Origin: an uncultured Oscillospiraceae bacterium
GTDB taxonomy: Bacteria > Bacillota > Clostridia > Oscillospirales > Oscillospiraceae
Direction of reading: 5' to 3'
DNA: 53,058 nucleotides
Assembly (NCBI GenBank): GCA_947589545.1
Contig: CANQBA010000022.1
Span: 1 to 53,058, forward strand
A model generated the notes under the pieces. The model saw only the letters and a program-made list of their open reading frames with translations, made no database searches and was not told the DNA's origin. How positions within the stretch are numbered: the first letter of the stretch is position 1; every line of letters starts with the position of its first letter. The position numbers and the translations under genes were made by a program. Positions 1 to 53,058 of the stretch are shown here, in pieces.

Positions 1-76
1 GTGCGGTGAAAGCCGCATGCACGGTGTGAAGCGGGGGAAAAGCTGGCGATAACCTCAAATGCTTACCTATCGCTAT
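1..76 (+). mobile_element. 3' end of a first group II intron (domains V-VI only)
   Basis: The first bases repeat, with few changes, the end of the intron that finishes at 3228. They carry the distal part of domain V (GTGCGGTGAAAG...), the GCGGGGGAAAA linker and the terminal ACCTATCGCTAT. Domain V is the catalytic hairpin of the ribozyme. The rest of the intron, including any intron-encoded protein, lies before the window. The 3' splice point is about base 76, plus or minus one. It is followed at once by Cna-B coding sequence, so the intron sits inside the same surface-protein gene as the second intron. Confidence 0.8.
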
Positions 77-828
77 TGGACCGTGTCACCGACATGAGCG
101 GTGAGATCGTCATTTACGACCTTGAGCCCGGCGTGTACTCCGTCAAGGAGATGGCGGCTCCTAACGGGTACGTCAGGAACCCCATCGAATACCATGTGGA
201 GCTTGTTCCCGGCAGGCAGGCGGTACTGGTAGTGTCTGACGCCCAGCGGCCCAAGCTCACGGTCTTCAAGCATGATGCTGACACGGAAGAGCCTGTCCCC
301 GGAACCGTCTTCCAGGTAAAAGCCGCTGACGGCCACAGCGTCAATGAGATCAGGACCGACGCGGACGGCAAAGCCTCCATAGACTTCCTGCTCCCCGGTG
401 TCTATGAGATTTCCGAAAAGTATGTCCCCGCGCCTTACCTGATGGACGCAGAGAGCCAGCTGGTGACGCTCTATCCCAACAGGGAGCACACGGTCTACTT
501 TAAGAATCACAAGAAGCCCACGATCACGGTCAACAAGATCGACAGCATCACCGGCAGCCCCATCAAGGGCGCGAAGTTCCAGGCGTGGTACGGCAGCAAC
601 AGCACGACCACCGGGGAGGTAAACGACCTCGGGACCTTCTATACCGATGAAAACGGTCAGTTCTTCCTGGATGAGCTGAGAGACGGCTGGTACAGGATCA
701 CCGAGCTGGAGCCCGCCGCGGGCTACACGATGAAGGAACCCTCTACCCAGGAGTTCTACCTGAAGGGCGGCGAGAGCAAGACCGTCACCTTCGAGAACAC
801 CCCCAAGAACGCCATCATCGTGGAGAAA
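77..828 (+). CDS. Cna-B/SpaA repeat surface protein, exon between two introns (partial)
   Basis: This open stretch begins inside one Cna-B (prealbumin-like) repeat and contains two more, each opening with a lysine strand (LTVFKHDADT, ITVNKIDSIT) and closing with an E-x-x-x-x-x-GY type motif. These are the positions of the Lys and Glu that form intramolecular isopeptide bonds in known Cna-B folds. The true exon ends after codon AAA at 826-828 (NAIIVEK). Reading past it into GTGCG at 829 gives only a few intron codons before a stop. It rejoins the exon at 3229 after splicing. The gene start lies upstream of the window. The product is probably a secreted stalk or adhesin of the ICE; its partner is unknown. 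Confidence 0.85.
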
Positions 829-3228
829 GTGCGCTTTGTTCCTTGACAATCTGCGTGGAAACACGCAATAAAACAAGGCAGATTCGTAAGAATCTGAACT
901 CTATGCTTGATTCGGCAGGGGAAGCACCTGCCTGACCCGGTGTGACGGGTTACCAAAACTCTAATCTCCGACGTGCGCCCGTAGTGTCATGCGGGATGTA
1001 CGAAGCTCGGTAAAGAGCGGCAAAGGGCCTGAGACGGTCACAAGCCGCGGGAGGCTATAAATCGGTCATGTCCAGTATGTTCTGTTGCAACCGACATAAG
1101 TCCTGAGTGTACGGCTCGTAAACGATGGGGTGATTATACAGCCACCCTCTCCCATGCGGAGTGCTGTCGCCGTTGAAATCTCTTTTCGTGGAAAACGGCA
1201 GAGAACCAGTAAGGTCAAATGTTTCCAGCAGGAAATCACACTGGCTGGAAATGGCAGCCGGGCCAAAGGGATGGGCTAAAACCGACATGTAAAGCTAAAG
1301 CATAGGGAACAAAGGAACCATGGACGGCACTTCAAGAGATTGAAGTAAGTGGAGTGACACCTTCGCCGCGCGGGTAGGAAATGACCCGCTGATCCATGGG
1401 GCAGCAGCCCGTAGTAGCTATGAAGTCCACAATAATAAGGTGGGCTGAGCGAAGGGGCATAGTCAATGCAGATTCGTATGTGAACAGAAAGTCGAGGAAG
1501 CCGTAGGCATACCTGACTAAAACCAGAAACACCAATTCCAGAGAGGAGGCGGTGCGTATGGCACAACAATTCGACTACCCAAAAACCGAAACACAATTAA
1601 GCGAAATCCAGGACAAGCTGTACCAGCACAGCAAGGAGGTCTATGACGCGGGCGGTCGTCCAGCGTTCAAAGGGCTTCTGGAAATCATGTCAGCAGAAGC
1701 GACCATCATCACAGCAATCCACAACATCAAAAGCAACCATGGCAGTGAGACCCCCGGCGTGGATTCCAAGACCATGCGCAAGGACTATTTGCAAAAACCC
1801 TTTCCGTTGGTGGTCAAGGATATTCAGAGTGCATTTAAGCATTTTGAACCGCAGAGGATACGTCGGGTATACATCGACAAACCGGGAAAGGCGGAAAAAC
1901 GCCCGCTGGGCATCCCCACAATACGGGACAGAGTCGTACAAGAATGTATGAGAATCGTGCTGGAACCCATATTTGAAGCACAATTTTTTGCCCACTCTTA
2001 CGGCTTTCGCCCCATGCGGGACACGGCAATGGCTCTGGAACGGGCAAAATTGCTCGTACATCACACGGGCTATTACTGGATTGTCGAAGGTGACATCAGC
2101 AAATGTTTTGACCGCATAGACCACAGTATACTTCTTAAACGCCTGTATCATATGGGCGTAAAGGACAGACGGGTCCTGCAAATCATCAAAGCTATGCTGA
2201 AAGCCGGAGTCATGGACGAGTGCGAGGTAAACGAGGAAGGGACTCCCCAAGGCGGACTCATAAGCCCATTGTTGGCCAATATTTATTTGGACATCATGGA
2301 CGAATGGGTATCCAAACAGTGGGAAAACAAGAAAACCCGGTATGAATATGGCCGCCAAAACACCATGTATAATGCGTTAATCAAAAGGTCGGCCTTAGCT
2401 CCCGGCTATCTCGTCCGTTATGCCGACGATTTTGTAATCGTCACAGACACCCGCGCCCACGCCGAGGAATGGAAAGCCAGGTTGCAAGTCTTCCTACAAG
2501 AGAAAATGAAGCTGACATTATCCCAGGAAAAAACGCTGATTACAGATATCCGAAAGAAGTACATCAAATTCTTAGGTTATGAGTTCAAAATGATCCGAGG
2601 CAAATCCCGCAGGGGGTACATCTCAAGAACGATTCCGGACAGAGACAGATTAAAACGGAAAGTCGACCAAATCGCGGATGACATCAAACGCATCCCGGAA
2701 TGTTACAGCCGGGAACAGCTGATTGGTGAAATAAACCACATCAACAGCAAAGCGCGAGGGATTATTCAATATAACCAGTGCTGTACATGGGTGAGTGTCG
2801 CCATGGATAGACATGGAAGGCGATTACAGCTTGCGGCAATGCATCGATTGAAGCAGTATAAGGGGAAATGGATTCCGGCAAATCAAACGCAGAATCTTCC
2901 CCATATCCACCAGCAGTATAGGCAGAAAATTCCCTCAGTGAAGTACCGCGATATTTATGTTGGCTTTACCTCCCTCACCTTTTGCAAATGGGAGCAGACA
3001 CGCTATAAAAACCAAGCTGAAACGCCATATACCGAAGCCGGGAGACAGGCATAAGAAAATCTTGAGTTTTCGGGAAAAACTGGTTAATTCACATACACGC
3101 AACAACTAATCTGCATTGATGGAGCGCCGTGTGCGGTGAAAGTCGCATGCACGGTGCGAAGCGGGGGAAAATCCGTCCTGACTGTCCCGGCACAGCCGGG
3201 ATAAAAGAGACGGACTACCTATCGCTAT
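829..3228 (+). mobile_element. Group II intron inserted in the Cna-B gene
   Basis: The 5' end is GTGCG at 829, the consensus start of group II introns, directly after an exon codon AAA. About 720 nt of ribozyme domains precede the maturase gene. Domain V lies at about 3122-3158 with the catalytic AGC at 3123-3125, and the 3' end ACCTATCGCTAT is at 3217-3228. Removing the 2400 nt joins IIVEK to YDSVTGEALAG in frame, recreating a normal Cna-B lysine strand. So the host gene should work only if the intron splices. Base composition and ending match the first intron's 3' end at 1-76, which suggests related elements. Confidence 0.9.
1558..3054 (+). CDS. ltrA: Group II intron-encoded reverse transcriptase/maturase
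   Basis: This is the intron-encoded protein that helps the intron fold, splice and retrotranspose. The RT core is clear: RPLGIPTIRDRVVQ, HSYGFRP, EGDISKCFDRIDH, GTPQGGLISPLLANIYLD, then the catalytic YADD near residue 288. A maturase (X) region follows, ending in the typical GFTSLTFCKWEQTRYKNQ stretch. The protein stops at ETPYTEAGRQA, where most LtrA-type proteins continue into a DNA-binding and HNH endonuclease segment. Only about 70 nt separate the stop from domain V, so that segment is absent rather than frameshifted. ATG 1558 is preferred because AGGAGG (1544-1549) lies 8 nt upstream; the GTG at 1552 is too close. Confidence 0.93.
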   Translation: MAQQFDYPKTETQLSEIQDKLYQHSKEVYDAGGRPAFKGLLEIMSAEATIITAIHNIKSNHGSETPGVDSKTMRKDYLQKPFPLVVKDIQSAFKHFEPQRIRRVYIDKPGKAEKRPLGIPTIRDRVVQECMRIVLEPIFEAQFFAHSYGFRPMRDTAMALERAKLLVHHTGYYWIVEGDISKCFDRIDHSILLKRLYHMGVKDRRVLQIIKAMLKAGVMDECEVNEEGTPQGGLISPLLANIYLDIMDEWVSKQWENKKTRYEYGRQNTMYNALIKRSALAPGYLVRYADDFVIVTDTRAHAEEWKARLQVFLQEKMKLTLSQEKTLITDIRKKYIKFLGYEFKMIRGKSRRGYISRTIPDRDRLKRKVDQIADDIKRIPECYSREQLIGEINHINSKARGIIQYNQCCTWVSVAMDRHGRRLQLAAMHRLKQYKGKWIPANQTQNLPHIHQQYRQKIPSVKYRDIYVGFTSLTFCKWEQTRYKNQAETPYTEAGRQA

Positions 3229-6200
3229 TATGACAGCGTCACCGGCGAGGCCCTTGCCGGTTGTACCTTCCAGCTTCGCTATCTCGGCGGCACCTCCGGC
3301 ACAGGAGGCACGGTCATTGGCACTAAGGTAACGGGAAAGAACGGCGTAGCCATGTGGACGGGGCTCAACCCCGGCACCTACATCGTGGAGGAGGTCGATC
3401 CGGCTGACGGGTACAACATCCTCCAGTCCTCCGAGACGGTCTTCCTGGCGGACAATGGAGAGCAGAGCGTCGTAACGGTGCGCTTCCTCAATTCCCCTGA
3501 CGGGATGCTGCTCGTCAGGAAGGTCTGCTCCGTAAATCCCTCCGTCACGCTGGCGGGGGCAGAGTTTAAAATCTCGTATGCCGACGGCACGCTCATCGGG
3601 GACAGCAACGGCATTTTCGTGACCGATGAAAAGGGCGAGATCCGCGTCACCGGCCTGAAGCCTGGAAAGAGCGTGATCGTCACCGAGACGAGAGCTCCCG
3701 CGGGCTTCATTATTGACAGCCAGAGTCAGACGGCCCATATCAAGGAGGGCAGAGTTGTAAGCCTCACCTTCCGCAACCAGCCCAAGGGGTCGCTTACTAT
3801 AAAGAAGGTGGACAGCGCCACCGGCAAGCCCCTCTCCGGCGCGGAGTTCAGGATCACCACCTCCGCCGGCTGTGAGGTCGGGCTGAACGGCGTCATTGGC
3901 ACAAGCACTCTGACGCAGAACGGCATCTTTACCACGGATGCCAGCGGGGAAATCCGAATCAGCAATCTTGCCCCCGGCACCTACGTCCTCACCGAGCTGA
4001 AGGCCCCTGACGGGTACGTTATGGACACGGTTTCCACCAACGTGGTCATTGGCTCCGGTGGCGACACCCAGGTGGTCACCGTCAAGAATTCCAAGGCCGG
4101 TACGCTCATTGTGGACAAGCGGGATTCCAGGACAGGCAAGCCGCTGGAGGGCGTACAGTTCAGGATCACCACCGCGTCCGGCGAGTTCGTCCCCGATGAA
4201 AACGGCAGGCTCAGCAGCAACGGCATCTACTTCACCAACAAGGACGGGCAGATCATCCTCCACGGCGTGGTGGGAACGCTGGTGGTCACCGAAACGGTGG
4301 CGCTCCCCGGCTACACCATGGACAACCGGCCTCAGACCGTGGTGGTCGATCCCAACGACACGCAGACCCTCTACTTCACCAATGCCCCAAGCACCACGCT
4401 GGTCATTGAGAAGTACATCGAGGGCACCATGACACCCCTCAAGGGCGTCACCTTCCTCGTGACGGATTCCTCCGGCGCAGTGGTGGGCAAGTCCAATGGC
4501 GAGTACATCACCGATGAAAACGGTAGGATCGTCATAGAGGACCTGACCCCCGGCACCACCGTCACGGCAAGAGAGGTCAAGGTCCCGGATGGCTTTGTGC
4601 TGGATACCACGCCCAAGTCCATCCTCATCAAGGAGGGCGAGGTCCAGACACTTCGTTTCTACAACAAGCAGGCCGGTGCCTTGGTAGTCCAGAAGAAGGA
4701 CAAGCAGACGGGAGAACCCCTTGCCGGCGTGGAGTTTGAGATCACCTACTCTGACGGCAGCTATGTGGACGCGGATTACGGCCATCTGTCCAGCAAAGGC
4801 CTCTACAAGACCGACGCCAACGGCGAGATCCGCATCCCCGGCATTGTTGGAACAGTAGTCATTACCGAGACAAAGCCCCTTGAAGGCTACGTCATGGACG
4901 AGGGGACCCGGAGCCAGACTGTGGTGGTCAACCCCGGAGATACGCAGACCATCGTAGTCTACAACACTAAGGTTGGCGGCCTTACCATAATAAAAAAGGA
5001 CGCTGAGACAGGCGCGAGAATAAAGGGCGTTTGCTTTGAGGTCCGCAAGATGAACGGCGAGATTGTTGGCACGTACACCACGGATTCCAACGGCGTCATC
5101 TATCTGCCGGAGGCTGAAAAAGGGTGGTATGTGGTAACGGAGCTTGCCGCCGCCGATGGCTATAAGCTGGACGACACGCCCCACAGCATCGAAGTCAAGG
5201 ACGGTCAGACCGCCACACTGGAGATCACCAACAGGAAATCCGCCAGTGCCCTCATCCACAAGGTAGACAGCGTGACCGGCAAGGGCATCTATGGTGTCAC
5301 CTTCCTCTTGAGCGACGCCAAGGGCAATCCTGTCGGCACCTATCAGAGCGACAACAACGGCTATGTCTACATTGATAAAGAGCTGGCGGACGGAAAATAC
5401 ACCATCCGGGAGATCGAGTGCGCCGAGGGGTACATTCTGGACACCCAGCCCAAGACCATATACATCGAGTACGGCGGCTGTGCGACTATCACTTGGAAGA
5501 ACACCCCCGTCACCGGCCAGATCCAAGTCTACAAATATGCCGCCGAGGCAAACCCCGTCACCGGAACACCTGCCGGAGCTCAGCTGAAAGGTGCCGTCTA
5601 CGAAATCACCGAGGAATACAGTGGTGAGGTTGTGGGATATATCACCACTGATGAGCGAGGTGTCGCGGCTTCCAAGCCGCTGCCGTTAGGCAGATACAAG
5701 GTGGTTGAAGTCACCGCACCGGCATATTGGCAGGTGAATCCGCAGATCTTCGACGTGACGCTGAGGTATTCAGGACAGATTATCAAGCTTTCCGCTTACG
5801 ACAAGCCGTCTGAGCTTGGCGTAAAGCTAACCAAGGCCGGAAACGCGGAGGTACTCACGGGAAATCAGATGTGGTATACGTTCACGGTGGCAAATGTCTC
5901 CAATGTTGATTTGGAGAACTTTTACTGGCATGATCGTATTCCCACCGACGCGGTACGCGCCGCTACGCTGGTCACCGGAACGTACAGTTTCCGGCTCAAC
6001 TACCGTATCCTTTATAAGACCAATTTCACTGCCGATTATCAGGTACTGGCCTCTAACCTCCTCACCACCAATTATTATTCGTTTAATCTGAACGCCCTTC
6101 CCAAGCAGGCCGGAGAGGTGGTCACGGATGTCTACTTTGACTTCGGCAAGGTGCCGGTTGGTTTCCAGTCCTCCAGCAGTCCGAAGCTTTCGGTGGTCGT

Positions 6201-6351
6201 TTTGGGGACACTCGCGGACGGGTACAAAATCACAAACCGCGCCGACGCGGGCGGCAAGTATCAGGGAACCTGGCAAAACGCTACCGCAAGCTGGGTGACC
6301 ATTGTGCGGAAGCTGACGGACAATACCACGCTGCCCAAAACCGGCTTCTGA
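3229..6351 (+). CDS. Cna-B/SpaA repeat surface protein, last exon, ending LPKTGF
   Basis: About nine Cna-B repeats run through this exon. Examples of their opening strands are LTIKKVDSATGKPLSGAEF and LVVQKKDKQTGEPLAGVEF, and nearly every repeat has its closing glutamate (VTETRAPAGF, LTELKAPDGY, ITETKPLEGY). A longer non-repeat domain follows from about 5800 (NQMWYTFTVANVSNVDLENF), resembling DUF11-type beta domains. The protein ends with TLPKTGF and a stop. LPKTG is a sortase sorting motif, but the usual hydrophobic span and basic tail are missing. The product is probably a long secreted stalk belonging to the ICE. An ATG at 3352 could start a shorter product, but the frame is continuous from the splice site. 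The repeats may recombine. Confidence 0.9.
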   Translation, partial: YDSVTGEALAGCTFQLRYLGGTSGTGGTVIGTKVTGKNGVAMWTGLNPGTYIVEEVDPADGYNILQSSETVFLADNGEQSVVTVRFLNSPDGMLLVRKVCSVNPSVTLAGAEFKISYADGTLIGDSNGIFVTDEKGEIRVTGLKPGKSVIVTETRAPAGFIIDSQSQTAHIKEGRVVSLTFRNQPKGSLTIKKVDSATGKPLSGAEFRITTSAGCEVGLNGVIGTSTLTQNGIFTTDASGEIRISNLAPGTYVLTELKAPDGYVMDTVSTNVVIGSGGDTQVVTVKNSKAGTLIVDKRDSRTGKPLEGVQFRITTASGEFVPDENGRLSSNGIYFTNKDGQIILHGVVGTLVVTETVALPGYTMDNRPQTVVVDPNDTQTLYFTNAPSTTLVIEKYIEGTMTPLKGVTFLVTDSSGAVVGKSNGEYITDENGRIVIEDLTPGTTVTAREVKVPDGFVLDTTPKSILIKEGEVQTLRFYNKQAGALVVQKKDKQTGEPLAGVEFEITYSDGSYVDADYGHLSSKGLYKTDANGEIRIPGIVGTVVITETKPLEGYVMDEGTRSQTVVVNPGDTQTIVVYNTKVGGLTIIKKDAETGARIKGVCFEVRKMNGEIVGTYTTDSNGVIYLPEAEKGWYVVTELAAADGYKLDDTPHSIEVKDGQTATLEITNRKSASALIHKVDSVTGKGIYGVTFLLSDAKGNPVGTYQSDNNGYVYIDKELADGKYTIREIECAEGYILDTQPKTIYIEYGGCATITWKNTPVTGQIQVYKYAAEANPVTGTPAGAQLKGAVYEITEEYSGEVVGYITTDERGVAASKPLPLGRYKVVEVTAPAYWQVNPQIFDVTLRYSGQIIKLSAYDKPSELGVKLTKAGNAEVLTGNQMWYTFTVANVSNVDLENFYWHDRIPTDAVRAATLVTGTYSFRLNYRILYKTNFTADYQVLASNLLTTNYYSFNLNALPKQAGEVVTDVYFDFGKVPVGFQSSSSPKLSVVVLGTLADGYKITNRADAGGKYQGTWQNATASWVTIVRKLTDNTTLPKTGF

Positions 6352-6363
6352 TGTAAGAAAATC

Positions 6364-6398
6364 GGACGGCCCTGCCTCGGCAGAGCCGTCCAAAATTT
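6364..6398. terminator. Intrinsic terminator between convergent genes
   Basis: GGACGGC (6364-6370) pairs with GCCGTCC (6385-6391), with CAAAATTT after it on the plus strand. It lies between the end of the Cna-B gene and the end of the reverse-strand HipA-like gene and could serve both. The U-run is weak. Confidence 0.55.
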
Positions 6399-6411
6399 CG
6401 ACTTGATCCTG

Positions 6412-7791
6412 TCAGCCCCGTGTGGGGATGGAGAGAAGCTCTCGAACTCTTTGCTCAAGTAATTTTTCCAACAGTTGCAGATGCTCCTCGGGCAGATTGA
6501 TGGACGGATGGCGGCGAAAACGAAATCCGATCATCCTTCGAAGCTCCGCCTTCTGTCTGCTTCCCATGACTGCGGCGCAGACCTCCTCATATGTCAAGTT
6601 GTACGGGTTGGTTCGGGTCTTGGCGTATTCGCGCAACGCCGTGAAATCGCGCAGCTCCCCGCTCCCCGCAAAGCACAGGAGGGAGAGCCCGTTGTCGAAA
6701 ATCGGGGCGGGCGCGATAATATTTCCCGTGCGGTTGTCCCGCAGCACCCCGAAATTGCCAAAGTGCCGGTCTTCATTCCAAATGAGCGCGTCAAACACCA
6801 GCATACTGCGAAGCTGTTCCCCAAATGCCGCACCGAGCCTTCTGTCAAGCGCATCGTAATAATCAAGGCACTTTTGAATATTCGTACCGCCTATGATCCT
6901 CCCGATGGGAACGTAGGAAACATCCGGACTTGTGAATATCGCGCATTTGGAGGCAGTGATACCTTTCCAATTCTCCAGCTCATATCGGACGGCGTTCAAC
7001 CGCATGGTCTCGGCGATTTGAGAGGCATAGTATTCCATGTATGGCTCACGTCCCGCGTTGGAGGCTCCACTGGTGCCCCCTTTGTAAAGAAATATGCCTT
7101 CGTTTTCAATAAATCTCCACGCTTTAGGCAGCATGCCGCCGGTGGTAAGCTCAGGTGAGGTGGTAAATGCGCGACGGGTTCCTCCAGCACCGGTATAGGC
7201 CACCAGTGCCAGAATATCTGAAAAGCGGTTCTCGTAAAGATTATACTGAGCGAAAGAACCGTTAAATCCCTCCGGCACCACCCAGTAGCTGTCATTCAGG
7301 GAGAGGCCCTTGCACACATCAATGATTCCCTTGGTGTCGTTGTGGCTCAGCCCAAGCGTCTTTAATATCTCATCCACAAACCGGCGGTTCTTGGGGATCA
7401 CCCGATGCTCAAGCCATCGAATAATACCGTCCCCGGTAAGCTCCAAATCAAGGGGGAAAAGATGGGTATATTCCCGGTGAACCTCTATGAGCTCCGCTGT
7501 CAGCCCCTCAAGTCCGCGCTTTTCCATGGAAAAGCGCATCAGCTCCGTGTCAAATATGCGCAGGCTGTAATGATTTCCTTCCATTATCGTGTCCTCCAAT
7601 CCGAACGTGACCGTCTTACCCAACACAGACGAGATCTTCAGTATCATATCAAGCGTAGGATTTTGAGCGCCGCTTTCAAGCCTGCATATGTTTGACCGCT
7701 GGGTACCGATCATACGTGCCAGCTCCGCCTGGGAGATACCCTTTTCCAGCCGTGCGGCTGCCAGCTGGGATATGATATCACGTCTGTCCAT
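6412..7791 (-). CDS. HTH-HipA fusion: XRE repressor joined to a HipA-like kinase
   Basis: Residues about 7-60 form an XRE helix-turn-helix (ISQAELARMIGTQRSNICRLES), as in the antitoxin HipB. The remainder resembles a HipA-type Ser/Thr kinase: a glycine-rich YKGGTSGASNAGREP near residue 236, the catalytic loop NEDRHFGNFG at 339-348 and the metal-binding DNG at 366-368. HipA toxins phosphorylate glutamyl-tRNA synthetase or related targets; the substrate here is unknown. Normally HipB and HipA are separate proteins, so this 459-residue chain would combine operator binding and kinase in one molecule. The start ATG has GAGGTG a few bases upstream. A palindrome at 7812-7831 sits in its own promoter. 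It could be a toxin, an anti-phage kinase or an ICE regulator. Confidence 0.8.
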   Translation of the reverse strand: MDRRDIISQLAAARLEKGISQAELARMIGTQRSNICRLESGAQNPTLDMILKISSVLGKTVTFGLEDTIMEGNHYSLRIFDTELMRFSMEKRGLEGLTAELIEVHREYTHLFPLDLELTGDGIIRWLEHRVIPKNRRFVDEILKTLGLSHNDTKGIIDVCKGLSLNDSYWVVPEGFNGSFAQYNLYENRFSDILALVAYTGAGGTRRAFTTSPELTTGGMLPKAWRFIENEGIFLYKGGTSGASNAGREPYMEYYASQIAETMRLNAVRYELENWKGITASKCAIFTSPDVSYVPIGRIIGGTNIQKCLDYYDALDRRLGAAFGEQLRSMLVFDALIWNEDRHFGNFGVLRDNRTGNIIAPAPIFDNGLSLLCFAGSGELRDFTALREYAKTRTNPYNLTYEEVCAAVMGSRQKAELRRMIGFRFRRHPSINLPEEHLQLLEKLLEQRVRELLSIPTRG

Positions 7792-7804
7792 AGTATCACC
7801 TCAT

Positions 7805-7832
7805 ATCATAATGTTATCATAAATGATAACAA
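7805..7832 (-). promoter_or_regulatory. Promoter and palindromic operator of the HTH-HipA gene
   Basis: TGTTATCAT-AA-ATGATAACA is a perfect 9-bp inverted repeat at 7812-7831. On the minus strand TTGTTA (7827-7832) and TATGAT (7805-7810) are spaced by 16 bp, so the palindrome fills the spacer between -35 and -10. This is the expected layout for autorepression by the HTH domain encoded just downstream. Confidence 0.6.
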
Positions 7833-7864
7833 CATGCAAGCCCTATTTTGGGAGGAATACGATA

Positions 7865-9214
7865 TTGAAAAAAGCAGAAAATAATGAATCTATCTTGACC
7901 CCAGGCCCGGCACACGCCGTCTATGGGACAGTTAAAGCGGGAAAAGCCATTGCCGCCTCCGCGAAAGGCACGGCGGCGGGAGGGCCATATGGAGCCGCTG
8001 CGGGGTTGGCAGTGGCGGCAGGGCGGCATTCCGGGAAGCTTCTTGCCGGCGCCGTGCTCCTGCTGATGCTCCCAATCCTGTTTGTTGTTATGCTGCCTAC
8101 GCTTATATTCGGCGGGTTGAGCGATAGCCCAAGTCAGCCGATCCTTAACGACAATGACGCCATCGTTCAAAACGTAAATGATATTACCTTCGCGGTAAAC
8201 TCAGTTTTAGGCGAGGGAATTTCAGACGTCGAGGACAGGATCGCTCTGGACTTTGCCGGAACAAACGGCGACAACTATGAGATCGTCAATCCTTATGCCG
8301 ACGATATGACAAGCAATATTAACGCCTTTATTGCCCAATACTGCGCTTCCAAAGGTGAAACCTGTGCAGATATCTCTCTAACGGATCTGGAGGCAATCAT
8401 CCGGCAGAACAAGGGAAGTCTGTATTCCTACACGAGAACCAGTGAGACTCGGACGGTGGAGGATGATGACCCGGATACTGAGGATGTGGTTGAAACAAAG
8501 GAAGAGCTTTGGTACATCTACACGCTTTCATACAACGGAGAGGGGTATTTTGCGGACTCCGTATTTCATCTCTCCGATGAGCAAAAGGAGTTGGCATCCG
8601 ATTACGCCGAAAATCTTAGCCTATTTTTGGGCGACGGAATGCTCCAGCATACGCAATACGATGGAGTTACTCTATCCTCCTTGGGAGAAGTTCGTTTTAC
8701 GGACGGCGCCACAGAGGTTGTTTACTTCAATCAGCTGGACGAGCGCTGGGCCAACAAACCATACGGCACCGACAACATCGGCGGCTATGGGTGCGGCCCC
8801 ACCTCCATGTCCATTGTTATTTCATCCTTGACGAATGAAGTTGTTGATCCGGAGGAAATGGCAAAGTGGGCCTACGAAAACGGCGGCTGGTGCAGCAAAA
8901 GCGGTTCTTATCACTCTTTGATCCCCAAAACGGCCAAAGCGTGGGGGCTTCCGGTAGAAGGATGCAAGGCTTCTGAGCCACAGCGTATCGTTGACGCATT
9001 GGCCAACGGGAAGCTTGTGGTGGCGCTTATGCTGAAAGGGCATTTTACCTCCGGGGGACACTTTATTGTTCTCCGAGGTGTTCGGGATGGGAAAATCCTT
9101 GTTGCCGATCCCGCCAGCTACAGCCGAAGTAAGAAGCTTTGGGATCTGTCCATCATACTGAATGAAGCCAGCACAAGGGCCGGAGCCGGAGGTCCGTTTT
9201 GGATCATCGGTTGA
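7865..9214 (+). CDS. Membrane-anchored C39-type cysteine peptidase of the ICE
   Basis: The protein (449 residues) opens with a short cytoplasmic segment and one strong membrane span (LLAGAVLLLMLPILFVVMLP). An extracellular region follows, and the C-terminal third is a Peptidase_C39_2-like domain. That domain shows the cysteine in GGYGCGPTSMSIV, the histidine in GGHFIVLRGV and the aspartate in VADPAS. Such anchored hydrolases serve as the wall-opening component of Gram-positive conjugation systems, as lytic transglycosylases and CHAP/NlpC domains do elsewhere. TTG at 7865 is the likely start because GGGAGG (7850-7855) lies 9 nt upstream; an in-frame ATG further up has no ribosome site. It probably closes the transfer operon whose earlier genes lie before the window. 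Confidence 0.78.
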   Translation: MKKAENNESILTPGPAHAVYGTVKAGKAIAASAKGTAAGGPYGAAAGLAVAAGRHSGKLLAGAVLLLMLPILFVVMLPTLIFGGLSDSPSQPILNDNDAIVQNVNDITFAVNSVLGEGISDVEDRIALDFAGTNGDNYEIVNPYADDMTSNINAFIAQYCASKGETCADISLTDLEAIIRQNKGSLYSYTRTSETRTVEDDDPDTEDVVETKEELWYIYTLSYNGEGYFADSVFHLSDEQKELASDYAENLSLFLGDGMLQHTQYDGVTLSSLGEVRFTDGATEVVYFNQLDERWANKPYGTDNIGGYGCGPTSMSIVISSLTNEVVDPEEMAKWAYENGGWCSKSGSYHSLIPKTAKAWGLPVEGCKASEPQRIVDALANGKLVVALMLKGHFTSGGHFIVLRGVRDGKILVADPASYSRSKKLWDLSIILNEASTRAGAGGPFWIIG

Positions 9215-9241
9215 TTCAGTCACAGGACAGGAGAAAACGAT

Positions 9242-9541
9242 ATGGATATACCAATTCAAAAAATCTGCAATTTTTTAACCGCCTCTCGCGGAAACTGGAG
9301 AAACAGCATCTACATATCCGGCAAGGACAGTCCTCGTGGTTTCCTGTTGGTTCCAGACCGGGACGGCAAGCCGGTCATTGTGGAGGCCGGCAACCTCCAA
9401 CAGCTGAGCGGTGAACAGATAGATCCCGCCGAGTGTCGGGGGCAGCTCACCGAATCCGACTTTCGGGATTTATTTGACCAGTATCTTCTCTGGCAATTTC
9501 CAAATGCGGAAACAGACGTGTTGATGGAATTGAGCCGATAG
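9242..9541 (+). CDS. Small ICE protein of unknown function (99 aa)
   Basis: The start ATG follows CAGGAGAAAACGAT and lies 27 nt after the C39 peptidase stop, so the two are probably co-transcribed. No membrane span, signal peptide or cysteine pair is visible; the sequence is mixed polar (YISGKDSPRGFLLVPDRDGK) and acidic near the end. I do not recognise the family. A strong terminator follows at 9552, which makes it the last gene of this operon. Confidence 0.7.
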   Translation: MDIPIQKICNFLTASRGNWRNSIYISGKDSPRGFLLVPDRDGKPVIVEAGNLQQLSGEQIDPAECRGQLTESDFRDLFDQYLLWQFPNAETDVLMELSR

Positions 9542-9551
9542 AAAAGCGAAA

Positions 9552-9597
9552 GCGCCCGCGCATACCCTTTGACGGTCTGCGCGGGCGCATTTTTTTT
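9552..9597 (+). terminator. Intrinsic terminator
   Basis: GCGCCCGCGCA (9552-9562) and TGCGCGGGCGC (9578-9588) form an 11-bp perfect stem followed by eight T residues. It closes the operon holding the C39 peptidase and the 99-residue protein. Confidence 0.92.
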
Positions 9598-9711
9598 ACA
9601 AATAATTCACAGATTTCAGGGCCAATTTTCTGTTTTTCGAGGGCGTAATGATATGAAGGCTGAAACGCGGTTGATCGGCCTCCAACAAAAAAACGAAAGA
9701 AGGTTATGATC

Positions 9712-10125
9712 ATGAAAAAAGTCCACATCAAATGTCCCTACTGCGGCGCGCCGGCAGTCCTGCGCCCGGCGTCTGCTGTCCACCGGGACGCGCAAAGCAA
9801 CGAGGAAGTCTACGTTTGCTCCAGATACCCGGCCTGCGACGCCTATGTATCTGCTCACAGGGACAGCCATATGCCTATGGGGTCGCTGGCAAACAGGGAG
9901 CTTCGTGAGAAGCGGCGGCAGGCACACTTTGCCCTGAACGCACTTTGGGAAAATGGGTACATGACACGCAAAGAGGCATACCGATGGCTTCAGGTCCAGT
10001 TTGGACTTCCAGCCGATGAGGCGCACATAGGCCATTTCTCCGAGTACCGTTGCGACCAGGTCATCTCCCTCTGCCGGCGGTTCACCAACTCCACTGGGAG
10101 AAGGCACCGTGAGGTGAGGATATGA
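9712..10125 (+). CDS. Zinc-ribbon protein resembling DUF3268
   Basis: The N-terminus carries a two-cysteine knuckle, IKCPYCGAPAVLRPAS, and a second pair in VYVCSRYPACDAYV, a zinc-ribbon layout. The rest is helical (LANRELREKRRQAHFALNALW). This matches my memory of the DUF3268 family common in Clostridia mobile elements; the function is not known. ATG 9712 is preferred over ATG 9706 because GAAGG ends about 9 nt upstream. The 3' end overlaps the start of the sigma-like pseudogene (ATG 10122) by four bases, the usual sign of translational coupling. Confidence 0.75.
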   Translation: MKKVHIKCPYCGAPAVLRPASAVHRDAQSNEEVYVCSRYPACDAYVSAHRDSHMPMGSLANRELREKRRQAHFALNALWENGYMTRKEAYRWLQVQFGLPADEAHIGHFSEYRCDQVISLCRRFTNSTGRRHREVRI

Positions 10126-10672
10126 CCCGCGCAGAGAAGCTGGTAGAGGAGCATCTCGACCGCGTTCGATGAACCATCGGGCGTTATATCAGCGTCAACG
10201 AAAGCGTCTGCGGACTGGAGTATGACGACCTCTACCAGGAAGGATGCATCGCTCTGTGGCGGGCAGCGGAAAGCTTGGTGAGAGTCAGGGAGTTCTGTTC
10301 CCCACTTATGCCGTTTCGGTTATCCGCAACCACCTTGTAGATTACTGCCGGAAAATAAAATGCCGCACCCTCCCGACGGTTCCACTGGATCACATGGAGA
10401 CCGCTTGTGGGATGGAGGGCGATGACGACAGCAGGCTTTTTGTGGAACAGGTTCTTGCCTACGGAAAGCGAACATACGGCGGCGTAGCCAGAATGGGAAT
10501 CGAAGCCCTGGAATTGAAAATCGCGGGTTACAGCGGAACGGATATCGCCGCTCTTTACGGCGCAAAGCCCAACGAAATTGGGGCGTGGATCTCCAGAGCG
10601 ACAAAGAAGCTGAAAAGAGATGTTTTTATTGTTGATGAAACCAGGGGAGATACGTATAAAAAAGTATCCTAA
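10122..10672 (+). pseudogene. Broken sigma-70-like factor gene
   Basis: Read in its two frames, this encodes a short sigma-like protein. A region-2-like part (LEYDDLYQEGCIALWRAAES) is followed by a C-terminal recognition-helix-like part (GYSGTDIAALYGAKPNEIGAW). Codon 17 is TGA (10170-10172), yet the frame before and after it is conserved-looking. A one-base loss near 10271 (AAAGCTTGGTGAGAG) then shifts the frame to that of 10244-10672. Two independent lesions mean it is unlikely to make a full protein. An intact relative with similar size and position in an operon lies at 37818-38321, so loss may be tolerated. A short product could still begin at ATG 10244. Confidence 0.75.
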
Positions 10673-10690
10673 TTGCAAGGAGGCAGATAT

Positions 10691-11389
10691 ATGAACAAGC
10701 ACACATATTACACAGCTGTGGGACACTTCCGCAGGGAGCGGGACGGTCAGGGTAAAGTCCGCCCGGTCATCCTCATCAATGGCCGGGAATACTATGTGGA
10801 TATCCAGGAGATGGCGATTTGGACTGCGCTCAACTGGCGACTGCTGGAGCTTGAGGACATCATGTCCGAGTACAACAGGCTGGATCGGGACTGCGTCATT
10901 CCCGCTTATCGGACACCGGAAGACTGCCTTGGCAGGCTGGTCACACGCGGTCTTGTCGCATCAGGGACGGGAGAAACATGTTTTGAGGCGTTGTATGACC
11001 TGCTGAGTGAGCTTTACGTTGTGCCGCTTTCCAGGAGCGTCCCCCTGCGGCTGGCGGCATTTCTGAAGCTGACCGTCATTAAGGGAACTCCCGTTACCAG
11101 GGCGTGGCAGCTCTTTCGCAGGGATCGTCCGACTGAACAGGAAGCCCAGGTCATGGCCCTGTCCCGTCAGGCGCTTCTTTCAACCGCCGAGCTTATCAAG
11201 TGCGCCGAGGTGGGAGCGCGGGATATATCCACGGACGAGAAGCTGATGGATACCCTCTACGATGACGATTACACGACCAGTGACAATATAGCCTGTATGA
11301 TGCTGACGGCAAAGAATCGGGAGAGCGTTACCATGGCCATCGCCAATCTTTATCTGCGCAGGCAGATCATCTTTGAAAGGGTGTCATAA
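10691..11389 (+). CDS. ICE protein of unknown function (232 aa)
   Basis: ATG 10691 has AAGGAGG (10677-10683) 7 nt upstream; the TTG at 10673 has no such site. The N-terminal 60 residues look like a beta-rich segment holding the phrase VILINGREYYVDIQEMAIWTALNW. The remainder is helical and may contain a winged-helix-like region. No catalytic or metal motif is seen. It follows the sigma-like pseudogene by 18 nt and probably shares its transcript. I do not recognise a named family. Confidence 0.7.
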   Translation: MNKHTYYTAVGHFRRERDGQGKVRPVILINGREYYVDIQEMAIWTALNWRLLELEDIMSEYNRLDRDCVIPAYRTPEDCLGRLVTRGLVASGTGETCFEALYDLLSELYVVPLSRSVPLRLAAFLKLTVIKGTPVTRAWQLFRRDRPTEQEAQVMALSRQALLSTAELIKCAEVGARDISTDEKLMDTLYDDDYTTSDNIACMMLTAKNRESVTMAIANLYLRRQIIFERVS

Positions 11390-11397
11390 AAGAAATT

Positions 11398-11481
11398 CAG
11401 AAAAACGTGAGAAATCGCGTTTGAATTGTCAGAAAAACGTGTTAACTTAGTGTTGTAAATGAAAGAAAAACGTGTTATAAT
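11398..11481 (+). promoter_or_regulatory. Promoter with three AGAAAAACGTG direct repeats
   Basis: CAGAAAAACGTG occurs at 11398-11409 and 11430-11441, and AAGAAAAACGTG at 11463-11474, with starts 32 and 33 bp apart (about three helical turns). The third copy abuts a TATAAT (11476-11481) that lies 17 bp after TTGTAA (11453-11458). All copies therefore lie on one face of the DNA upstream of or inside the promoter of the ATPase gene, as expected for a cooperative regulator. Confidence 0.7.
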
Positions 11482-11510
11482 AAGGTGCAACACAGAAAGG
11501 AGGCGGGGCA

Positions 11511-12803
11511 ATGAGGAGAAACGCAATGGCTGAGCTGGAGAGGTGGAAGGACGACGCGGATCGAAAGCCCCTGGTTCTGCGGGGGGCACGGCAGGTGGGA
11601 AAGACCTGGCTCATGAAGGAGTTCGGAAAAAGCCGTTATAAAAGCTTTGTCTATTTCAACTTTGACGAGGAGGATGAGCTGAGATCCGTCTTTGAGGCCA
11701 ACAAGAACCCGCAGCGAATTGTAGAGCTTCTGTCCATGATCGCCGGTGAGAAGATCCTCCCGGGGGAGACGCTCATGATCTTCGACGAGATCCAGGAGTG
11801 CCCGGAGGCACTCAATACCCTCAAGTACTTCCGGGAGAAGGCCAATGAGTACCACGTTATCGCCGCGGGAAGTCTGCTGGGTACGCTTTTGGCGGAGCCG
11901 AAGTCCTATCCGGTGGGGATGGTCAACCTTCTTGACCTCTATCCGCTGACCTTTGACGAATTTTTGGAGGCAACGGACCCGGCTCTCTACGCCTACTACG
12001 GGAGCATACAGAAGGGGCAGCTCATTGAGGACATCTTTCATAATCGGCTGCTGGAGGCGTACAACAGCTATCTCATCATCGGCGGGATGCCGGAATGCGT
12101 GGCCTCCTGGGTGAAATACCGGGACCCTGCCAGGGTCACCCGTATCCAGCGGGAGCTTGTAGAGATTTACGAGAATGACTTTTCCAAGCACAACGGCAAG
12201 GTGAACAGCGGGCGGATCCTGATGGTCTTTCGTAGTATCGTTGCGCAGCTTGCCAAGCCCAACGAAAAGTTCATGTACGGCGCTGTCCGCGAGGGCGGCA
12301 GGGCGCGGGATTTTGAGGAGGCCATTGAGTGGCTCGTCTCGGCAGGGATGCTGAACAGGGTCTACAACGTCTCAAAAATGGAACACCCCCTGTCCGCCTT
12401 TGACAAGCTGGATCAGTTTAAGTTGTTTCTCTTTGACACCGGCCTTCTCAAGCACATGGCGGGCATCGACAACAGTGCGATCCTGCTCAAAAGCGACTAC
12501 CAATTCAAGGGCCAGCTGACGGAGAATTACGTCCTTCAGCAGTTTCGCGGGCAGTTTGATGTGGAGCCCCGGTACTACTCTGACAAGAACAGCGAGCTGG
12601 ATTTTGTTCTTCAGGTGGGAACAGAGATCGTCCCCGTTGAGGTAAAAGCGGGAGAGGACAAATCCGCGCCGTCCTTCAAAAGATTCATCTCTGACCGACT
12701 GCCCGATCACGCAGTTCGTTTCTCAAAACGCGGCTACCGCAAGGATGGAAGTATCACCAACATACCGCTATACCTTGCGCGGAGGACGAAGGATCTGATG
12801 TAG
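11511..12803 (+). CDS. AAA_14 ATPase with C-terminal DUF4143
   Basis: The N-terminal AAA domain has Walker A GARQVGKTW at residues about 24-32, Walker B LMIFDEIQECP near residue 87 and the sensor phrase VIAAGSLLG. The C-terminal half matches DUF4143, with an ELDFVLQVGTEIVPVEVK stretch reminiscent of PD-(D/E)xK nuclease folds. Proteins of this family are very common in bacteria, often in several copies, and their role is unsettled; links to DNA mobility and stress have been proposed. ATG 11511 follows AAAGGAGGCGGGGCA. The gene is monocistronic, with its own promoter and a terminator at 12923. Confidence 0.88.
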   Translation: MRRNAMAELERWKDDADRKPLVLRGARQVGKTWLMKEFGKSRYKSFVYFNFDEEDELRSVFEANKNPQRIVELLSMIAGEKILPGETLMIFDEIQECPEALNTLKYFREKANEYHVIAAGSLLGTLLAEPKSYPVGMVNLLDLYPLTFDEFLEATDPALYAYYGSIQKGQLIEDIFHNRLLEAYNSYLIIGGMPECVASWVKYRDPARVTRIQRELVEIYENDFSKHNGKVNSGRILMVFRSIVAQLAKPNEKFMYGAVREGGRARDFEEAIEWLVSAGMLNRVYNVSKMEHPLSAFDKLDQFKLFLFDTGLLKHMAGIDNSAILLKSDYQFKGQLTENYVLQQFRGQFDVEPRYYSDKNSELDFVLQVGTEIVPVEVKAGEDKSAPSFKRFISDRLPDHAVRFSKRGYRKDGSITNIPLYLARRTKDLM

Positions 12804-12968
12804 AAAAATCATGAAGCCAGAGTCAAATATATGGAAGACCAAACCACCGGCGAGGAACTACTGTACCGTATAAACCAAGTGGAGGACTCTCTGAGCGCGG
12901 ATAGCCTTGTCATAATAGCGACAAGAACGCGGACGTTCCAATGGAGTGTCCGCGTTCTTTTTTTATAA
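12804..12968 (+). other. Short open stretch after the ATPase, probable remnant
   Basis: Directly after the ATPase stop TAG the same frame stays open to 12968. From ATG 12831 it would encode MEDQTTGEELLYRINQVEDS and about 25 more residues. It lacks a ribosome site and its end runs through the terminator hairpin, so translation is doubtful. It may be the tail of an older gene. From 12969 to 13166 I see only AT-rich sequence leading into the sigma-factor gene. Confidence 0.3.
12923..12964 (+). terminator. Intrinsic terminator after the AAA_14 ATPase
   Basis: AAGAACGCGGAC (12923-12934) pairs perfectly with GTCCGCGTTCTT (12948-12959) and runs into eight T residues. Confidence 0.92.
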
Positions 12969-13166
12969 ATATTCCCAGAACCGCTTATCCTGTTTGGCTC
13001 TCCACTATGCGATAACAAAATACTTGGTTACTATTACTCCAACAGTTAATTAATTGCCGGAGTAAAAATGGAATGATATATTTTTGGTGAACTCACTGAA
13101 AAATCCAAAACTTTTTTGCCAGTTATTTCGAATATATATTTAGAAGTCATTATTAGGAGAAAGACT

Positions 13167-13712
13167 TTGGAAAAGAGACAAGAAGAAAAACTAATAAGGC
13201 GGATTCAACGCCACAATGATCGGATGGCAAGCGGGATATTAATTGAAGCGTATTACCGCGAAATATATACTTTCGTCTATAAGCAAATCGGAGATTTGGA
13301 TCAGGCCATGGATCTGACGCAAGAAATATTCTTAGCAATGCTTCAATCCATTCCTGCTTTTAATTCCAATAAAGGTAGCTTTCGAACATGGTTGTATCGC
13401 ATTGCCTCCAATAAAATTGTCGATTATTTTCGATCTGCCAACTATCAAAACAGAAGTAATATAGTAGAATTGGAAGATATCTCTTTACCTGAAGATTTTT
13501 CTTTGGAGGAATGGTACATAGATCGTCAGGAAAAGCGACAATGCTTATATGCTATATCCGAATTGCCATTCATGATGCAACAAATATTGCGGCTAAAGAT
13601 TTTTGGCGAAATTACCTTTCGCGAAATTGCCACAATACTGTCGATGCCTGAGGGGTCAGTAAAAACACAATATTATAAAGCAATTGATATTCTTCGCAAG
13701 AAGGTGGACTAA
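13167..13712 (+). CDS. ECF-like RNA polymerase sigma factor of the AT-rich cargo operon
   Basis: Region 2 is visible as AYYREIYTFVYKQIGDLDQA followed by DLTQEIFLAML and FRTWLYRIASNKIVDYFR. Region 4 near the end reads ITFREIATILSMPEGSVKTQ. At 181 residues it is the size of group IV sigma factors, which direct polymerase to a few promoters in response to a signal. TTG 13167 is chosen because TAGGAGA lies about 7 nt upstream; the upstream in-frame TTG at 13116 has no site. The gene is much more AT-rich than its neighbours on both sides. It leads a six-gene operon and ends one base before the next start. Confidence 0.88.
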   Translation: MEKRQEEKLIRRIQRHNDRMASGILIEAYYREIYTFVYKQIGDLDQAMDLTQEIFLAMLQSIPAFNSNKGSFRTWLYRIASNKIVDYFRSANYQNRSNIVELEDISLPEDFSLEEWYIDRQEKRQCLYAISELPFMMQQILRLKIFGEITFREIATILSMPEGSVKTQYYKAIDILRKKVD

Positions 13713-13713
13713 C

Positions 13714-14454
13714 ATGAAGATACCTTATCCAGACGACGATACGATCCATGCAGCGGTTCAGAAAATATGCGACAAAGATGTTCTGAAAAAAGAATCAACA
13801 TTCTCTTTCCTCCGTGGCATGACAGACACTCTTGGCTTTCGTTATATTTTCAGCGGTATTCTTGACACGGTAATTATCGCATTTGCCGTCAGTCTTGTGG
13901 TTGGAATAATCGCAGTAAGCGCATTGCTTGATGACCCGCAAGGAGAAATAAAAACCGCTGCTGTTGCGTTTGCACTTTCCCCTCTGTTGTATATGCTTCT
14001 GTTCGTCCTTTCCTATTGTAAAGAGCGGGAAGTGGGTCCATATGCAATTAAAATGACCTGTAAATATACAGTGCATCACTTGCTTGCCTATCGGATGTTT
14101 GCCGCGTCTCTGGTCAGCGTAATATGCAGTGGTATGTATGCTGTATTGCTGAGCCACCGCCTCAACGCCCCTGGACAAACAATTATTTGTATTTCTCTGT
14201 CTTCTCTGTTTTTATTCGCGCTACTGTTGATCGAGACGGTCATTCGCTTTCAAACATTGTTTTCTGTGGTGAGTTTGTGTGCTGGATGGCTGTGTGTCAA
14301 CGGACTGCTTTGCTGGTGGAATATAGAATCATACGCATCCTTTTTACAGGCTGTTCCGACAGTGGTGTGGATCGCTGCTGACGTTATCTTTGCAGTCCTT
14401 TTCTGGCAAAGCTATCGAGCTTATATTAGGAGGGTTTGTGGTGCTTGCGGTTAA
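13714..14454 (+). CDS. Polytopic membrane protein next to the sigma factor
   Basis: About 45 cytoplasmic residues (MKIPYPDDDTIHAAVQKICD) precede roughly six membrane spans, for example VIIAFAVSLVVGIIAVSALL and LLYMLLFVLSY. Position directly after an ECF sigma gene, with the N-terminus in the cytoplasm, suits a membrane anti-sigma factor. It could equally be an accessory subunit of the ABC exporter that follows, since its end overlaps the ATPase start by 14 bp. No HTH or zinc-binding anti-sigma motif is visible. Confidence 0.7.
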   Translation: MKIPYPDDDTIHAAVQKICDKDVLKKESTFSFLRGMTDTLGFRYIFSGILDTVIIAFAVSLVVGIIAVSALLDDPQGEIKTAAVAFALSPLLYMLLFVLSYCKEREVGPYAIKMTCKYTVHHLLAYRMFAASLVSVICSGMYAVLLSHRLNAPGQTIICISLSSLFLFALLLIETVIRFQTLFSVVSLCAGWLCVNGLLCWWNIESYASFLQAVPTVVWIAADVIFAVLFWQSYRAYIRRVCGACG

Positions 14455-15292
14455 AAATGTAACAAAACACTATGGAAATTTTGCGGTATTGGAAGACATC
14501 AACTTAGAGTTTGAGCCTGGTGTTTACGGCTTACTGGCACCCAATGGGGCAGGTAAAACGACCCTGATGAAAATGCTGACGACCCTTACCTTTCCAACTA
14601 AAGGAGAAATACTATGGAACGGTGTTGAGATTGGGAGATTAGGTGCAGCTTATCGCGAGCGATTGGGTTATTTGCCCCAGCAAATGGGCTTTTATCCCCA
14701 TTACACACCGAAGCAATATTTATCCTATTTATCCGCGTTGAAAGGGTTGGATAGAAATACCGCCAATCGGCGTATTTCCCAATTACTGGACTTGGTGGGC
14801 CTGTCGGATGTAACTGGAAAGAAAATGAAGAAGTTTTCCGGGGGAATGATTCAGCGAGTTGGTATTGCCCAAGCTCTGTTGAATGAGCCGCAAATTTTGA
14901 TCCTTGATGAGCCAACCGCCGGTCTTGACCCCAAAGAACGTGTGCGGTTCCGAAATATTTTATCCGGGTTATCAAAAGACCGAATTGTGATTTTATCCAC
15001 GCACATTGTTTCCGATGTGGAGACAATAGCGAATCAACTGATTTTTCTTAAAGATAAACGGGTGTTGCAAGAGGGATCCACGCAGGAGCTTTGCCGCCAA
15101 CTGGAAGGAAAAGTGTTTGAGCTCTCCATGCTGGATGAGGAGGTTGCGAGATTTGAAAAAAATCATTTGATTCTTGCGCGACGGCAGGAACAAAGCACCG
15201 TGTCAGTGCGGTTTGCGGATGGGGAAATACCTTCAAACGCCCGAATGGTTTCTCCGACACTTGAGGATGTATTTCTCACAACTTATCGGTAA
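14441..15292 (+). CDS. ABC transporter ATP-binding subunit
   Basis: A complete ABC ATPase: Walker A APNGAGKTTLMK near residue 36, Q-loop LPQQMGFYP, signature KFSGGMIQRVGIAQAL and Walker B ILILDEPTAGLDP. The closest functional class I can name is the BcrA-like group that works with ABC-2 permeases in export of, or immunity to, peptides. GTG 14441 has AGGAGG 7 nt upstream; a GTG three bases earlier is also possible. It should energise the two permeases encoded next. Confidence 0.93.
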   Translation: MLAVKNVTKHYGNFAVLEDINLEFEPGVYGLLAPNGAGKTTLMKMLTTLTFPTKGEILWNGVEIGRLGAAYRERLGYLPQQMGFYPHYTPKQYLSYLSALKGLDRNTANRRISQLLDLVGLSDVTGKKMKKFSGGMIQRVGIAQALLNEPQILILDEPTAGLDPKERVRFRNILSGLSKDRIVILSTHIVSDVETIANQLIFLKDKRVLQEGSTQELCRQLEGKVFELSMLDEEVARFEKNHLILARRQEQSTVSVRFADGEIPSNARMVSPTLEDVFLTTYR

Positions 15293-15298
15293 AATATT

Positions 15299-16513
15299 AT
15301 GTGGTTATTTTTCTTTGAGCTCCGGAGAGTTTTAATGGATAAGCTTCTGTGGGTGCTAATCGGCGTTTGCCTGGTAATAAATGGGTTGTTGATTAGCACA
15401 GACAGATTGTTACTCAGTCGCTATCAAGAACTGGAAGATCTGTGTGGTCCAATAACGGAACAGTCCCTTTTGCGGATGGAGGAAACCTATGAACAGGAAT
15501 TAAATCAGGCTAAGGCGCTGTATAAAGACCGTTATGGAGAAGAAACAAAAGATATTGACACCTTATATGCCCGTGGGTGTCTGGGGGATGAAGATCATTT
15601 TAACAGCATGGCGTTGCAATATCAGATGATTGCTTACGGGAAAGCTGTGCTTAGCGGAGAGTACACGTTTAACTTGGATGCCTTCGCTAAAAGCCGGGGT
15701 ACTCATTTTGTGGGACAGGTTTTAAGAGCACAGCAGAGAGATGAGCTTGTCCGAAAGGATGAAGAAGCCGCATGGTTTACAGCCGCACAGTTTACAACCA
15801 TGAGACAAGGCCTGTATGGAAAGTTGATACCGGCTTTTTTTATAGAAATGGTGGTAATTTCCGCTTTCCTTATCCTTAAAAGCCTTGAATCTGAGTTTGC
15901 TTTTGGCACTGCTGCTACAGTTTATAGTACCCACGCAGGGAGAGAGGCAATCTTCATAAAGCTGTTGGCTGTACTTTGTGCCATTAGCAGCCTCTATGTG
16001 GCCTTGTCCGGACTCTCCCTGACGGCCTTTTTTGTGGTACATCCGCAAAATTCCACGCTATCAGCGCCGGTGACCGCGCAGGTATATCCCGAACAGCTGC
16101 CAAAAATTGGTGCTACCGGTTTGGAATATCTGATTGCAAGCTTGACGGTTGGATATGCCGTTGTTCTGGTGTTTGCTTCTCTTTCTGCCGCACTTGGTCT
16201 TTTTTATCAGGCAAATTCCTTTTTTGGAGCAATAGGTATGGGTGCTATTGTGGGTATTATGACATTAGCCCAGAGCCTTTGCGATGGACGCATGAATCTC
16301 CCAAATCTTATTTTGGCTGGAAACCCTATGGCGTTTTTTGTAAAATTCAAAGAAGGAAGACTGCAATTCAGAACAGGAGAGTGGTTTCTTTACACCACAG
16401 ATTGCTATTCCGCGCCATATTTTGAATGTATCGTGCTGATAATTTGGTTGGTTATCGCGGGACTTTTGTTATATGTAGCATGGCGAACTTTTCAAAGAAG
16501 GGAGTTGCCGTAA
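15299..16513 (+). CDS. ABC-2-type permease subunit 1
   Basis: One span near the N-terminus (LLWVLIGVCLVINGLLI) is followed by a hydrophilic loop of about 150 residues. Several spans come after residue 180, for example LIPAFFIEMVVISAFLI and IASLTVGYAVVLVFASLSAAL. This TM1, large loop, TM2-6 layout is common in ABC exporters of peptides or lantibiotics. No strong ribosome site precedes it, so coupling to the upstream ATPase is likely. It overlaps the next gene by one base (TAATG). Confidence 0.8.
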   Translation: MWLFFFELRRVLMDKLLWVLIGVCLVINGLLISTDRLLLSRYQELEDLCGPITEQSLLRMEETYEQELNQAKALYKDRYGEETKDIDTLYARGCLGDEDHFNSMALQYQMIAYGKAVLSGEYTFNLDAFAKSRGTHFVGQVLRAQQRDELVRKDEEAAWFTAAQFTTMRQGLYGKLIPAFFIEMVVISAFLILKSLESEFAFGTAATVYSTHAGREAIFIKLLAVLCAISSLYVALSGLSLTAFFVVHPQNSTLSAPVTAQVYPEQLPKIGATGLEYLIASLTVGYAVVLVFASLSAALGLFYQANSFFGAIGMGAIVGIMTLAQSLCDGRMNLPNLILAGNPMAFFVKFKEGRLQFRTGEWFLYTTDCYSAPYFECIVLIIWLVIAGLLLYVAWRTFQRRELP

Positions 16514-17667
16514 TGACTATGGCATTGCACGAACTGAAGAAGATATTTCGGATAAAGTATTGCGCTATCGCGGTAATCATATTGCTTGTTTTGTGTGCAA
16601 ATGTACCCCAAAACCAAGCCGCCGCCATGAAAATAACACATATAGAAAGCTATCCAGATCAGTTTACTCTTGATGACGGCTATAGTGTGGATGTGTTGTT
16701 TCAAGATTTCTTACTAGATATTTATGGAAACACAGTGACAAAGGATGATTTACCGGATTTACAGCATCGCAAGGATTTACTGCTGGATCAGGTTGCCAAT
16801 GCCGCAGCATCGGATGAAGTGCTTCTTCGTATTGGTACCAAGTTTAATGCTGAGAGAGCAGAATTCTTTGGAACCGACCCTGACAGAACAATATCGGAAG
16901 CTGATCAGGTTTACGAATGGTCATGCGTAAATGGTCAAATGAAACTGGCAGGTACGGACTACCCGATCGGATTTATAAAATCTTTGCAAACAGTAATTGC
17001 GCATATTCAGCAGTATGGAAGTTACAAGGTACTGGGAAGAGATATATTATCCCTGCTTCGCAAAAATCTGGGAATCGTAACATCGTTTTCCATTGCCGCC
17101 CTTGCGCTCGTTATTCCTTACGGTGTTTCAGAGGCAAGAAGCCGAACAGAAACGTTGGCATACACGACAAAAACAGGGAGAAAAGCTTTTATTAAAAAGG
17201 TACTTGCCATTGGGATAGCAAACGCATTGGTTATTGCCGCCGGTGTCCATTTAGCCTTTATTCTTTTCTCTAGTTGGCAAATGGAACGGTTTTATGCCTG
17301 CGAAATTAGTTCTGCAATGACGGAATTAAAAGGCTTGCAAAATGCTTCCTATGGTAGTATGTCTTTGATCGAGTACTACGTTTTGGCGCTTTTCACCCTA
17401 TATTTCCTGGGGGTATCTGGAAACATATTAGCGGGGGTTATGTCACTTCATATAGGAAATGCAGTGTCCGCGATTGCTTGTTGCCTTCCCGTCATAGCCG
17501 GAGCGTGGTTTTTCCGTTTACAATATCTTGATAAGCTGCTCGACTATGGTAGATCTATGCAAGCCACGCCAGCGTGGGAACCACAGGTTGTGACCATCAC
17601 TGTTGTTTTTGCTATGTTGTTTATCACATGGGGAACTCATTACAGAAAAAACAAATATCAGTTTTAG
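16513..17667 (+). CDS. ABC-2-type permease subunit 2
   Basis: It has the same architecture as the preceding permease: an N-terminal span (YCAIAVIILLVLCANV), a long outer loop, and five or so later spans including SIAALALVIPYGVSEA and ALVIAAGVHLAFILF. It starts at ATG 16513 with GGGAGTTG close by. The pair would form a heterodimeric channel with the ATPase at 14441. Confidence 0.8.
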   Translation: MTMALHELKKIFRIKYCAIAVIILLVLCANVPQNQAAAMKITHIESYPDQFTLDDGYSVDVLFQDFLLDIYGNTVTKDDLPDLQHRKDLLLDQVANAAASDEVLLRIGTKFNAERAEFFGTDPDRTISEADQVYEWSCVNGQMKLAGTDYPIGFIKSLQTVIAHIQQYGSYKVLGRDILSLLRKNLGIVTSFSIAALALVIPYGVSEARSRTETLAYTTKTGRKAFIKKVLAIGIANALVIAAGVHLAFILFSSWQMERFYACEISSAMTELKGLQNASYGSMSLIEYYVLALFTLYFLGVSGNILAGVMSLHIGNAVSAIACCLPVIAGAWFFRLQYLDKLLDYGRSMQATPAWEPQVVTITVVFAMLFITWGTHYRKNKYQF

Positions 17668-17739
17668 GAGGTGGATAATCAGGCAACATTATATTTCGTT
17701 TATAACAATCAGAAATCGACGCAATGAAAGGATGTTTTT

Positions 17740-18498
17740 ATGAAAAACACAATATTCCACAGAATGATGGTTTTGGTTCTGTTTTGCATGATGTTGCTCT
17801 TTTGCGCAATTCCGGCTTCTGGTGCCGAACCGCTCAAACCGGAAGCATATGCGGTCAATGAAAATGGGGAAACATATGGAAACGACTTTCAGGCGCAGGT
17901 TCTTGGATACCCCGCCGATTTGATTCTCGCAACAGGTGAAGACGGCGTGGTAGGTTATGTAAGATTATCAGATTTGGATGATCATATTTCTAATCCTGAG
18001 GAAGCGCTACAGCAAAAGATATATGATGGTTTGTATATTCCTCTCTACGAAAGCGATGGAGAAACAGTTGTTGGGAGATTCTTCCTTGACGGCAACTCGG
18101 ATGATAACTCTGGTCATTCAACTCGATCTTCATATACATTCGGTAACACGATGACTATGGACATTCCTACCTATACTGGCTATTCAAAGTCTGGCGTTAG
18201 AGGATGTACTAACGGTGTAAATGCTAAGACTGAAGTAACAACATCAAAATCTGTCGATGCTGGCTGGATTGGCATTATGGCGCAGGTGTTCAAGAACAGT
18301 GACGGATCATTGGTTCAGGCATCTAGTTGGGTTTATAATAGCAGTTCCACCTCAATCTTTGAAAAAGAAATTTACCATTTTTCATTACTCAATACAGAAT
18401 ATTATAGCCAGGGGCGGGTAAAACTCTGGAATATTGATTTGTCCGACTATTGGACATATCGTACAAATAGATCGCCGGTTGCAAAGCCAAATAGTTAA
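17740..18498 (+). CDS. Secreted protein, likely the substrate or sensor of the ABC operon
   Basis: It begins with a signal peptide (MVLVLFCMMLLFCAIPASGA) with a probable cleavage after ASGA. The mature 225-residue part is rich in Asp, Ser, Thr and Tyr, with two cysteines lost in signal processing and one in GVRGCTNGVN. No enzymatic motif is visible. As last gene of an operon with a sigma factor and an exporter, it may be a secreted effector, a bacteriocin-like protein or a surface sensor; the sequence does not decide. ATG 17740 follows GAAAGGATGTTTTT. Confidence 0.7.
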   Translation: MKNTIFHRMMVLVLFCMMLLFCAIPASGAEPLKPEAYAVNENGETYGNDFQAQVLGYPADLILATGEDGVVGYVRLSDLDDHISNPEEALQQKIYDGLYIPLYESDGETVVGRFFLDGNSDDNSGHSTRSSYTFGNTMTMDIPTYTGYSKSGVRGCTNGVNAKTEVTTSKSVDAGWIGIMAQVFKNSDGSLVQASSWVYNSSSTSIFEKEIYHFSLLNTEYYSQGRVKLWNIDLSDYWTYRTNRSPVAKPNS

Positions 18499-18537
18499 GT
18501 TCTCTGCTATTAAATTGAAAAGTAATGAGTAAAGGAG

Positions 18538-18672
18538 ATGGAAACAAATATAGCAACAAGGCAGCTTTGCATTTCCGTTAGCCCTAACTTCCTTACCATC
18601 ATGCATGGTTTACCTTTCTTTCCTATCGCATCGTCCTCTCTGACAATGATGATGTGTAGTTTTAGACTTTAA
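18538..18672 (+). CDS. Possible 44-residue ORF, weak
   Basis: An open frame METNIATRQLCISV... runs from ATG 18538. The AAGGAG directly abuts the start codon, which is too close for good initiation, and the amino-acid content is unremarkable. I list it because the stretch 18499-18700 otherwise holds nothing but AT-rich DNA up to the promoter at 18701. Confidence 0.2.
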   Translation: METNIATRQLCISVSPNFLTIMHGLPFFPIASSSLTMMMCSFRL

Positions 18673-18700
18673 TAATGCGCAAAATCTTCTGTATCATCGG

Positions 18701-18729
18701 TTGACAACCACAATATATTGTGGTATAGT
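18701..18729 (+). promoter_or_regulatory. Strong sigma-A promoter with palindromic operator in the spacer (leader copy 1)
   Basis: TTGACA (18701-18706), a 17-bp spacer and TATAGT (18724-18729). The spacer contains CCACAATATATTGTGG (18708-18723), a perfect 16-bp palindrome. A repressor bound there would cover both promoter elements. The second copy at 34676 has the same layout with a palindrome degraded at two positions. Confidence 0.85.
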
Positions 18730-18735
18730 GAATAC

Positions 18736-18997
18736 GTAAATTGATTGTTTGTGCGTTCTCCGCTTAAAAGGCGGGGCCAGGTCCCGATGACTTGGGAACG
18801 GGGAGGCACCCGGATTGCACACGTTGTCAGGATTGTACGTTTGTCGGTTTGTCCGGCTCGCGGAAGGGCGGGCGGTAGCTGACGGTTATTGAAGGGACAG
18901 TATGTCCCTACGCATATTGCGGGAATGACGAAAGCTCTCCATTTTGGGGAGCGGAACACGGTTTTCACCGGGTCACGTCATTCCCGCCTATTTTTTT
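18736..18997 (+). ncRNA. Structured RNA leader, copy 1
   Basis: The core 18740-18839 matches 34715-34814 over 100 nt without gaps, with about nine differences. It can form a closing stem TGTGC/GCACA, a hairpin CTCCGC...GCGGGG, and a hairpin TCCC...GGGA. In copy 2 the first hairpin becomes CTCCGC...GCGGAG, so a G-U pair becomes A-U while pairing is kept. After the core come a GGGACA/TGTCCC hairpin and a terminator. Transcription should begin near 18736, 7 bp after the -10. It precedes the 19.05-31.4 kb operon. I do not recognise an established RNA family; it may be a leader, an antiterminator or a free small RNA. Confidence 0.75.
18919..18997 (+). terminator. Terminator at the end of leader copy 1
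   Basis: GCGGGAATGACG (18919-18930) pairs perfectly with CGTCATTCCCGC (18976-18987). An inner GCTCTCC/GGGGAGC hairpin lies between them, and seven T residues (18991-18997) follow. No new promoter is evident between this point and the next ribosome site at 19034. Confidence 0.85.
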
Positions 18998-19049
18998 GCC
19001 CAAATGCCGTAAGGCTTTGAGAAAATAAACTTTAAGGAGATGTCGATCA

Positions 19050-19235
19050 ATGAAAAACAAATGGAAACGAAAGCGCGAACAGAGACCACCGGAGAAGCAC
19101 ATCCGGGGCAACAGTCGGCAAATGATGAAGGTCAAGATTCAAAAAATATTGACAGAGGAGGAAAGCGACGATGCCGCAGGATATGTCATACCGCCCTTCG
19201 GTCCTGGTGGAAACGGAAAAGCTGACGCGGCCTGA
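19050..19235 (+). CDS. Small basic protein at the head of the operon (61 aa)
   Basis: ATG 19050 has AAGGAG 10 nt upstream, better than ATG 19040, which touches that site. The product starts strongly basic (MKNKWKRKREQRPPEKH) and ends acidic then glycine-rich. It overlaps the YqaJ gene, whose ribosome site (GAGGAGG) lies inside it. It may be a leader peptide for translational coupling or a small nucleic-acid-binding protein; no family is recognised. Confidence 0.5.
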   Translation: MKNKWKRKREQRPPEKHIRGNSRQMMKVKIQKILTEEESDDAAGYVIPPFGPGGNGKADAA

Positions 19236-20214
19236 GTGGCTGGAATACCGGAGGCGCGGGATCGGCGGCAGTGACGCCGCGGCTGTCCTGGGGATCTCGC
19301 CGTTTCGGACAGCCAGAGATCTCTACTACGATAAGGTGGGGATCGTGACCGCCGACGACCGGGAAAACTGGGTTGCCCTTGAGTATGGCACGCTGTTGGA
19401 ACCGCTGGTGGCGCGGATATTCGTCGAAAAAACAGGCCTGAATATCTATCAGCGCAAGTGCCTTTTTCAGCATCCGCTTCATCCGTGGATGCTGGCGGAT
19501 CTGGATTACCTTGTGGAGCTTCCGGACGGAAGCACGGCCATTCTTGAGATCAAAACCACCAACTACAACGCGAAGGACAAATGGTGGCGCGACGGTGAGG
19601 AGGCCGTTCCCGCCTACTACGAAAGTCAGGGCCGCCACTACATGGCCGTCATGAACCTGGACAGGGTATATTTCTGCTGTCTCTACGGAAACAGCGAGGA
19701 TGACGCCCTGATCAGGCACATCGACAGGGATATGGATTATGAGCTGGAGCTCATCTCCCTGGAGAAGGATTTCTGGGAGAACAATGTCCTTGCCAAGTCG
19801 CCGCCCCCCTATCTTGAGGAAAACGGCGATCTCATTTTGGAGAGTTTGCGGCGGACACAGGGACAGTCACCCCCGGTCGATGGGCCTGTGAATTTCACCC
19901 AGACGCAATCAGCCAGGGTCGCCCGGTATTTGGAACTCCAGGAGGAAAAACGCCGGTGCGATACCGGCTCAAAGGCTGTGGAGAGTGAGATGAAACGGCT
20001 GAAGGCGTTGATCGTGGCGGATATGGGAGCAAGCTCCTCCGCTATCTCGGCCGACGGCTTTATCGTCTCATGGAAAGTCTCACGGACTCCGGGCATCTTC
20101 AAGGACGGGCTGGAAAGGCTGAGAGAGGTTCACCCGGAAATTTACAGCGAATATGTCACCTACTCAGAACGCAGAAATTTTAGCATCAGGCGTCCCAAAG
20201 AGGATGTGGCATGA
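19171..20214 (+). CDS. YqaJ/lambda-type exonuclease
   Basis: This 347-residue protein matches the YqaJ viral recombinase family. GGSDAAAVLGISPF near residue 31 is the typical N-terminal box. Catalytic residues of the PD-(D/E)xK fold appear as D112 (LADLDYLVE) and E126-x-K128 (LEIKTT), and the later QGRHYMAVM helix is also typical. Such enzymes digest one strand from double-strand ends so that an annealing protein can pair the exposed strand. That activity would suit circularisation, replication or recombination of the ICE. ATG 19171 follows GAGGAGGAAAGCGACG. The gene for its annealing partner should be nearby; the candidate is at 22609. Confidence 0.9.
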   Translation: MPQDMSYRPSVLVETEKLTRPEWLEYRRRGIGGSDAAAVLGISPFRTARDLYYDKVGIVTADDRENWVALEYGTLLEPLVARIFVEKTGLNIYQRKCLFQHPLHPWMLADLDYLVELPDGSTAILEIKTTNYNAKDKWWRDGEEAVPAYYESQGRHYMAVMNLDRVYFCCLYGNSEDDALIRHIDRDMDYELELISLEKDFWENNVLAKSPPPYLEENGDLILESLRRTQGQSPPVDGPVNFTQTQSARVARYLELQEEKRRCDTGSKAVESEMKRLKALIVADMGASSSAISADGFIVSWKVSRTPGIFKDGLERLREVHPEIYSEYVTYSERRNFSIRRPKEDVA

Positions 20215-20235
20215 GAAAAAGGAGGAAAAAGCGCC

Positions 20236-22512
20236 ATGCGAATTGTGGCGGTATATGACAAAACAGTATTTTACAACTCCACAACAAAATACGCGGTAAT
20301 ACAGATGAAAACAGCGGACATCATGGTTCCGCAGGACGCACGAAATCCGTACAAATTCAGGGATCACCTGATCCGTTTTACCGCCGTGGGATATGATCTG
20401 CCCCAGTCGGATTCGGTAAAGCTGGATCTGGAAGGCCAGTGGGTCAAGGGAAAATACGGCTCTCAATTCCAGGTGGAACGGTGGAAGGAAATCGCCCCGA
20501 CCACCGTAGAGGGAATCCGAAATTATCTTGCGTCCGGTTTGCTGAAAGGGATTGGCGGTGCTATCGCCAACGCCATTGTTCAGCGGTTCGGGACCCGCTC
20601 CCTTGAGGTGCTGGAAAATGACCCTGACCGCCTCCTTGAGATACGGGGAATTACACCGGACAAGCTGGAGGAGATCAAAACAGGGTACGCGGAGAGCCAG
20701 ACCATGCGTGAACTGATGACTTTGCTGGGGCCTTTTCAGGTTACGCCGAACACCGCCATGAAGATCTACGAATATTTTGGGGTCGAAGCGGCGGAGCTTC
20801 TGCGGGAGAGCCTGTACCGGCTTTGCGAGGTACCCGGCTTTGGTTTCAAAAGAGTGGCTGCCATTGTCCGAAAGTCCGGCGGCAGTCTCCGTGACCCGGT
20901 TCGTGTTCGCGGCGCCCTGTTCTACACGCTGGAAAAGGCCAGAAGCGAAAGCGGACACCTCTTTCTGGAAACGGATCATATGCTGAGAAGCGCGTTGAAG
21001 CTCCTCAATGAATCTATGGAATCGGGAGAGATCCCTGTGGATCAGGAACAGGTGGAGCGGGAACTGGAAAACATGATCCTGAGCAATGTGGTGGTGTCGA
21101 GTGACAGTAAGCTCTATCTTCCGCAGGTGTTCCGTCAGGAGACAGAGACGGCGTACAAGGTAGCGCAAATGGTTATGGAGATCCCAAAGCCCGTGGATCC
21201 TCGCCAGGTGATGCAGGAAGTCAGAGGGAAGCTTGGCATTACCCTGTCTCCCAGACAAATCGAGGGTGTGGAGACGGTCTTTCGGCACAACCTGTCCATC
21301 ATTACGGGTGGACCAGGTACAGGGAAAAGCACGATCCTCCGCGCCGTGGTGGAAGCATACCGTATGCTCTTCCCCGACAAAAAGATCGCTCTGGCGGCGC
21401 CCACCGGAAAGGCCAGCCGGCGCATGGCGGAGACCACGGGAGTGGAGGACGCACAGACCTTGCGCAGCTTGCTGGGACTCCACGGCGACGGCGACGGGCG
21501 GAAGAAAAGGCAGCCGCTGGAGGCCGGCCTTCTCATCGTGGATGAGACATCCATGGTAGATATGTGGTTGGCGCATCAGCTGTTTTCAAGGCTTACCCCC
21601 GGAACCAAGGTCCTGCTGGTGGGCGACGCCGACCAGTTGGAGAGCGTGGGGGCAGGAAATGTGTTTCACGAGCTCATTGCGAGCGGAATTGTCCCTGTGA
21701 CTGTGCTGGATCGGATATTCCGACAGGCTCAGGACAGCCGAATTGCCTACAACGCCAGATTCATCAATGAGGGCAACGGAGAACTCCTTTACGGACCGGA
21801 TTTTTCTTTTGTCCCTGCGGCGACCCAGGAGGAGACCGCTGAGACGATCCGCCGCCTCTATCGGGAGGAGGCCGCCAGAATCGGTGTCGGGCATCTGCAG
21901 ATCCTCTCTCCCTTCCGTTCGGACGGAGCGGCGTCCTCAAACAGTCTGAATACCGCCATACGGGAGGATGTCAACCCGGATGAGGAATGCAAACCGGACG
22001 TGATATATGGGAGCAAGAGCTTCCGGCTCCACGACCGGGTGATCCAAATCAAGAACAACTACAACATGGTCATCTATGACCGGCAGGGCAATCAAATCGG
22101 AAAGGGCGTTTTCAACGGCGATGTAGGCACGATACGGGAGATCCGTCCCGATACCGTCATTGTCAGATTTGACGGGCGGTACGCCAAGTACCCACTGGAG
22201 GCTCTGGAAGAATTGGAGCTGTCCTACGCCATGACGATCCACAAGGCGATGGGCTCGGAGTACGATACGGTCATCATTCCGCTTTCGGCGGCCCATCGGA
22301 TCCTGCTGAATCGGAATCTTCTGTATACCGCCGTGACCCGCGCCAAAGGTCGGGTGATCCTGGTGGGACAGAAGAAAGCTTTGTACATGGCGATATCCAA
22401 AACGAGAAAGGGAAAGCGGAACACGCTCTTGGGTGAGCGGGCGAGACTTTACCTTCAGGAATTGAACCGCAGGGCGTACTCTCCTAACGAAGCGTTGAAG
22501 CGGGCGGGATGA
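20236..22512 (+). CDS. recD2: RecD2-like ATP-dependent DNA helicase
   Basis: This is an SF1B 5'-3' helicase of the RecD2/YrrC type, 758 residues. The N-terminal part carries helix-hairpin-helix-like segments (LKGIGGAIANAIV, LEIRGITPDKLEEI, LCEVPGFGFKRVA). The motor has Walker A GGPGTGKST near residue 357, motif II LIVDETSMVD near 433 and the C-terminal UvrD_C_2 signature YAMTIHKAMGSEYDTVIIPL. LLYTAVTRAKGRVILVG follows. It starts after AGGAGGAAAAAGCGCC, 21 nt past the YqaJ stop, so the two likely act in one pathway of end processing or replication of the element. Confidence 0.93.
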   Translation: MRIVAVYDKTVFYNSTTKYAVIQMKTADIMVPQDARNPYKFRDHLIRFTAVGYDLPQSDSVKLDLEGQWVKGKYGSQFQVERWKEIAPTTVEGIRNYLASGLLKGIGGAIANAIVQRFGTRSLEVLENDPDRLLEIRGITPDKLEEIKTGYAESQTMRELMTLLGPFQVTPNTAMKIYEYFGVEAAELLRESLYRLCEVPGFGFKRVAAIVRKSGGSLRDPVRVRGALFYTLEKARSESGHLFLETDHMLRSALKLLNESMESGEIPVDQEQVERELENMILSNVVVSSDSKLYLPQVFRQETETAYKVAQMVMEIPKPVDPRQVMQEVRGKLGITLSPRQIEGVETVFRHNLSIITGGPGTGKSTILRAVVEAYRMLFPDKKIALAAPTGKASRRMAETTGVEDAQTLRSLLGLHGDGDGRKKRQPLEAGLLIVDETSMVDMWLAHQLFSRLTPGTKVLLVGDADQLESVGAGNVFHELIASGIVPVTVLDRIFRQAQDSRIAYNARFINEGNGELLYGPDFSFVPAATQEETAETIRRLYREEAARIGVGHLQILSPFRSDGAASSNSLNTAIREDVNPDEECKPDVIYGSKSFRLHDRVIQIKNNYNMVIYDRQGNQIGKGVFNGDVGTIREIRPDTVIVRFDGRYAKYPLEALEELELSYAMTIHKAMGSEYDTVIIPLSAAHRILLNRNLLYTAVTRAKGRVILVGQKKALYMAISKTRKGKRNTLLGERARLYLQELNRRAYSPNEALKRAG

Positions 22513-22608
22513 CAGATGCAGGTGCCGGGGAAACCGGAACATGCGTCTTTTTTTGTTGTCCACAACGGTGTATCCGTTAAAATACATTATTTGAAAGGAG
22601 ATCCAGAA

Positions 22609-23598
22609 ATGAACAAAAACACGATCATCAGCACAGTCCCCGCCGCAGGAGCCCTCCACAAGGTGCCGGGCTTCGATCCTTTGAAGTGCCTGAAAAGGGT
22701 CGTTGGTTCCAACGGAAAAACAACCTGGCGGTTGGATCCCGCCTACCAGCGTCTTTGGTTCCGCCTGGCGTGTCCAAACGGCAGAATGCTCCTGACCCCG
22801 TTGAGAGTCACCGATCAGCTTGCGATCTTTGAGGCGAAGGTGTTCCTCAATAGGGACGACCCCGTTCCCGCCGGAAGCTTCACCGCAAATAAATCGGCGC
22901 AGGACACACGAAACTACATCCGTGACGCGCAGGAGGAGGCCCTCAAGGAGGCGCTGGACAGTGCCGGCTTCGGCATCCAGCTCTGTGATTTGACCCATAC
23001 AGCCGCGGATGATGCTCCCCTTTTGCCCGCACCTCCAACAAAGGCGAAAGAAACTGTCCCCGTTCCGACGGGCAGAACCTCCAAGGCTGTCCAGCCTGAC
23101 GCCGGGGAACCGGCCCCCGTCCCGCCGGAGAACGCCGCTCCCACTCTCGCGTCACCTGAACCCGCTCCAATCGAGGAGCCGAAGGAAGAGATTCCCCAAG
23201 GAACCTCCGATGAAGCGCCTCAGGAGGCCGTTGGTACCGAAGGCAGTCAGTCATCCCTGCTGTCGATGCTGGAATCGCCTCCGTCGGCGGAGAAAATCAC
23301 GGTTCAGCGATCCCCCGAAACGCCTACCGCCATCACGGAGTTGGAAGTCGAATCCACTGAGCCGCCTTATACGGATGACACGCCCATAGAGCAGATCCTC
23401 CAGTGTATGACCATGGAGGAGGCCGGGAATGTCATGGTGCAAAAAGGCACCTGCAAGGGGATGAGAATGGAGGAGATTGCGAGGCGCCGGCCCTCCAGCC
23501 TCCATTTCTTCCTCACCCAATTCTGCGAGTGCGGCAACATTCAGAAGGCCGCCGCGCATCTGCTGATTCAGGATCTGGAGCTGAAAAAGGCAGGATAA
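22609..23598 (+). CDS. Unknown ICE protein; possible single-strand annealing protein
   Basis: ATG 22609 follows GAAAGGAG by 8 nt; the frame is open further upstream but without a site. Residues about 15-110 form a compact domain containing DPAYQRLWFRLACPNGRML and, near its end, AQEEALKEALDSAGFG. The latter resembles the A-x-x-x-AL-x-x-x-G helix of Rad52/Erf-type annealing proteins. A long Pro/Glu/Ala-rich linker (about 130-270) and a helical C-terminal domain (TMEEAGNVMVQKGTCKGMRM) follow. Its position two genes after a YqaJ exonuclease fits the exonuclease-annealer pairing of phages. The assignment is inference; I cannot name the family. Confidence 0.6.
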   Translation: MNKNTIISTVPAAGALHKVPGFDPLKCLKRVVGSNGKTTWRLDPAYQRLWFRLACPNGRMLLTPLRVTDQLAIFEAKVFLNRDDPVPAGSFTANKSAQDTRNYIRDAQEEALKEALDSAGFGIQLCDLTHTAADDAPLLPAPPTKAKETVPVPTGRTSKAVQPDAGEPAPVPPENAAPTLASPEPAPIEEPKEEIPQGTSDEAPQEAVGTEGSQSSLLSMLESPPSAEKITVQRSPETPTAITELEVESTEPPYTDDTPIEQILQCMTMEEAGNVMVQKGTCKGMRMEEIARRRPSSLHFFLTQFCECGNIQKAAAHLLIQDLELKKAG

Positions 23599-23648
23599 AC
23601 CCGCCGCGCCGCCCCGCGTTAGATGGAAAGGAGTGAGGCACTCATATC

Positions 23649-24770
23649 ATGTCGGATTTCCCCTTTACCATTATGGACGTGGCTTACCTCCTTCGCCTGA
23701 ATATCAGGCGAAGGGGGAATCCCCTGGTGGTGTACGCTGACTGTCCCATCTGCGGCGAGCACCGTGGAAGGATGGGCCTTTACCCGCAAACGAATACATG
23801 GCATTGTTTTCACTGCGGGGAGAGCGGCGGGATGCTTCCTCTTTACGGCAAGATCCACGGAGTCAGCAATGCCCAGGCTTACCGTGAGATTTGCGATGCC
23901 CTGTCGGTGGGCGGATTCCCTGCGGAAAGCGATGCGCCGGCAGTCACCGGCACCGGGAAACAGCCGCAGGGGGCTCCCGCTTCGGACAGAGCTCCTGAAC
24001 GGGAGATCCATCGGACGCTGACAGCCCTGCTCTCCTCGCTTACACTGACGCAAGCCCACAGGGAGCATCTGCGCACGGTGCGAGGACTGACGGATGAGGA
24101 GATTGACGGCTTTGGCTTCAAAAGCACCCCGCCGTACCGCCTTTGTCGGGAGCTTACTGAGGATCTCATGGAGCGGGGGCTTCGTGTGCAGGGCGTTCCC
24201 GGCTTCTATGTGGATGACAACGGTGGATGGACTGTCAAGTTCTATCAGCGCACATCGGGGTTTCTCATTCCTCAACGGGGCGTGGACGGTCTTTTGCACG
24301 GCTTGCAGATCCGTTTGGACAACCCCATCCGGGATGATAACGCTCCTCCTGAGAAGAAGGGAGCAAAATATCTGCCCCTTTCCTCAGCCGGTAAAAAGCT
24401 CGGCGTCACTTCCGGAAGCCCGATTCATTTTGTCGGAGATCCGCACGCGCGTGTGGTGTATGTGACAGAGGGGGCGCTGAAGGCGGACATAGCCAACGCC
24501 CTGACGGGGCGGACCTTCGCGGCCACCGTCGGAGCTAACAACACGGGCGGCCTTGATGAGCTGTTTTCCTTCCTCAGTCGGAACGGCACCGAGGAGATCA
24601 TTGAGGCGGAGGACATGGACAAGCACCACAATGTGGGTGTTTATCGCGGGGCGTGCGCCGTACACAATTTGGCATTGAAGCACAAAATGATCTGCCGCCA
24701 GCTCAACTGGGATCCCGCTTACAAGGGAATCGACGATTGGCTGTTGGCGCTTTATCAAAAAAAGAAATGA
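23649..24770 (+). CDS. Primase-like protein: CHC2-type zinc finger with DUF3854/Toprim-like domain
   Basis: The N-terminus has a DnaG-type zinc finger, YADCPICGEHRGRMGLY followed by WHCFHCGESGG. The C-terminal half contains VYVTEGALKADIANAL and EIIEAEDMDKHHNVGVY, like the Toprim-related DUF3854 domain that often replaces the DnaG catalytic core in mobile elements. A polar linker joins them. It would make primers for lagging-strand synthesis during ICE replication or after transfer, but it lacks a full helicase-interaction domain. It starts 9 nt after GAGTGAGGCACTCATATC-like sequence, so the ribosome site is weak. Confidence 0.82.
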   Translation: MSDFPFTIMDVAYLLRLNIRRRGNPLVVYADCPICGEHRGRMGLYPQTNTWHCFHCGESGGMLPLYGKIHGVSNAQAYREICDALSVGGFPAESDAPAVTGTGKQPQGAPASDRAPEREIHRTLTALLSSLTLTQAHREHLRTVRGLTDEEIDGFGFKSTPPYRLCRELTEDLMERGLRVQGVPGFYVDDNGGWTVKFYQRTSGFLIPQRGVDGLLHGLQIRLDNPIRDDNAPPEKKGAKYLPLSSAGKKLGVTSGSPIHFVGDPHARVVYVTEGALKADIANALTGRTFAATVGANNTGGLDELFSFLSRNGTEEIIEAEDMDKHHNVGVYRGACAVHNLALKHKMICRQLNWDPAYKGIDDWLLALYQKKK

Positions 24771-24788
24771 AATAAGGAGTAATCTTAT

Positions 24789-25649
24789 ATGGGAGCATTT
24801 TCAGAGATGGATATTGAATTCCATGAAGGAAACACGTCAGCGGACGGCTTTGATACCTCCGCCTTTGACGACGACGGGGTGGATGTGGATGTTGAGGCTG
24901 ATCCTTCACCGGAAAATATACCCGCAGAAACCGTGCCAGTACAGGATGCCACCGCTTCCGCTTCGGTGAGTGCGGCTGAGGAAACGGAGGAAGCAAAGCG
25001 TCAGGCGCATGAGGAGGCCGAGGCAAGGAGGAAGGCCGAATTTGACGCCCGGCAGCGTAAAAAACAGGCAGATCTTCAGGCAAAGCTTGACCGCCTGGAC
25101 GCTATGAGCGACGAAGAGGTGATGGCCGCCTCTATGAAGCGGGTCAGCGAGGATACCGAAAAGCTGACCCGTCGCAACATGAAGGAGTGCGTTGCCGAGT
25201 ACATCCAGACCTTGTGCATTGAGGACCCCGCACTTGCGAGAAAAGCAATGCACCCCCGCAAAAGCATGGTCCACTGCTTCCAGTATATCAGTCGGAAAGC
25301 ATGGGAATATGTGCAGGATGAGCTGAAAGCAAACGGAATACAGCCCGGTACCGGTTCACAGGGCTACGGCTGTGACGTACCGGATGACCTGTGCTACCAA
25401 TGGGCTGTGGACTACTTCAATGATCCTGATGTCAAGGAAGATAAGGAGGAAGAAGAGAAGTTCGTTCCAAATCCCTATCGCGGCAGTTCCGGTTCAAAAT
25501 CCAAAGGCTCTGCGAAAGGGAAGGCAAAACCCGGAGAGAAAAAACCTGAAGCACCAAGGAAAGAGGATAAACCTGTCCCCAAGCCTGCGGATGACATGAG
25601 CCAGATTTCCTTCGGGGACTTTCTGATGCCGGAGGAGAAGGCCGGATGA
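24789..25649 (+). CDS. PcfK-like protein (AcrIIA9-related family)
   Basis: An acidic N-terminus and a coiled-coil (EEAEARRKAEFDARQRKKQA) lead into a conserved core at residues about 135-215. It reads MKECVAEYIQTLC, then HPRKSMVHCFQYISRKAWEY, then VPDDLCYQWAVDYFND. That pattern matches PcfK-like proteins (Pfam PcfK). Some members of that family are reported to inhibit Cas9 (AcrIIA9). The tail is Lys/Pro-rich. It sits just before pcfJ, the classic PcfK-PcfJ order of pCF10-type elements. Whether this copy blocks CRISPR is unknown; a basic replication or transfer role is equally possible. ATAAGGAG precedes the start. Confidence 0.75.
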   Translation: MGAFSEMDIEFHEGNTSADGFDTSAFDDDGVDVDVEADPSPENIPAETVPVQDATASASVSAAEETEEAKRQAHEEAEARRKAEFDARQRKKQADLQAKLDRLDAMSDEEVMAASMKRVSEDTEKLTRRNMKECVAEYIQTLCIEDPALARKAMHPRKSMVHCFQYISRKAWEYVQDELKANGIQPGTGSQGYGCDVPDDLCYQWAVDYFNDPDVKEDKEEEEKFVPNPYRGSSGSKSKGSAKGKAKPGEKKPEAPRKEDKPVPKPADDMSQISFGDFLMPEEKAG

Positions 25650-26188
25650 TTGCGTATAAGGGTTTTGACCGGGGACTCATCTGCCGTGGCTACCAGTTTG
25701 TGATGGGACTCAACGTGACCGATCAAGCCAACTGTGCCGCGAACGGATTCCACTGTGCGGAGGATCCGCTGGATTGTCTGACCTATTACAGCAACATAAG
25801 ACGTTCCGAATACTGCCTGGTGAATGCCGGCGGCGACGTTGACGAGGACGAGCATGATTCCAAAATCGCGTGTACAGAGCTCACCATCATTAAAAAGCTT
25901 GACCTATCCGAGCTTGTCCTGCACGCTCTGGCGTACATAGCGGATCATCCGGGCCGCAAATGGAACAGATATGTTCAACTGAACCGTGGCCGTGCGGAAA
26001 ACGGCTTCGTGATCGTTCGAGGCATCGATCCTTTGGCCTCCGGGAAAAAAGGAGACGTTCTGGGCTTTGCCAAAGAGTCGCCGGACGGCGAAAAGATCGT
26101 CCAGATTGCCATGGTGCGGGTGGATGGTGAAAAAATCATTTCCGATCGCTGGTATGACACTGATTTAATAGAAAGAAAGGCGGTGTAA
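25646..26188 (+). CDS. DUF7666-like ICE/phage protein
   Basis: The beginning, MIAYKGFDRGLICRGYQFVM, followed by a GFHCAEDPLDCLTYY block and EYCLVNAGGDVDED, matches a small family seen in phages and mobile elements (DUF7666, as I recall it). Function is unknown. The central HALAYIADHPGR and the C-terminal MVRVDGEKIISDRWYD complete a compact globular protein. It overlaps the PcfK-like gene by four bases (ATGA) and is followed two bases later by pcfJ, so the three are translated as a unit. Confidence 0.65.
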   Translation: MIAYKGFDRGLICRGYQFVMGLNVTDQANCAANGFHCAEDPLDCLTYYSNIRRSEYCLVNAGGDVDEDEHDSKIACTELTIIKKLDLSELVLHALAYIADHPGRKWNRYVQLNRGRAENGFVIVRGIDPLASGKKGDVLGFAKESPDGEKIVQIAMVRVDGEKIISDRWYDTDLIERKAV

Positions 26189-26190
26189 AC

Positions 26191-28380
26191 GTGAAGAAAA
26201 AGGAACTGCTGCAGATGCGGCGGTTGATGGCCACATCCAAAATGATAAAAATCGCGAAGGAAGATGTGCCTCAGAATACTAAGTCCAATGATTATTACTC
26301 CAAATCTTATCAGGCGCCGCGCAAATACCAATTATATCTGCGCTGCCAAGTAGAGAACGGCATTTTGAAAGCGGCGCTGTATTATCCGGATAGTTTGAGA
26401 TCAGAAGGACGGCTGCCATCTTATATGGTCTACATAGACGGCGAGGCCAGGCGGTTTGTCACCTACGACTGCATCAATAACAAATGGTTGGAGGCTAAGG
26501 TAGACAGGTTGGATTGGCCCCATTATCTTCCCTGTTGGCCGAGTACATGGATCCCCGACAGGGATTCCAAAATGGTGGGACAGTATCTTGGCTCGGAGAA
26601 AACGGGGTATGACGCGATTCTTGAATACCAGATGAGGCTGCGGCTTGAAGAGCGTTATAAACGCTATCGGAAAGAGACGGCCAAGTGGGATGCGGACATG
26701 GCTTTGACCCCCGCCCTTCCCAAGGATTGGGGTCGATGGGTGGATAAGGTGGGCATCCCTCAGAATTTCATATTCTACGAGTACCGCAGAGGCGGCGCCA
26801 AGACCGGCTACTGCACATTCTGCGGTAAGGACGTCCCGATCCAAGAGAAACCTCACCACTGCAAGGTCGGTCACTGTCCGCGCTGCCGGCATGAGATCAC
26901 ATATAAGTCCCTTGGCAGACTGGGCCGGTTTATGGACACCAATGAAGTCAGCATATACCTGATTCAGCCAAGACCCGACGGCTTTGTTGTCAGGGAATTT
27001 TGGGCACGGCGCATGTACTCAAAGGAGACATACAGACAGCCGGAAATATTCTGCTCCGAGCATTGGCGCGTGATCTATGACGGCAAGTTATCTCCCCGTA
27101 CATACTTCTGGGGGGTTTACAAGCAAAGCACAAACCGGTGGATCGCCGGAGAGCCAAACTGTAATTGGATGAGTCCTAACAGAATTTACGCCACGCATGG
27201 CAATCAGGACGGACGGGTCTATGGAAAGACACTGCCCCACCTTGTCAGAAATGCGTTGAAACATACAGGACTCATAGAATGGCTGCGTGCTCGCGGCTTC
27301 ACAGGAAATCCGGACAGGTATCTGGCACTAATCAAAAAATACCCGCGTTTTGAACAGCTTTGGAAGGCCGGTCTCCCAAAACTGACAGAGGAAAGCTGGA
27401 AACAATACTATTACTTAAATGAAATCATCCGCTATCCTCAAGCATCCAGTTTGACAAAAGCATTGGGAATCGATAAGCAGGATCTTTCACGGCTGCGCAA
27501 CCTCAATGGAGGTCATCTCATCCTGCGATGGCTTCGGGAGGAAAAGAATAGCGGCCAGGTGATTCCCGATGAATCACTGGTGTGGCTTGAGGAAAACAAA
27601 ATCGAGCCTGTCCATGTCAGCTTCATCCGGCAGAAGATGAACGTTCCTCAGATTTGCCATTATCTCAGGCGGCAGGCACTGGAGAGCGGCGAGACTATAA
27701 AGCAGGTACTCACCACCTGGCAGGACTACCTTTCCATGGCTGAACAACTGGGGATGGATACGGGAGACGAGATCATCTATCGGGTGAGGCTCCTGCGCCA
27801 GAGGCATGACGAGCTTGTTCTGCGCTGTAAACAGGAGGATCTTAAAAAACAGGCCGACGACATACTCAAGGCCCATCCAAATCTGGACGGCATTTGCAAA
27901 TCGCTCAAGGAAAAGTATGAGTACGCAAACGACGACTTCGCCGTTGTCGCTCCCTGCGGTGTGTTGGACATTCTTGTAGAGGGTGACGCGCTCTGTCACT
28001 GCCTTAGCCGTAGTGACAGATATTGGGACAGGATCGAGACGCATGAGTCTTATATTCTCTTCCTCCGCCGTGCGCCTGCCCTGAATGTTCCGTATTACAC
28101 CCTGGAGGTGGAGCCGGACGGCACCGTGCGGCAAAAGCGCACCAAGTATGACCGCCAGGAGGCCGACATTGAGAGTGCCAAAGTGTTCCTCACAGAATGG
28201 CAGGGCGTCATCAACAAGCGCCTTTCCATCGGAGACCGCAGGAAGGCCGCGAAGAGCCGCATCTTGCGTGAGCAGGAGTTTGATCAGATGCGCCGGGATA
28301 ATGTCATCATCCACACAGGTGAGCTTTCCGGTCACAGACTTGTGGACGTGCTGACTGCCGACTTGATGGAAGCGGCGTAA
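26191..28380 (+). CDS. pcfJ: PcfJ-like protein
   Basis: This 729-residue protein has a zinc-ribbon near residues 205-235 (YCTFCGKDV...HCPRCRHE). The PcfJ domain near residue 585 onwards shows the conserved LVEGDALCHCLSRSDRYWD and later YYTLEVEPDGTVRQKR. PcfJ proteins accompany conjugative plasmids and ICEs of Gram-positives; the biochemical role is unknown. GTG 26191 is the start, with AAAGGCGG upstream. The gene ends 10 bp before a strong hairpin. Confidence 0.82.
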   Translation: MKKKELLQMRRLMATSKMIKIAKEDVPQNTKSNDYYSKSYQAPRKYQLYLRCQVENGILKAALYYPDSLRSEGRLPSYMVYIDGEARRFVTYDCINNKWLEAKVDRLDWPHYLPCWPSTWIPDRDSKMVGQYLGSEKTGYDAILEYQMRLRLEERYKRYRKETAKWDADMALTPALPKDWGRWVDKVGIPQNFIFYEYRRGGAKTGYCTFCGKDVPIQEKPHHCKVGHCPRCRHEITYKSLGRLGRFMDTNEVSIYLIQPRPDGFVVREFWARRMYSKETYRQPEIFCSEHWRVIYDGKLSPRTYFWGVYKQSTNRWIAGEPNCNWMSPNRIYATHGNQDGRVYGKTLPHLVRNALKHTGLIEWLRARGFTGNPDRYLALIKKYPRFEQLWKAGLPKLTEESWKQYYYLNEIIRYPQASSLTKALGIDKQDLSRLRNLNGGHLILRWLREEKNSGQVIPDESLVWLEENKIEPVHVSFIRQKMNVPQICHYLRRQALESGETIKQVLTTWQDYLSMAEQLGMDTGDEIIYRVRLLRQRHDELVLRCKQEDLKKQADDILKAHPNLDGICKSLKEKYEYANDDFAVVAPCGVLDILVEGDALCHCLSRSDRYWDRIETHESYILFLRRAPALNVPYYTLEVEPDGTVRQKRTKYDRQEADIESAKVFLTEWQGVINKRLSIGDRRKAAKSRILREQEFDQMRRDNVIIHTGELSGHRLVDVLTADLMEAA

Positions 28381-28389
28381 AAAAACAAA

Positions 28390-28419
28390 GACTGGCGTAC
28401 CGTTTTCGGCACGCCAGTC
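28390..28419 (+). terminator. Hairpin between pcfJ and ligA, no T-run
   Basis: GACTGGCGT-A-CCG, a TTTT loop, then CGG-C-ACGCCAGTC form a 13-bp stem with one mismatch. GATTTCATTTG follows, so termination would be inefficient. It could be an mRNA processing or stability element, since the ligase gene seems to belong to the same transcript. Confidence 0.5.
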
Positions 28420-28447
28420 GATTTCATTTGAAGAAAGGGGAAAACAT

Positions 28448-30442
28448 ATGTCACAAGACAACGCATATTTTGACCGGATTCGGGCGCTTACCGCTCAGCT
28501 GAACCGGTACAGATACGAATATTACAGTCTCAACGCTCCGACAGTGAGCGATGAGGTATACGACAGGTTCTTTGATGAACTCAAATCTTTGGAACAGGAG
28601 TTGGGGATCAGGATGGGAAACTCCCCGACTCAGACTGTGGGATGGCCCGCTGTGGAAAAGCTCCAAAAGACCGTTCATACCATCCCGCTCTTGTCTATGG
28701 ACAAGACAAAACGTGTGGAGGATCTCTGTTCATTCATGGGAGACATGAAGGTTATGCTCATGCCGAAGCTGGACGGGCTTACCGTCAAGTTAACCTATCT
28801 GGGCGGAAGCCTTCAGGAGGCCGCTACCCGCGGGAACGGCAATGACGGAGAAGTCATCACACACAACGTCCGGGGCATCAGCGGTATTCCCACGCAGATC
28901 CCTCACAAGGGCAGGCTGGTGGTTACCGGTGAGGCGTTTATTCGGACAGACGATTTTGAGGCTATGAAGGCGAAACTTCTGGACAGCGGCGGACAGCCTT
29001 ATCGGAACGGGCGGAATCTGGCGGCGGGTTCCGTTCGACTGCTCAAGTCAGAGGACTGCCGGAATCGGCATGTGACCTTCATACCGTTCAGCGTTCTGGA
29101 GGGCTTTGATGAGCTGGAGAACAAATCCGACAGGCTGAGGGCTCTGGATCCGCTGGGATTTCAACGCTGTCCCTTCCTCGTCTCCAACAGAAAGCTGACG
29201 AAGGAAGAGATGGAATCAGGCATTCAAAGAATACGGAAGGTGGCGGAAAATGCCAGGCTTCCTATAGACGGCGTCGTTGTGACCTACAACAGCGTTGCGT
29301 ATTCCAAAGGCTGTGGACGCACCGGGCATCACTATAAGGATGGAATCGCCTTCAAGTTTGAGGATGATCTGTCCGAAACAAAGCTCCGCAGTATTGAATG
29401 GACGCCCTCCCGCTCCGGTGAGATCGCCCCTGTCGCCATATTTGAGACGGTGGAGATCGATGGCTGCGCCGTGTCCCGCGCCAGTCTCCACAACCTGTCT
29501 TTCATCGAGGATCTGGAGCTGATGCCCGGAAACCGCATTCTGGTCTCCAAGCGAAACATGATCATCCCCCACGTGGAGGAGAATCTGGATCGTGGCGGCT
29601 TCGATATGGACAGGCTGGTCATCAAAAACTGTCCCTGCTGCGGCCAGCCCACACGCATCCATGAAAACAACGGCACAAAGACGTTGTTCTGCGACAACCC
29701 AGACTGCGCCACCCGGCGGTTAAAACAGTTTGTCCACTTTGTCGGCGAGAAGGCCATGAACATCGAAGGGCTCTCCGAAAATACTCTGGAGAAGCTGATA
29801 GGTCGGGGGCTGTTAAAGGATCGTCTGGACATCTACCGACTGGATGAACACCGGGACGTTATACTCGACATTGACGGCTTTGGGGGAAAATCCTGGCAAA
29901 AGCTTTGGGAGGCAATTGGGCGTAGTCGTGACACCACCTTTGAGCGGTATCTGATCGCCATGGATATTCCCATGATCGGCAACACAGCCAGTCGCGCGCT
30001 TGCCAGGCGTTTTCACAGCAGTCTCGACGAATTTGAGGCGGCTGTCTGCGGCAGCTTTGATTTTACGACCCTCCCCGACTTTGGTGGAACTCTGCATCAG
30101 AACATCACCGACTGGTTCAGCCGGGAGGAAAACTGGTATCTGTGGTGGGAGCTTCGCAATTTCGTCACTGTCCGTCCACCGGAGACAGAGGCTGTCGAAG
30201 TGTCCGGCGGTAATCCGTTTGCCGGTATGACCATCGTAGTCACCGGCAAGGTGGAGCCATACACCCGGAATGAGATCAACGCGAAAATTGAATCTCTCGG
30301 CGCTGTCGCCGGCAGCTCGGTCACGCGAAAGACAAATTACCTTATTTGCGGCGACAACGCCGGAAGCAAGCTCGACAAGGCCAGGGAGCTTGGCGTCCCG
30401 GTATTGAAGCCGGCCCAATTTTTTGAAATGGCCGGAATATAA
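28448..30442 (+). CDS. ligA: NAD-dependent DNA ligase
   Basis: All LigA domains are present in 664 residues. There is an N-terminal YYSLNAPTVSDEVYDRFFDEL segment that binds NAD, and the adenylation motif K107-LDG (MPKLDGLTVK). The OB fold is followed by a four-cysteine zinc finger (CPCCGQP...CDNPDCATRR), helix-hairpin-helix repeats, and a C-terminal BRCT (FAGMTIVVTGKVEP). It seals nicks using NAD. A second ligase beside the chromosomal one suggests the ICE supplies its own sealing enzyme for replication or circularisation. ATG 28448 follows GAAAGGGG. Confidence 0.95.
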   Translation: MSQDNAYFDRIRALTAQLNRYRYEYYSLNAPTVSDEVYDRFFDELKSLEQELGIRMGNSPTQTVGWPAVEKLQKTVHTIPLLSMDKTKRVEDLCSFMGDMKVMLMPKLDGLTVKLTYLGGSLQEAATRGNGNDGEVITHNVRGISGIPTQIPHKGRLVVTGEAFIRTDDFEAMKAKLLDSGGQPYRNGRNLAAGSVRLLKSEDCRNRHVTFIPFSVLEGFDELENKSDRLRALDPLGFQRCPFLVSNRKLTKEEMESGIQRIRKVAENARLPIDGVVVTYNSVAYSKGCGRTGHHYKDGIAFKFEDDLSETKLRSIEWTPSRSGEIAPVAIFETVEIDGCAVSRASLHNLSFIEDLELMPGNRILVSKRNMIIPHVEENLDRGGFDMDRLVIKNCPCCGQPTRIHENNGTKTLFCDNPDCATRRLKQFVHFVGEKAMNIEGLSENTLEKLIGRGLLKDRLDIYRLDEHRDVILDIDGFGGKSWQKLWEAIGRSRDTTFERYLIAMDIPMIGNTASRALARRFHSSLDEFEAAVCGSFDFTTLPDFGGTLHQNITDWFSREENWYLWWELRNFVTVRPPETEAVEVSGGNPFAGMTIVVTGKVEPYTRNEINAKIESLGAVAGSSVTRKTNYLICGDNAGSKLDKARELGVPVLKPAQFFEMAGI

Positions 30443-30457
30443 AGAAAGGAGCGCAAT

Positions 30458-30823
30458 ATGGCAGATTACAGAAGGTATAAAACCGAAACGCTCAAAAAAA
30501 TGCTGGACACCACTAAAGCCAGATATTATGCAGAGACAGAAAAGCCCTGTGGAAACTGGGGAGACGGTATGCGCCGTTCCAGGCTGCCGCAAAACAAAGC
30601 CTGGGAACGGGCAAAGGACAGGTACGAGGCTATCAGCGCAGAGCTGAATCGGCGTACAACCGAGGACAAGTGCATAAACTGTGTCCACAATGTCGGTGTT
30701 GAGGAGATGAATTGCGACCACTATTGCTACGGTGTCGAGGAAATCGCGGATGAGGGCCGGATAGTCGTCCGTTGTGATGACTACAAAAAACGTGCTGACA
30801 AAGAGGTGCGTGGCAATGAGTGA
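30458..30823 (+). CDS. Small Cys-rich ICE protein (121 aa)
   Basis: A basic helical N-terminus (MADYRRYKTETLKKML) leads into a C-terminal segment with five cysteines (CINCVHN...NCDHYCYG...VRCDDY), which could hold a zinc. Ribosome site AAAGGAG lies 7 nt before the start, and the stop overlaps the next start (ATGAGTGA). I do not recognise the family. Confidence 0.65.
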   Translation: MADYRRYKTETLKKMLDTTKARYYAETEKPCGNWGDGMRRSRLPQNKAWERAKDRYEAISAELNRRTTEDKCINCVHNVGVEEMNCDHYCYGVEEIADEGRIVVRCDDYKKRADKEVRGNE

Positions 30824-31427
30824 CAGGATCCTTGTGAAAGTATTTTCCGATGGGGACTTTATCGGATTTAAAACCTTCTCCCGGAAGTGGAAGTCAAGTC
30901 CCAGATTTTTGGTTTCACGGCATGAGCTTGATGTCCTTGAGCGCGAGAATTCCGTTATCAGCAAGGATATAAATTCTTTTGCTGTTCTGCGGCGGAATAC
31001 CGCCGACGGTACTCTGAGTATTGAGTTCTCATGGCTGCGAAGGAGAAGCCATGACCTCTTTGGGCGCAGTGAAGCGGTGACCCTCCCTTATGACAAGCTG
31101 GTGGAATTCATATACGCCAGCACTCAGGAAGACGGGCCGAAAACGTGGAGTACGCTCTCTCTCGAAAGGACAGCAGAGCCTGAAATAATATTCAACGACA
31201 CTGCAGGACTTCGCAAGTGCCTGGAAAACAGGATTGTCAGGAAAAAGCTTTCCCACGCTCTCCGTGACTGCTTCTGCGGCTACGAGCGGGTCATTCTCTA
31301 TAACGATTTCGTCCCATACTCCTTTTTCTTCCGCACCTTTATTTCAGGAGAACTGTATATCAGTGGAGGACTCATATTCCATAACTGCGGAGACATGTCA
31401 AAAGCCTACTACTCCATACATACCTGA
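30816..31427 (+). CDS. Unknown ICE protein (203 aa), last gene of the first long operon
   Basis: ATG 30816 overlaps the previous stop. The sequence reads MSDRILVKVFSDGDFIGFKT at the start and has a mixed alpha/beta character with no membrane span. No catalytic motif is seen. About 100 bp later a terminator ends the 12-kb operon. Confidence 0.65.
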   Translation: MSDRILVKVFSDGDFIGFKTFSRKWKSSPRFLVSRHELDVLERENSVISKDINSFAVLRRNTADGTLSIEFSWLRRRSHDLFGRSEAVTLPYDKLVEFIYASTQEDGPKTWSTLSLERTAEPEIIFNDTAGLRKCLENRIVRKKLSHALRDCFCGYERVILYNDFVPYSFFFRTFISGELYISGGLIFHNCGDMSKAYYSIHT

Positions 31428-31527
31428 AGCTGAGTCGGCCAAATATCCGTTCCAAATCCAGACGACAAAGACCGATATACCTTGTAACTGATGGCAGTAA
31501 AAAACAATCACAGCAATACACATTTTA

Positions 31528-31564
31528 AGCCTGCATTTCCATAAAGGGGATGCAGGCTTTTTCA
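31528..31564. terminator. Intrinsic terminator between convergent units
   Basis: AGCCTGCAT (31528-31536) pairs with ATGCAGGCT (31550-31558), followed by TTTTTC. It stands between the end of the rightward operon and the end of the leftward pair. From 31428 to 31612 I see no gene. Confidence 0.75.
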
Positions 31565-31612
31565 TTATTTATATTAGGATCAATCCATATTCGTGGCTGC
31601 CCGCTTTTCGTG

Positions 31613-32083
31613 CTATGATAGGTTCAATTCTTTCCCAGCTACGAGGTGCCTATGGGTATAATATGTCATGTTGATTATTCCATTACAGCCCCTTGGAAGA
31701 TTTCTTTTCTTCTTTTTTGGCGTGTAAACGGTCACATTGTCGCAGGTAAGAAACATCTTGCCAAAATACTCCTTGCACTCTCCCACGAACATCCCTGAAT
31801 CATAGTAAAAATTAAAATCAATGCCGTCTTCCAGTTGGACGATATCCATGTTTATTTCAAAAATATTTGCAATTTCTTTTGCTGTGGAAATCAGGTCATT
31901 CACCTTACTGAGACGTTCCGGAATGGGAATATACTCGCTTTCTTCTTTGATTTTTCGGATAAGTTCGTCGCATTCTGCTTGATATTTAAAACGGATACTC
32001 TTGGGAAGCATGAAGCGGTGCCAGCGTCCGGCTGATTTGACTTTACTATCATATCTGCACGAATATATGATTTCTCTTGACAT
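31613..32083 (-). CDS. Unknown protein paired with SLOG protein (156 aa)
   Basis: ATG 32083 is chosen because GGGAGG lies 7 nt upstream on the minus strand. The product starts MSREIIYSCRYDSKVKSAGR and carries a helical middle part (CDELIRKIKEESEYI) and a basic KKKKRNLPRG near the end. It has no recognised domain. It follows the SLOG gene by three bases, so the two proteins are co-expressed and may act together. Confidence 0.65.
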   Translation of the reverse strand: MSREIIYSCRYDSKVKSAGRWHRFMLPKSIRFKYQAECDELIRKIKEESEYIPIPERLSKVNDLISTAKEIANIFEINMDIVQLEDGIDFNFYYDSGMFVGECKEYFGKMFLTCDNVTVYTPKKKKRNLPRGCNGIINMTYYTHRHLVAGKELNLS

Positions 32084-32085
32084 TT

Positions 32086-32523
32086 TTATCCTCCCTGACA
32101 TTCTGCATAGCTAATGATTTTTTTCTTCTTTGTTAAGGCGTAATCGAGCGTTTTTGCTGCCCCGCCCCAGCTGTAAAGCACATAGGCTACTACCACATCT
32201 GCTTCTGACACCATCCACCGGTTTCTCGCCGATATGGCGTACCGCTTAGGCACCTTCTCAATAGGGGGATAAGTCGTGTAGTCGTAGCTGTCAACATCGG
32301 TTTTTGCATCAAGATAAGGAAGCACCAGGACAGAAACAATGTTTGGATGACTTTTCTTTGCGTCCCATACCACGGAAGCCGCGGTACGGTCAAAGGAGCC
32401 ATATCCGCCAAGATAGAACTTAGTTGCCCCCTGATCTATAAGACCTTCTACTGTCATTTCAAGCCAGTGTACTACGTCATAACCAATTGCGTCACTTCCG
32501 TGGCCACAAAATGTTACTGTCAT
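32086..32523 (-). CDS. SLOG-family nucleotide-binding-like protein (YpsA/DprA fold)
   Basis: The start MTVTFCGHGSDAI, the mid-chain GLIDQGATKFYLGGYGSFDR and the C-terminal ARNRWMVSEADVVVAYVLYSWGGAA form the glycine-rich phosphate loops of the SLOG superfamily (a Rossmann-like fold including YpsA and DprA). SLOG proteins bind nucleotides or nucleotide-derived signals. Several are proposed to be sensors in anti-phage or conflict systems; the ligand here is unknown. It is the first gene of a reverse-strand pair inside an otherwise rightward ICE, with its own promoter at 32541-32569. Confidence 0.78.
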   Translation of the reverse strand: MTVTFCGHGSDAIGYDVVHWLEMTVEGLIDQGATKFYLGGYGSFDRTAASVVWDAKKSHPNIVSVLVLPYLDAKTDVDSYDYTTYPPIEKVPKRYAISARNRWMVSEADVVVAYVLYSWGGAAKTLDYALTKKKKIISYAECQGG

Positions 32524-32540
32524 AAAAGTCCCCCTGAATC

Positions 32541-32598
32541 AGTATATCGCATTGTGGATATAATCACAATATTGTCTTGAAGAAATCCGCCCTATAAT
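32541..32598. promoter_or_regulatory. Divergent promoter region with CACAAT/ATTGTG half-sites
   Basis: On the minus strand TTGTGA (32564-32569) and TATACT (32541-32546) are 17 bp apart and would drive the SLOG pair. On the plus strand TATAAT (32593-32598) is preceded by TTGTCT (32572-32577), 15 bp away, for the XRE gene. ATTGTG (32551), CACAAT (32565) and ATTGTC (32571) repeat the half-sites of the palindrome in the RNA-leader promoters at 18708 and 34683. Confidence 0.55.
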
Positions 32599-32634
32599 TA
32601 GTTTGATTTATTATGAGCGATTTGGGGTGGCGAC

Positions 32635-32829
32635 GTGATCGATTACAGCCCTCTCTGGGAAACAATGAGACTGCGCAATATAACACAGTACCAGCTTTTG
32701 AAATCCGGCATTGACAATAAAACGCTTGATTCCCTGAAGAAAGGAAAAAACATAACAATGCTGACGCTTGAGAAGCTGTGCTCCATAATTGGGTGTACTC
32801 CAAATGACATTGTTCGTTTCACGGATTGA
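32635..32829 (+). CDS. Small XRE/Cro-like regulator (64 aa)
   Basis: The whole protein is one helix-turn-helix domain of Cro/CI type: TMRLRNITQYQLLKSGIDNK, TLDSLKKGKNITMLTLEKL, CSIIGCTPNDIV. It begins at GTG 32635 with GGGGTGG upstream and stops at the edge of a terminator. It is divergent from the SLOG pair, and the shared intergenic region has half-sites like those in the two RNA-leader promoters. It is therefore a candidate repressor of those promoters and of its own region. Confidence 0.85.
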   Translation: MIDYSPLWETMRLRNITQYQLLKSGIDNKTLDSLKKGKNITMLTLEKLCSIIGCTPNDIVRFTD

Positions 32830-32856
32830 CCGGCCACATTGGATGGCCGGTTTTTC
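32829..32856 (+). terminator. Intrinsic terminator after the XRE gene
   Basis: ACCGGCCA (32829-32836) pairs with TGGCCGGT (32844-32851), followed by a T-run. The stem begins inside the XRE stop codon. Confidence 0.9.
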
Positions 32857-32867
32857 TGTCTCTGTTG

Positions 32868-32896
32868 TTGAAAAAGGCGTTTTGCTTCCGTATAAC
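32868..32896 (+). promoter_or_regulatory. Promoter of the partition operon
   Basis: TTGAAA (32868-32873) and TATAAC (32891-32896) are 17 bp apart. The ParM-type gene starts 22 bp downstream of the -10, so the partition genes have independent expression. Confidence 0.6.
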
Positions 32897-32918
32897 AGGA
32901 GTATAAGGAGGAGTGAAA

Positions 32919-33830
32919 ATGCTAATTTCAATCGACCATGGGAACAAACAAATCAAGCTCCTGCGGAGCGAACCCTTTGTATCCGGGCTGCGGGAGAGCG
33001 AGGTGCGGCCATACGGAGCGGACGTGCTGAAATACATGGGAAAATACTATCAGATATCTGACCAGCGCATCCCCTATCGCCGGGACAAGACTGAGGATGA
33101 CAGGTTCTTTATTCTCAGCCTTTTTGGCATCGCCGGGGAAATCGACGCTGCCGGGGCATATTCTTCGGATATGATCCGCATACAGTTGGCAGTCGGACTT
33201 CCGCCTGCCCATTACGGAACGCAGCATGAGACGTTCTCCCGGTATTTCACAGGACGCGGTGTCGTCAGCTTCGTCTATCAGGACAAGCCCTACTCGATTT
33301 GCATCGACGACGTTGCCTGCTATCCGCAGGCTTACGCGGCGGCAGTGTCCATCCTGCCCACCCTGACCACTATTCCAACAGCCCTGATCGTGGACATCGG
33401 AGGATACACCATGGACTATCTGCGGATCAAAAAGGGACGGGGAGACTTGTCACTGTGCGATTCTCTGGAAAGCGGGGTCATAATGCTCTACAACAGGATC
33501 ATCTCTCAGGTTCGCGCGGCGAGGGATATCCTGCTTACCGAGGAGGACGTTGACGCCATCCTCACAGGAAAATCGATTTTGGGATTTGAGAATGTCACGC
33601 CCATAGCGGAGAAATGCGCGCAGGAATTCGTCTCGGACATTCTGAGCACCCTGCGGGAACGGCAGTTGGAGCTTCGGACAGCTCCCGTTATATTCGTTGG
33701 CGGCGGCTCCATCGTCCTCAAACGGTATATCGAAGATTCCGGCAAAGTGGCCCATCCCGTGTTTGTAGAGGATATCCGCGCCAACGTCAAAGGGTACGAA
33801 ACGCTGTACAGGCTCGCGCATAAAAGGTGA
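32919..33830 (+). CDS. parM: ParM/StbA-type actin-like ATPase
   Basis: Actin-fold signatures are present. Phosphate 1 reads ISIDHGNKQIKLL at the N-terminus, phosphate 2 reads ALIVDIGGYTMDYL near residue 155, and the adenosine loop reads VIFVGGGSIVLKRY near residue 257. ParM proteins form filaments that push plasmid copies apart, using an adapter bound to the centromere. ATG 32919 has AAGGAGG 7 nt upstream; GTG 32913 touches that site. The next gene is the likely adapter, giving a type II partition pair inside the ICE. Confidence 0.87.
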   Translation: MLISIDHGNKQIKLLRSEPFVSGLRESEVRPYGADVLKYMGKYYQISDQRIPYRRDKTEDDRFFILSLFGIAGEIDAAGAYSSDMIRIQLAVGLPPAHYGTQHETFSRYFTGRGVVSFVYQDKPYSICIDDVACYPQAYAAAVSILPTLTTIPTALIVDIGGYTMDYLRIKKGRGDLSLCDSLESGVIMLYNRIISQVRAARDILLTEEDVDAILTGKSILGFENVTPIAEKCAQEFVSDILSTLRERQLELRTAPVIFVGGGSIVLKRYIEDSGKVAHPVFVEDIRANVKGYETLYRLAHKR

Positions 33831-33835
33831 ACGGT

Positions 33836-34210
33836 ATGAGCGATAAGAAAAAGCCGGGGCGCTTTACCATACAGTTCAACCTGGAGGATCCACAGCAGCT
33901 GGCGGTCTCCCGCCTTCTGGAGCAGCAAGGCCGGCGTAAAGCGCAGTTCATCACAAGCGCGGTTCTGTGTTACACACAGGATCGGGAACAGCAGGTCAAA
34001 AACGACGACGCGTTGGAGCAAAAGATCCTTTCCGTCATACGGAGCCACCCGGAGATCATGCCGCTCTCAAAAGAGGACGGGGCTGCCCAGTCAGGAATCT
34101 CATCCCCAAAACAGCCGGAAAGACCCTGGGACAATTCGGAGGACAATGACACAATGAGAGCTATTGCGGAGACCCTTGCCGGCTTTCAGAGAGGTGAAAT
34201 GACAGCCTGA
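33836..34210 (+). CDS. ParR-like DNA-binding adapter
   Basis: The start MSDKKKPGRFTIQFNLED and the following QLAVSRLLEQQGRRKAQFITSAVLCY form a ribbon-helix-helix-like unit with a long helix, as in ParR adapters. The C-terminal half is acidic and unstructured, suited to contact a filament end. ATG 33836 follows AGGTGAACGGT, 5 bp after the parM stop. Assignment rests on position and fold-like pattern rather than on a diagnostic motif. Confidence 0.72.
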   Translation: MSDKKKPGRFTIQFNLEDPQQLAVSRLLEQQGRRKAQFITSAVLCYTQDREQQVKNDDALEQKILSVIRSHPEIMPLSKEDGAAQSGISSPKQPERPWDNSEDNDTMRAIAETLAGFQRGEMTA

Positions 34211-34276
34211 GGGGTCTACCGGCACAGAAAATGCTACCTCACAAGCATCAAAGCTATATTGTAATTATAAAATGCT

Positions 34277-34307
34277 ATTTGCTACACGTCAATGACGTGT
34301 AGCAAAT
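34277..34307. repeat. 31-bp near-perfect palindrome after the partition genes
   Basis: ATTTGCTACACGTCA (34277-34291), one central A, and TGACGTGTAGCAAAT (34293-34307) are perfect 15-bp arms. No clean T-run follows, so it may be a protein-binding site as well as a terminator. AAAATGCTA occurs twice nearby (34228 and 34269). A centromere role for ParR is possible but unproven. Confidence 0.7.
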
Positions 34308-34323
34308 TATTTAAATTATTTCT

Positions 34324-34358
34324 CCCTTTGGATAAAATAAACACAAAGATCCAAAGGG
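34324..34358 (+). promoter_or_regulatory. Inverted repeat overlapping the start region of the second XRE gene
   Basis: CCCTTTGGAT (34324-34333) and ATCCAAAGGG (34349-34358) are perfect 10-bp arms with a 15-nt spacer. The right arm overlaps AAAGGGTGG, the likely ribosome site of the gene at 34369. It could hide that site as a hairpin in RNA or serve as an operator in DNA. Confidence 0.6.
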
Positions 34359-34368
34359 TGGTGATTCC

Positions 34369-34614
34369 TTGGAGGCACAATTTGACAACAGCCAGCGGAT
34401 GGAGAACCTTTCTTACGCTATTGGATATTACCGCAAAAAGAAGAACCTTTCGCAGGAGCAAATGGCAGAGATGTTGGGGATCAGCCGTCAACATCTATCC
34501 GCTGTTGAGGCGCAGGGGGTAAAGCGTGGCCTTTCGCTGGAATTGCTGTTCAATATAGCAACGGTTCTTGAGATCGAACCGTATATGCTTTTGAAGTTTA
34601 AGCTGGAGAAATGA
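34369..34614 (+). CDS. XRE-family regulator (81 aa)
   Basis: An HTH of the XRE type spans residues about 15-70: YYRKKKNLSQEQMAEMLGIS followed by RQHLSAVEAQ and LSLELLFNIATVLEIEPYML. TTG 34369 is the likely start, with AAGGGTGG 7 nt upstream; ATG 34399 is an alternative. It ends 62 bp before the promoter of the second RNA leader, so it is another candidate for the repressor of that promoter. Confidence 0.85.
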   Translation: MEAQFDNSQRMENLSYAIGYYRKKKNLSQEQMAEMLGISRQHLSAVEAQGVKRGLSLELLFNIATVLEIEPYMLLKFKLEK

Positions 34615-34675
34615 GCCTTGGGACTGTATTGCGTAAATACAGAGGAACAGCAACACAAAATACAGAAAAATATTA

Positions 34676-34704
34676 TTGACATGCACTATATATTGTGGTA
34701 TAGT
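34676..34704 (+). promoter_or_regulatory. Strong sigma-A promoter with degenerate palindrome (leader copy 2)
   Basis: TTGACA (34676-34681), 17-bp spacer, TATAGT (34699-34704). The spacer reads GCACTATATATTGTGG, the same as the palindrome of copy 1 except for two changes in the left half; the right half ATATTGTGG is intact. Confidence 0.85.
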
Positions 34705-34710
34705 GACCTT

Positions 34711-34876
34711 AGCAATTGATTGTTTGTGCGTTCTCCGCTTGAAACGCGGAGCCAGGTCCCAGTGACTTGGGAACGGGGCGGCACCCGGATTGCACACGTT
34801 GTTAAGGTTGTACGCAAGTACCGGTCGGACGGACTGCGCTCAGATGGGAGCAGTCTGCCCGGGCCGGTATTTTTTA
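34711..34876 (+). ncRNA. Structured RNA leader, copy 2
   Basis: The core 34715-34814 matches copy 1 at 18740-18839. Stems here are TGTGC (34725-34729) with GCACA (34792-34796), CTCCGC (34733-34738) with GCGGAG (34746-34751), and TCCC (34757-34760) with GGGA (34769-34772). After the core this copy diverges and goes directly into a terminator, so a discrete RNA of about 165 nt is expected. It precedes a second long operon starting at 35078. Up to two terminators must be passed for the promoter at 34676 to serve that operon. Confidence 0.75.
34819..34875 (+). terminator. Terminator at the end of leader copy 2
   Basis: TACCGG (34819-34824) pairs with CCGGTA (34864-34869), with an inner GGACTGC/GCAGTCT stem, followed by six T residues (34870-34875). 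Confidence 0.82.
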
Positions 34877-34990
34877 TATAAATCTATTTTTGGCCGAAAG
34901 GCAGAGAGGATGATGCCAATAGCGTGTATACCCACGAACCCATGTCCTACTGAGTTAGGACACAGCCGGAGAAAACTTCCGGCAAAATGA

Positions 34991-35047
34991 AGAGGCATGA
35001 TACCTCATATCCCGGAATGGGAGTGAGTATCATGCCTCTTTTTTTGT
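34991..35047 (+). terminator. Second terminator before the downstream operon
   Basis: AGAGGCATGATAC (34991-35003) and GTATCATGCCTCT (35027-35039) form a 13-bp stem with inner CTCA/TGAG pairing, followed by eight T residues. Between this and the previous terminator lie smaller hairpins TGTCCTA/TAGGACA (about 34945) and GCCGG/CCGGC (about 34964). A small ORF from ATG 34987 is probably an accident of this hairpin. Confidence 0.88.
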
Positions 35048-35077
35048 TTAAGAAAAAAGTAAAGGTGGCTCAAAGAA

Positions 35078-35833
35078 ATGAAAGAAAGAAATCCCATTTG
35101 GAACAGTGTCGGTCTGTTGATCGGCGTTTTAATCGCAATACTCGCCATCGTGCGTGGACGTTGGCAGCTTCCGCTGCTGATCCTCGCAGTTTCCGTGTGG
35201 GCGCTGTGGGTTGTGTACTCGCTTGTCGTCCTTCCCCGGAAAGGTAAAGCCGGCTATAAAAGGCACGGCAAAAAAACTGCCGACATTGACCGGACCATGG
35301 CGGAGATGGTTCTACGTCATGTCAACTACCGTATCACGGATCGTCTAAAGACGGCTTACCCCAATGCACGGTGGGAATGGTTGATGCGTGACCCTGCGCT
35401 GTTTGTTGTTCAAGGCGGAACGGGGCGTATCCGTGTTTACGGTGTCCCGAAATATGATTACGCCGATATTACGGTGGATCAGAGCGGCAAACTTTCCTGC
35501 TCATTTATCAGCATGACGCCGGTAGAACGCTTGGCGGAACAGTCTGAACCGCCCAATCGTCAGGAACAGGATCCCCAGGCATGGTATGACGTCCACGCCG
35601 AGAAAATCCTGGAGCAGCTGACGTCCGATTTGAACTCCAGAGGTAATAACAGTCTGCTTCTGAAGGAAGATGGCTCGGTAATTGCTTGCTACGGCGAGGA
35701 CGAAGGTGAGACAAGGAAAGGCGTTTTATCTCGTCTTCCGCCCAAAGCCAATTGGGGCGCGTTGGCCGAGCTCATAGAACAGGATGGCCTGACGGCTACG
35801 GTGCGGGACTCCTGTATTGCGGTCACATGGTAA
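35078..35833 (+). CDS. Membrane-anchored protein of unknown function (251 aa)
   Basis: Two adjacent spans (VGLLIGVLIAILAIV and LPLLILAVSVWALWVVYSLV) are followed by a basic stretch and a cytoplasmic domain of about 190 residues. That domain has the phrase MAEMVLRHVNYRITDRLKTA and a C-terminal DGLTATVRDSCIAVTW. The start follows AAAGGTGG by 10 nt. First gene of the second long operon. I do not recognise the soluble domain. Confidence 0.65.
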   Translation: MKERNPIWNSVGLLIGVLIAILAIVRGRWQLPLLILAVSVWALWVVYSLVVLPRKGKAGYKRHGKKTADIDRTMAEMVLRHVNYRITDRLKTAYPNARWEWLMRDPALFVVQGGTGRIRVYGVPKYDYADITVDQSGKLSCSFISMTPVERLAEQSEPPNRQEQDPQAWYDVHAEKILEQLTSDLNSRGNNSLLLKEDGSVIACYGEDEGETRKGVLSRLPPKANWGALAELIEQDGLTATVRDSCIAVTW

Positions 35834-35849
35834 AAAGCGAGGTGTGCTT

Positions 35850-36932
35850 GTGAAGAAAGGAATGACGATTCAGGAAACGCTGACTGAGATTATGCGTCAG
35901 AGCAACGCCAAGGCCGACTACATGGTAAATCTCAGCAACATGCACCTGGAGACTTGCGACGGAACACCTGTCCTGCGCCTGCTGGATGAAAACGGACTGG
36001 ATCGAGTGGAACCTCTGGACATTCTGCCTACCGCTCACCGGCAGATCGGTGAATTTCTGAACATTCCCCGGAAGTATTATGACAAGATGCTTCAGGAGAA
36101 CATCGGCCTTCTTGCCGAGAACGTAAACAGTTGGCTTGGCCGTTCTGAGGGCGAGCGTATGGTTCGCACAATCGACGGCAAGGCAAGGGCGTTTTTAAGC
36201 AACCGTTACCGGCGCATCGACAATCTGGATATTGCCCGCATCACCCTTCCCATTATTGAGAAGATGCCCGGCGCCATCTATGAGAGCTGTCAGATTACCG
36301 ATGACGCCATGTATATCAAGGTAGTCAATCCCAAACTCACTGCAGAGGTGGTTCCCGGCGATGTGGTTCAGGCCGGAGTGGTCATCTCCAACAGCGAGAC
36401 GGGCCAGGGCGCCGTGAGTATCCAGCCTCTGATTTTCCGCCTTGTCTGCACCAACGGCATGACGGTGAATGAGGCCGGCACCCGCAGAAACCACATTGGC
36501 CGGATAAACAGCAGTGATGAGAATTTCCTGCTGTATTCTCAGGCGACTATTGAAGCCGATGACCGTGCGTTCATCATGAAGATCCAGGACACAGTACGAG
36601 CCGCGGTGGACGAAGCCCAGTTTGCCAGAGTCCTGGATAAGCTGCGGGAGAGCAAGAGCAAGAAGCTGAATACCACCGATCTCCCCGGCGTGGTCAAGCT
36701 GGCAAGCTCCAGTATGGGCATCACGGACGCGGAGAGCGACGGGGTACTCCAGCGGCTCATTGAGGGCACCGACTACACCCTCTACGGCCTTGCCAACGCC
36801 GTTACCCGGCACAGCCAGGATGTGGAAAGCTATGACCGCGCCTCCAAGCTGGAGGAGATCGGCTATCAAATCATCACCATGTCGCCGGAGCTTTTCCGGC
36901 GCATTAACAATGTAACTCGCATGGCCGCCTGA
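35850..36932 (+). CDS. DUF932 protein
   Basis: The sequence matches the DUF932 phage/plasmid family. Supporting phrases are YMVNLSNMHLETCDGTPVL, RQIGEFLNIPRKYYDKML, and FRLVCTNGMTVNEA with RRNHIGR, followed by a helical C-terminal part. Members accompany mobile elements; the function is not established. GTG 35850 has GAGGTG 5 nt upstream and precedes ATG 35862, whose own site would touch the codon. It begins 17 bp after the previous stop. Confidence 0.85.
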   Translation: MKKGMTIQETLTEIMRQSNAKADYMVNLSNMHLETCDGTPVLRLLDENGLDRVEPLDILPTAHRQIGEFLNIPRKYYDKMLQENIGLLAENVNSWLGRSEGERMVRTIDGKARAFLSNRYRRIDNLDIARITLPIIEKMPGAIYESCQITDDAMYIKVVNPKLTAEVVPGDVVQAGVVISNSETGQGAVSIQPLIFRLVCTNGMTVNEAGTRRNHIGRINSSDENFLLYSQATIEADDRAFIMKIQDTVRAAVDEAQFARVLDKLRESKSKKLNTTDLPGVVKLASSSMGITDAESDGVLQRLIEGTDYTLYGLANAVTRHSQDVESYDRASKLEEIGYQIITMSPELFRRINNVTRMAA

Positions 36933-36969
36933 AGGCTGTGCGGAAATAAAAATACGAGGAGGAAAACAC

Positions 36970-37812
36970 ATGAATACTCAGGAAACTAATATGATGCAGT
37001 GCCCGCCTTTCGTTCTGCCCGATCTTGAACCGGTGGCAAGCGACTCTGGCTTTACCAAGGAGGAACTGGAAGGAGATATGGACGGCCTCCGGCTGAACTT
37101 CCAGCGCGTGAAGATCCCCAGCGGCGGCCAGGTTCAATTCGAGCTCCCCGGCGACGATCCGGACAACCCGGACTACGCCAAGTTCCTGGACGGCGTCATC
37201 GTCTACAGCCACAACTCCAACGCCTACTGGCCTGACGGCGATGACTACGACGACAACACACCGCCCGCCTGCCAGTCCACAGACGGTAAGTTGGGCTACG
37301 GCACTCCCGGCGGTATCTGCGCCGACTGTCCCATGAACCGTTTTGGCAGCGACAGGAAAGGCACCGGAAAAGGCAAAGCCTGCAAGAACATGCGCGTCCT
37401 GTACCTGCTCCGCAGCGGGGACTACATGCCCATCAAGCTCTCCCTCTCTCCCACCAGCATCAAGCCCTACACCGATTTCGTCAATGCCGCATTCATCTCA
37501 AGGCGCCGCGGCGTTTGCGGAAGCGTAGTGCGCATCGGCCTGAAGAAAAAGAACAACGGCAAGGATGACTACAGTGTGGCGACCTTCCAGAGACTCTACG
37601 ACTTCACCGGCGAGGAGCTGTCGCGGGCCAGGGCCTACGCCAACAATTTCAGGCAGCAGATCGAGCTGATCCTTTCCCAGCGTACCGGGGATATCGAGGC
37701 GGAGGCCGGCAGCGGTGTGGAGATGGAACGCCCTGCCAAAGTTATGCCCAACAACGCAGGGCACTTTGAAGTTGGCACCATCAACGGCGACGCGGAAGAC
37801 TTGCCGCTGTAA
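36970..37812 (+). CDS. Cys-containing ICE protein of unknown function (280 aa)
   Basis: The central part holds CQSTDGKLGYGTPGG, then ICADCPMNRFGS and ACKNMRVLYLL, a likely zinc-binding cluster of four cysteines. A conserved-looking YMPIKLSLSPTSIKPYTDFV follows. Its codon use is more GC-rich and biased than that of neighbours, which suggests high expression. Together with DUF932 it may form a nucleic-acid-handling pair; that is inference. GAGGAGG precedes ATG 36970. Confidence 0.65.
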   Translation: MNTQETNMMQCPPFVLPDLEPVASDSGFTKEELEGDMDGLRLNFQRVKIPSGGQVQFELPGDDPDNPDYAKFLDGVIVYSHNSNAYWPDGDDYDDNTPPACQSTDGKLGYGTPGGICADCPMNRFGSDRKGTGKGKACKNMRVLYLLRSGDYMPIKLSLSPTSIKPYTDFVNAAFISRRRGVCGSVVRIGLKKKNNGKDDYSVATFQRLYDFTGEELSRARAYANNFRQQIELILSQRTGDIEAEAGSGVEMERPAKVMPNNAGHFEVGTINGDAEDLPL

Positions 37813-37817
37813 TTCGG

Positions 37818-38321
37818 ATGACCCCCCTGACAGATGAGCAGCGCCAATTTGCGGCGGATAATCACGCTCTCATCTATTCCTTCCTTAATGAGGAGGGCCT
37901 TGATGAGCGTGAGTACTATGACATTGCCGCTTTGGGGTATGTATCTGCGGTCAGGCGGTATTTGATGCGGTCAGAACTGCGCCGCTACGCCTTCTCTACC
38001 GTTGCGTGGAAATCCATGCGGCGCAGCATTACGGCGTTTTATAAGGCTGAGTCCCGCAGAGTGAAAGCGGAGCAAAGCTATTTGGAATCATCCGCCTTGG
38101 AGGATCCCATGGAAGAAATGGAGGCCAGATTGATTTTGCACGACCTGGCCTCTGTTGCCCACAGGGCTCAGTACGAGCTGGCGATCCTGCGTCTGCAGGG
38201 GTATTCCATCGCCGATGTGGCCAAAAAGCAAGGCATTTCCCCTAAAAAAGTGCGGAGCCTGCTAAAAAATCTGTATCGAGAATGTTTTCAAAAATATACA
38301 AAGAAGGAGGCAAAAATATGA
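37818..38321 (+). CDS. Sigma-70-like factor (167 aa)
   Basis: An N-terminal region-2-like half (EYYDIAALGYVSAVRRYL, YAFSTVAWKSMRRSITAFYK) and a C-terminal helix-turn-helix (ELAILRLQGYSIADVAKKQG, ISPKKVRSLLKNLYREC) give the shape of a minimal sigma or phage-type late regulator. It is the intact counterpart of the broken gene at 10122-10672. It lies mid-operon and could switch on other ICE promoters. It overlaps the next gene by four bases. Confidence 0.78.
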   Translation: MTPLTDEQRQFAADNHALIYSFLNEEGLDEREYYDIAALGYVSAVRRYLMRSELRRYAFSTVAWKSMRRSITAFYKAESRRVKAEQSYLESSALEDPMEEMEARLILHDLASVAHRAQYELAILRLQGYSIADVAKKQGISPKKVRSLLKNLYRECFQKYTKKEAKI

Positions 38322-38554
38322 TAACCAAGGCCCACAGGACTCTGAGCGGGTCACTGATGCACCCACTTTGCGTTGGCAACTGTGCCTTTATCCGCCACGA
38401 ATCGGGATATACTCGAACGTCCCGTGTCGTTGCTATCAAAAGCGTGAGCCGGGAGGAAATCTGTTTTGAGACGCAGAACACCCACTACCGGCTTGTACCG
38501 GAACCTACAACCGAATGTGCTGACGGCCTCACCGTTATGGGCTTGACGGCCTGA
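38318..38554 (+). CDS. Small ICE protein (78 aa)
   Basis: ATG 38318 follows GAAGGAGGCAAAAAT. The product is a compact beta-rich chain (HPLCVGNCAFIRHESGY, TRTSRVVAIKSVSREE, CFETQNTHYRLV), possibly a single small barrel. No family recognised. A strong terminator begins 8 bp after the stop. Confidence 0.6.
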   Translation: MITKAHRTLSGSLMHPLCVGNCAFIRHESGYTRTSRVVAIKSVSREEICFETQNTHYRLVPEPTTECADGLTVMGLTA

Positions 38555-38561
38555 AAGCTCC

Positions 38562-38602
38562 GGGAGCGCACGAAGGGATTCCCTTTGTGCGCTCCCTTTT
38601 TT
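38562..38602 (+). terminator. Strong intrinsic terminator inside the long operon
   Basis: GGGAGCGCAC (38562-38571) pairs perfectly with GTGCGCTCCC (38586-38595), with an inner AAGGG/CCCTT stem, and eight bases of mostly T follow. Genes continue in the same direction 43 bp later without an obvious new promoter. Confidence 0.9.
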
Positions 38603-38644
38603 GAGAGAACATCCAAACGGCGCAAGGCAACGGAGGTAACGACA

Positions 38645-38938
38645 ATGTATACGATTCAAAATATCCGAACAGGTAAATTTCTATTCGGAACAGCGTTCGG
38701 TTACGGCGCCGGCTCCAGTAAGCAGAGAACCAGTTTTGAAATGATGGTCACTTACGACAGCCTGTTTTCCGCGAAGGCGGACTTTTTGCACCGGCAATGC
38801 GGTCATGATTACCGAATCGTCCGTCTCAAGCCGCCTGAAGTGGATCGCGTCATAATGTACGATACTCCCAGCGGCTATGATACCGGCGTGCGTGAGGAAC
38901 GATCACGAAAAGCGAAACGGAGGAATAGACAAAAGTGA
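38645..38938 (+). CDS. Small ICE protein (97 aa)
   Basis: Begins MYTIQNIRTGKFLFGTAFGY after ACGGAGGTAACGAC. The C-terminus is strongly basic (RSRKAKRRNRQK), which suggests nucleic-acid contact. It overlaps the next start by four bases. Family unknown. Confidence 0.6.
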   Translation: MYTIQNIRTGKFLFGTAFGYGAGSSKQRTSFEMMVTYDSLFSAKADFLHRQCGHDYRIVRLKPPEVDRVIMYDTPSGYDTGVREERSRKAKRRNRQK

Positions 38939-39168
38939 AAATCACCGATTCTGACGCCCCTAAGGGCGTCATCTGGTACCACGACACCGCCTGCCACAAG
39001 TGTGGTACGATGCCGGTCAACTCCTGGGACAAGCGGGTGTCCCGCGCCCTGGGCTACAAGCACATCCACTGCGAAGCCTGCATCGCCAAGGAGTACGACA
39101 TATCGGTTGACGATCTTCGGGGTGTCATGCAGGAACACTATGGGCTGGTGCCGTGTTCTGGTCTATGA
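38935..39168 (+). CDS. Small zinc-ribbon protein (77 aa)
   Basis: Two CxxC knuckles, ACHKCGTMPV and HCEACIAKEY, form a zinc ribbon. GTG 38935 is the start, with GAGGAA 8 nt upstream. It overlaps the next gene by four bases (ATGA). Such ribbons occur often among ICE accessory proteins; the role is unknown. Confidence 0.6.
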   Translation: MKITDSDAPKGVIWYHDTACHKCGTMPVNSWDKRVSRALGYKHIHCEACIAKEYDISVDDLRGVMQEHYGLVPCSGL

Positions 39169-40292
39169 ATGAGCTGACCAAGGAGCTTCTGGCGGAGGGT
39201 TGGACGTTGGAGAAACACCCGGACTATGTTTATAGAGGCCGTTATGACGAGGGACTTGAGTATAAGTGGGAACACAAGCTCAAGCTCGTCTGGCAGACCG
39301 GCTGCGGGCTTTTGGTGGAGGGTCAGACAGTGGCGACTTCCGATGCCTGGTTCATGGGCGTCCAGTACAGCCCGGAGAACGGGAACCCGCTGCTGCGGTG
39401 CCCGTACAACAACCGCAAATGCGAACACATTCCGGAGGGGTTCCCGCTCCCCATGTGTCCGTGCCGGCTTACGGATCAGCCCTATGACTACGAAGCCAGC
39501 ACGGAAAAGGTGTCCGACGGCAGAGCCAAGGCCCGGCGAAAGCAGTACATGGAGATTACGGGCGGACAGTATTGCGCCTGCGTCGTGGACTGCAACGGCT
39601 ATGAAGGCGGCCAGCTGGAGGTCAAGTATGATGTAGACCGGTGCATACGAACCAGGTGCAAGAATCAATTCTGCTCCATCCGCAAAAAGCCCCATGACCT
39701 GACGCCGGTGAATATCTTCTACGACATCCGCCGGACGTGGATAACCAGGGTGGGATTTCTTGAGGAGACGAAAACGGTTATTGAAAAAGGACAGAAGGTG
39801 TTTCCAAGGCCCGTGGCACAGACGGACGCGGAGATTTGGCTGAAGGTCAAAAAGGCCGAGTACAACCCGCTGAAGGACCAGACCATTATCAGACCGCATC
39901 TGACATGGGAGGATCGGCGGCAGAGGCACTTTTCCGACTACCATAGGACGTGGCCGGGGTACGATTACTTTGAGTTCCACTACCAGGTGGAGAACATACG
40001 CATTGAACGGCGTGAGACGCGGGATCTGTTGCAGGACCTGCGGGACGTGGAGGACGGTATCGAGGTGGTCCACGCCTCAGACCTGCAAAAGGCGGCAAAG
40101 GCCCAAAAACGGGAACGACTTGCGAAGGCGAGGCAGGCCCGTGAGAGGAGGAAAAGCCGGCAGGATCCGTCCGTTTTATCAACGCAGAAATTTGAACAAA
40201 TGAGTTTTATGGAAGGAGTGCTTGAAACAAATTATGGAAAATCACAGCAAACTGATGACCCCTCTTTTTGTTGGAGGAATGTTCAATTCTGA
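39165..40292 (+). CDS. Large Cys-rich ICE protein of unknown function (375 aa)
   Basis: ATG 39165 overlaps the previous stop. The middle carries many cysteines (LRCPYNNRKCEHI, MCPCRLTDQP, QYCACVVDCNGY, RCIRTRCKNQFCSI), enough for two zinc sites. A basic coiled-coil (KAAKAQKRERLAKARQARER) lies near the end. The last 71 bases overlap the next gene in another frame, which is unusual in this operon. Family not recognised. Confidence 0.65.
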   Translation: MNELTKELLAEGWTLEKHPDYVYRGRYDEGLEYKWEHKLKLVWQTGCGLLVEGQTVATSDAWFMGVQYSPENGNPLLRCPYNNRKCEHIPEGFPLPMCPCRLTDQPYDYEASTEKVSDGRAKARRKQYMEITGGQYCACVVDCNGYEGGQLEVKYDVDRCIRTRCKNQFCSIRKKPHDLTPVNIFYDIRRTWITRVGFLEETKTVIEKGQKVFPRPVAQTDAEIWLKVKKAEYNPLKDQTIIRPHLTWEDRRQRHFSDYHRTWPGYDYFEFHYQVENIRIERRETRDLLQDLRDVEDGIEVVHASDLQKAAKAQKRERLAKARQARERRKSRQDPSVLSTQKFEQMSFMEGVLETNYGKSQQTDDPSFCWRNVQF

Positions 40293-41181
40293 AGGTCGCA
40301 GAATGTGGGCAGATTTTGAAAAGGAAATTACCGACGGCACTACGACCTACAAGCTTTGGCGGAGCGCCGGGAAGCCGAATGTGGAGTACCCCAGGGCGGA
40401 GAACGACAGGTATTATCTCCATGCGGAGGTCAATGGCCGGCTCCTGCCTCTCGGTATGACGGAATGGTTTTTGATTGACCGATGCGGATTCGATGATGCG
40501 GTAGTGAAGCTCTACGGCGGCAAGGAAGCCCGCCAGCAGTATTTCAACCGGCTCCGTGATTCTGGGAATGAGGCAGGGATCACGACCGCGCTTGACACCG
40601 AGAGAAAGGAAATCGAGCTTTGCGGCAGTGACCCTGCCTGTCAGACGCAATATATCCGAAAGCTGCTTGACGGTCATGTTAGCGCCTATCTCGCTTCGAA
40701 TGCTGACGGCGGCAAGAGCTTCCCGGACTTCATCGGAGCTCTCATCATGGACGATCTGGCCCGTTGTTCAGAACTGTCCGCCGTTTACAAGTCTTTGCGT
40801 GCAAAGGAGCGCGAGGAGTTTGTGGCCCGCGAGGCGGCAAAGGCAAAGGAATACGCTGACAGCGAAAACGAAAAACTGGAGCAAACGGTTTCGGATGCCG
40901 TCCAGATCATTAAAAGCGGTGGAATACTGGATAATAAAAAGGTCGTTTATTATGAGACTCCAAACTGCGGCAAATCCTGCTCTCTCATCAATTACCTGAT
41001 GCGCCGCTACAATGTGAAGGTTCCTCTTCGGACACAGGGATGGATCGAGACAAGGCTTACTGGTGTCAGGATCGAAAACGGCGAAAGTAAAGAGCTGTGG
41101 TACCGCCGTACAAAAAACGGGCGAGGGTCACAATTGTTCTTCCAATGTATGAATGATTTGATCCACACTGTCACCGCATGA
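40222..41181 (+). CDS. Unknown ICE protein (319 aa)
   Basis: TTG 40222, just after GGAAGGAG, is the listed start; ATG 40234 (MENHSKL) is also possible. The N-terminal half is globular (LHAEVNGRLLPLGMTEWFLI). A helical region (AREAAKAKEYADSENEKLEQ) precedes a C-terminal part with IETRLTGVRIENGESKELWY. No motif identifies it. Confidence 0.6.
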   Translation: MKQIMENHSKLMTPLFVGGMFNSEGRRMWADFEKEITDGTTTYKLWRSAGKPNVEYPRAENDRYYLHAEVNGRLLPLGMTEWFLIDRCGFDDAVVKLYGGKEARQQYFNRLRDSGNEAGITTALDTERKEIELCGSDPACQTQYIRKLLDGHVSAYLASNADGGKSFPDFIGALIMDDLARCSELSAVYKSLRAKEREEFVAREAAKAKEYADSENEKLEQTVSDAVQIIKSGGILDNKKVVYYETPNCGKSCSLINYLMRRYNVKVPLRTQGWIETRLTGVRIENGESKELWYRRTKNGRGSQLFFQCMNDLIHTVTA

Positions 41182-41198
41182 TTGCCGGAGGACGAAAA

Positions 41199-41441
41199 AT
41201 GGAAATAGGTAATCAATTAAAATCGGAAAAAACGGCAAGCGGAACGTACACAGTGACGATTGAGGAGCACATATCCGGCGAATTCCATGTAATGGCAGGG
41301 GACATTTTTCAAGCTTTGGAACTTGCTGAGAAGAAATACAGGCAAGATGAGTTTGTCGTTCTTCCTTCTCCTCCCACAGCACGGCTCATTATGGCCGAGA
41401 ATGACGAGACTGGAGATGCGACCGAATGGAAGGAGTTTTGA
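41199..41441 (+). CDS. DpnD/PcfM-like small protein (80 aa)
   Basis: The core YTVTIEEHISGEFHVMAGDI followed by FQALELAEKKYRQDEFVVLP matches the DpnD/PcfM-type C-terminal domain found in Gram-positive mobile elements next to PcfJ/PcfK. Function unknown. ATG 41199 has CGGAGGA upstream; its stop is directly followed by the TTG start of the next gene. Confidence 0.72.
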   Translation: MEIGNQLKSEKTASGTYTVTIEEHISGEFHVMAGDIFQALELAEKKYRQDEFVVLPSPPTARLIMAENDETGDATEWKEF

Positions 41442-41693
41442 TTGAACGCGCATTATATAACCCCCGTGGTCGGTCAAGTATACGCAAACCGCAACGGCGG
41501 TGAGTTTCAATGTATTGGCGATACCTCCTACTTTGACAGCCTGGGAAATCTCAAAATGATCGTTCCTCAGGAGCACTGCGGCTTATTTGAGCGGGTTTCA
41601 GACGGTTGGAGGCTTTTCGCCCATGGTGTCCTGCAGTACGAGGACGGTACTGTTGAGTGGAATTACTCTACCAACGGACATTACGCCAACTGA
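41442..41693 (+). CDS. Small ICE protein (83 aa)
   Basis: TTG 41442 is preceded by AAGGAG 8 nt upstream within the previous gene. The sequence (YITPVVGQVYANRNGGEFQC, HGVLQYEDGTVEWNYSTNGH) suggests a small all-beta fold. No family recognised. Confidence 0.6.
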   Translation: MNAHYITPVVGQVYANRNGGEFQCIGDTSYFDSLGNLKMIVPQEHCGLFERVSDGWRLFAHGVLQYEDGTVEWNYSTNGHYAN

Positions 41694-41734
41694 TAGTCAG
41701 GGAAACGCCGTAAAACTGACATTTTTTAAGACAA

Positions 41735-41776
41735 GCCCGGAGAAGTCGTCTGCCTGCGCAGATCTGTTCTCCGGGC
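41735..41776 (+). terminator. Hairpin without T-run inside the operon
   Basis: GCCCGGAGAA (41735-41744) pairs perfectly with TTCTCCGGGC (41767-41776), with an inner TCTGC/GCAGA stem, followed by AATCATAATAAGG. It lacks a terminator tail and precedes the ribosome site of the next gene, so processing or pausing is as likely as termination. Confidence 0.55.
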
Positions 41777-41798
41777 AATCATAATAAGGAGAGTCGAA

Positions 41799-42695
41799 AT
41801 GGATTTACTGAATAAATTTGACGCGGTGACGATTTGCGCGTCTACACTCATTTCGGAGACTGACCGTGAGTTCTGCAAAAAGGAGCAGGATCTGTACAGC
41901 GATGCCGTGGAGGGCTTCTATCAAATCGCTTCTCTCTGGATGGACATGCGCACCCATCAGAAATCCGCCCGTTTACCGGAAGAACGTGACGAATGTTGGA
42001 AGCAGAAATACCTGGTCTCCCGCTGGTGGGACGAAATATACTTGCGTGACATGATGAATCACATTTTTTCGATCCACCACAAATTTATATCTATTATCGT
42101 CACATATCTGAATAGTACGTACTTTCTATCCCTGGACAGCGCAATTCTTGCGGGTGAACTCCTTCCGGAGCAACCGCTGCCGGACTATGAAAATGATGAG
42201 GTGGACTGGTCCGCTTACCCGCCATTTATTTTGAAATACGATGACATCATCAAACAGATTCTGAAGCAATTCGACGGCAGGACGTTTGAAGAGCAGGCCA
42301 TCTATGAGTTGTTGGACGGCTGCCACAAGGCGGTTTGGGACAGGCGAGCGCATAGCGCGAAGTTTGAGCAGAAAAAGAATATCGTAAAAATTCTGTATGG
42401 TGCCTGCAGATACGGTTACTACAACGGGTATGAACAGTGGCATGTAGAGAGGGATATGAAATATGTTCTCAAGGGCCTTGCTCGCTTTGAGACGGATGCC
42501 CTCGGTACATATCCGAATGGAATAAACTCTCTCATATCGGATACTGTACGCCTATGGTACGACCTATGGGAATTTGAAGACTGTCTGAAGTTTGATCGGA
42601 TACGTCTTTTCAAGAACGGGCGCATGGACATCCGCTTTACCAGCGAGGAATACGCTCGGCAATTTGTCGATGAATACTTTGGTACGATGGATTAA
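41799..42695 (+). CDS. Unknown ICE protein (298 aa), precedes the methylase
   Basis: An alpha-helical protein with no visible motif; it has many aromatic residues (LWMDMRTHQ, SRWWDEIYLRDMMNHIF, FDRIRLFKNGRMDIRF). ATAAGGAGAG precedes the start, and the methylase-helicase starts 10 bp after its stop. It may be a partner of that enzyme, which is inference from adjacency only. Confidence 0.62.
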   Translation: MDLLNKFDAVTICASTLISETDREFCKKEQDLYSDAVEGFYQIASLWMDMRTHQKSARLPEERDECWKQKYLVSRWWDEIYLRDMMNHIFSIHHKFISIIVTYLNSTYFLSLDSAILAGELLPEQPLPDYENDEVDWSAYPPFILKYDDIIKQILKQFDGRTFEEQAIYELLDGCHKAVWDRRAHSAKFEQKKNIVKILYGACRYGYYNGYEQWHVERDMKYVLKGLARFETDALGTYPNGINSLISDTVRLWYDLWEFEDCLKFDRIRLFKNGRMDIRFTSEEYARQFVDEYFGTMD

Positions 42696-42704
42696 GGAGA
42701 AAAT

Positions 42705-45700
42705 ATGGCATACAAAGATTATAAAACGCCAATTCCATTGGAGCGGCGCGATGAGCTGAACAGAAAAGTGATATATCTCATAGACAGCGGTCAGGTGGAG
42801 GCATCCGGAATCACACGGGAGGACGTTTATAATGCTTACACCGGTATTGGCGGACTGCACGGCCTGAAACGCGAGGATTTTGCCAATTATCACGAGTACA
42901 GCGAACACAAGAAGAAATTTGAGAACGGGCAATTTTTTACTCCGTCCCAAATCTGCGAGCTGGTGATGACCTGCTTGCGTCCTGGCGAACATGATCTTGT
43001 CGCGGATCTCACTTGCGGTATGGGGAACTTTTTCAACTATGCACCTGTGACGGCCAATGTTTATGGTTGTGAGCTGGATGTGAACGCATGGAAGGTCGCC
43101 CACTTTCTCTACCCGGAGGCAAATCTGGAGCAATGCGACATTCGGTCCTATAAACCGGAAATTCGTTTCGATTATGTGGTGGGCAACCCACCCTTCAATC
43201 TGCGCTGGTGGATCGGTGAGGGGAACGAGATGACCTCACAGCTCTATTACTGTTACAAAGCCGCGGAGCTTATGAAGCCGCTGGGGATCATGGCCCTGGT
43301 GGTGCCTCAGTCCTTTCTGGCGGATGATTTTCTTGACAAAACACAGATCCGTGGGATGGAGCAGCGATTCCGGTTTTTAGGGCAGCTGAATCTGTCGGAC
43401 AATGCTTTTTCCGCCCTTGGTGTCAGGGAAATGCCCACCAAATTGCAGTTTTGGCAGAGGCGCAGTGAGGAGGACGGAACCTCCGAATGGCGGTATACGA
43501 CCGATGGTCTTGAGCCTGTCCCCTCCGAATTTGACATTGACAAGACGGCGCAACGTATTTACGATTCAATCCTGATGCTTCCCAAGGCGGATCTTGAGAA
43601 GAACAAGTCCAGGGTTATGCTGGAGCTTGCCCGTACATACAGCGCATCTCAGGGCTTCGCTTATGAGACGCAAAAGCTTCTCTACCAAATCAAGGCACAC
43701 CCCGCTACCCGCAACCAATACGCCAGGTGCTGCGAGTATCTGCACCGTTTTTTCACCCAGAAGATGCCGGAGGGCATGGACTATAAGGAATGGGACAAGG
43801 TCAAGCTGACCGAGGCCAAGGTGTTGGTTTACCTGCGCCGCGCACTTCAAAAGCAGAACAAGAAGCCGGAGCGGGACTTGATAGCCCTGGTCAAGCGGGA
43901 CGACAGCTTCGTATACAAGGCATACAGCGCTAAAATGCGCCGAAAGCTGACCGGAGATATGCAGACGCCCGTCCCCGTCTACCGTGCGGTTTTGGACAAC
44001 GAGCCGGAGAAGTTTCCCAGCTTTGAGCGTCTGCTGCGACGGAAGCACCGGGAGTATGAGGTCCAGAGCCAGCCGTTCAGTGAGATGGCAGAGGATCCGA
44101 AAATTGGTCAGTGGCTGAGGGACTTCAAGCTTTGGGACGCTGAGAACGAGGAATATATCTATCTCAACGACATACAGCGCCACGACATTAACCTCATGCT
44201 TCAAAAACGGTACGGGATGCTCCAATGGGAGCAGGGCAGCGGAAAGACGCTGGCCGCTATCGCCATGGGGTTGTATCGGATGGAAAAGCGGGGTATTCAC
44301 TCCACATGGGTCGTCTCCTCGGCCATCTCCATCCGCAACAACTGGGACGTGGTGCTGCCGAACTACGGACTCTCCTACGTGTTCCTTGAGCGCATCGAGG
44401 ACCTGAAACGCATAAAAGCCGGTGACTTTGTGCTGGTGACACTCAATAAGCTCTGCATTCTCCAGAGACAAATCAATAATTGGGTCAAGCGCCACGGTCA
44501 GAAGATCATGCTGGCGTTGGATGAGAGCGACGAAATATCCAACCCGACGTCTAAACGCGCCAAGAGTACGCTGTCCTGCTTCCGAAAGTGCAAAATGAAG
44601 CTTCTGACAACAGGTACCAGCACCCGGAACAACATCTCTGAGTTCGCGCCCCAGCTGGAGCTTTTGTATAACAACTCTGTCAACATGATCAGCTGGAGCC
44701 GGTATGCCTATTCCTACAGCAGGGAGGACAATGAGATGAGGTGCGATATAAACCGTTATTACGGTTACCCCATCCCGGCTTACAAGAAGGGATACTCGCT
44801 GTTTTCCTCATGTCATCTGCCGGAGAAACCCACGGTGTTCGGCATAGGGGAACGCACCCAGGACATCTATAACGCCGACGCGCTGAATGACATTTTGGGT
44901 AAGACGGTCATCACGCGCACCTTTGAGGAGGTTACGGGGAAGGAGATCCGCCGTGTCCATCAGGTGCCGTTGACCTTTACCGCCGAAGAGCGTGCCGTCT
45001 ACGACGTTGTGATGAAGGAATTTGAGAGGATCCAGCGCACCTATTTCGCGTCCACCGGCAACTCCCGAAAGGATGCCATGATGAAGCTCGTACAGCAGAT
45101 CACGCTGATGCTCAGGGTCGCGGCGGCACCCAACACACTACGGGAGTATACAGGCGAAACACCGCTGAAAATCATGACAGCCGTGGAGATGGCGTCCCAA
45201 TGGGATGATGAGATCGTCGCCATCGGCGTCCGTCACCAAAGCGTATTGGACGCCTACGCCGCCGCGTTTCGGGAATACCTCCCCGGACGTCCGCTCTTCA
45301 CCGTCACAGGCTCCACCAAGACCTTCGCCCAACGCCGTGCCCTGCGCAAAACTCTGCGGGAAAGCGGAAACGGCATTTTGCTCTGTACCCAGCAGAGTCT
45401 TCCCTCCAGCGTGAATTTTGAGTACGTCAACAAAATTATGATCCCGGAGATGCACTACAACAACTCCGGGATGAGCCAATTCTACATGCGCTTCATTCGC
45501 TACACCTCAACCGAATACAAGGACATCTACTTTCTCAACTACACCGGAAGCTTGGAATCCAACCTTCTCCAAATGGTACTTGCTAAAGAGAAGATCAACC
45601 TCTTTATGAAGGGGCAGGATACCGATCTTGACGAGATCTACGAGAGGTTCGGTGTTGATTACAACATCCTCTCCCTCCTGATGCGCCGTGAGGAGGACGA

Positions 45701-45746
45701 TGAAGGCCGCTTCCACATCCGCTGGGGCGAGCAGAAAATCGCGTAG
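42705..45746 (+). CDS. N6-adenine DNA methylase fused to an SF2 helicase-like domain
   Basis: 1013 residues. The N-terminal part has a type I-like adenine methylase: motif I DLTCGMGNFF near residue 100 and motif IV NPPF at 161-164, preceded by GQFFTPSQICELV. The C-terminal part has an SF2-type motor with Walker A EQGSGKT at 509-515, motif II LDESD at 605-609 and a second RecA-like lobe ending near GMSQFYMRFIRY. Fused methylase-helicase proteins in mobile elements are thought to protect incoming DNA from restriction. No restriction nuclease domain or neighbour is seen here. Alternatively it may be a BREX- or DISARM-like fragment, but the other genes of those systems are missing. Confidence 0.85.
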   Translation: MAYKDYKTPIPLERRDELNRKVIYLIDSGQVEASGITREDVYNAYTGIGGLHGLKREDFANYHEYSEHKKKFENGQFFTPSQICELVMTCLRPGEHDLVADLTCGMGNFFNYAPVTANVYGCELDVNAWKVAHFLYPEANLEQCDIRSYKPEIRFDYVVGNPPFNLRWWIGEGNEMTSQLYYCYKAAELMKPLGIMALVVPQSFLADDFLDKTQIRGMEQRFRFLGQLNLSDNAFSALGVREMPTKLQFWQRRSEEDGTSEWRYTTDGLEPVPSEFDIDKTAQRIYDSILMLPKADLEKNKSRVMLELARTYSASQGFAYETQKLLYQIKAHPATRNQYARCCEYLHRFFTQKMPEGMDYKEWDKVKLTEAKVLVYLRRALQKQNKKPERDLIALVKRDDSFVYKAYSAKMRRKLTGDMQTPVPVYRAVLDNEPEKFPSFERLLRRKHREYEVQSQPFSEMAEDPKIGQWLRDFKLWDAENEEYIYLNDIQRHDINLMLQKRYGMLQWEQGSGKTLAAIAMGLYRMEKRGIHSTWVVSSAISIRNNWDVVLPNYGLSYVFLERIEDLKRIKAGDFVLVTLNKLCILQRQINNWVKRHGQKIMLALDESDEISNPTSKRAKSTLSCFRKCKMKLLTTGTSTRNNISEFAPQLELLYNNSVNMISWSRYAYSYSREDNEMRCDINRYYGYPIPAYKKGYSLFSSCHLPEKPTVFGIGERTQDIYNADALNDILGKTVITRTFEEVTGKEIRRVHQVPLTFTAEERAVYDVVMKEFERIQRTYFASTGNSRKDAMMKLVQQITLMLRVAAAPNTLREYTGETPLKIMTAVEMASQWDDEIVAIGVRHQSVLDAYAAAFREYLPGRPLFTVTGSTKTFAQRRALRKTLRESGNGILLCTQQSLPSSVNFEYVNKIMIPEMHYNNSGMSQFYMRFIRYTSTEYKDIYFLNYTGSLESNLLQMVLAKEKINLFMKGQDTDLDEIYERFGVDYNILSLLMRREEDDEGRFHIRWGEQKIA

Positions 45747-45770
45747 TGTAAAAAACAGATAATAAAATAT

Positions 45771-45817
45771 GGGCTGTGAAGAGAAACCATTTCAGGTTCC
45801 TTTTTACAGCCCTTTTT
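45771..45817 (+). terminator. Terminator at the end of the ICE operon
   Basis: GGGCTGT (45771-45777) pairs with ACAGCCC (45806-45812), with further A/T pairing inside, and five T residues follow. Confidence 0.8.
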
Positions 45818-45912
45818 GAGCCTTTCTCGTCAAAATGACAGATAGGCTAATAAAATTAGGGAAATACGGATCCCGAAATCTCTTTGTAGTTAATCGGAAT
45901 CCGCAGCTGTTC
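45818..45912. other. Probable ICE/chromosome junction
   Basis: Gene direction, composition and gene type change here: rightward ICE genes end at 45746 and leftward sugar-metabolism genes begin. GGATCCCGA (45868-45876) and TCGGAATCC (45894-45902) form an imperfect inverted repeat. No tRNA and no integrase are next to it, so the exact attachment site cannot be set. Confidence 0.4.
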
Positions 45913-46854
45913 TTATGCTCTTTCCATGATTCCTTTTACGGTTCCGGCAATCCCATCGGCGGTAAGGCCGTAGTAATCAAATACCTCCCGGCTGGTTCCT
46001 GTGATGACAGGGGCATCGGGGAGAGAGAGGTTTTTAACAAAGCGGGGGCAATGCTCCCCTATTTGCTGGGCCACCATGGAGCCGAGGCCGCCGGTGGGGG
46101 CGTGCTCCTCCACGGTGACGATTAGCTTGGCGCTGCTTGCGTATTTCAAAAGCGTCTCGGTGTCCAGTGGTTTTACGCAGTACATATCGAGGACGGTACA
46201 GCTTATCCCCTCCCCCGCTAAAAGCTCCGCAGCGTCAAGGGCGGGGCGCACCATCTCGCCGCAGGCGACCAAAAGCACGTCCGTACCCTCTCTCAGAACC
46301 GTCGCCCGATTCATCTCAAAGGGGTAGTTTTCTTCGGTGTAGACGTCCTCCACGGGGTTCCGGCCCACCCGGATGTAGGCGCCCTTTTGATCCTGCAAAA
46401 GCGCCTCCATGAGCTTTTTCGTCTGGTGCCGGTCTGAGGGAAGATAGACGCGCATGTTGGGGATGGCGGCCATTGCGGCGATGTCCTGGGCGGAGTGGTG
46501 GCTCATGCCCAATGCCCCGTAGCTGACACCGCCGGATATGCCGATGAGCTTCACATTGGTGCCCGAGTAGGCCACGTCCACCTTGCTCTGCTCATAGCTT
46601 CTGGTGGATAGGAAGGAAGCTGGAGAGAAGGCGTAGGGCTTCTTCCCGCAGGAGGCCAGCCCCGCCGCGATGCCGACTAAGTCCTGCTCGGCGATACCCA
46701 CCTCCACGGACTGCTCTGGGAAGGCCTCAAAAAACGGCGTCATGGAGGCAGAGCCGCGGGAGTCGGAGCACAGGGCCACGATGTCCCGATCATATTTGGC
46801 GTGTTCCATCAGTGTCTCGCAGATGGCCTGCCGGTTGGGGATCTTATTGGGCAT
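45913..46854 (-). CDS. Transketolase C-terminal subunit
   Basis: 313 residues corresponding to the Pyr and C-terminal domains of transketolase. ALCSDSRGSASM and FPEQSVEVGIAEQDLVGIAAGLA carry the catalytic glutamate near the thiamine ring, and GGVSYGALGMSHHSAQDIA follows. The partner subunit is the next gene upstream, overlapping by 11 bases. Split transketolases move two-carbon units between sugar phosphates, and here serve the local sugar operon. GGAGGCGGCTCAAC precedes the start. Confidence 0.92.
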   Translation of the reverse strand: MPNKIPNRQAICETLMEHAKYDRDIVALCSDSRGSASMTPFFEAFPEQSVEVGIAEQDLVGIAAGLASCGKKPYAFSPASFLSTRSYEQSKVDVAYSGTNVKLIGISGGVSYGALGMSHHSAQDIAAMAAIPNMRVYLPSDRHQTKKLMEALLQDQKGAYIRVGRNPVEDVYTEENYPFEMNRATVLREGTDVLLVACGEMVRPALDAAELLAGEGISCTVLDMYCVKPLDTETLLKYASSAKLIVTVEEHAPTGGLGSMVAQQIGEHCPRFVKNLSLPDAPVITGTSREVFDYYGLTADGIAGTVKGIMERA

Positions 46855-47683
46855 GTTGAGCCGCCTCCTTTCCCCGTAAAAAGTCCGCCTTGATTTGCTC
46901 GTATTCCTCCGTCGTGGGAACCTTGTGGTGCCAGCCGGCCTTATTTTCCATGACGGGAGAGCCGTATCCCTTGACGGAGTTTGAGACGATCACCGTGGGC
47001 TTGCCCTTCACTGTTTTTGCCGTCTCAAAGGCCGTGTCAAGAGCGTCGATGCTTGTGCCGTCCACGCTCAGCACATTCCACCCGAAGGCCGCCCAGCGCT
47101 CCTCCAGTGGGTTCTCCGGCATCACGTCCTCGGTGGAGCCGGAGATTTGAAGGCGGTTGCGGTCAATGACGGCGCAGAGGTTATCAAGGCCAAACTTTGC
47201 AGCCGCCATAGCCGCCTCCCAGACGGAACCCTCCGCCAGCTCCCCGTCGCCCATGATCGTGTAAACGCGGTAATCCCTCTTGTCCATCTTTCCCGCCAGG
47301 GCCATCCCCACGCAAACGGGAAGGCCGTGGCCGAGAGAACCGGAGTTCATCTCAATTCCGGGCAGAACGTTGTGGGGGTGGCCTATGTAGGGGGAGCCCA
47401 GCTTGTTAAAGCGGGCCTTCACGTCCTCAAGATTCAGAAATCCACAGTCACAGAGAACGGCGTAGTACGCCTCCATGGAGTGGCCCTTGGATAGAACAAA
47501 GCGGTCACGGTTCGGGTCGTCCACCGTCTCAGGCGTTACACGCAGATGCTTTTTGTAGAGCAGGAGCAGCGGCGCTAAGACGCTCATATCCCCGCCGATA
47601 TGTCCGCCACCGCCCGCCATCACAATGTCCAAAATATCCAGCCGCAGATCCCAGCTGTGAATTGTCAGTTCCCGGTTGTCCAT
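46844..47683 (-). CDS. Transketolase N-terminal subunit
   Basis: 279 residues with the thiamine-diphosphate domain: the SKGHSMEAYY histidine box, SGSLGHGLPVCVGMALAG, and the TPP motif GDGELAEGSVWEA followed by a downstream asparagine (VIDRNRLQ). It forms the active enzyme with the C-terminal subunit. The start lies just after the isomerase stop, so the operon is tightly coupled. Confidence 0.93.
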   Translation of the reverse strand: MDNRELTIHSWDLRLDILDIVMAGGGGHIGGDMSVLAPLLLLYKKHLRVTPETVDDPNRDRFVLSKGHSMEAYYAVLCDCGFLNLEDVKARFNKLGSPYIGHPHNVLPGIEMNSGSLGHGLPVCVGMALAGKMDKRDYRVYTIMGDGELAEGSVWEAAMAAAKFGLDNLCAVIDRNRLQISGSTEDVMPENPLEERWAAFGWNVLSVDGTSIDALDTAFETAKTVKGKPTVIVSNSVKGYGSPVMENKAGWHHKVPTTEEYEQIKADFLRGKEAAQHAQ

Positions 47684-47684
47684 G

Positions 47685-49085
47685 TCACTCGCCTCTTAAA
47701 TATGCCTTTACGTCCTCCTCGATGGAGTCGTAGAGGTCGGGCTTGATGTCCATATATTTGCACGCCTCGTAGAGCACCGGCACCACGTCCTTGTGGATAC
47801 CGACGCAGTGGTGGATGTACGGCCCCTCCACGATCTTAGCCTCCAGCCGCTTGATGTTCTGGACCTCCACCCATAGGTAGGTGCCCATTCCCTTGGGGCC
47901 GTCCACGCCGTGGGCGTTGCCCAGCAGGAGGCTATACTCCCCGTTGTCCCCGTCAAAGCGGGCCAGGGTAAGCTCTCCGTGCTTTGCCTCAGCGGTGATG
48001 GCACCGGGATAGTCGAAGGCCAGAGGGTAGGTGATACAGGGCCGGCACCCCGCCACACTGAGGGGCCAGGGGCCGCAGTGCTGGAGAAGCTCTCCGTTTT
48101 CAAGATCCGGGTGTCGGATGGTCCAGTCGGCGAAGAAGCTCCGGCGTCCCTCCAGATCGGCGGCCTCCACCAAAAGCGCCGTTATCGCGCCGTGGATGTC
48201 CGTCTCGCAGACGATGGGGATACCCTTATCGTTCAAGATCGCATTGGCGGCGCAGGGCATGATGCCAAGCTCGTCCTGGAGAGCGTTCCAGCATTGAATG
48301 GCGCCGGCGTTGCAGTGGTACTTTTTGATAAGTCGCTCCATAGCCACGGCGAGGCCCGCCACATTGGTGAGCTGCTCGTCGGTGACGCTTATGTCCATGT
48401 GCTCCCGGCAGTAGGCGATGGTCTGCTGTACCTCGTCCCCGTCGGCGATAGCCCGCTTCACCTCGGCGGTAAGCTCCGGCAGGGGCACCGGGGAGAGTTG
48501 GATATTGAAACGCTCCAAAAGCTCGCCCTCGTTGCACATGGTGGACCAGAAATCAAAGGGGCGGGGACCGAGCTGGAGAATACGGATATTCCTGAATGTC
48601 TTCACCACGTTGCATACCGCCAAAAAGTCCCGCACGCCCCGTTCAAAGGCGGGATCACTGAGGCGGCAGTTGGTGAGATACGTAAACGGCACCCGGAACC
48701 TGCGCAAAACCTTGCCGGTTGCAAAAAGGCCGCACTGGGTATCCCGAAGGCGGACGCCGTTAGGCTCCGGCCGCTCGTCCAAAGGGCCCCACAGCAGTAC
48801 CGGTACGCCAAGATCCCTGGCAAGGCGGGCGCAGACGTACTCCGTGCCGAAGTTGCAGTGGGCAAGGAGGATACCGTCCACCTTCTCCGCCCGGAACTTC
48901 TCCAAAACCTTCAGACGGTCGTTCTCATCGAAGAGAAGCCCCTCATCGTTTATGTCGTCGATGTCCACAAAATCGACACCAATCTCCCGGAGGCGGTCAG
49001 CGGTGAGATCCCGGTATTTGAGGGCATCCGGGGCACTGAAAATGCTTCTGCGGGTGGGCGCGTAGCCAAGCTTGATAGTTGCCAT
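47685..49085 (-). CDS. L-fucose/L-arabinose isomerase-family protein
   Basis: About 466 residues. The N-terminal Rossmann part contains VDGILLAHCNFGTEYVCARL. The C-terminal part carries candidate metal ligands in IVCETDIHGAITALL and a histidine pair in PYIHHCVGIH. The family interconverts aldoses and ketoses with a divalent metal. The precise sugar cannot be told from sequence. ATG 49085 is chosen since GGGAGG lies 9 nt upstream inside the end of the kinase gene; TTG 49091 is too close. Confidence 0.85.
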   Translation of the reverse strand: MATIKLGYAPTRRSIFSAPDALKYRDLTADRLREIGVDFVDIDDINDEGLLFDENDRLKVLEKFRAEKVDGILLAHCNFGTEYVCARLARDLGVPVLLWGPLDERPEPNGVRLRDTQCGLFATGKVLRRFRVPFTYLTNCRLSDPAFERGVRDFLAVCNVVKTFRNIRILQLGPRPFDFWSTMCNEGELLERFNIQLSPVPLPELTAEVKRAIADGDEVQQTIAYCREHMDISVTDEQLTNVAGLAVAMERLIKKYHCNAGAIQCWNALQDELGIMPCAANAILNDKGIPIVCETDIHGAITALLVEAADLEGRRSFFADWTIRHPDLENGELLQHCGPWPLSVAGCRPCITYPLAFDYPGAITAEAKHGELTLARFDGDNGEYSLLLGNAHGVDGPKGMGTYLWVEVQNIKRLEAKIVEGPYIHHCVGIHKDVVPVLYEACKYMDIKPDLYDSIEEDVKAYLRGE

Positions 49086-49087
49086 GT

Positions 49088-50572
49088 TCAATTCCTCCCT
49101 ATCGTTTTATTTACGGCGTTTTTCCAGCCGCTGTATTTCTTCTTGCGCTCCGCCTCCGTCATGCGGGGCTCATAGATCTCCCGGACGGCGATGCGCTCCA
49201 GAAGCTCCTCGGAGAACATTCCCGCGCCCATGCCCGCCATAGCCGCCGCACCGAAGGCGGACAGCTCCGCGTTTACCGGCACCCGAAGCCTCACACCGGC
49301 AATGTCGCTCTGAAACCGCATGAGATAACGGTTTGCCGTGGGGCCGCCGTCCACCCGCAATTCGGAAAGTGTAATGCCTGCGTCGCGCTCCATGGCACGA
49401 AGTATGTCCGTCACCTGAAAGGCGATGCACTCTAAGGCCGCCTTGACAATCTCGCGCTTTCCCGTGAGGCGGGACATTCCGGTAAGAGACGCCCTTGCCG
49501 CGTCGTCCCAGTAGGGCGCCCCGAGACCGGTGAAGGCCGGGACGAGGTAGGTGGTGTCCTCGAGATTTGCCTCTTCCGCAAGCTTTTCCGTCTCAGCGGC
49601 GTTTTCGATGAGGCCAAGATCGTCCTTGAGCCAGGTGATAACGGCACCCGTGTAGTTTAAGTTTCCCTCCAGCACATAGCTCACCGCGCCGCCTCTGCCC
49701 CAGGCCAGGGACGTGACAAGGCCGCTGGCGCTGTCGATAGGTCTATTTCCCACGTTCATCATGACGGAGGAGCCCGTACCGTAGGTGGCCTTTGCCATTC
49801 CGGGCCGGACACAACCCTGGCCGAAAAGCGCGGCGTGGGAGTCGCCCATCATGGCCAAAACAGGCACGGGGCGGTCAAAATATCCCTCCAGAGTCGTCGC
49901 ACCGAAGTCCCCGTCAGAGCTTTCCACCTGTGGCAAAGCCTCCAGAGGAACGCCGAAGGCCCGGCAGAGCTCCGCATCCCAGGAAAGCTCACGAATGTTG
50001 AAAAGCTGTGTCCGGGAGGCGTTGGAATAGTCTGTTTTGAACACCTGCCCGCTGGTGAGCTTATAGACGAGAAAAGCATCCACCGTGCCAAGGCAAAGGC
50101 GGCCCGCTTTTGCAAGCTCCCCGGCCCCTGTGTGCCGCAGAAGCCACGCCGCCTTTGCCGCCGGGAAGTACGGGGAGAGCGGTATGCCGGTCTTTTGCCG
50201 GACCTGGTCGCGAAAGCCCTCGTCCGTCAGCGCGTCGGTGATTTCTCTGCCCCTGGCGCACTGCCAGACCACCGCGTGGGCGGCGGGCTTCCCTGTTTTC
50301 CTGTCCCAGGCAAGTGTCGTCTCCCGCTGGTTGGAGATACCGATGGCGGCCACGGCGCTCTTATCGATCCTCGCCTCCTCCACCACCCGTCGGATGAGCT
50401 TCACGCAGTTTTCAAAAATCTCCTCCCCGTCGTGGGAAACCCAGCCTTCGGGACTTATAGGCTGTCTATGGGGGGCATAGGCTCTCGCAACGATTCTCCC
50501 CTCGGTATCGAGCAAAACAGCCTTCGTCCCCTGGGTGCTTTGGTCAAGACCGGCCACATACGTTTCCGCCAT
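49088..50572 (-). CDS. FGGY-family carbohydrate kinase, glycerol kinase-like
   Basis: 494 residues with the ATPase-fold signatures of FGGY kinases: GLDQSTQGTKAVLLD at the N-terminus, YWDDAARASLTGMSR, and ELRVDGGPTANRYLMRFQSD near the end. The last phrase is close to GlpK. It phosphorylates a glycerol-, tetrulose- or pentulose-type substrate. Since isomerase and transketolase follow in the same operon, a ketose is most likely. ATG 50572 has AAAGGAG 7 nt upstream. It is first in the leftward operon and divergent from the LacI gene. Confidence 0.9.
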   Translation of the reverse strand: MAETYVAGLDQSTQGTKAVLLDTEGRIVARAYAPHRQPISPEGWVSHDGEEIFENCVKLIRRVVEEARIDKSAVAAIGISNQRETTLAWDRKTGKPAAHAVVWQCARGREITDALTDEGFRDQVRQKTGIPLSPYFPAAKAAWLLRHTGAGELAKAGRLCLGTVDAFLVYKLTSGQVFKTDYSNASRTQLFNIRELSWDAELCRAFGVPLEALPQVESSDGDFGATTLEGYFDRPVPVLAMMGDSHAALFGQGCVRPGMAKATYGTGSSVMMNVGNRPIDSASGLVTSLAWGRGGAVSYVLEGNLNYTGAVITWLKDDLGLIENAAETEKLAEEANLEDTTYLVPAFTGLGAPYWDDAARASLTGMSRLTGKREIVKAALECIAFQVTDILRAMERDAGITLSELRVDGGPTANRYLMRFQSDIAGVRLRVPVNAELSAFGAAAMAGMGAGMFSEELLERIAVREIYEPRMTEAERKKKYSGWKNAVNKTIGRN

Positions 50573-50616
50573 ACGCACACTCCTTTCTCTTTTATCATAA
50601 GGCATGAAGAGCTAAA

Positions 50617-50669
50617 ATTATATAAATAATTTAGTGAATGTTGACTAAATTCACTAAATTTGTTATACT
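50617..50669. promoter_or_regulatory. Divergent promoter and LacI-type operator
   Basis: AATTTAGTGAAT (50628-50639) and ATTCACTAAATT (50649-50660) are perfect 12-bp arms with a 9-bp spacer. TTGACT (50641-50646) and TATACT (50664-50669), 17 bp apart, would drive the LacI gene. TATAAT (50617-50622, minus strand) would serve the kinase operon. The repeat overlaps both, as expected for a regulator controlling itself and the sugar operon. Confidence 0.7.
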
Positions 50670-50691
50670 GACCTCACAGGGAGGCGATTTT

Positions 50692-51705
50692 ATGGCGGGA
50701 GCGTCCATATCCGCAAAGGAACTGGCGCGTAAGCTCGGGATTTCCGAGGCGGCGGTCTCTTTAGCGCTCAATAATAAGCCCGGCGTCAGCACCTCCACCC
50801 GCATGAGAGTCTTGGCGGCGGCGAAGGAATTTGGCTACGATTTTACCCGTAAGGCCATTGCCTCCGCGACATACGGGACGATCTGCTTTGCCGTATACAA
50901 AAAAAGCGGGGCTGTCGTCGCCGACACCCCCTTCTTTGCCACGCTGGCGGACGGAATAAGCCTTACGTGCAAAAGGCAAAGCTATGACTATGTTATCCGC
51001 TATCTCTACGAGGACGAGAGGTTAGACGGTGAGATATACTCTCTGGATCAGGGCGGGTTTGCCGGCATCATACTCCTTGCCACTGAGATGGATCTTCCGT
51101 CGGTGAAGCGGTTTTCCGGCCTTCGCACGCCGCTTGTGCTCTTGGACTCCTATTTTGAGACGTTGGAGCGCGACTGCATCCTCATCAACAACATCCAGGG
51201 CGCTTTTGTGGCCACGGACTATCTCATTATGAAGCGCCGCACCCAGCCCGGGTACCTCCACTCGTCCTATTCCATCAACAACTTTGAGGAGCGGGCGGAC
51301 GGGTTTTATAAGGCAATCCGTAAAAACGGCCTCTCCTCCTCAAAATCTGTCGTCCACAGACTCACCCCCTCCCAGGAGGGAGCCTACGAGGACATGCGGG
51401 AGCTTCTGGCCGCCGGGGAGGAGCCGGCGAACTGCTATTTCGCCGACAACGACATCATCGCCATCGGAGCGGCCCGCGCTCTTAAGGAGGCGGGTTACAG
51501 CATCCCGAAGGACATTGCTGTTATCGGCTTTGACGATCTGCCGCTGTGCGAGGTCTTTGATCCTCCCCTGACCACCGTCCATATCCCCATCGCCGTCATG
51601 GGCGAAGCCGCCGTCAATCGCTTAATTGACATTATCGAGCGCGGCCCGCTCCACCCGGTAAAAATTGAGATCAACACTGTTTTGAAAAAGAGAAAAAGCG
51701 TATAG
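50692..51705 (+). CDS. LacI-family transcriptional regulator
   Basis: The N-terminal HTH (SAKELARKLGISEAAVSLAL, NNKPGVSTSTRMRVL) is followed by a periplasmic-binding-protein-like sugar sensor. Typical phrases are FAGIILLATEMDLPSVKRF, CYFADNDIIAIGAARALKEA and VIGFDDLPLCEVFDPPLTT. ATG 50692 follows GGGAGGCGATTTT. It is divergent from the kinase-isomerase-transketolase operon and probably controls it. Confidence 0.93.
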   Translation: MAGASISAKELARKLGISEAAVSLALNNKPGVSTSTRMRVLAAAKEFGYDFTRKAIASATYGTICFAVYKKSGAVVADTPFFATLADGISLTCKRQSYDYVIRYLYEDERLDGEIYSLDQGGFAGIILLATEMDLPSVKRFSGLRTPLVLLDSYFETLERDCILINNIQGAFVATDYLIMKRRTQPGYLHSSYSINNFEERADGFYKAIRKNGLSSSKSVVHRLTPSQEGAYEDMRELLAAGEEPANCYFADNDIIAIGAARALKEAGYSIPKDIAVIGFDDLPLCEVFDPPLTTVHIPIAVMGEAAVNRLIDIIERGPLHPVKIEINTVLKKRKSV

Positions 51706-51725
51706 AACCTTCCCAATAAGATGAT

Positions 51726-52790
51726 TCACGCTTTCCGCATGGCTCTGTATTCGCCGGGGGTGTAGCCGTGCCGGGCGTGGAAGAGCTTGTAGAAGTGGGA
51801 TAGGTTGGTAAAGGACAGCTCGGACGCGATCTCGCTCACGGATTTATTGGTAGAGATAAGCTCCCGGGCGGCCCAGTCCATGGAGAAGGTCATACTGTAC
51901 TCAAAAAGGCTCCTGCCTGTGTGGCGTTTTACGATGCGGCCCAGGTAGGAGCCGTTGTAGTTCAGCATCTCCGCCAGCTCCCGGTTGCTTACCCGTCCGT
52001 GGCGCTCGGAGAGGATGCGGTCGATGCGGGCAAAGAGAAGTGCGTCCATGCCGCTGCGGGCGGTCACATGCTCCGCCACATAGTAGTCCGCATTTCCCAG
52101 TATATCCGTAAAGCGTACAAAGAGTTCCGCAAGCCGGAAGGATGTGCCGGTTGACGGCAAAATCAGGGCGCGGAGAAGCTCTTCAAAAATCTGATGGACC
52201 AGCGCGACCTGTTCGTTTTGGGTGATTTTCGGGACAAAATCCAGAAAATCTCCGGGACTGTGGCCGGAGACCGTCAAATTCTCACGGAAAAATCGGAAAA
52301 TGAGATTGTCCAGAAAACGAGCCTCTCCCGGAAACAGCAAAGAGTCGCCGCAGCCCATGAGATGCGCCACATACTCCCGCGTCACGGAGAGAAAGACGCA
52401 GGTGAAGCCGGTGGAGACATCCTCGGTGTGGAGGGTGTCCCAATTCATGAGACAGCAGCTCCCGGCGGGGTAGTAGTAGCGCTTTCCCTCCACCAGCTGG
52501 TACATGCTCCCCTCCAGCACATAGGTGAACTCGAAGGAGTTGTGCCGGTGCTGGCTGTCCTCCGTGCGCCCGTGGCCCAAGTAATCCGGCGGGAGGATTA
52601 CCTGCTCTGAGGGGGTGTAAACAGAAATCGCCGTACTCTCAGGGCTCGCGGCATCCGCGCGCATGAGCATTAAAAAGAAGGGGCAGAGGGACTCCTGATA
52701 GAAGCAGTCCCGCTCCCCGGAGGGGCGAAAAGCCAGAATGTCCCGAAGATCCGTAAATTTCGCAAGCCTGTCCGCGGTCCGCTCGTCCAT
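51726..52790 (-). CDS. AraC-family transcriptional regulator
   Basis: An N-terminal cupin-like sensor (HRHNSFEFTYVLEGSMYQLV, RYYYPAGSCCLMNWDTLH) and a C-terminal double HTH (RVSNRELAEMLNYNGSYLGR, then SVSEIASELSFTNLSHFYKL) are visible. The family usually activates sugar genes when a ligand binds. ATG 52790 has GGGAGGTG 7 nt upstream, and the gene is divergent from the isomerase-like gene at 52985, its likely target. Confidence 0.92.
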   Translation of the reverse strand: MDERTADRLAKFTDLRDILAFRPSGERDCFYQESLCPFFLMLMRADAASPESTAISVYTPSEQVILPPDYLGHGRTEDSQHRHNSFEFTYVLEGSMYQLVEGKRYYYPAGSCCLMNWDTLHTEDVSTGFTCVFLSVTREYVAHLMGCGDSLLFPGEARFLDNLIFRFFRENLTVSGHSPGDFLDFVPKITQNEQVALVHQIFEELLRALILPSTGTSFRLAELFVRFTDILGNADYYVAEHVTARSGMDALLFARIDRILSERHGRVSNRELAEMLNYNGSYLGRIVKRHTGRSLFEYSMTFSMDWAARELISTNKSVSEIASELSFTNLSHFYKLFHARHGYTPGEYRAMRKA

Positions 52791-52929
52791 AACTGTCACC
52801 TCCCGTAAAGAATATCATATCCGGCCCATAAGTTCAAGCAGAAGCGGGGAAATTTCATGGATGATCCATAAGTAAAATCGAAATATGTTATAAACAAGTC
52901 CCGCAAAGTCGGCTCCTGACATTTCCGAG

Positions 52930-52950
52930 CGCACCCGCGTGCGGTACAAT
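52930..52950 (+). promoter_or_regulatory. Possible promoter element with small palindrome
   Basis: CGCAC (52930-52934) and GTGCG (52939-52943) flank CCGC, and TACAAT (52945-52950) could be a -10 for the gene at 52985. No good -35 is seen, which fits an activator-dependent promoter such as one used by the divergent AraC protein. Confidence 0.35.
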
Positions 52951-52984
52951 ATCCTCATCAAATCAAATTGGGAGGAGTACTGAT

Positions 52985-53058
52985 ATGAAAAAAATGACAT
53001 TTGCGCTGTGCTTCTGCAACCGGGGCTTTATGCCCGGGGAACTCATCTATGGCGCCCG
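52985..53058 (+). CDS. Start of an L-fucose-isomerase-like gene (partial)
   Basis: ATG 52985 follows GGGAGGAGTAC. The visible residues, MKKMTFALCFCNRGFMPGEL and a few more, resemble the first strand and NRGF-P motif of L-fucose/L-arabinose isomerase-family proteins. The gene runs out of the window. Confidence 0.55.
   Translation, partial: MKKMTFALCFCNRGFMPGELIYGA

What the first reader, a model, noticed from the sequence alone, without database searches (positions are those of the whole stretch)
18736..18997. Two copies of an unrecognised structured RNA, each heading a long ICE operon
The 100-nt core at 18740-18839 and 34715-34814 is about 91 percent identical without gaps, while the flanking DNA after it is unrelated. 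At least one stem keeps pairing through a U-G to U-A change. Both copies sit directly downstream of matching TTGACA-N17-TATAGT promoters. Non-coding sequence kept this similar 16 kb apart in one element points to a functional RNA. I could not assign it to a known family.
Basis: partly seen in the sequence, partly recalled or inferred. Interest (0 to 1): 0.92.

Follow-up and report, generated by a model that had tools for sequence, protein, structure and literature searches.

The report
Antiterminator-like RNA of gut conjugative elements
A folded RNA of about 100 letters, absent from the RNA-family catalogue, sits at the very start of two long operons in conjugative elements of gut bacteria, just before strong stop-transcription signals, and most likely makes the transcribing enzyme ignore them.

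Summary
The two 103-nt cores (18737-18839, 34712-34814) belong to an RNA family with no match in Rfam 15. A covariance model finds it in 37 of 400 genomes of the window's family, 23 of them with two or more copies. Two closing helices (P0, P1) surround up to three hairpins, kept by 349 double-sided changes against 101 in shuffles.

In ten elements compared, one copy heads the same DNA-metabolism operon (op1) and the other the same second operon (op2). The core begins about where transcription should begin. Strong predicted terminators then precede the first genes. In the window's op2 the second ends 40 nt before the start codon, leaving no room for another promoter.

Best reading: a cis-acting processive antiterminator RNA, working like put, EAR or Tn916 canT. 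Antitermination is inferred, not shown.

Unexpectedly, the two cores within an element are more alike (84.5%) than same-operon cores of other lineages (64.5%), while the adjoining terminators follow the operon. This points to gene conversion or co-adaptation to a shared partner; two elements (G031, G337) do not fit.

The parts
18701..18729 (+). Promoter of copy 1 (TTGACA-17-TATAGT)
   Evidence: 11 of 12 consensus bases; 7 nt before the core
18737..18839 (+). Copy 1 of the RNA core, leader of op1
   Evidence: 119.5 bits with R1, 91 bits with R2
18919..18997 (+). Y-shaped terminator of the op1 leader (stem 18919-18987, T-tract to 18997)
   Evidence: -38.1 kcal/mol, present at +77 to +82 after the core in 10 of 10 elements
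19171..30442 (+). op1 genes: YqaJ/RecE-like nuclease, RecD2, 360 aa, CHC2, PcfK, DUF7666, PcfJ, NAD-dependent DNA ligase
   Evidence: Pfam, PHROGs for the nuclease, synteny
34676..34704 (+). Promoter of copy 2 (TTGACA-17-TATAGT)
   Evidence: 11 of 12 consensus bases; 7 nt before the core
34712..34814 (+). Copy 2 of the RNA core, leader of op2
   Evidence: 120.3 bits with R1, 92.7 bits with R2
34819..34869 (+). Terminator T1 of the op2 leader
   Evidence: -32.7 kcal/mol hairpin followed by a T-tract
34992..35038 (+). Terminator T2 of the op2 leader, 40 nt before the start codon of the first gene
   Evidence: -29.3 kcal/mol hairpin followed by a T-tract
35078..38554 (+). op2 genes kept in other elements: 251 aa, DUF932, 280 aa, sigma-like 167 aa, 90 aa (further same-strand genes run to 45746)
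   Evidence: Pfam, synteny
38562..38596 (+). Strong internal terminator-like hairpin in the op2 array
   Evidence: -31.5 kcal/mol; 16 pairs, 11 G-C

Best explanation
The core is a cis-acting processive antiterminator RNA. Transcription starts at or within a base or two of the core's first base, so the core is the first thing made. It folds as a two-helix stem with a head of up to three hairpins, stays with the elongating RNA polymerase, directly or through a partner, and makes it resistant to intrinsic terminators. That polymerase reads through the terminators between the core and the first gene and those further in. Transcripts entering from elsewhere lack the RNA and stop, so the terminators insulate the element. 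Shown: the RNA family and its pairing, its place at the promoter, the synteny, and terminator-like hairpins with T-tracts on the sense strand. Inferred: the start site, that the hairpins terminate, that the RNA suppresses them, and that it acts through RNA polymerase.
For: Covariation: 19 of 29 pairs with double-sided changes, 349 cells against 100.9 in shuffles; 21 against 5.4 on the MAFFT alignment of 16. Promoter with a 17-nt spacer in 55 of 64 distinct copies, ending 6-7 nt before the core in 53 of the 55 (no shuffle control was made for this scan). At least one predicted terminator within 260 nt downstream in 62 of 65 and at least two in 48 of 65; the reverse strand of the same stretches gives 23 and 5. 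op2: T1 at +3 to +9 and T2 in 10 of 10 elements; T2 to start codon 31-46 nt in five and 34-35 nt in three more by the ATG starts. Hairpins at or below -20 kcal/mol over op2 spans: 25 sense, 3 antisense; over op1 spans: 13 and 5 (counted by hand). No specific core-T1 pairing: own pairing better than swapped in 14 of 52. Two copies per element heading the same two operons. NusG paralogues absent from the elements: one NusG per genome in 9 of 9, none inside the stretches.
Against: No expression or termination data. One chance terminator at the -12 kcal/mol threshold is common: about half of shuffles and 28 of 61 upstream stretches have one. 3 of 65 copies have none within 260 nt and 9 of 64 lack a promoter by my rule, though several of these show a TTGACA with an off-consensus -10. 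In G275 and G369 the earliest ATG of the op2 gene lies inside T2, so its start is unclear. Over op1 the sense excess of strong hairpins is modest.
Confidence: 0.72

Rival explanations
1. A free-standing small RNA gene: promoter, core and T1 make a transcript of about 155 nt that acts in trans, and the operon genes have promoters of their own.
For: Own promoter and a terminator directly after the core in most copies.
Against: In op2 a second strong terminator stands 40 nt before the first start codon in the window and 31-46 nt in four further elements, leaving no room for a promoter; both copies head the same operons in ten of ten elements.
Confidence: 0.12
2. A conventional attenuator or riboswitch: the core refolds with the 5' arm of T1 on a signal and so controls that one terminator.
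For: T1 starts 3-9 nt after the core in op2; conserved unpaired bases lie in the tail.
Against: Cores pair no better with their own T1 arm than with those of others (mean -16.9 against -17.2 kcal/mol, own better in 14 of 52). The core and T1 evolve apart. It would not deal with T2 or inner terminators. Downstream genes are element genes, not a metabolic pathway.
Confidence: 0.07
3. A leader that binds an element protein to control mRNA decay, processing or translation; the hairpins are processing or stability signals, not terminators.
For: Near-invariant bases at both ends of the core could be a protein site; terminator function is only predicted.
Against: Tandem hairpins of about -25 to -37 kcal/mol followed by T-tracts, nearly all on the sense strand of op2 (25 against 3 at or below -20 kcal/mol), look like terminators.
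Confidence: 0.06

Closest known systems
canT of Tn916 (Wirachman and Grossman 2024, PMC11658703; abstract and three sections read: region needed for transcription, canT is sufficient, Discussion)
   Same: In a conjugative element of Gram-positives; RNA at the front of element transcription; terminators downstream that must be passed; acts in cis and processively by experiment there.
   Different: canT activity was carried by a 452-bp fragment whose predicted folds did not explain activity (same paper). Here the core is 71-107 nt with a covarying fold. The two could not be compared by sequence: the Tn916 record is not held.
conAn of plasmid pLS20 (described in PMC8955417; abstract, Introduction and Discussion read)
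   Same: Antitermination RNA (conAn2) at the start of a long operon of a Gram-positive conjugative element with inner terminators.
   Different: conAn also has a protein, ConAn1, and serves the conjugation operon. R2 finds nothing in the whole pLS20 record. Here the two RNA-headed operons begin with DNA-metabolism or unknown genes, and no small protein at the front is common to both.
put RNA of phage HK022 (named in both papers; further details recalled)
   Same: RNA acting as an antiterminator without a phage protein, made near the promoter.
   Different: Unrelated fold as recalled (two hairpins). R2 finds nothing in HK022 25000-40751, the part searched.
EAR RNA of the B. subtilis eps operon (named in both papers)
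   Same: RNA-based processive antitermination in Bacillota.
   Different: Chromosomal exopolysaccharide operon. As recalled EAR is an Rfam family; no Rfam family matches the core.

Membership tests
RNA-based processive antiterminator (functional class) | RNA lies at the 5' end of the transcript ahead of terminators that the operon must pass | tested here: met
   terminators and start site are predicted
RNA-based processive antiterminator (functional class) | Suppresses several unrelated terminators in cis | not testable with these tools
   Needs a reporter or in vitro assay
conAn2 (pLS20) | Sequence or structure relation to the pLS20 antitermination RNA | tested here: not met
   R2, whole record of 65,774 bases, no match at E up to 1; a distant relation could be missed
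conAn (pLS20) | Partner protein ConAn1 encoded near the operon start | tested here: inconclusive
   No protein is shared by the starts of op1 and op2 in the ten elements; ConAn1 itself was not searched for
put (HK022) | Sequence or structure relation to put sites | tested here: inconclusive
   R2 finds nothing in HK022 25000-40751; the rest was not searched and the put sites were not located
canT (Tn916) | Sequence relation to the 452-bp canT fragment | not tested
   Tn916 record not held
Any Rfam 15 family, EAR included if held there | Score at or above a family's gathering threshold | tested here: not met
   Window, 15 diverse member loci; E up to 10 on both leaders gave no match overlapping the cores
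LoaP (NusG paralogue) antitermination | A NusG paralogue encoded with the target operon | tested here: not met
   One NusG per genome in 9 of 9 genomes, none within the element stretches; G270 was not in that search

The most novel reading that the evidence does not exclude
An element-specific antitermination code: the RNA works with a partner encoded by its own element, so the two leaders of an element are held to one dialect while different elements in one host use different dialects. It would be a specificity system like lambda N and nut, but built on a new RNA fold and used by conjugative elements of gut bacteria.
Probability: 0.28. Interest if true: 0.87.

Novelty: new variant of a known kind. 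Interest (0 to 1): 0.78.

Why it matters
Few RNA-only processive antiterminators are known, and PMC11658703 reports that predicted folds of canT did not explain its activity. A family of about 100 nt with clear covariation, many natural variants, target terminators built in and two copies per element would be a compact system for asking how an RNA reprograms RNA polymerase. It also suggests that termination and antitermination insulate conjugative elements of gut Oscillospiraceae. The likeness of the two cores within an element makes the question of an element-encoded partner directly testable.

Tried and rejected
Coding: a 99-aa minus-strand ORF overlaps core 1, but core lengths vary without triplet steps and changes keep RNA pairs. 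Known RNA: no Rfam match. Folding energy alone: unremarkable. RNAalifold on the first MAFFT alignment of 50 sequences found only P0 and P1, 10 pairs, and no double-sided change, because MAFFT misaligned P2-P4; an alignment of 16 of the 50 and covariance models were used instead. A strict 34-base pattern found nothing in viral contigs; blastn found nothing in 50,697 phage records and one partial match in 72,556 plasmid records. Nine literature searches (listings only, apart from the two papers read in part) turned up no description of this RNA; the library is open-access papers without preprints, so absence from print is not shown.

Adaptation of the core to the host's RNA polymerase as sole cause of the within-element likeness: argued against by G369, which holds two elements whose cores are 63-68% alike while each pair is 78% alike. 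Against the within-element pattern itself: the G031 and G337 pairs (75 and 73%) do not beat the best same-operon core of another lineage (80 and 79%), and two further copies in G031 (C40 before op2 genes, C24 before op1 genes) are only 66% alike, though whether they share an element is unknown.

Full report
Observation. The two cores are 91% identical over 101 nt and are the only matches in the 3.8-Mb genome. A 51-base pattern of the core matches twice, against 0 expected. Both follow a TTGACA-17-TATAGT promoter by 7 nt. The 65 nt after the two cores are 50% identical.

A family. A 25-base pattern from the 3' end of the core found 9 stretches in IMG/VR contigs and 50 in GTDB species genomes. 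By their titles these are mostly Oscillospiraceae and relatives, with some labelled Lachnospiraceae or only Clostridia. With the earlier hits they make 53 distinct sequences. A covariance model from 16 sequences (R1) matched 67 places in 63 sources. Model R2, built from those, matches 37 of 400 genomes of the window's family (30 of 246 of good quality; 19 of 106 genera); 23 of the 37 have two or more copies. It matches 2 of 391 genomes drawn from the class, both of the window's genus, and 2 of 398 from the phylum, the window's own included. These searches use strict filters, so they are lower bounds. Rfam has no match in the window other than a group II intron, none overlapping the cores at E up to 10, and only a tRNA in 15 diverse member loci.

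Structure. P0 (UUGAU with GUYAR) and P1 (UGUGCG with UGCACA) enclose hairpins P2, P3 and P4; L007 has only two hairpins. Over 66 distinct sequences 94.4% of cells pair, 19 of 29 pairs change on both sides, and there are 349 such cells against 100.9 in shuffles; slid structures reach at most 60. That alignment is fitted to the model, which flatters it. The MAFFT alignment of 16 is not fitted, though its structure was read from folds of its members; it gives 10 pairs and 21 cells against 5.4. P0 shows no double-sided change and P1 one pair with four: these near-invariant helices are supported by folding and by G-C/G-U variation more than by covariation. Bases near-invariant outside the helices include the ACG run after P1 and the UUGUA tail.

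Where it sits. Of 64 distinct copies with enough upstream DNA, 55 have a promoter by my rule, all with a 17-nt spacer, and in 53 of the 55 the -10 box ends 6-7 nt before the core. So the core should begin at about +1. Of 65 copies with 260 nt downstream, 62 have at least one predicted terminator and 48 at least two. The reverse strand of the same stretches gives 23 and 5; about half of shuffles and 28 of 61 upstream stretches have at least one. One hit at this loose threshold is common by chance; the tandem pair is not.

Ten elements (window, G270, G145, G202, G275, G031, G337, G291, G125, G369). All 20 copies are followed on their strand by op1 or op2 genes. op1: nuclease, RecD2, 360 aa, CHC2, PcfK, DUF7666, PcfJ, ligase. 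op2: 251 aa, DUF932, 280 aa, sigma-like, 90 aa. Protein identity to the window ranges from 24 to 98%; DUF7666 was not found in G125 and G369, nor the 90-aa gene in G125.

Terminators in these elements. In op2, T1 begins 3-9 nt after the core and a second, T2, follows in 10 of 10. T2 ends 31-46 nt before the start codon of the 251-aa gene in the window, G270, G145, G202 and G291, and 34-35 nt in G031, G337 and G125 by the ATG starts; in G275 and G369 the earliest ATG lies inside T2, so the start is unclear. A third stands 28-29 nt before the sigma-like gene in G145, G202, G031 and G337, with a like hairpin there in G125. In seven of ten an SSB-like gene lies between T1 and T2 (judged by eye). 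In op1 a Y-shaped terminator stands 77-82 nt after the core in 10 of 10 (found by its conserved stem motif), with a simple T1 before it in 7. Single hairpins at or below -20 kcal/mol number 25 sense and 3 antisense over op2 spans, 13 and 5 over op1 spans (hand count).

The elements are conjugative. A VirD4-type coupling-protein gene lies 11-26 kb from a copy, on the same strand, for eight pairs in seven genomes (G125, G369 twice, G291, G337, G031, G270, G145); in G202 it is 60 kb away; in G275 it is on other contigs; the window's own contig has none. The window's place in such an element rests on its near relative G270. The RNA-headed operons begin with DNA-metabolism or unknown genes rather than with the secretion system.

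Mechanism. If T1 and T2 terminate, the op2 genes can be reached only by reading through them, since no promoter fits after T2. Refolding against T1 is unlikely: cores pair no better with their own T1 arm than with others (14 of 52). No NusG paralogue lies in the elements. Processive antitermination by the RNA, with or without a partner, is the simplest reading. It is an inference.

Likeness of the two cores. Core identity within an element averages 84.5%, against 64.5% for the same operon in other lineages (lineages being my grouping of near-identical elements). For the 65 nt after the core it is 55.4% against 60.5%. Within-element identity beats the best same-operon match in another lineage in 8 of 10 elements for the core, 2 of 10 for the promoter and 0 of 10 for the T1 stretch. 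On a tree the op1 and op2 labels need 7 changes, as many as shuffled labels (7.1), and the G291, G369 and G275 cores pair by element (support 100/98, 96/96, 93/99); most other forks are weak and the tool warns of long branches. Since the operons are orthologous, the cores seem to have been homogenised within elements, by gene conversion or by selection to fit a shared partner. Exceptions: G031 and G337, and a possible second pair in G031 at 66%. Two elements in one host, G369, keep different core types (63-68%) while each pair is 78% alike, so the host's polymerase alone does not set the type.

Comparison. If the inference holds it works like put, EAR, conAn2 and canT. By the tests made it is not conAn2 and no Rfam family; put was tested on only part of HK022 and canT could not be tested. 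I file it as a new variant of a known kind: a new RNA family with what is probably a known type of job.

Noticed in passing
18707-18723 and 34682-34698: The promoter spacers of the family hold a near-palindrome (CACAATATATTGTG and variants), which looks like a shared operator over both promoters.
   Followed up: partly
18919-18997: The op1 leader carries a second conserved structure, a Y-shaped terminator whose long stem keeps the motif GCGRGAATGAC, at +77 to +82 after the core in 10 of 10 elements. The motif may be a site in its own right.
   Followed up: partly
37818-38321: An element-encoded sigma-70-like protein of 167 aa in op2 (TIGR02937 35.1 bits, below its cut-off; Pfam Sigma70_r4_2 below its cut-off), kept in nine other elements, often right after a strong terminator.
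   Followed up: no
L060 7534-7629 and 7810-7909; L058 2290-2386 and 4497-4590: Two copies close together: a head-to-tail pair in L060, the downstream one with its own promoter, and a pair facing each other about 2 kb apart in L058.
   Followed up: no
L009 1537-1633: A copy on a record called a 247,546-bp circular plasmid of Subdoligranulum variabile, so the family also rides on what may be a large plasmid.
   Followed up: no
1552-3228: A reverse-transcriptase ORF followed by a group II intron match, beside SpaA-type surface-protein genes.
   Followed up: no
34277-34307: A 14-bp palindromic hairpin upstream of the HTH gene and copy 2, terminator-like on both strands.
   Followed up: no
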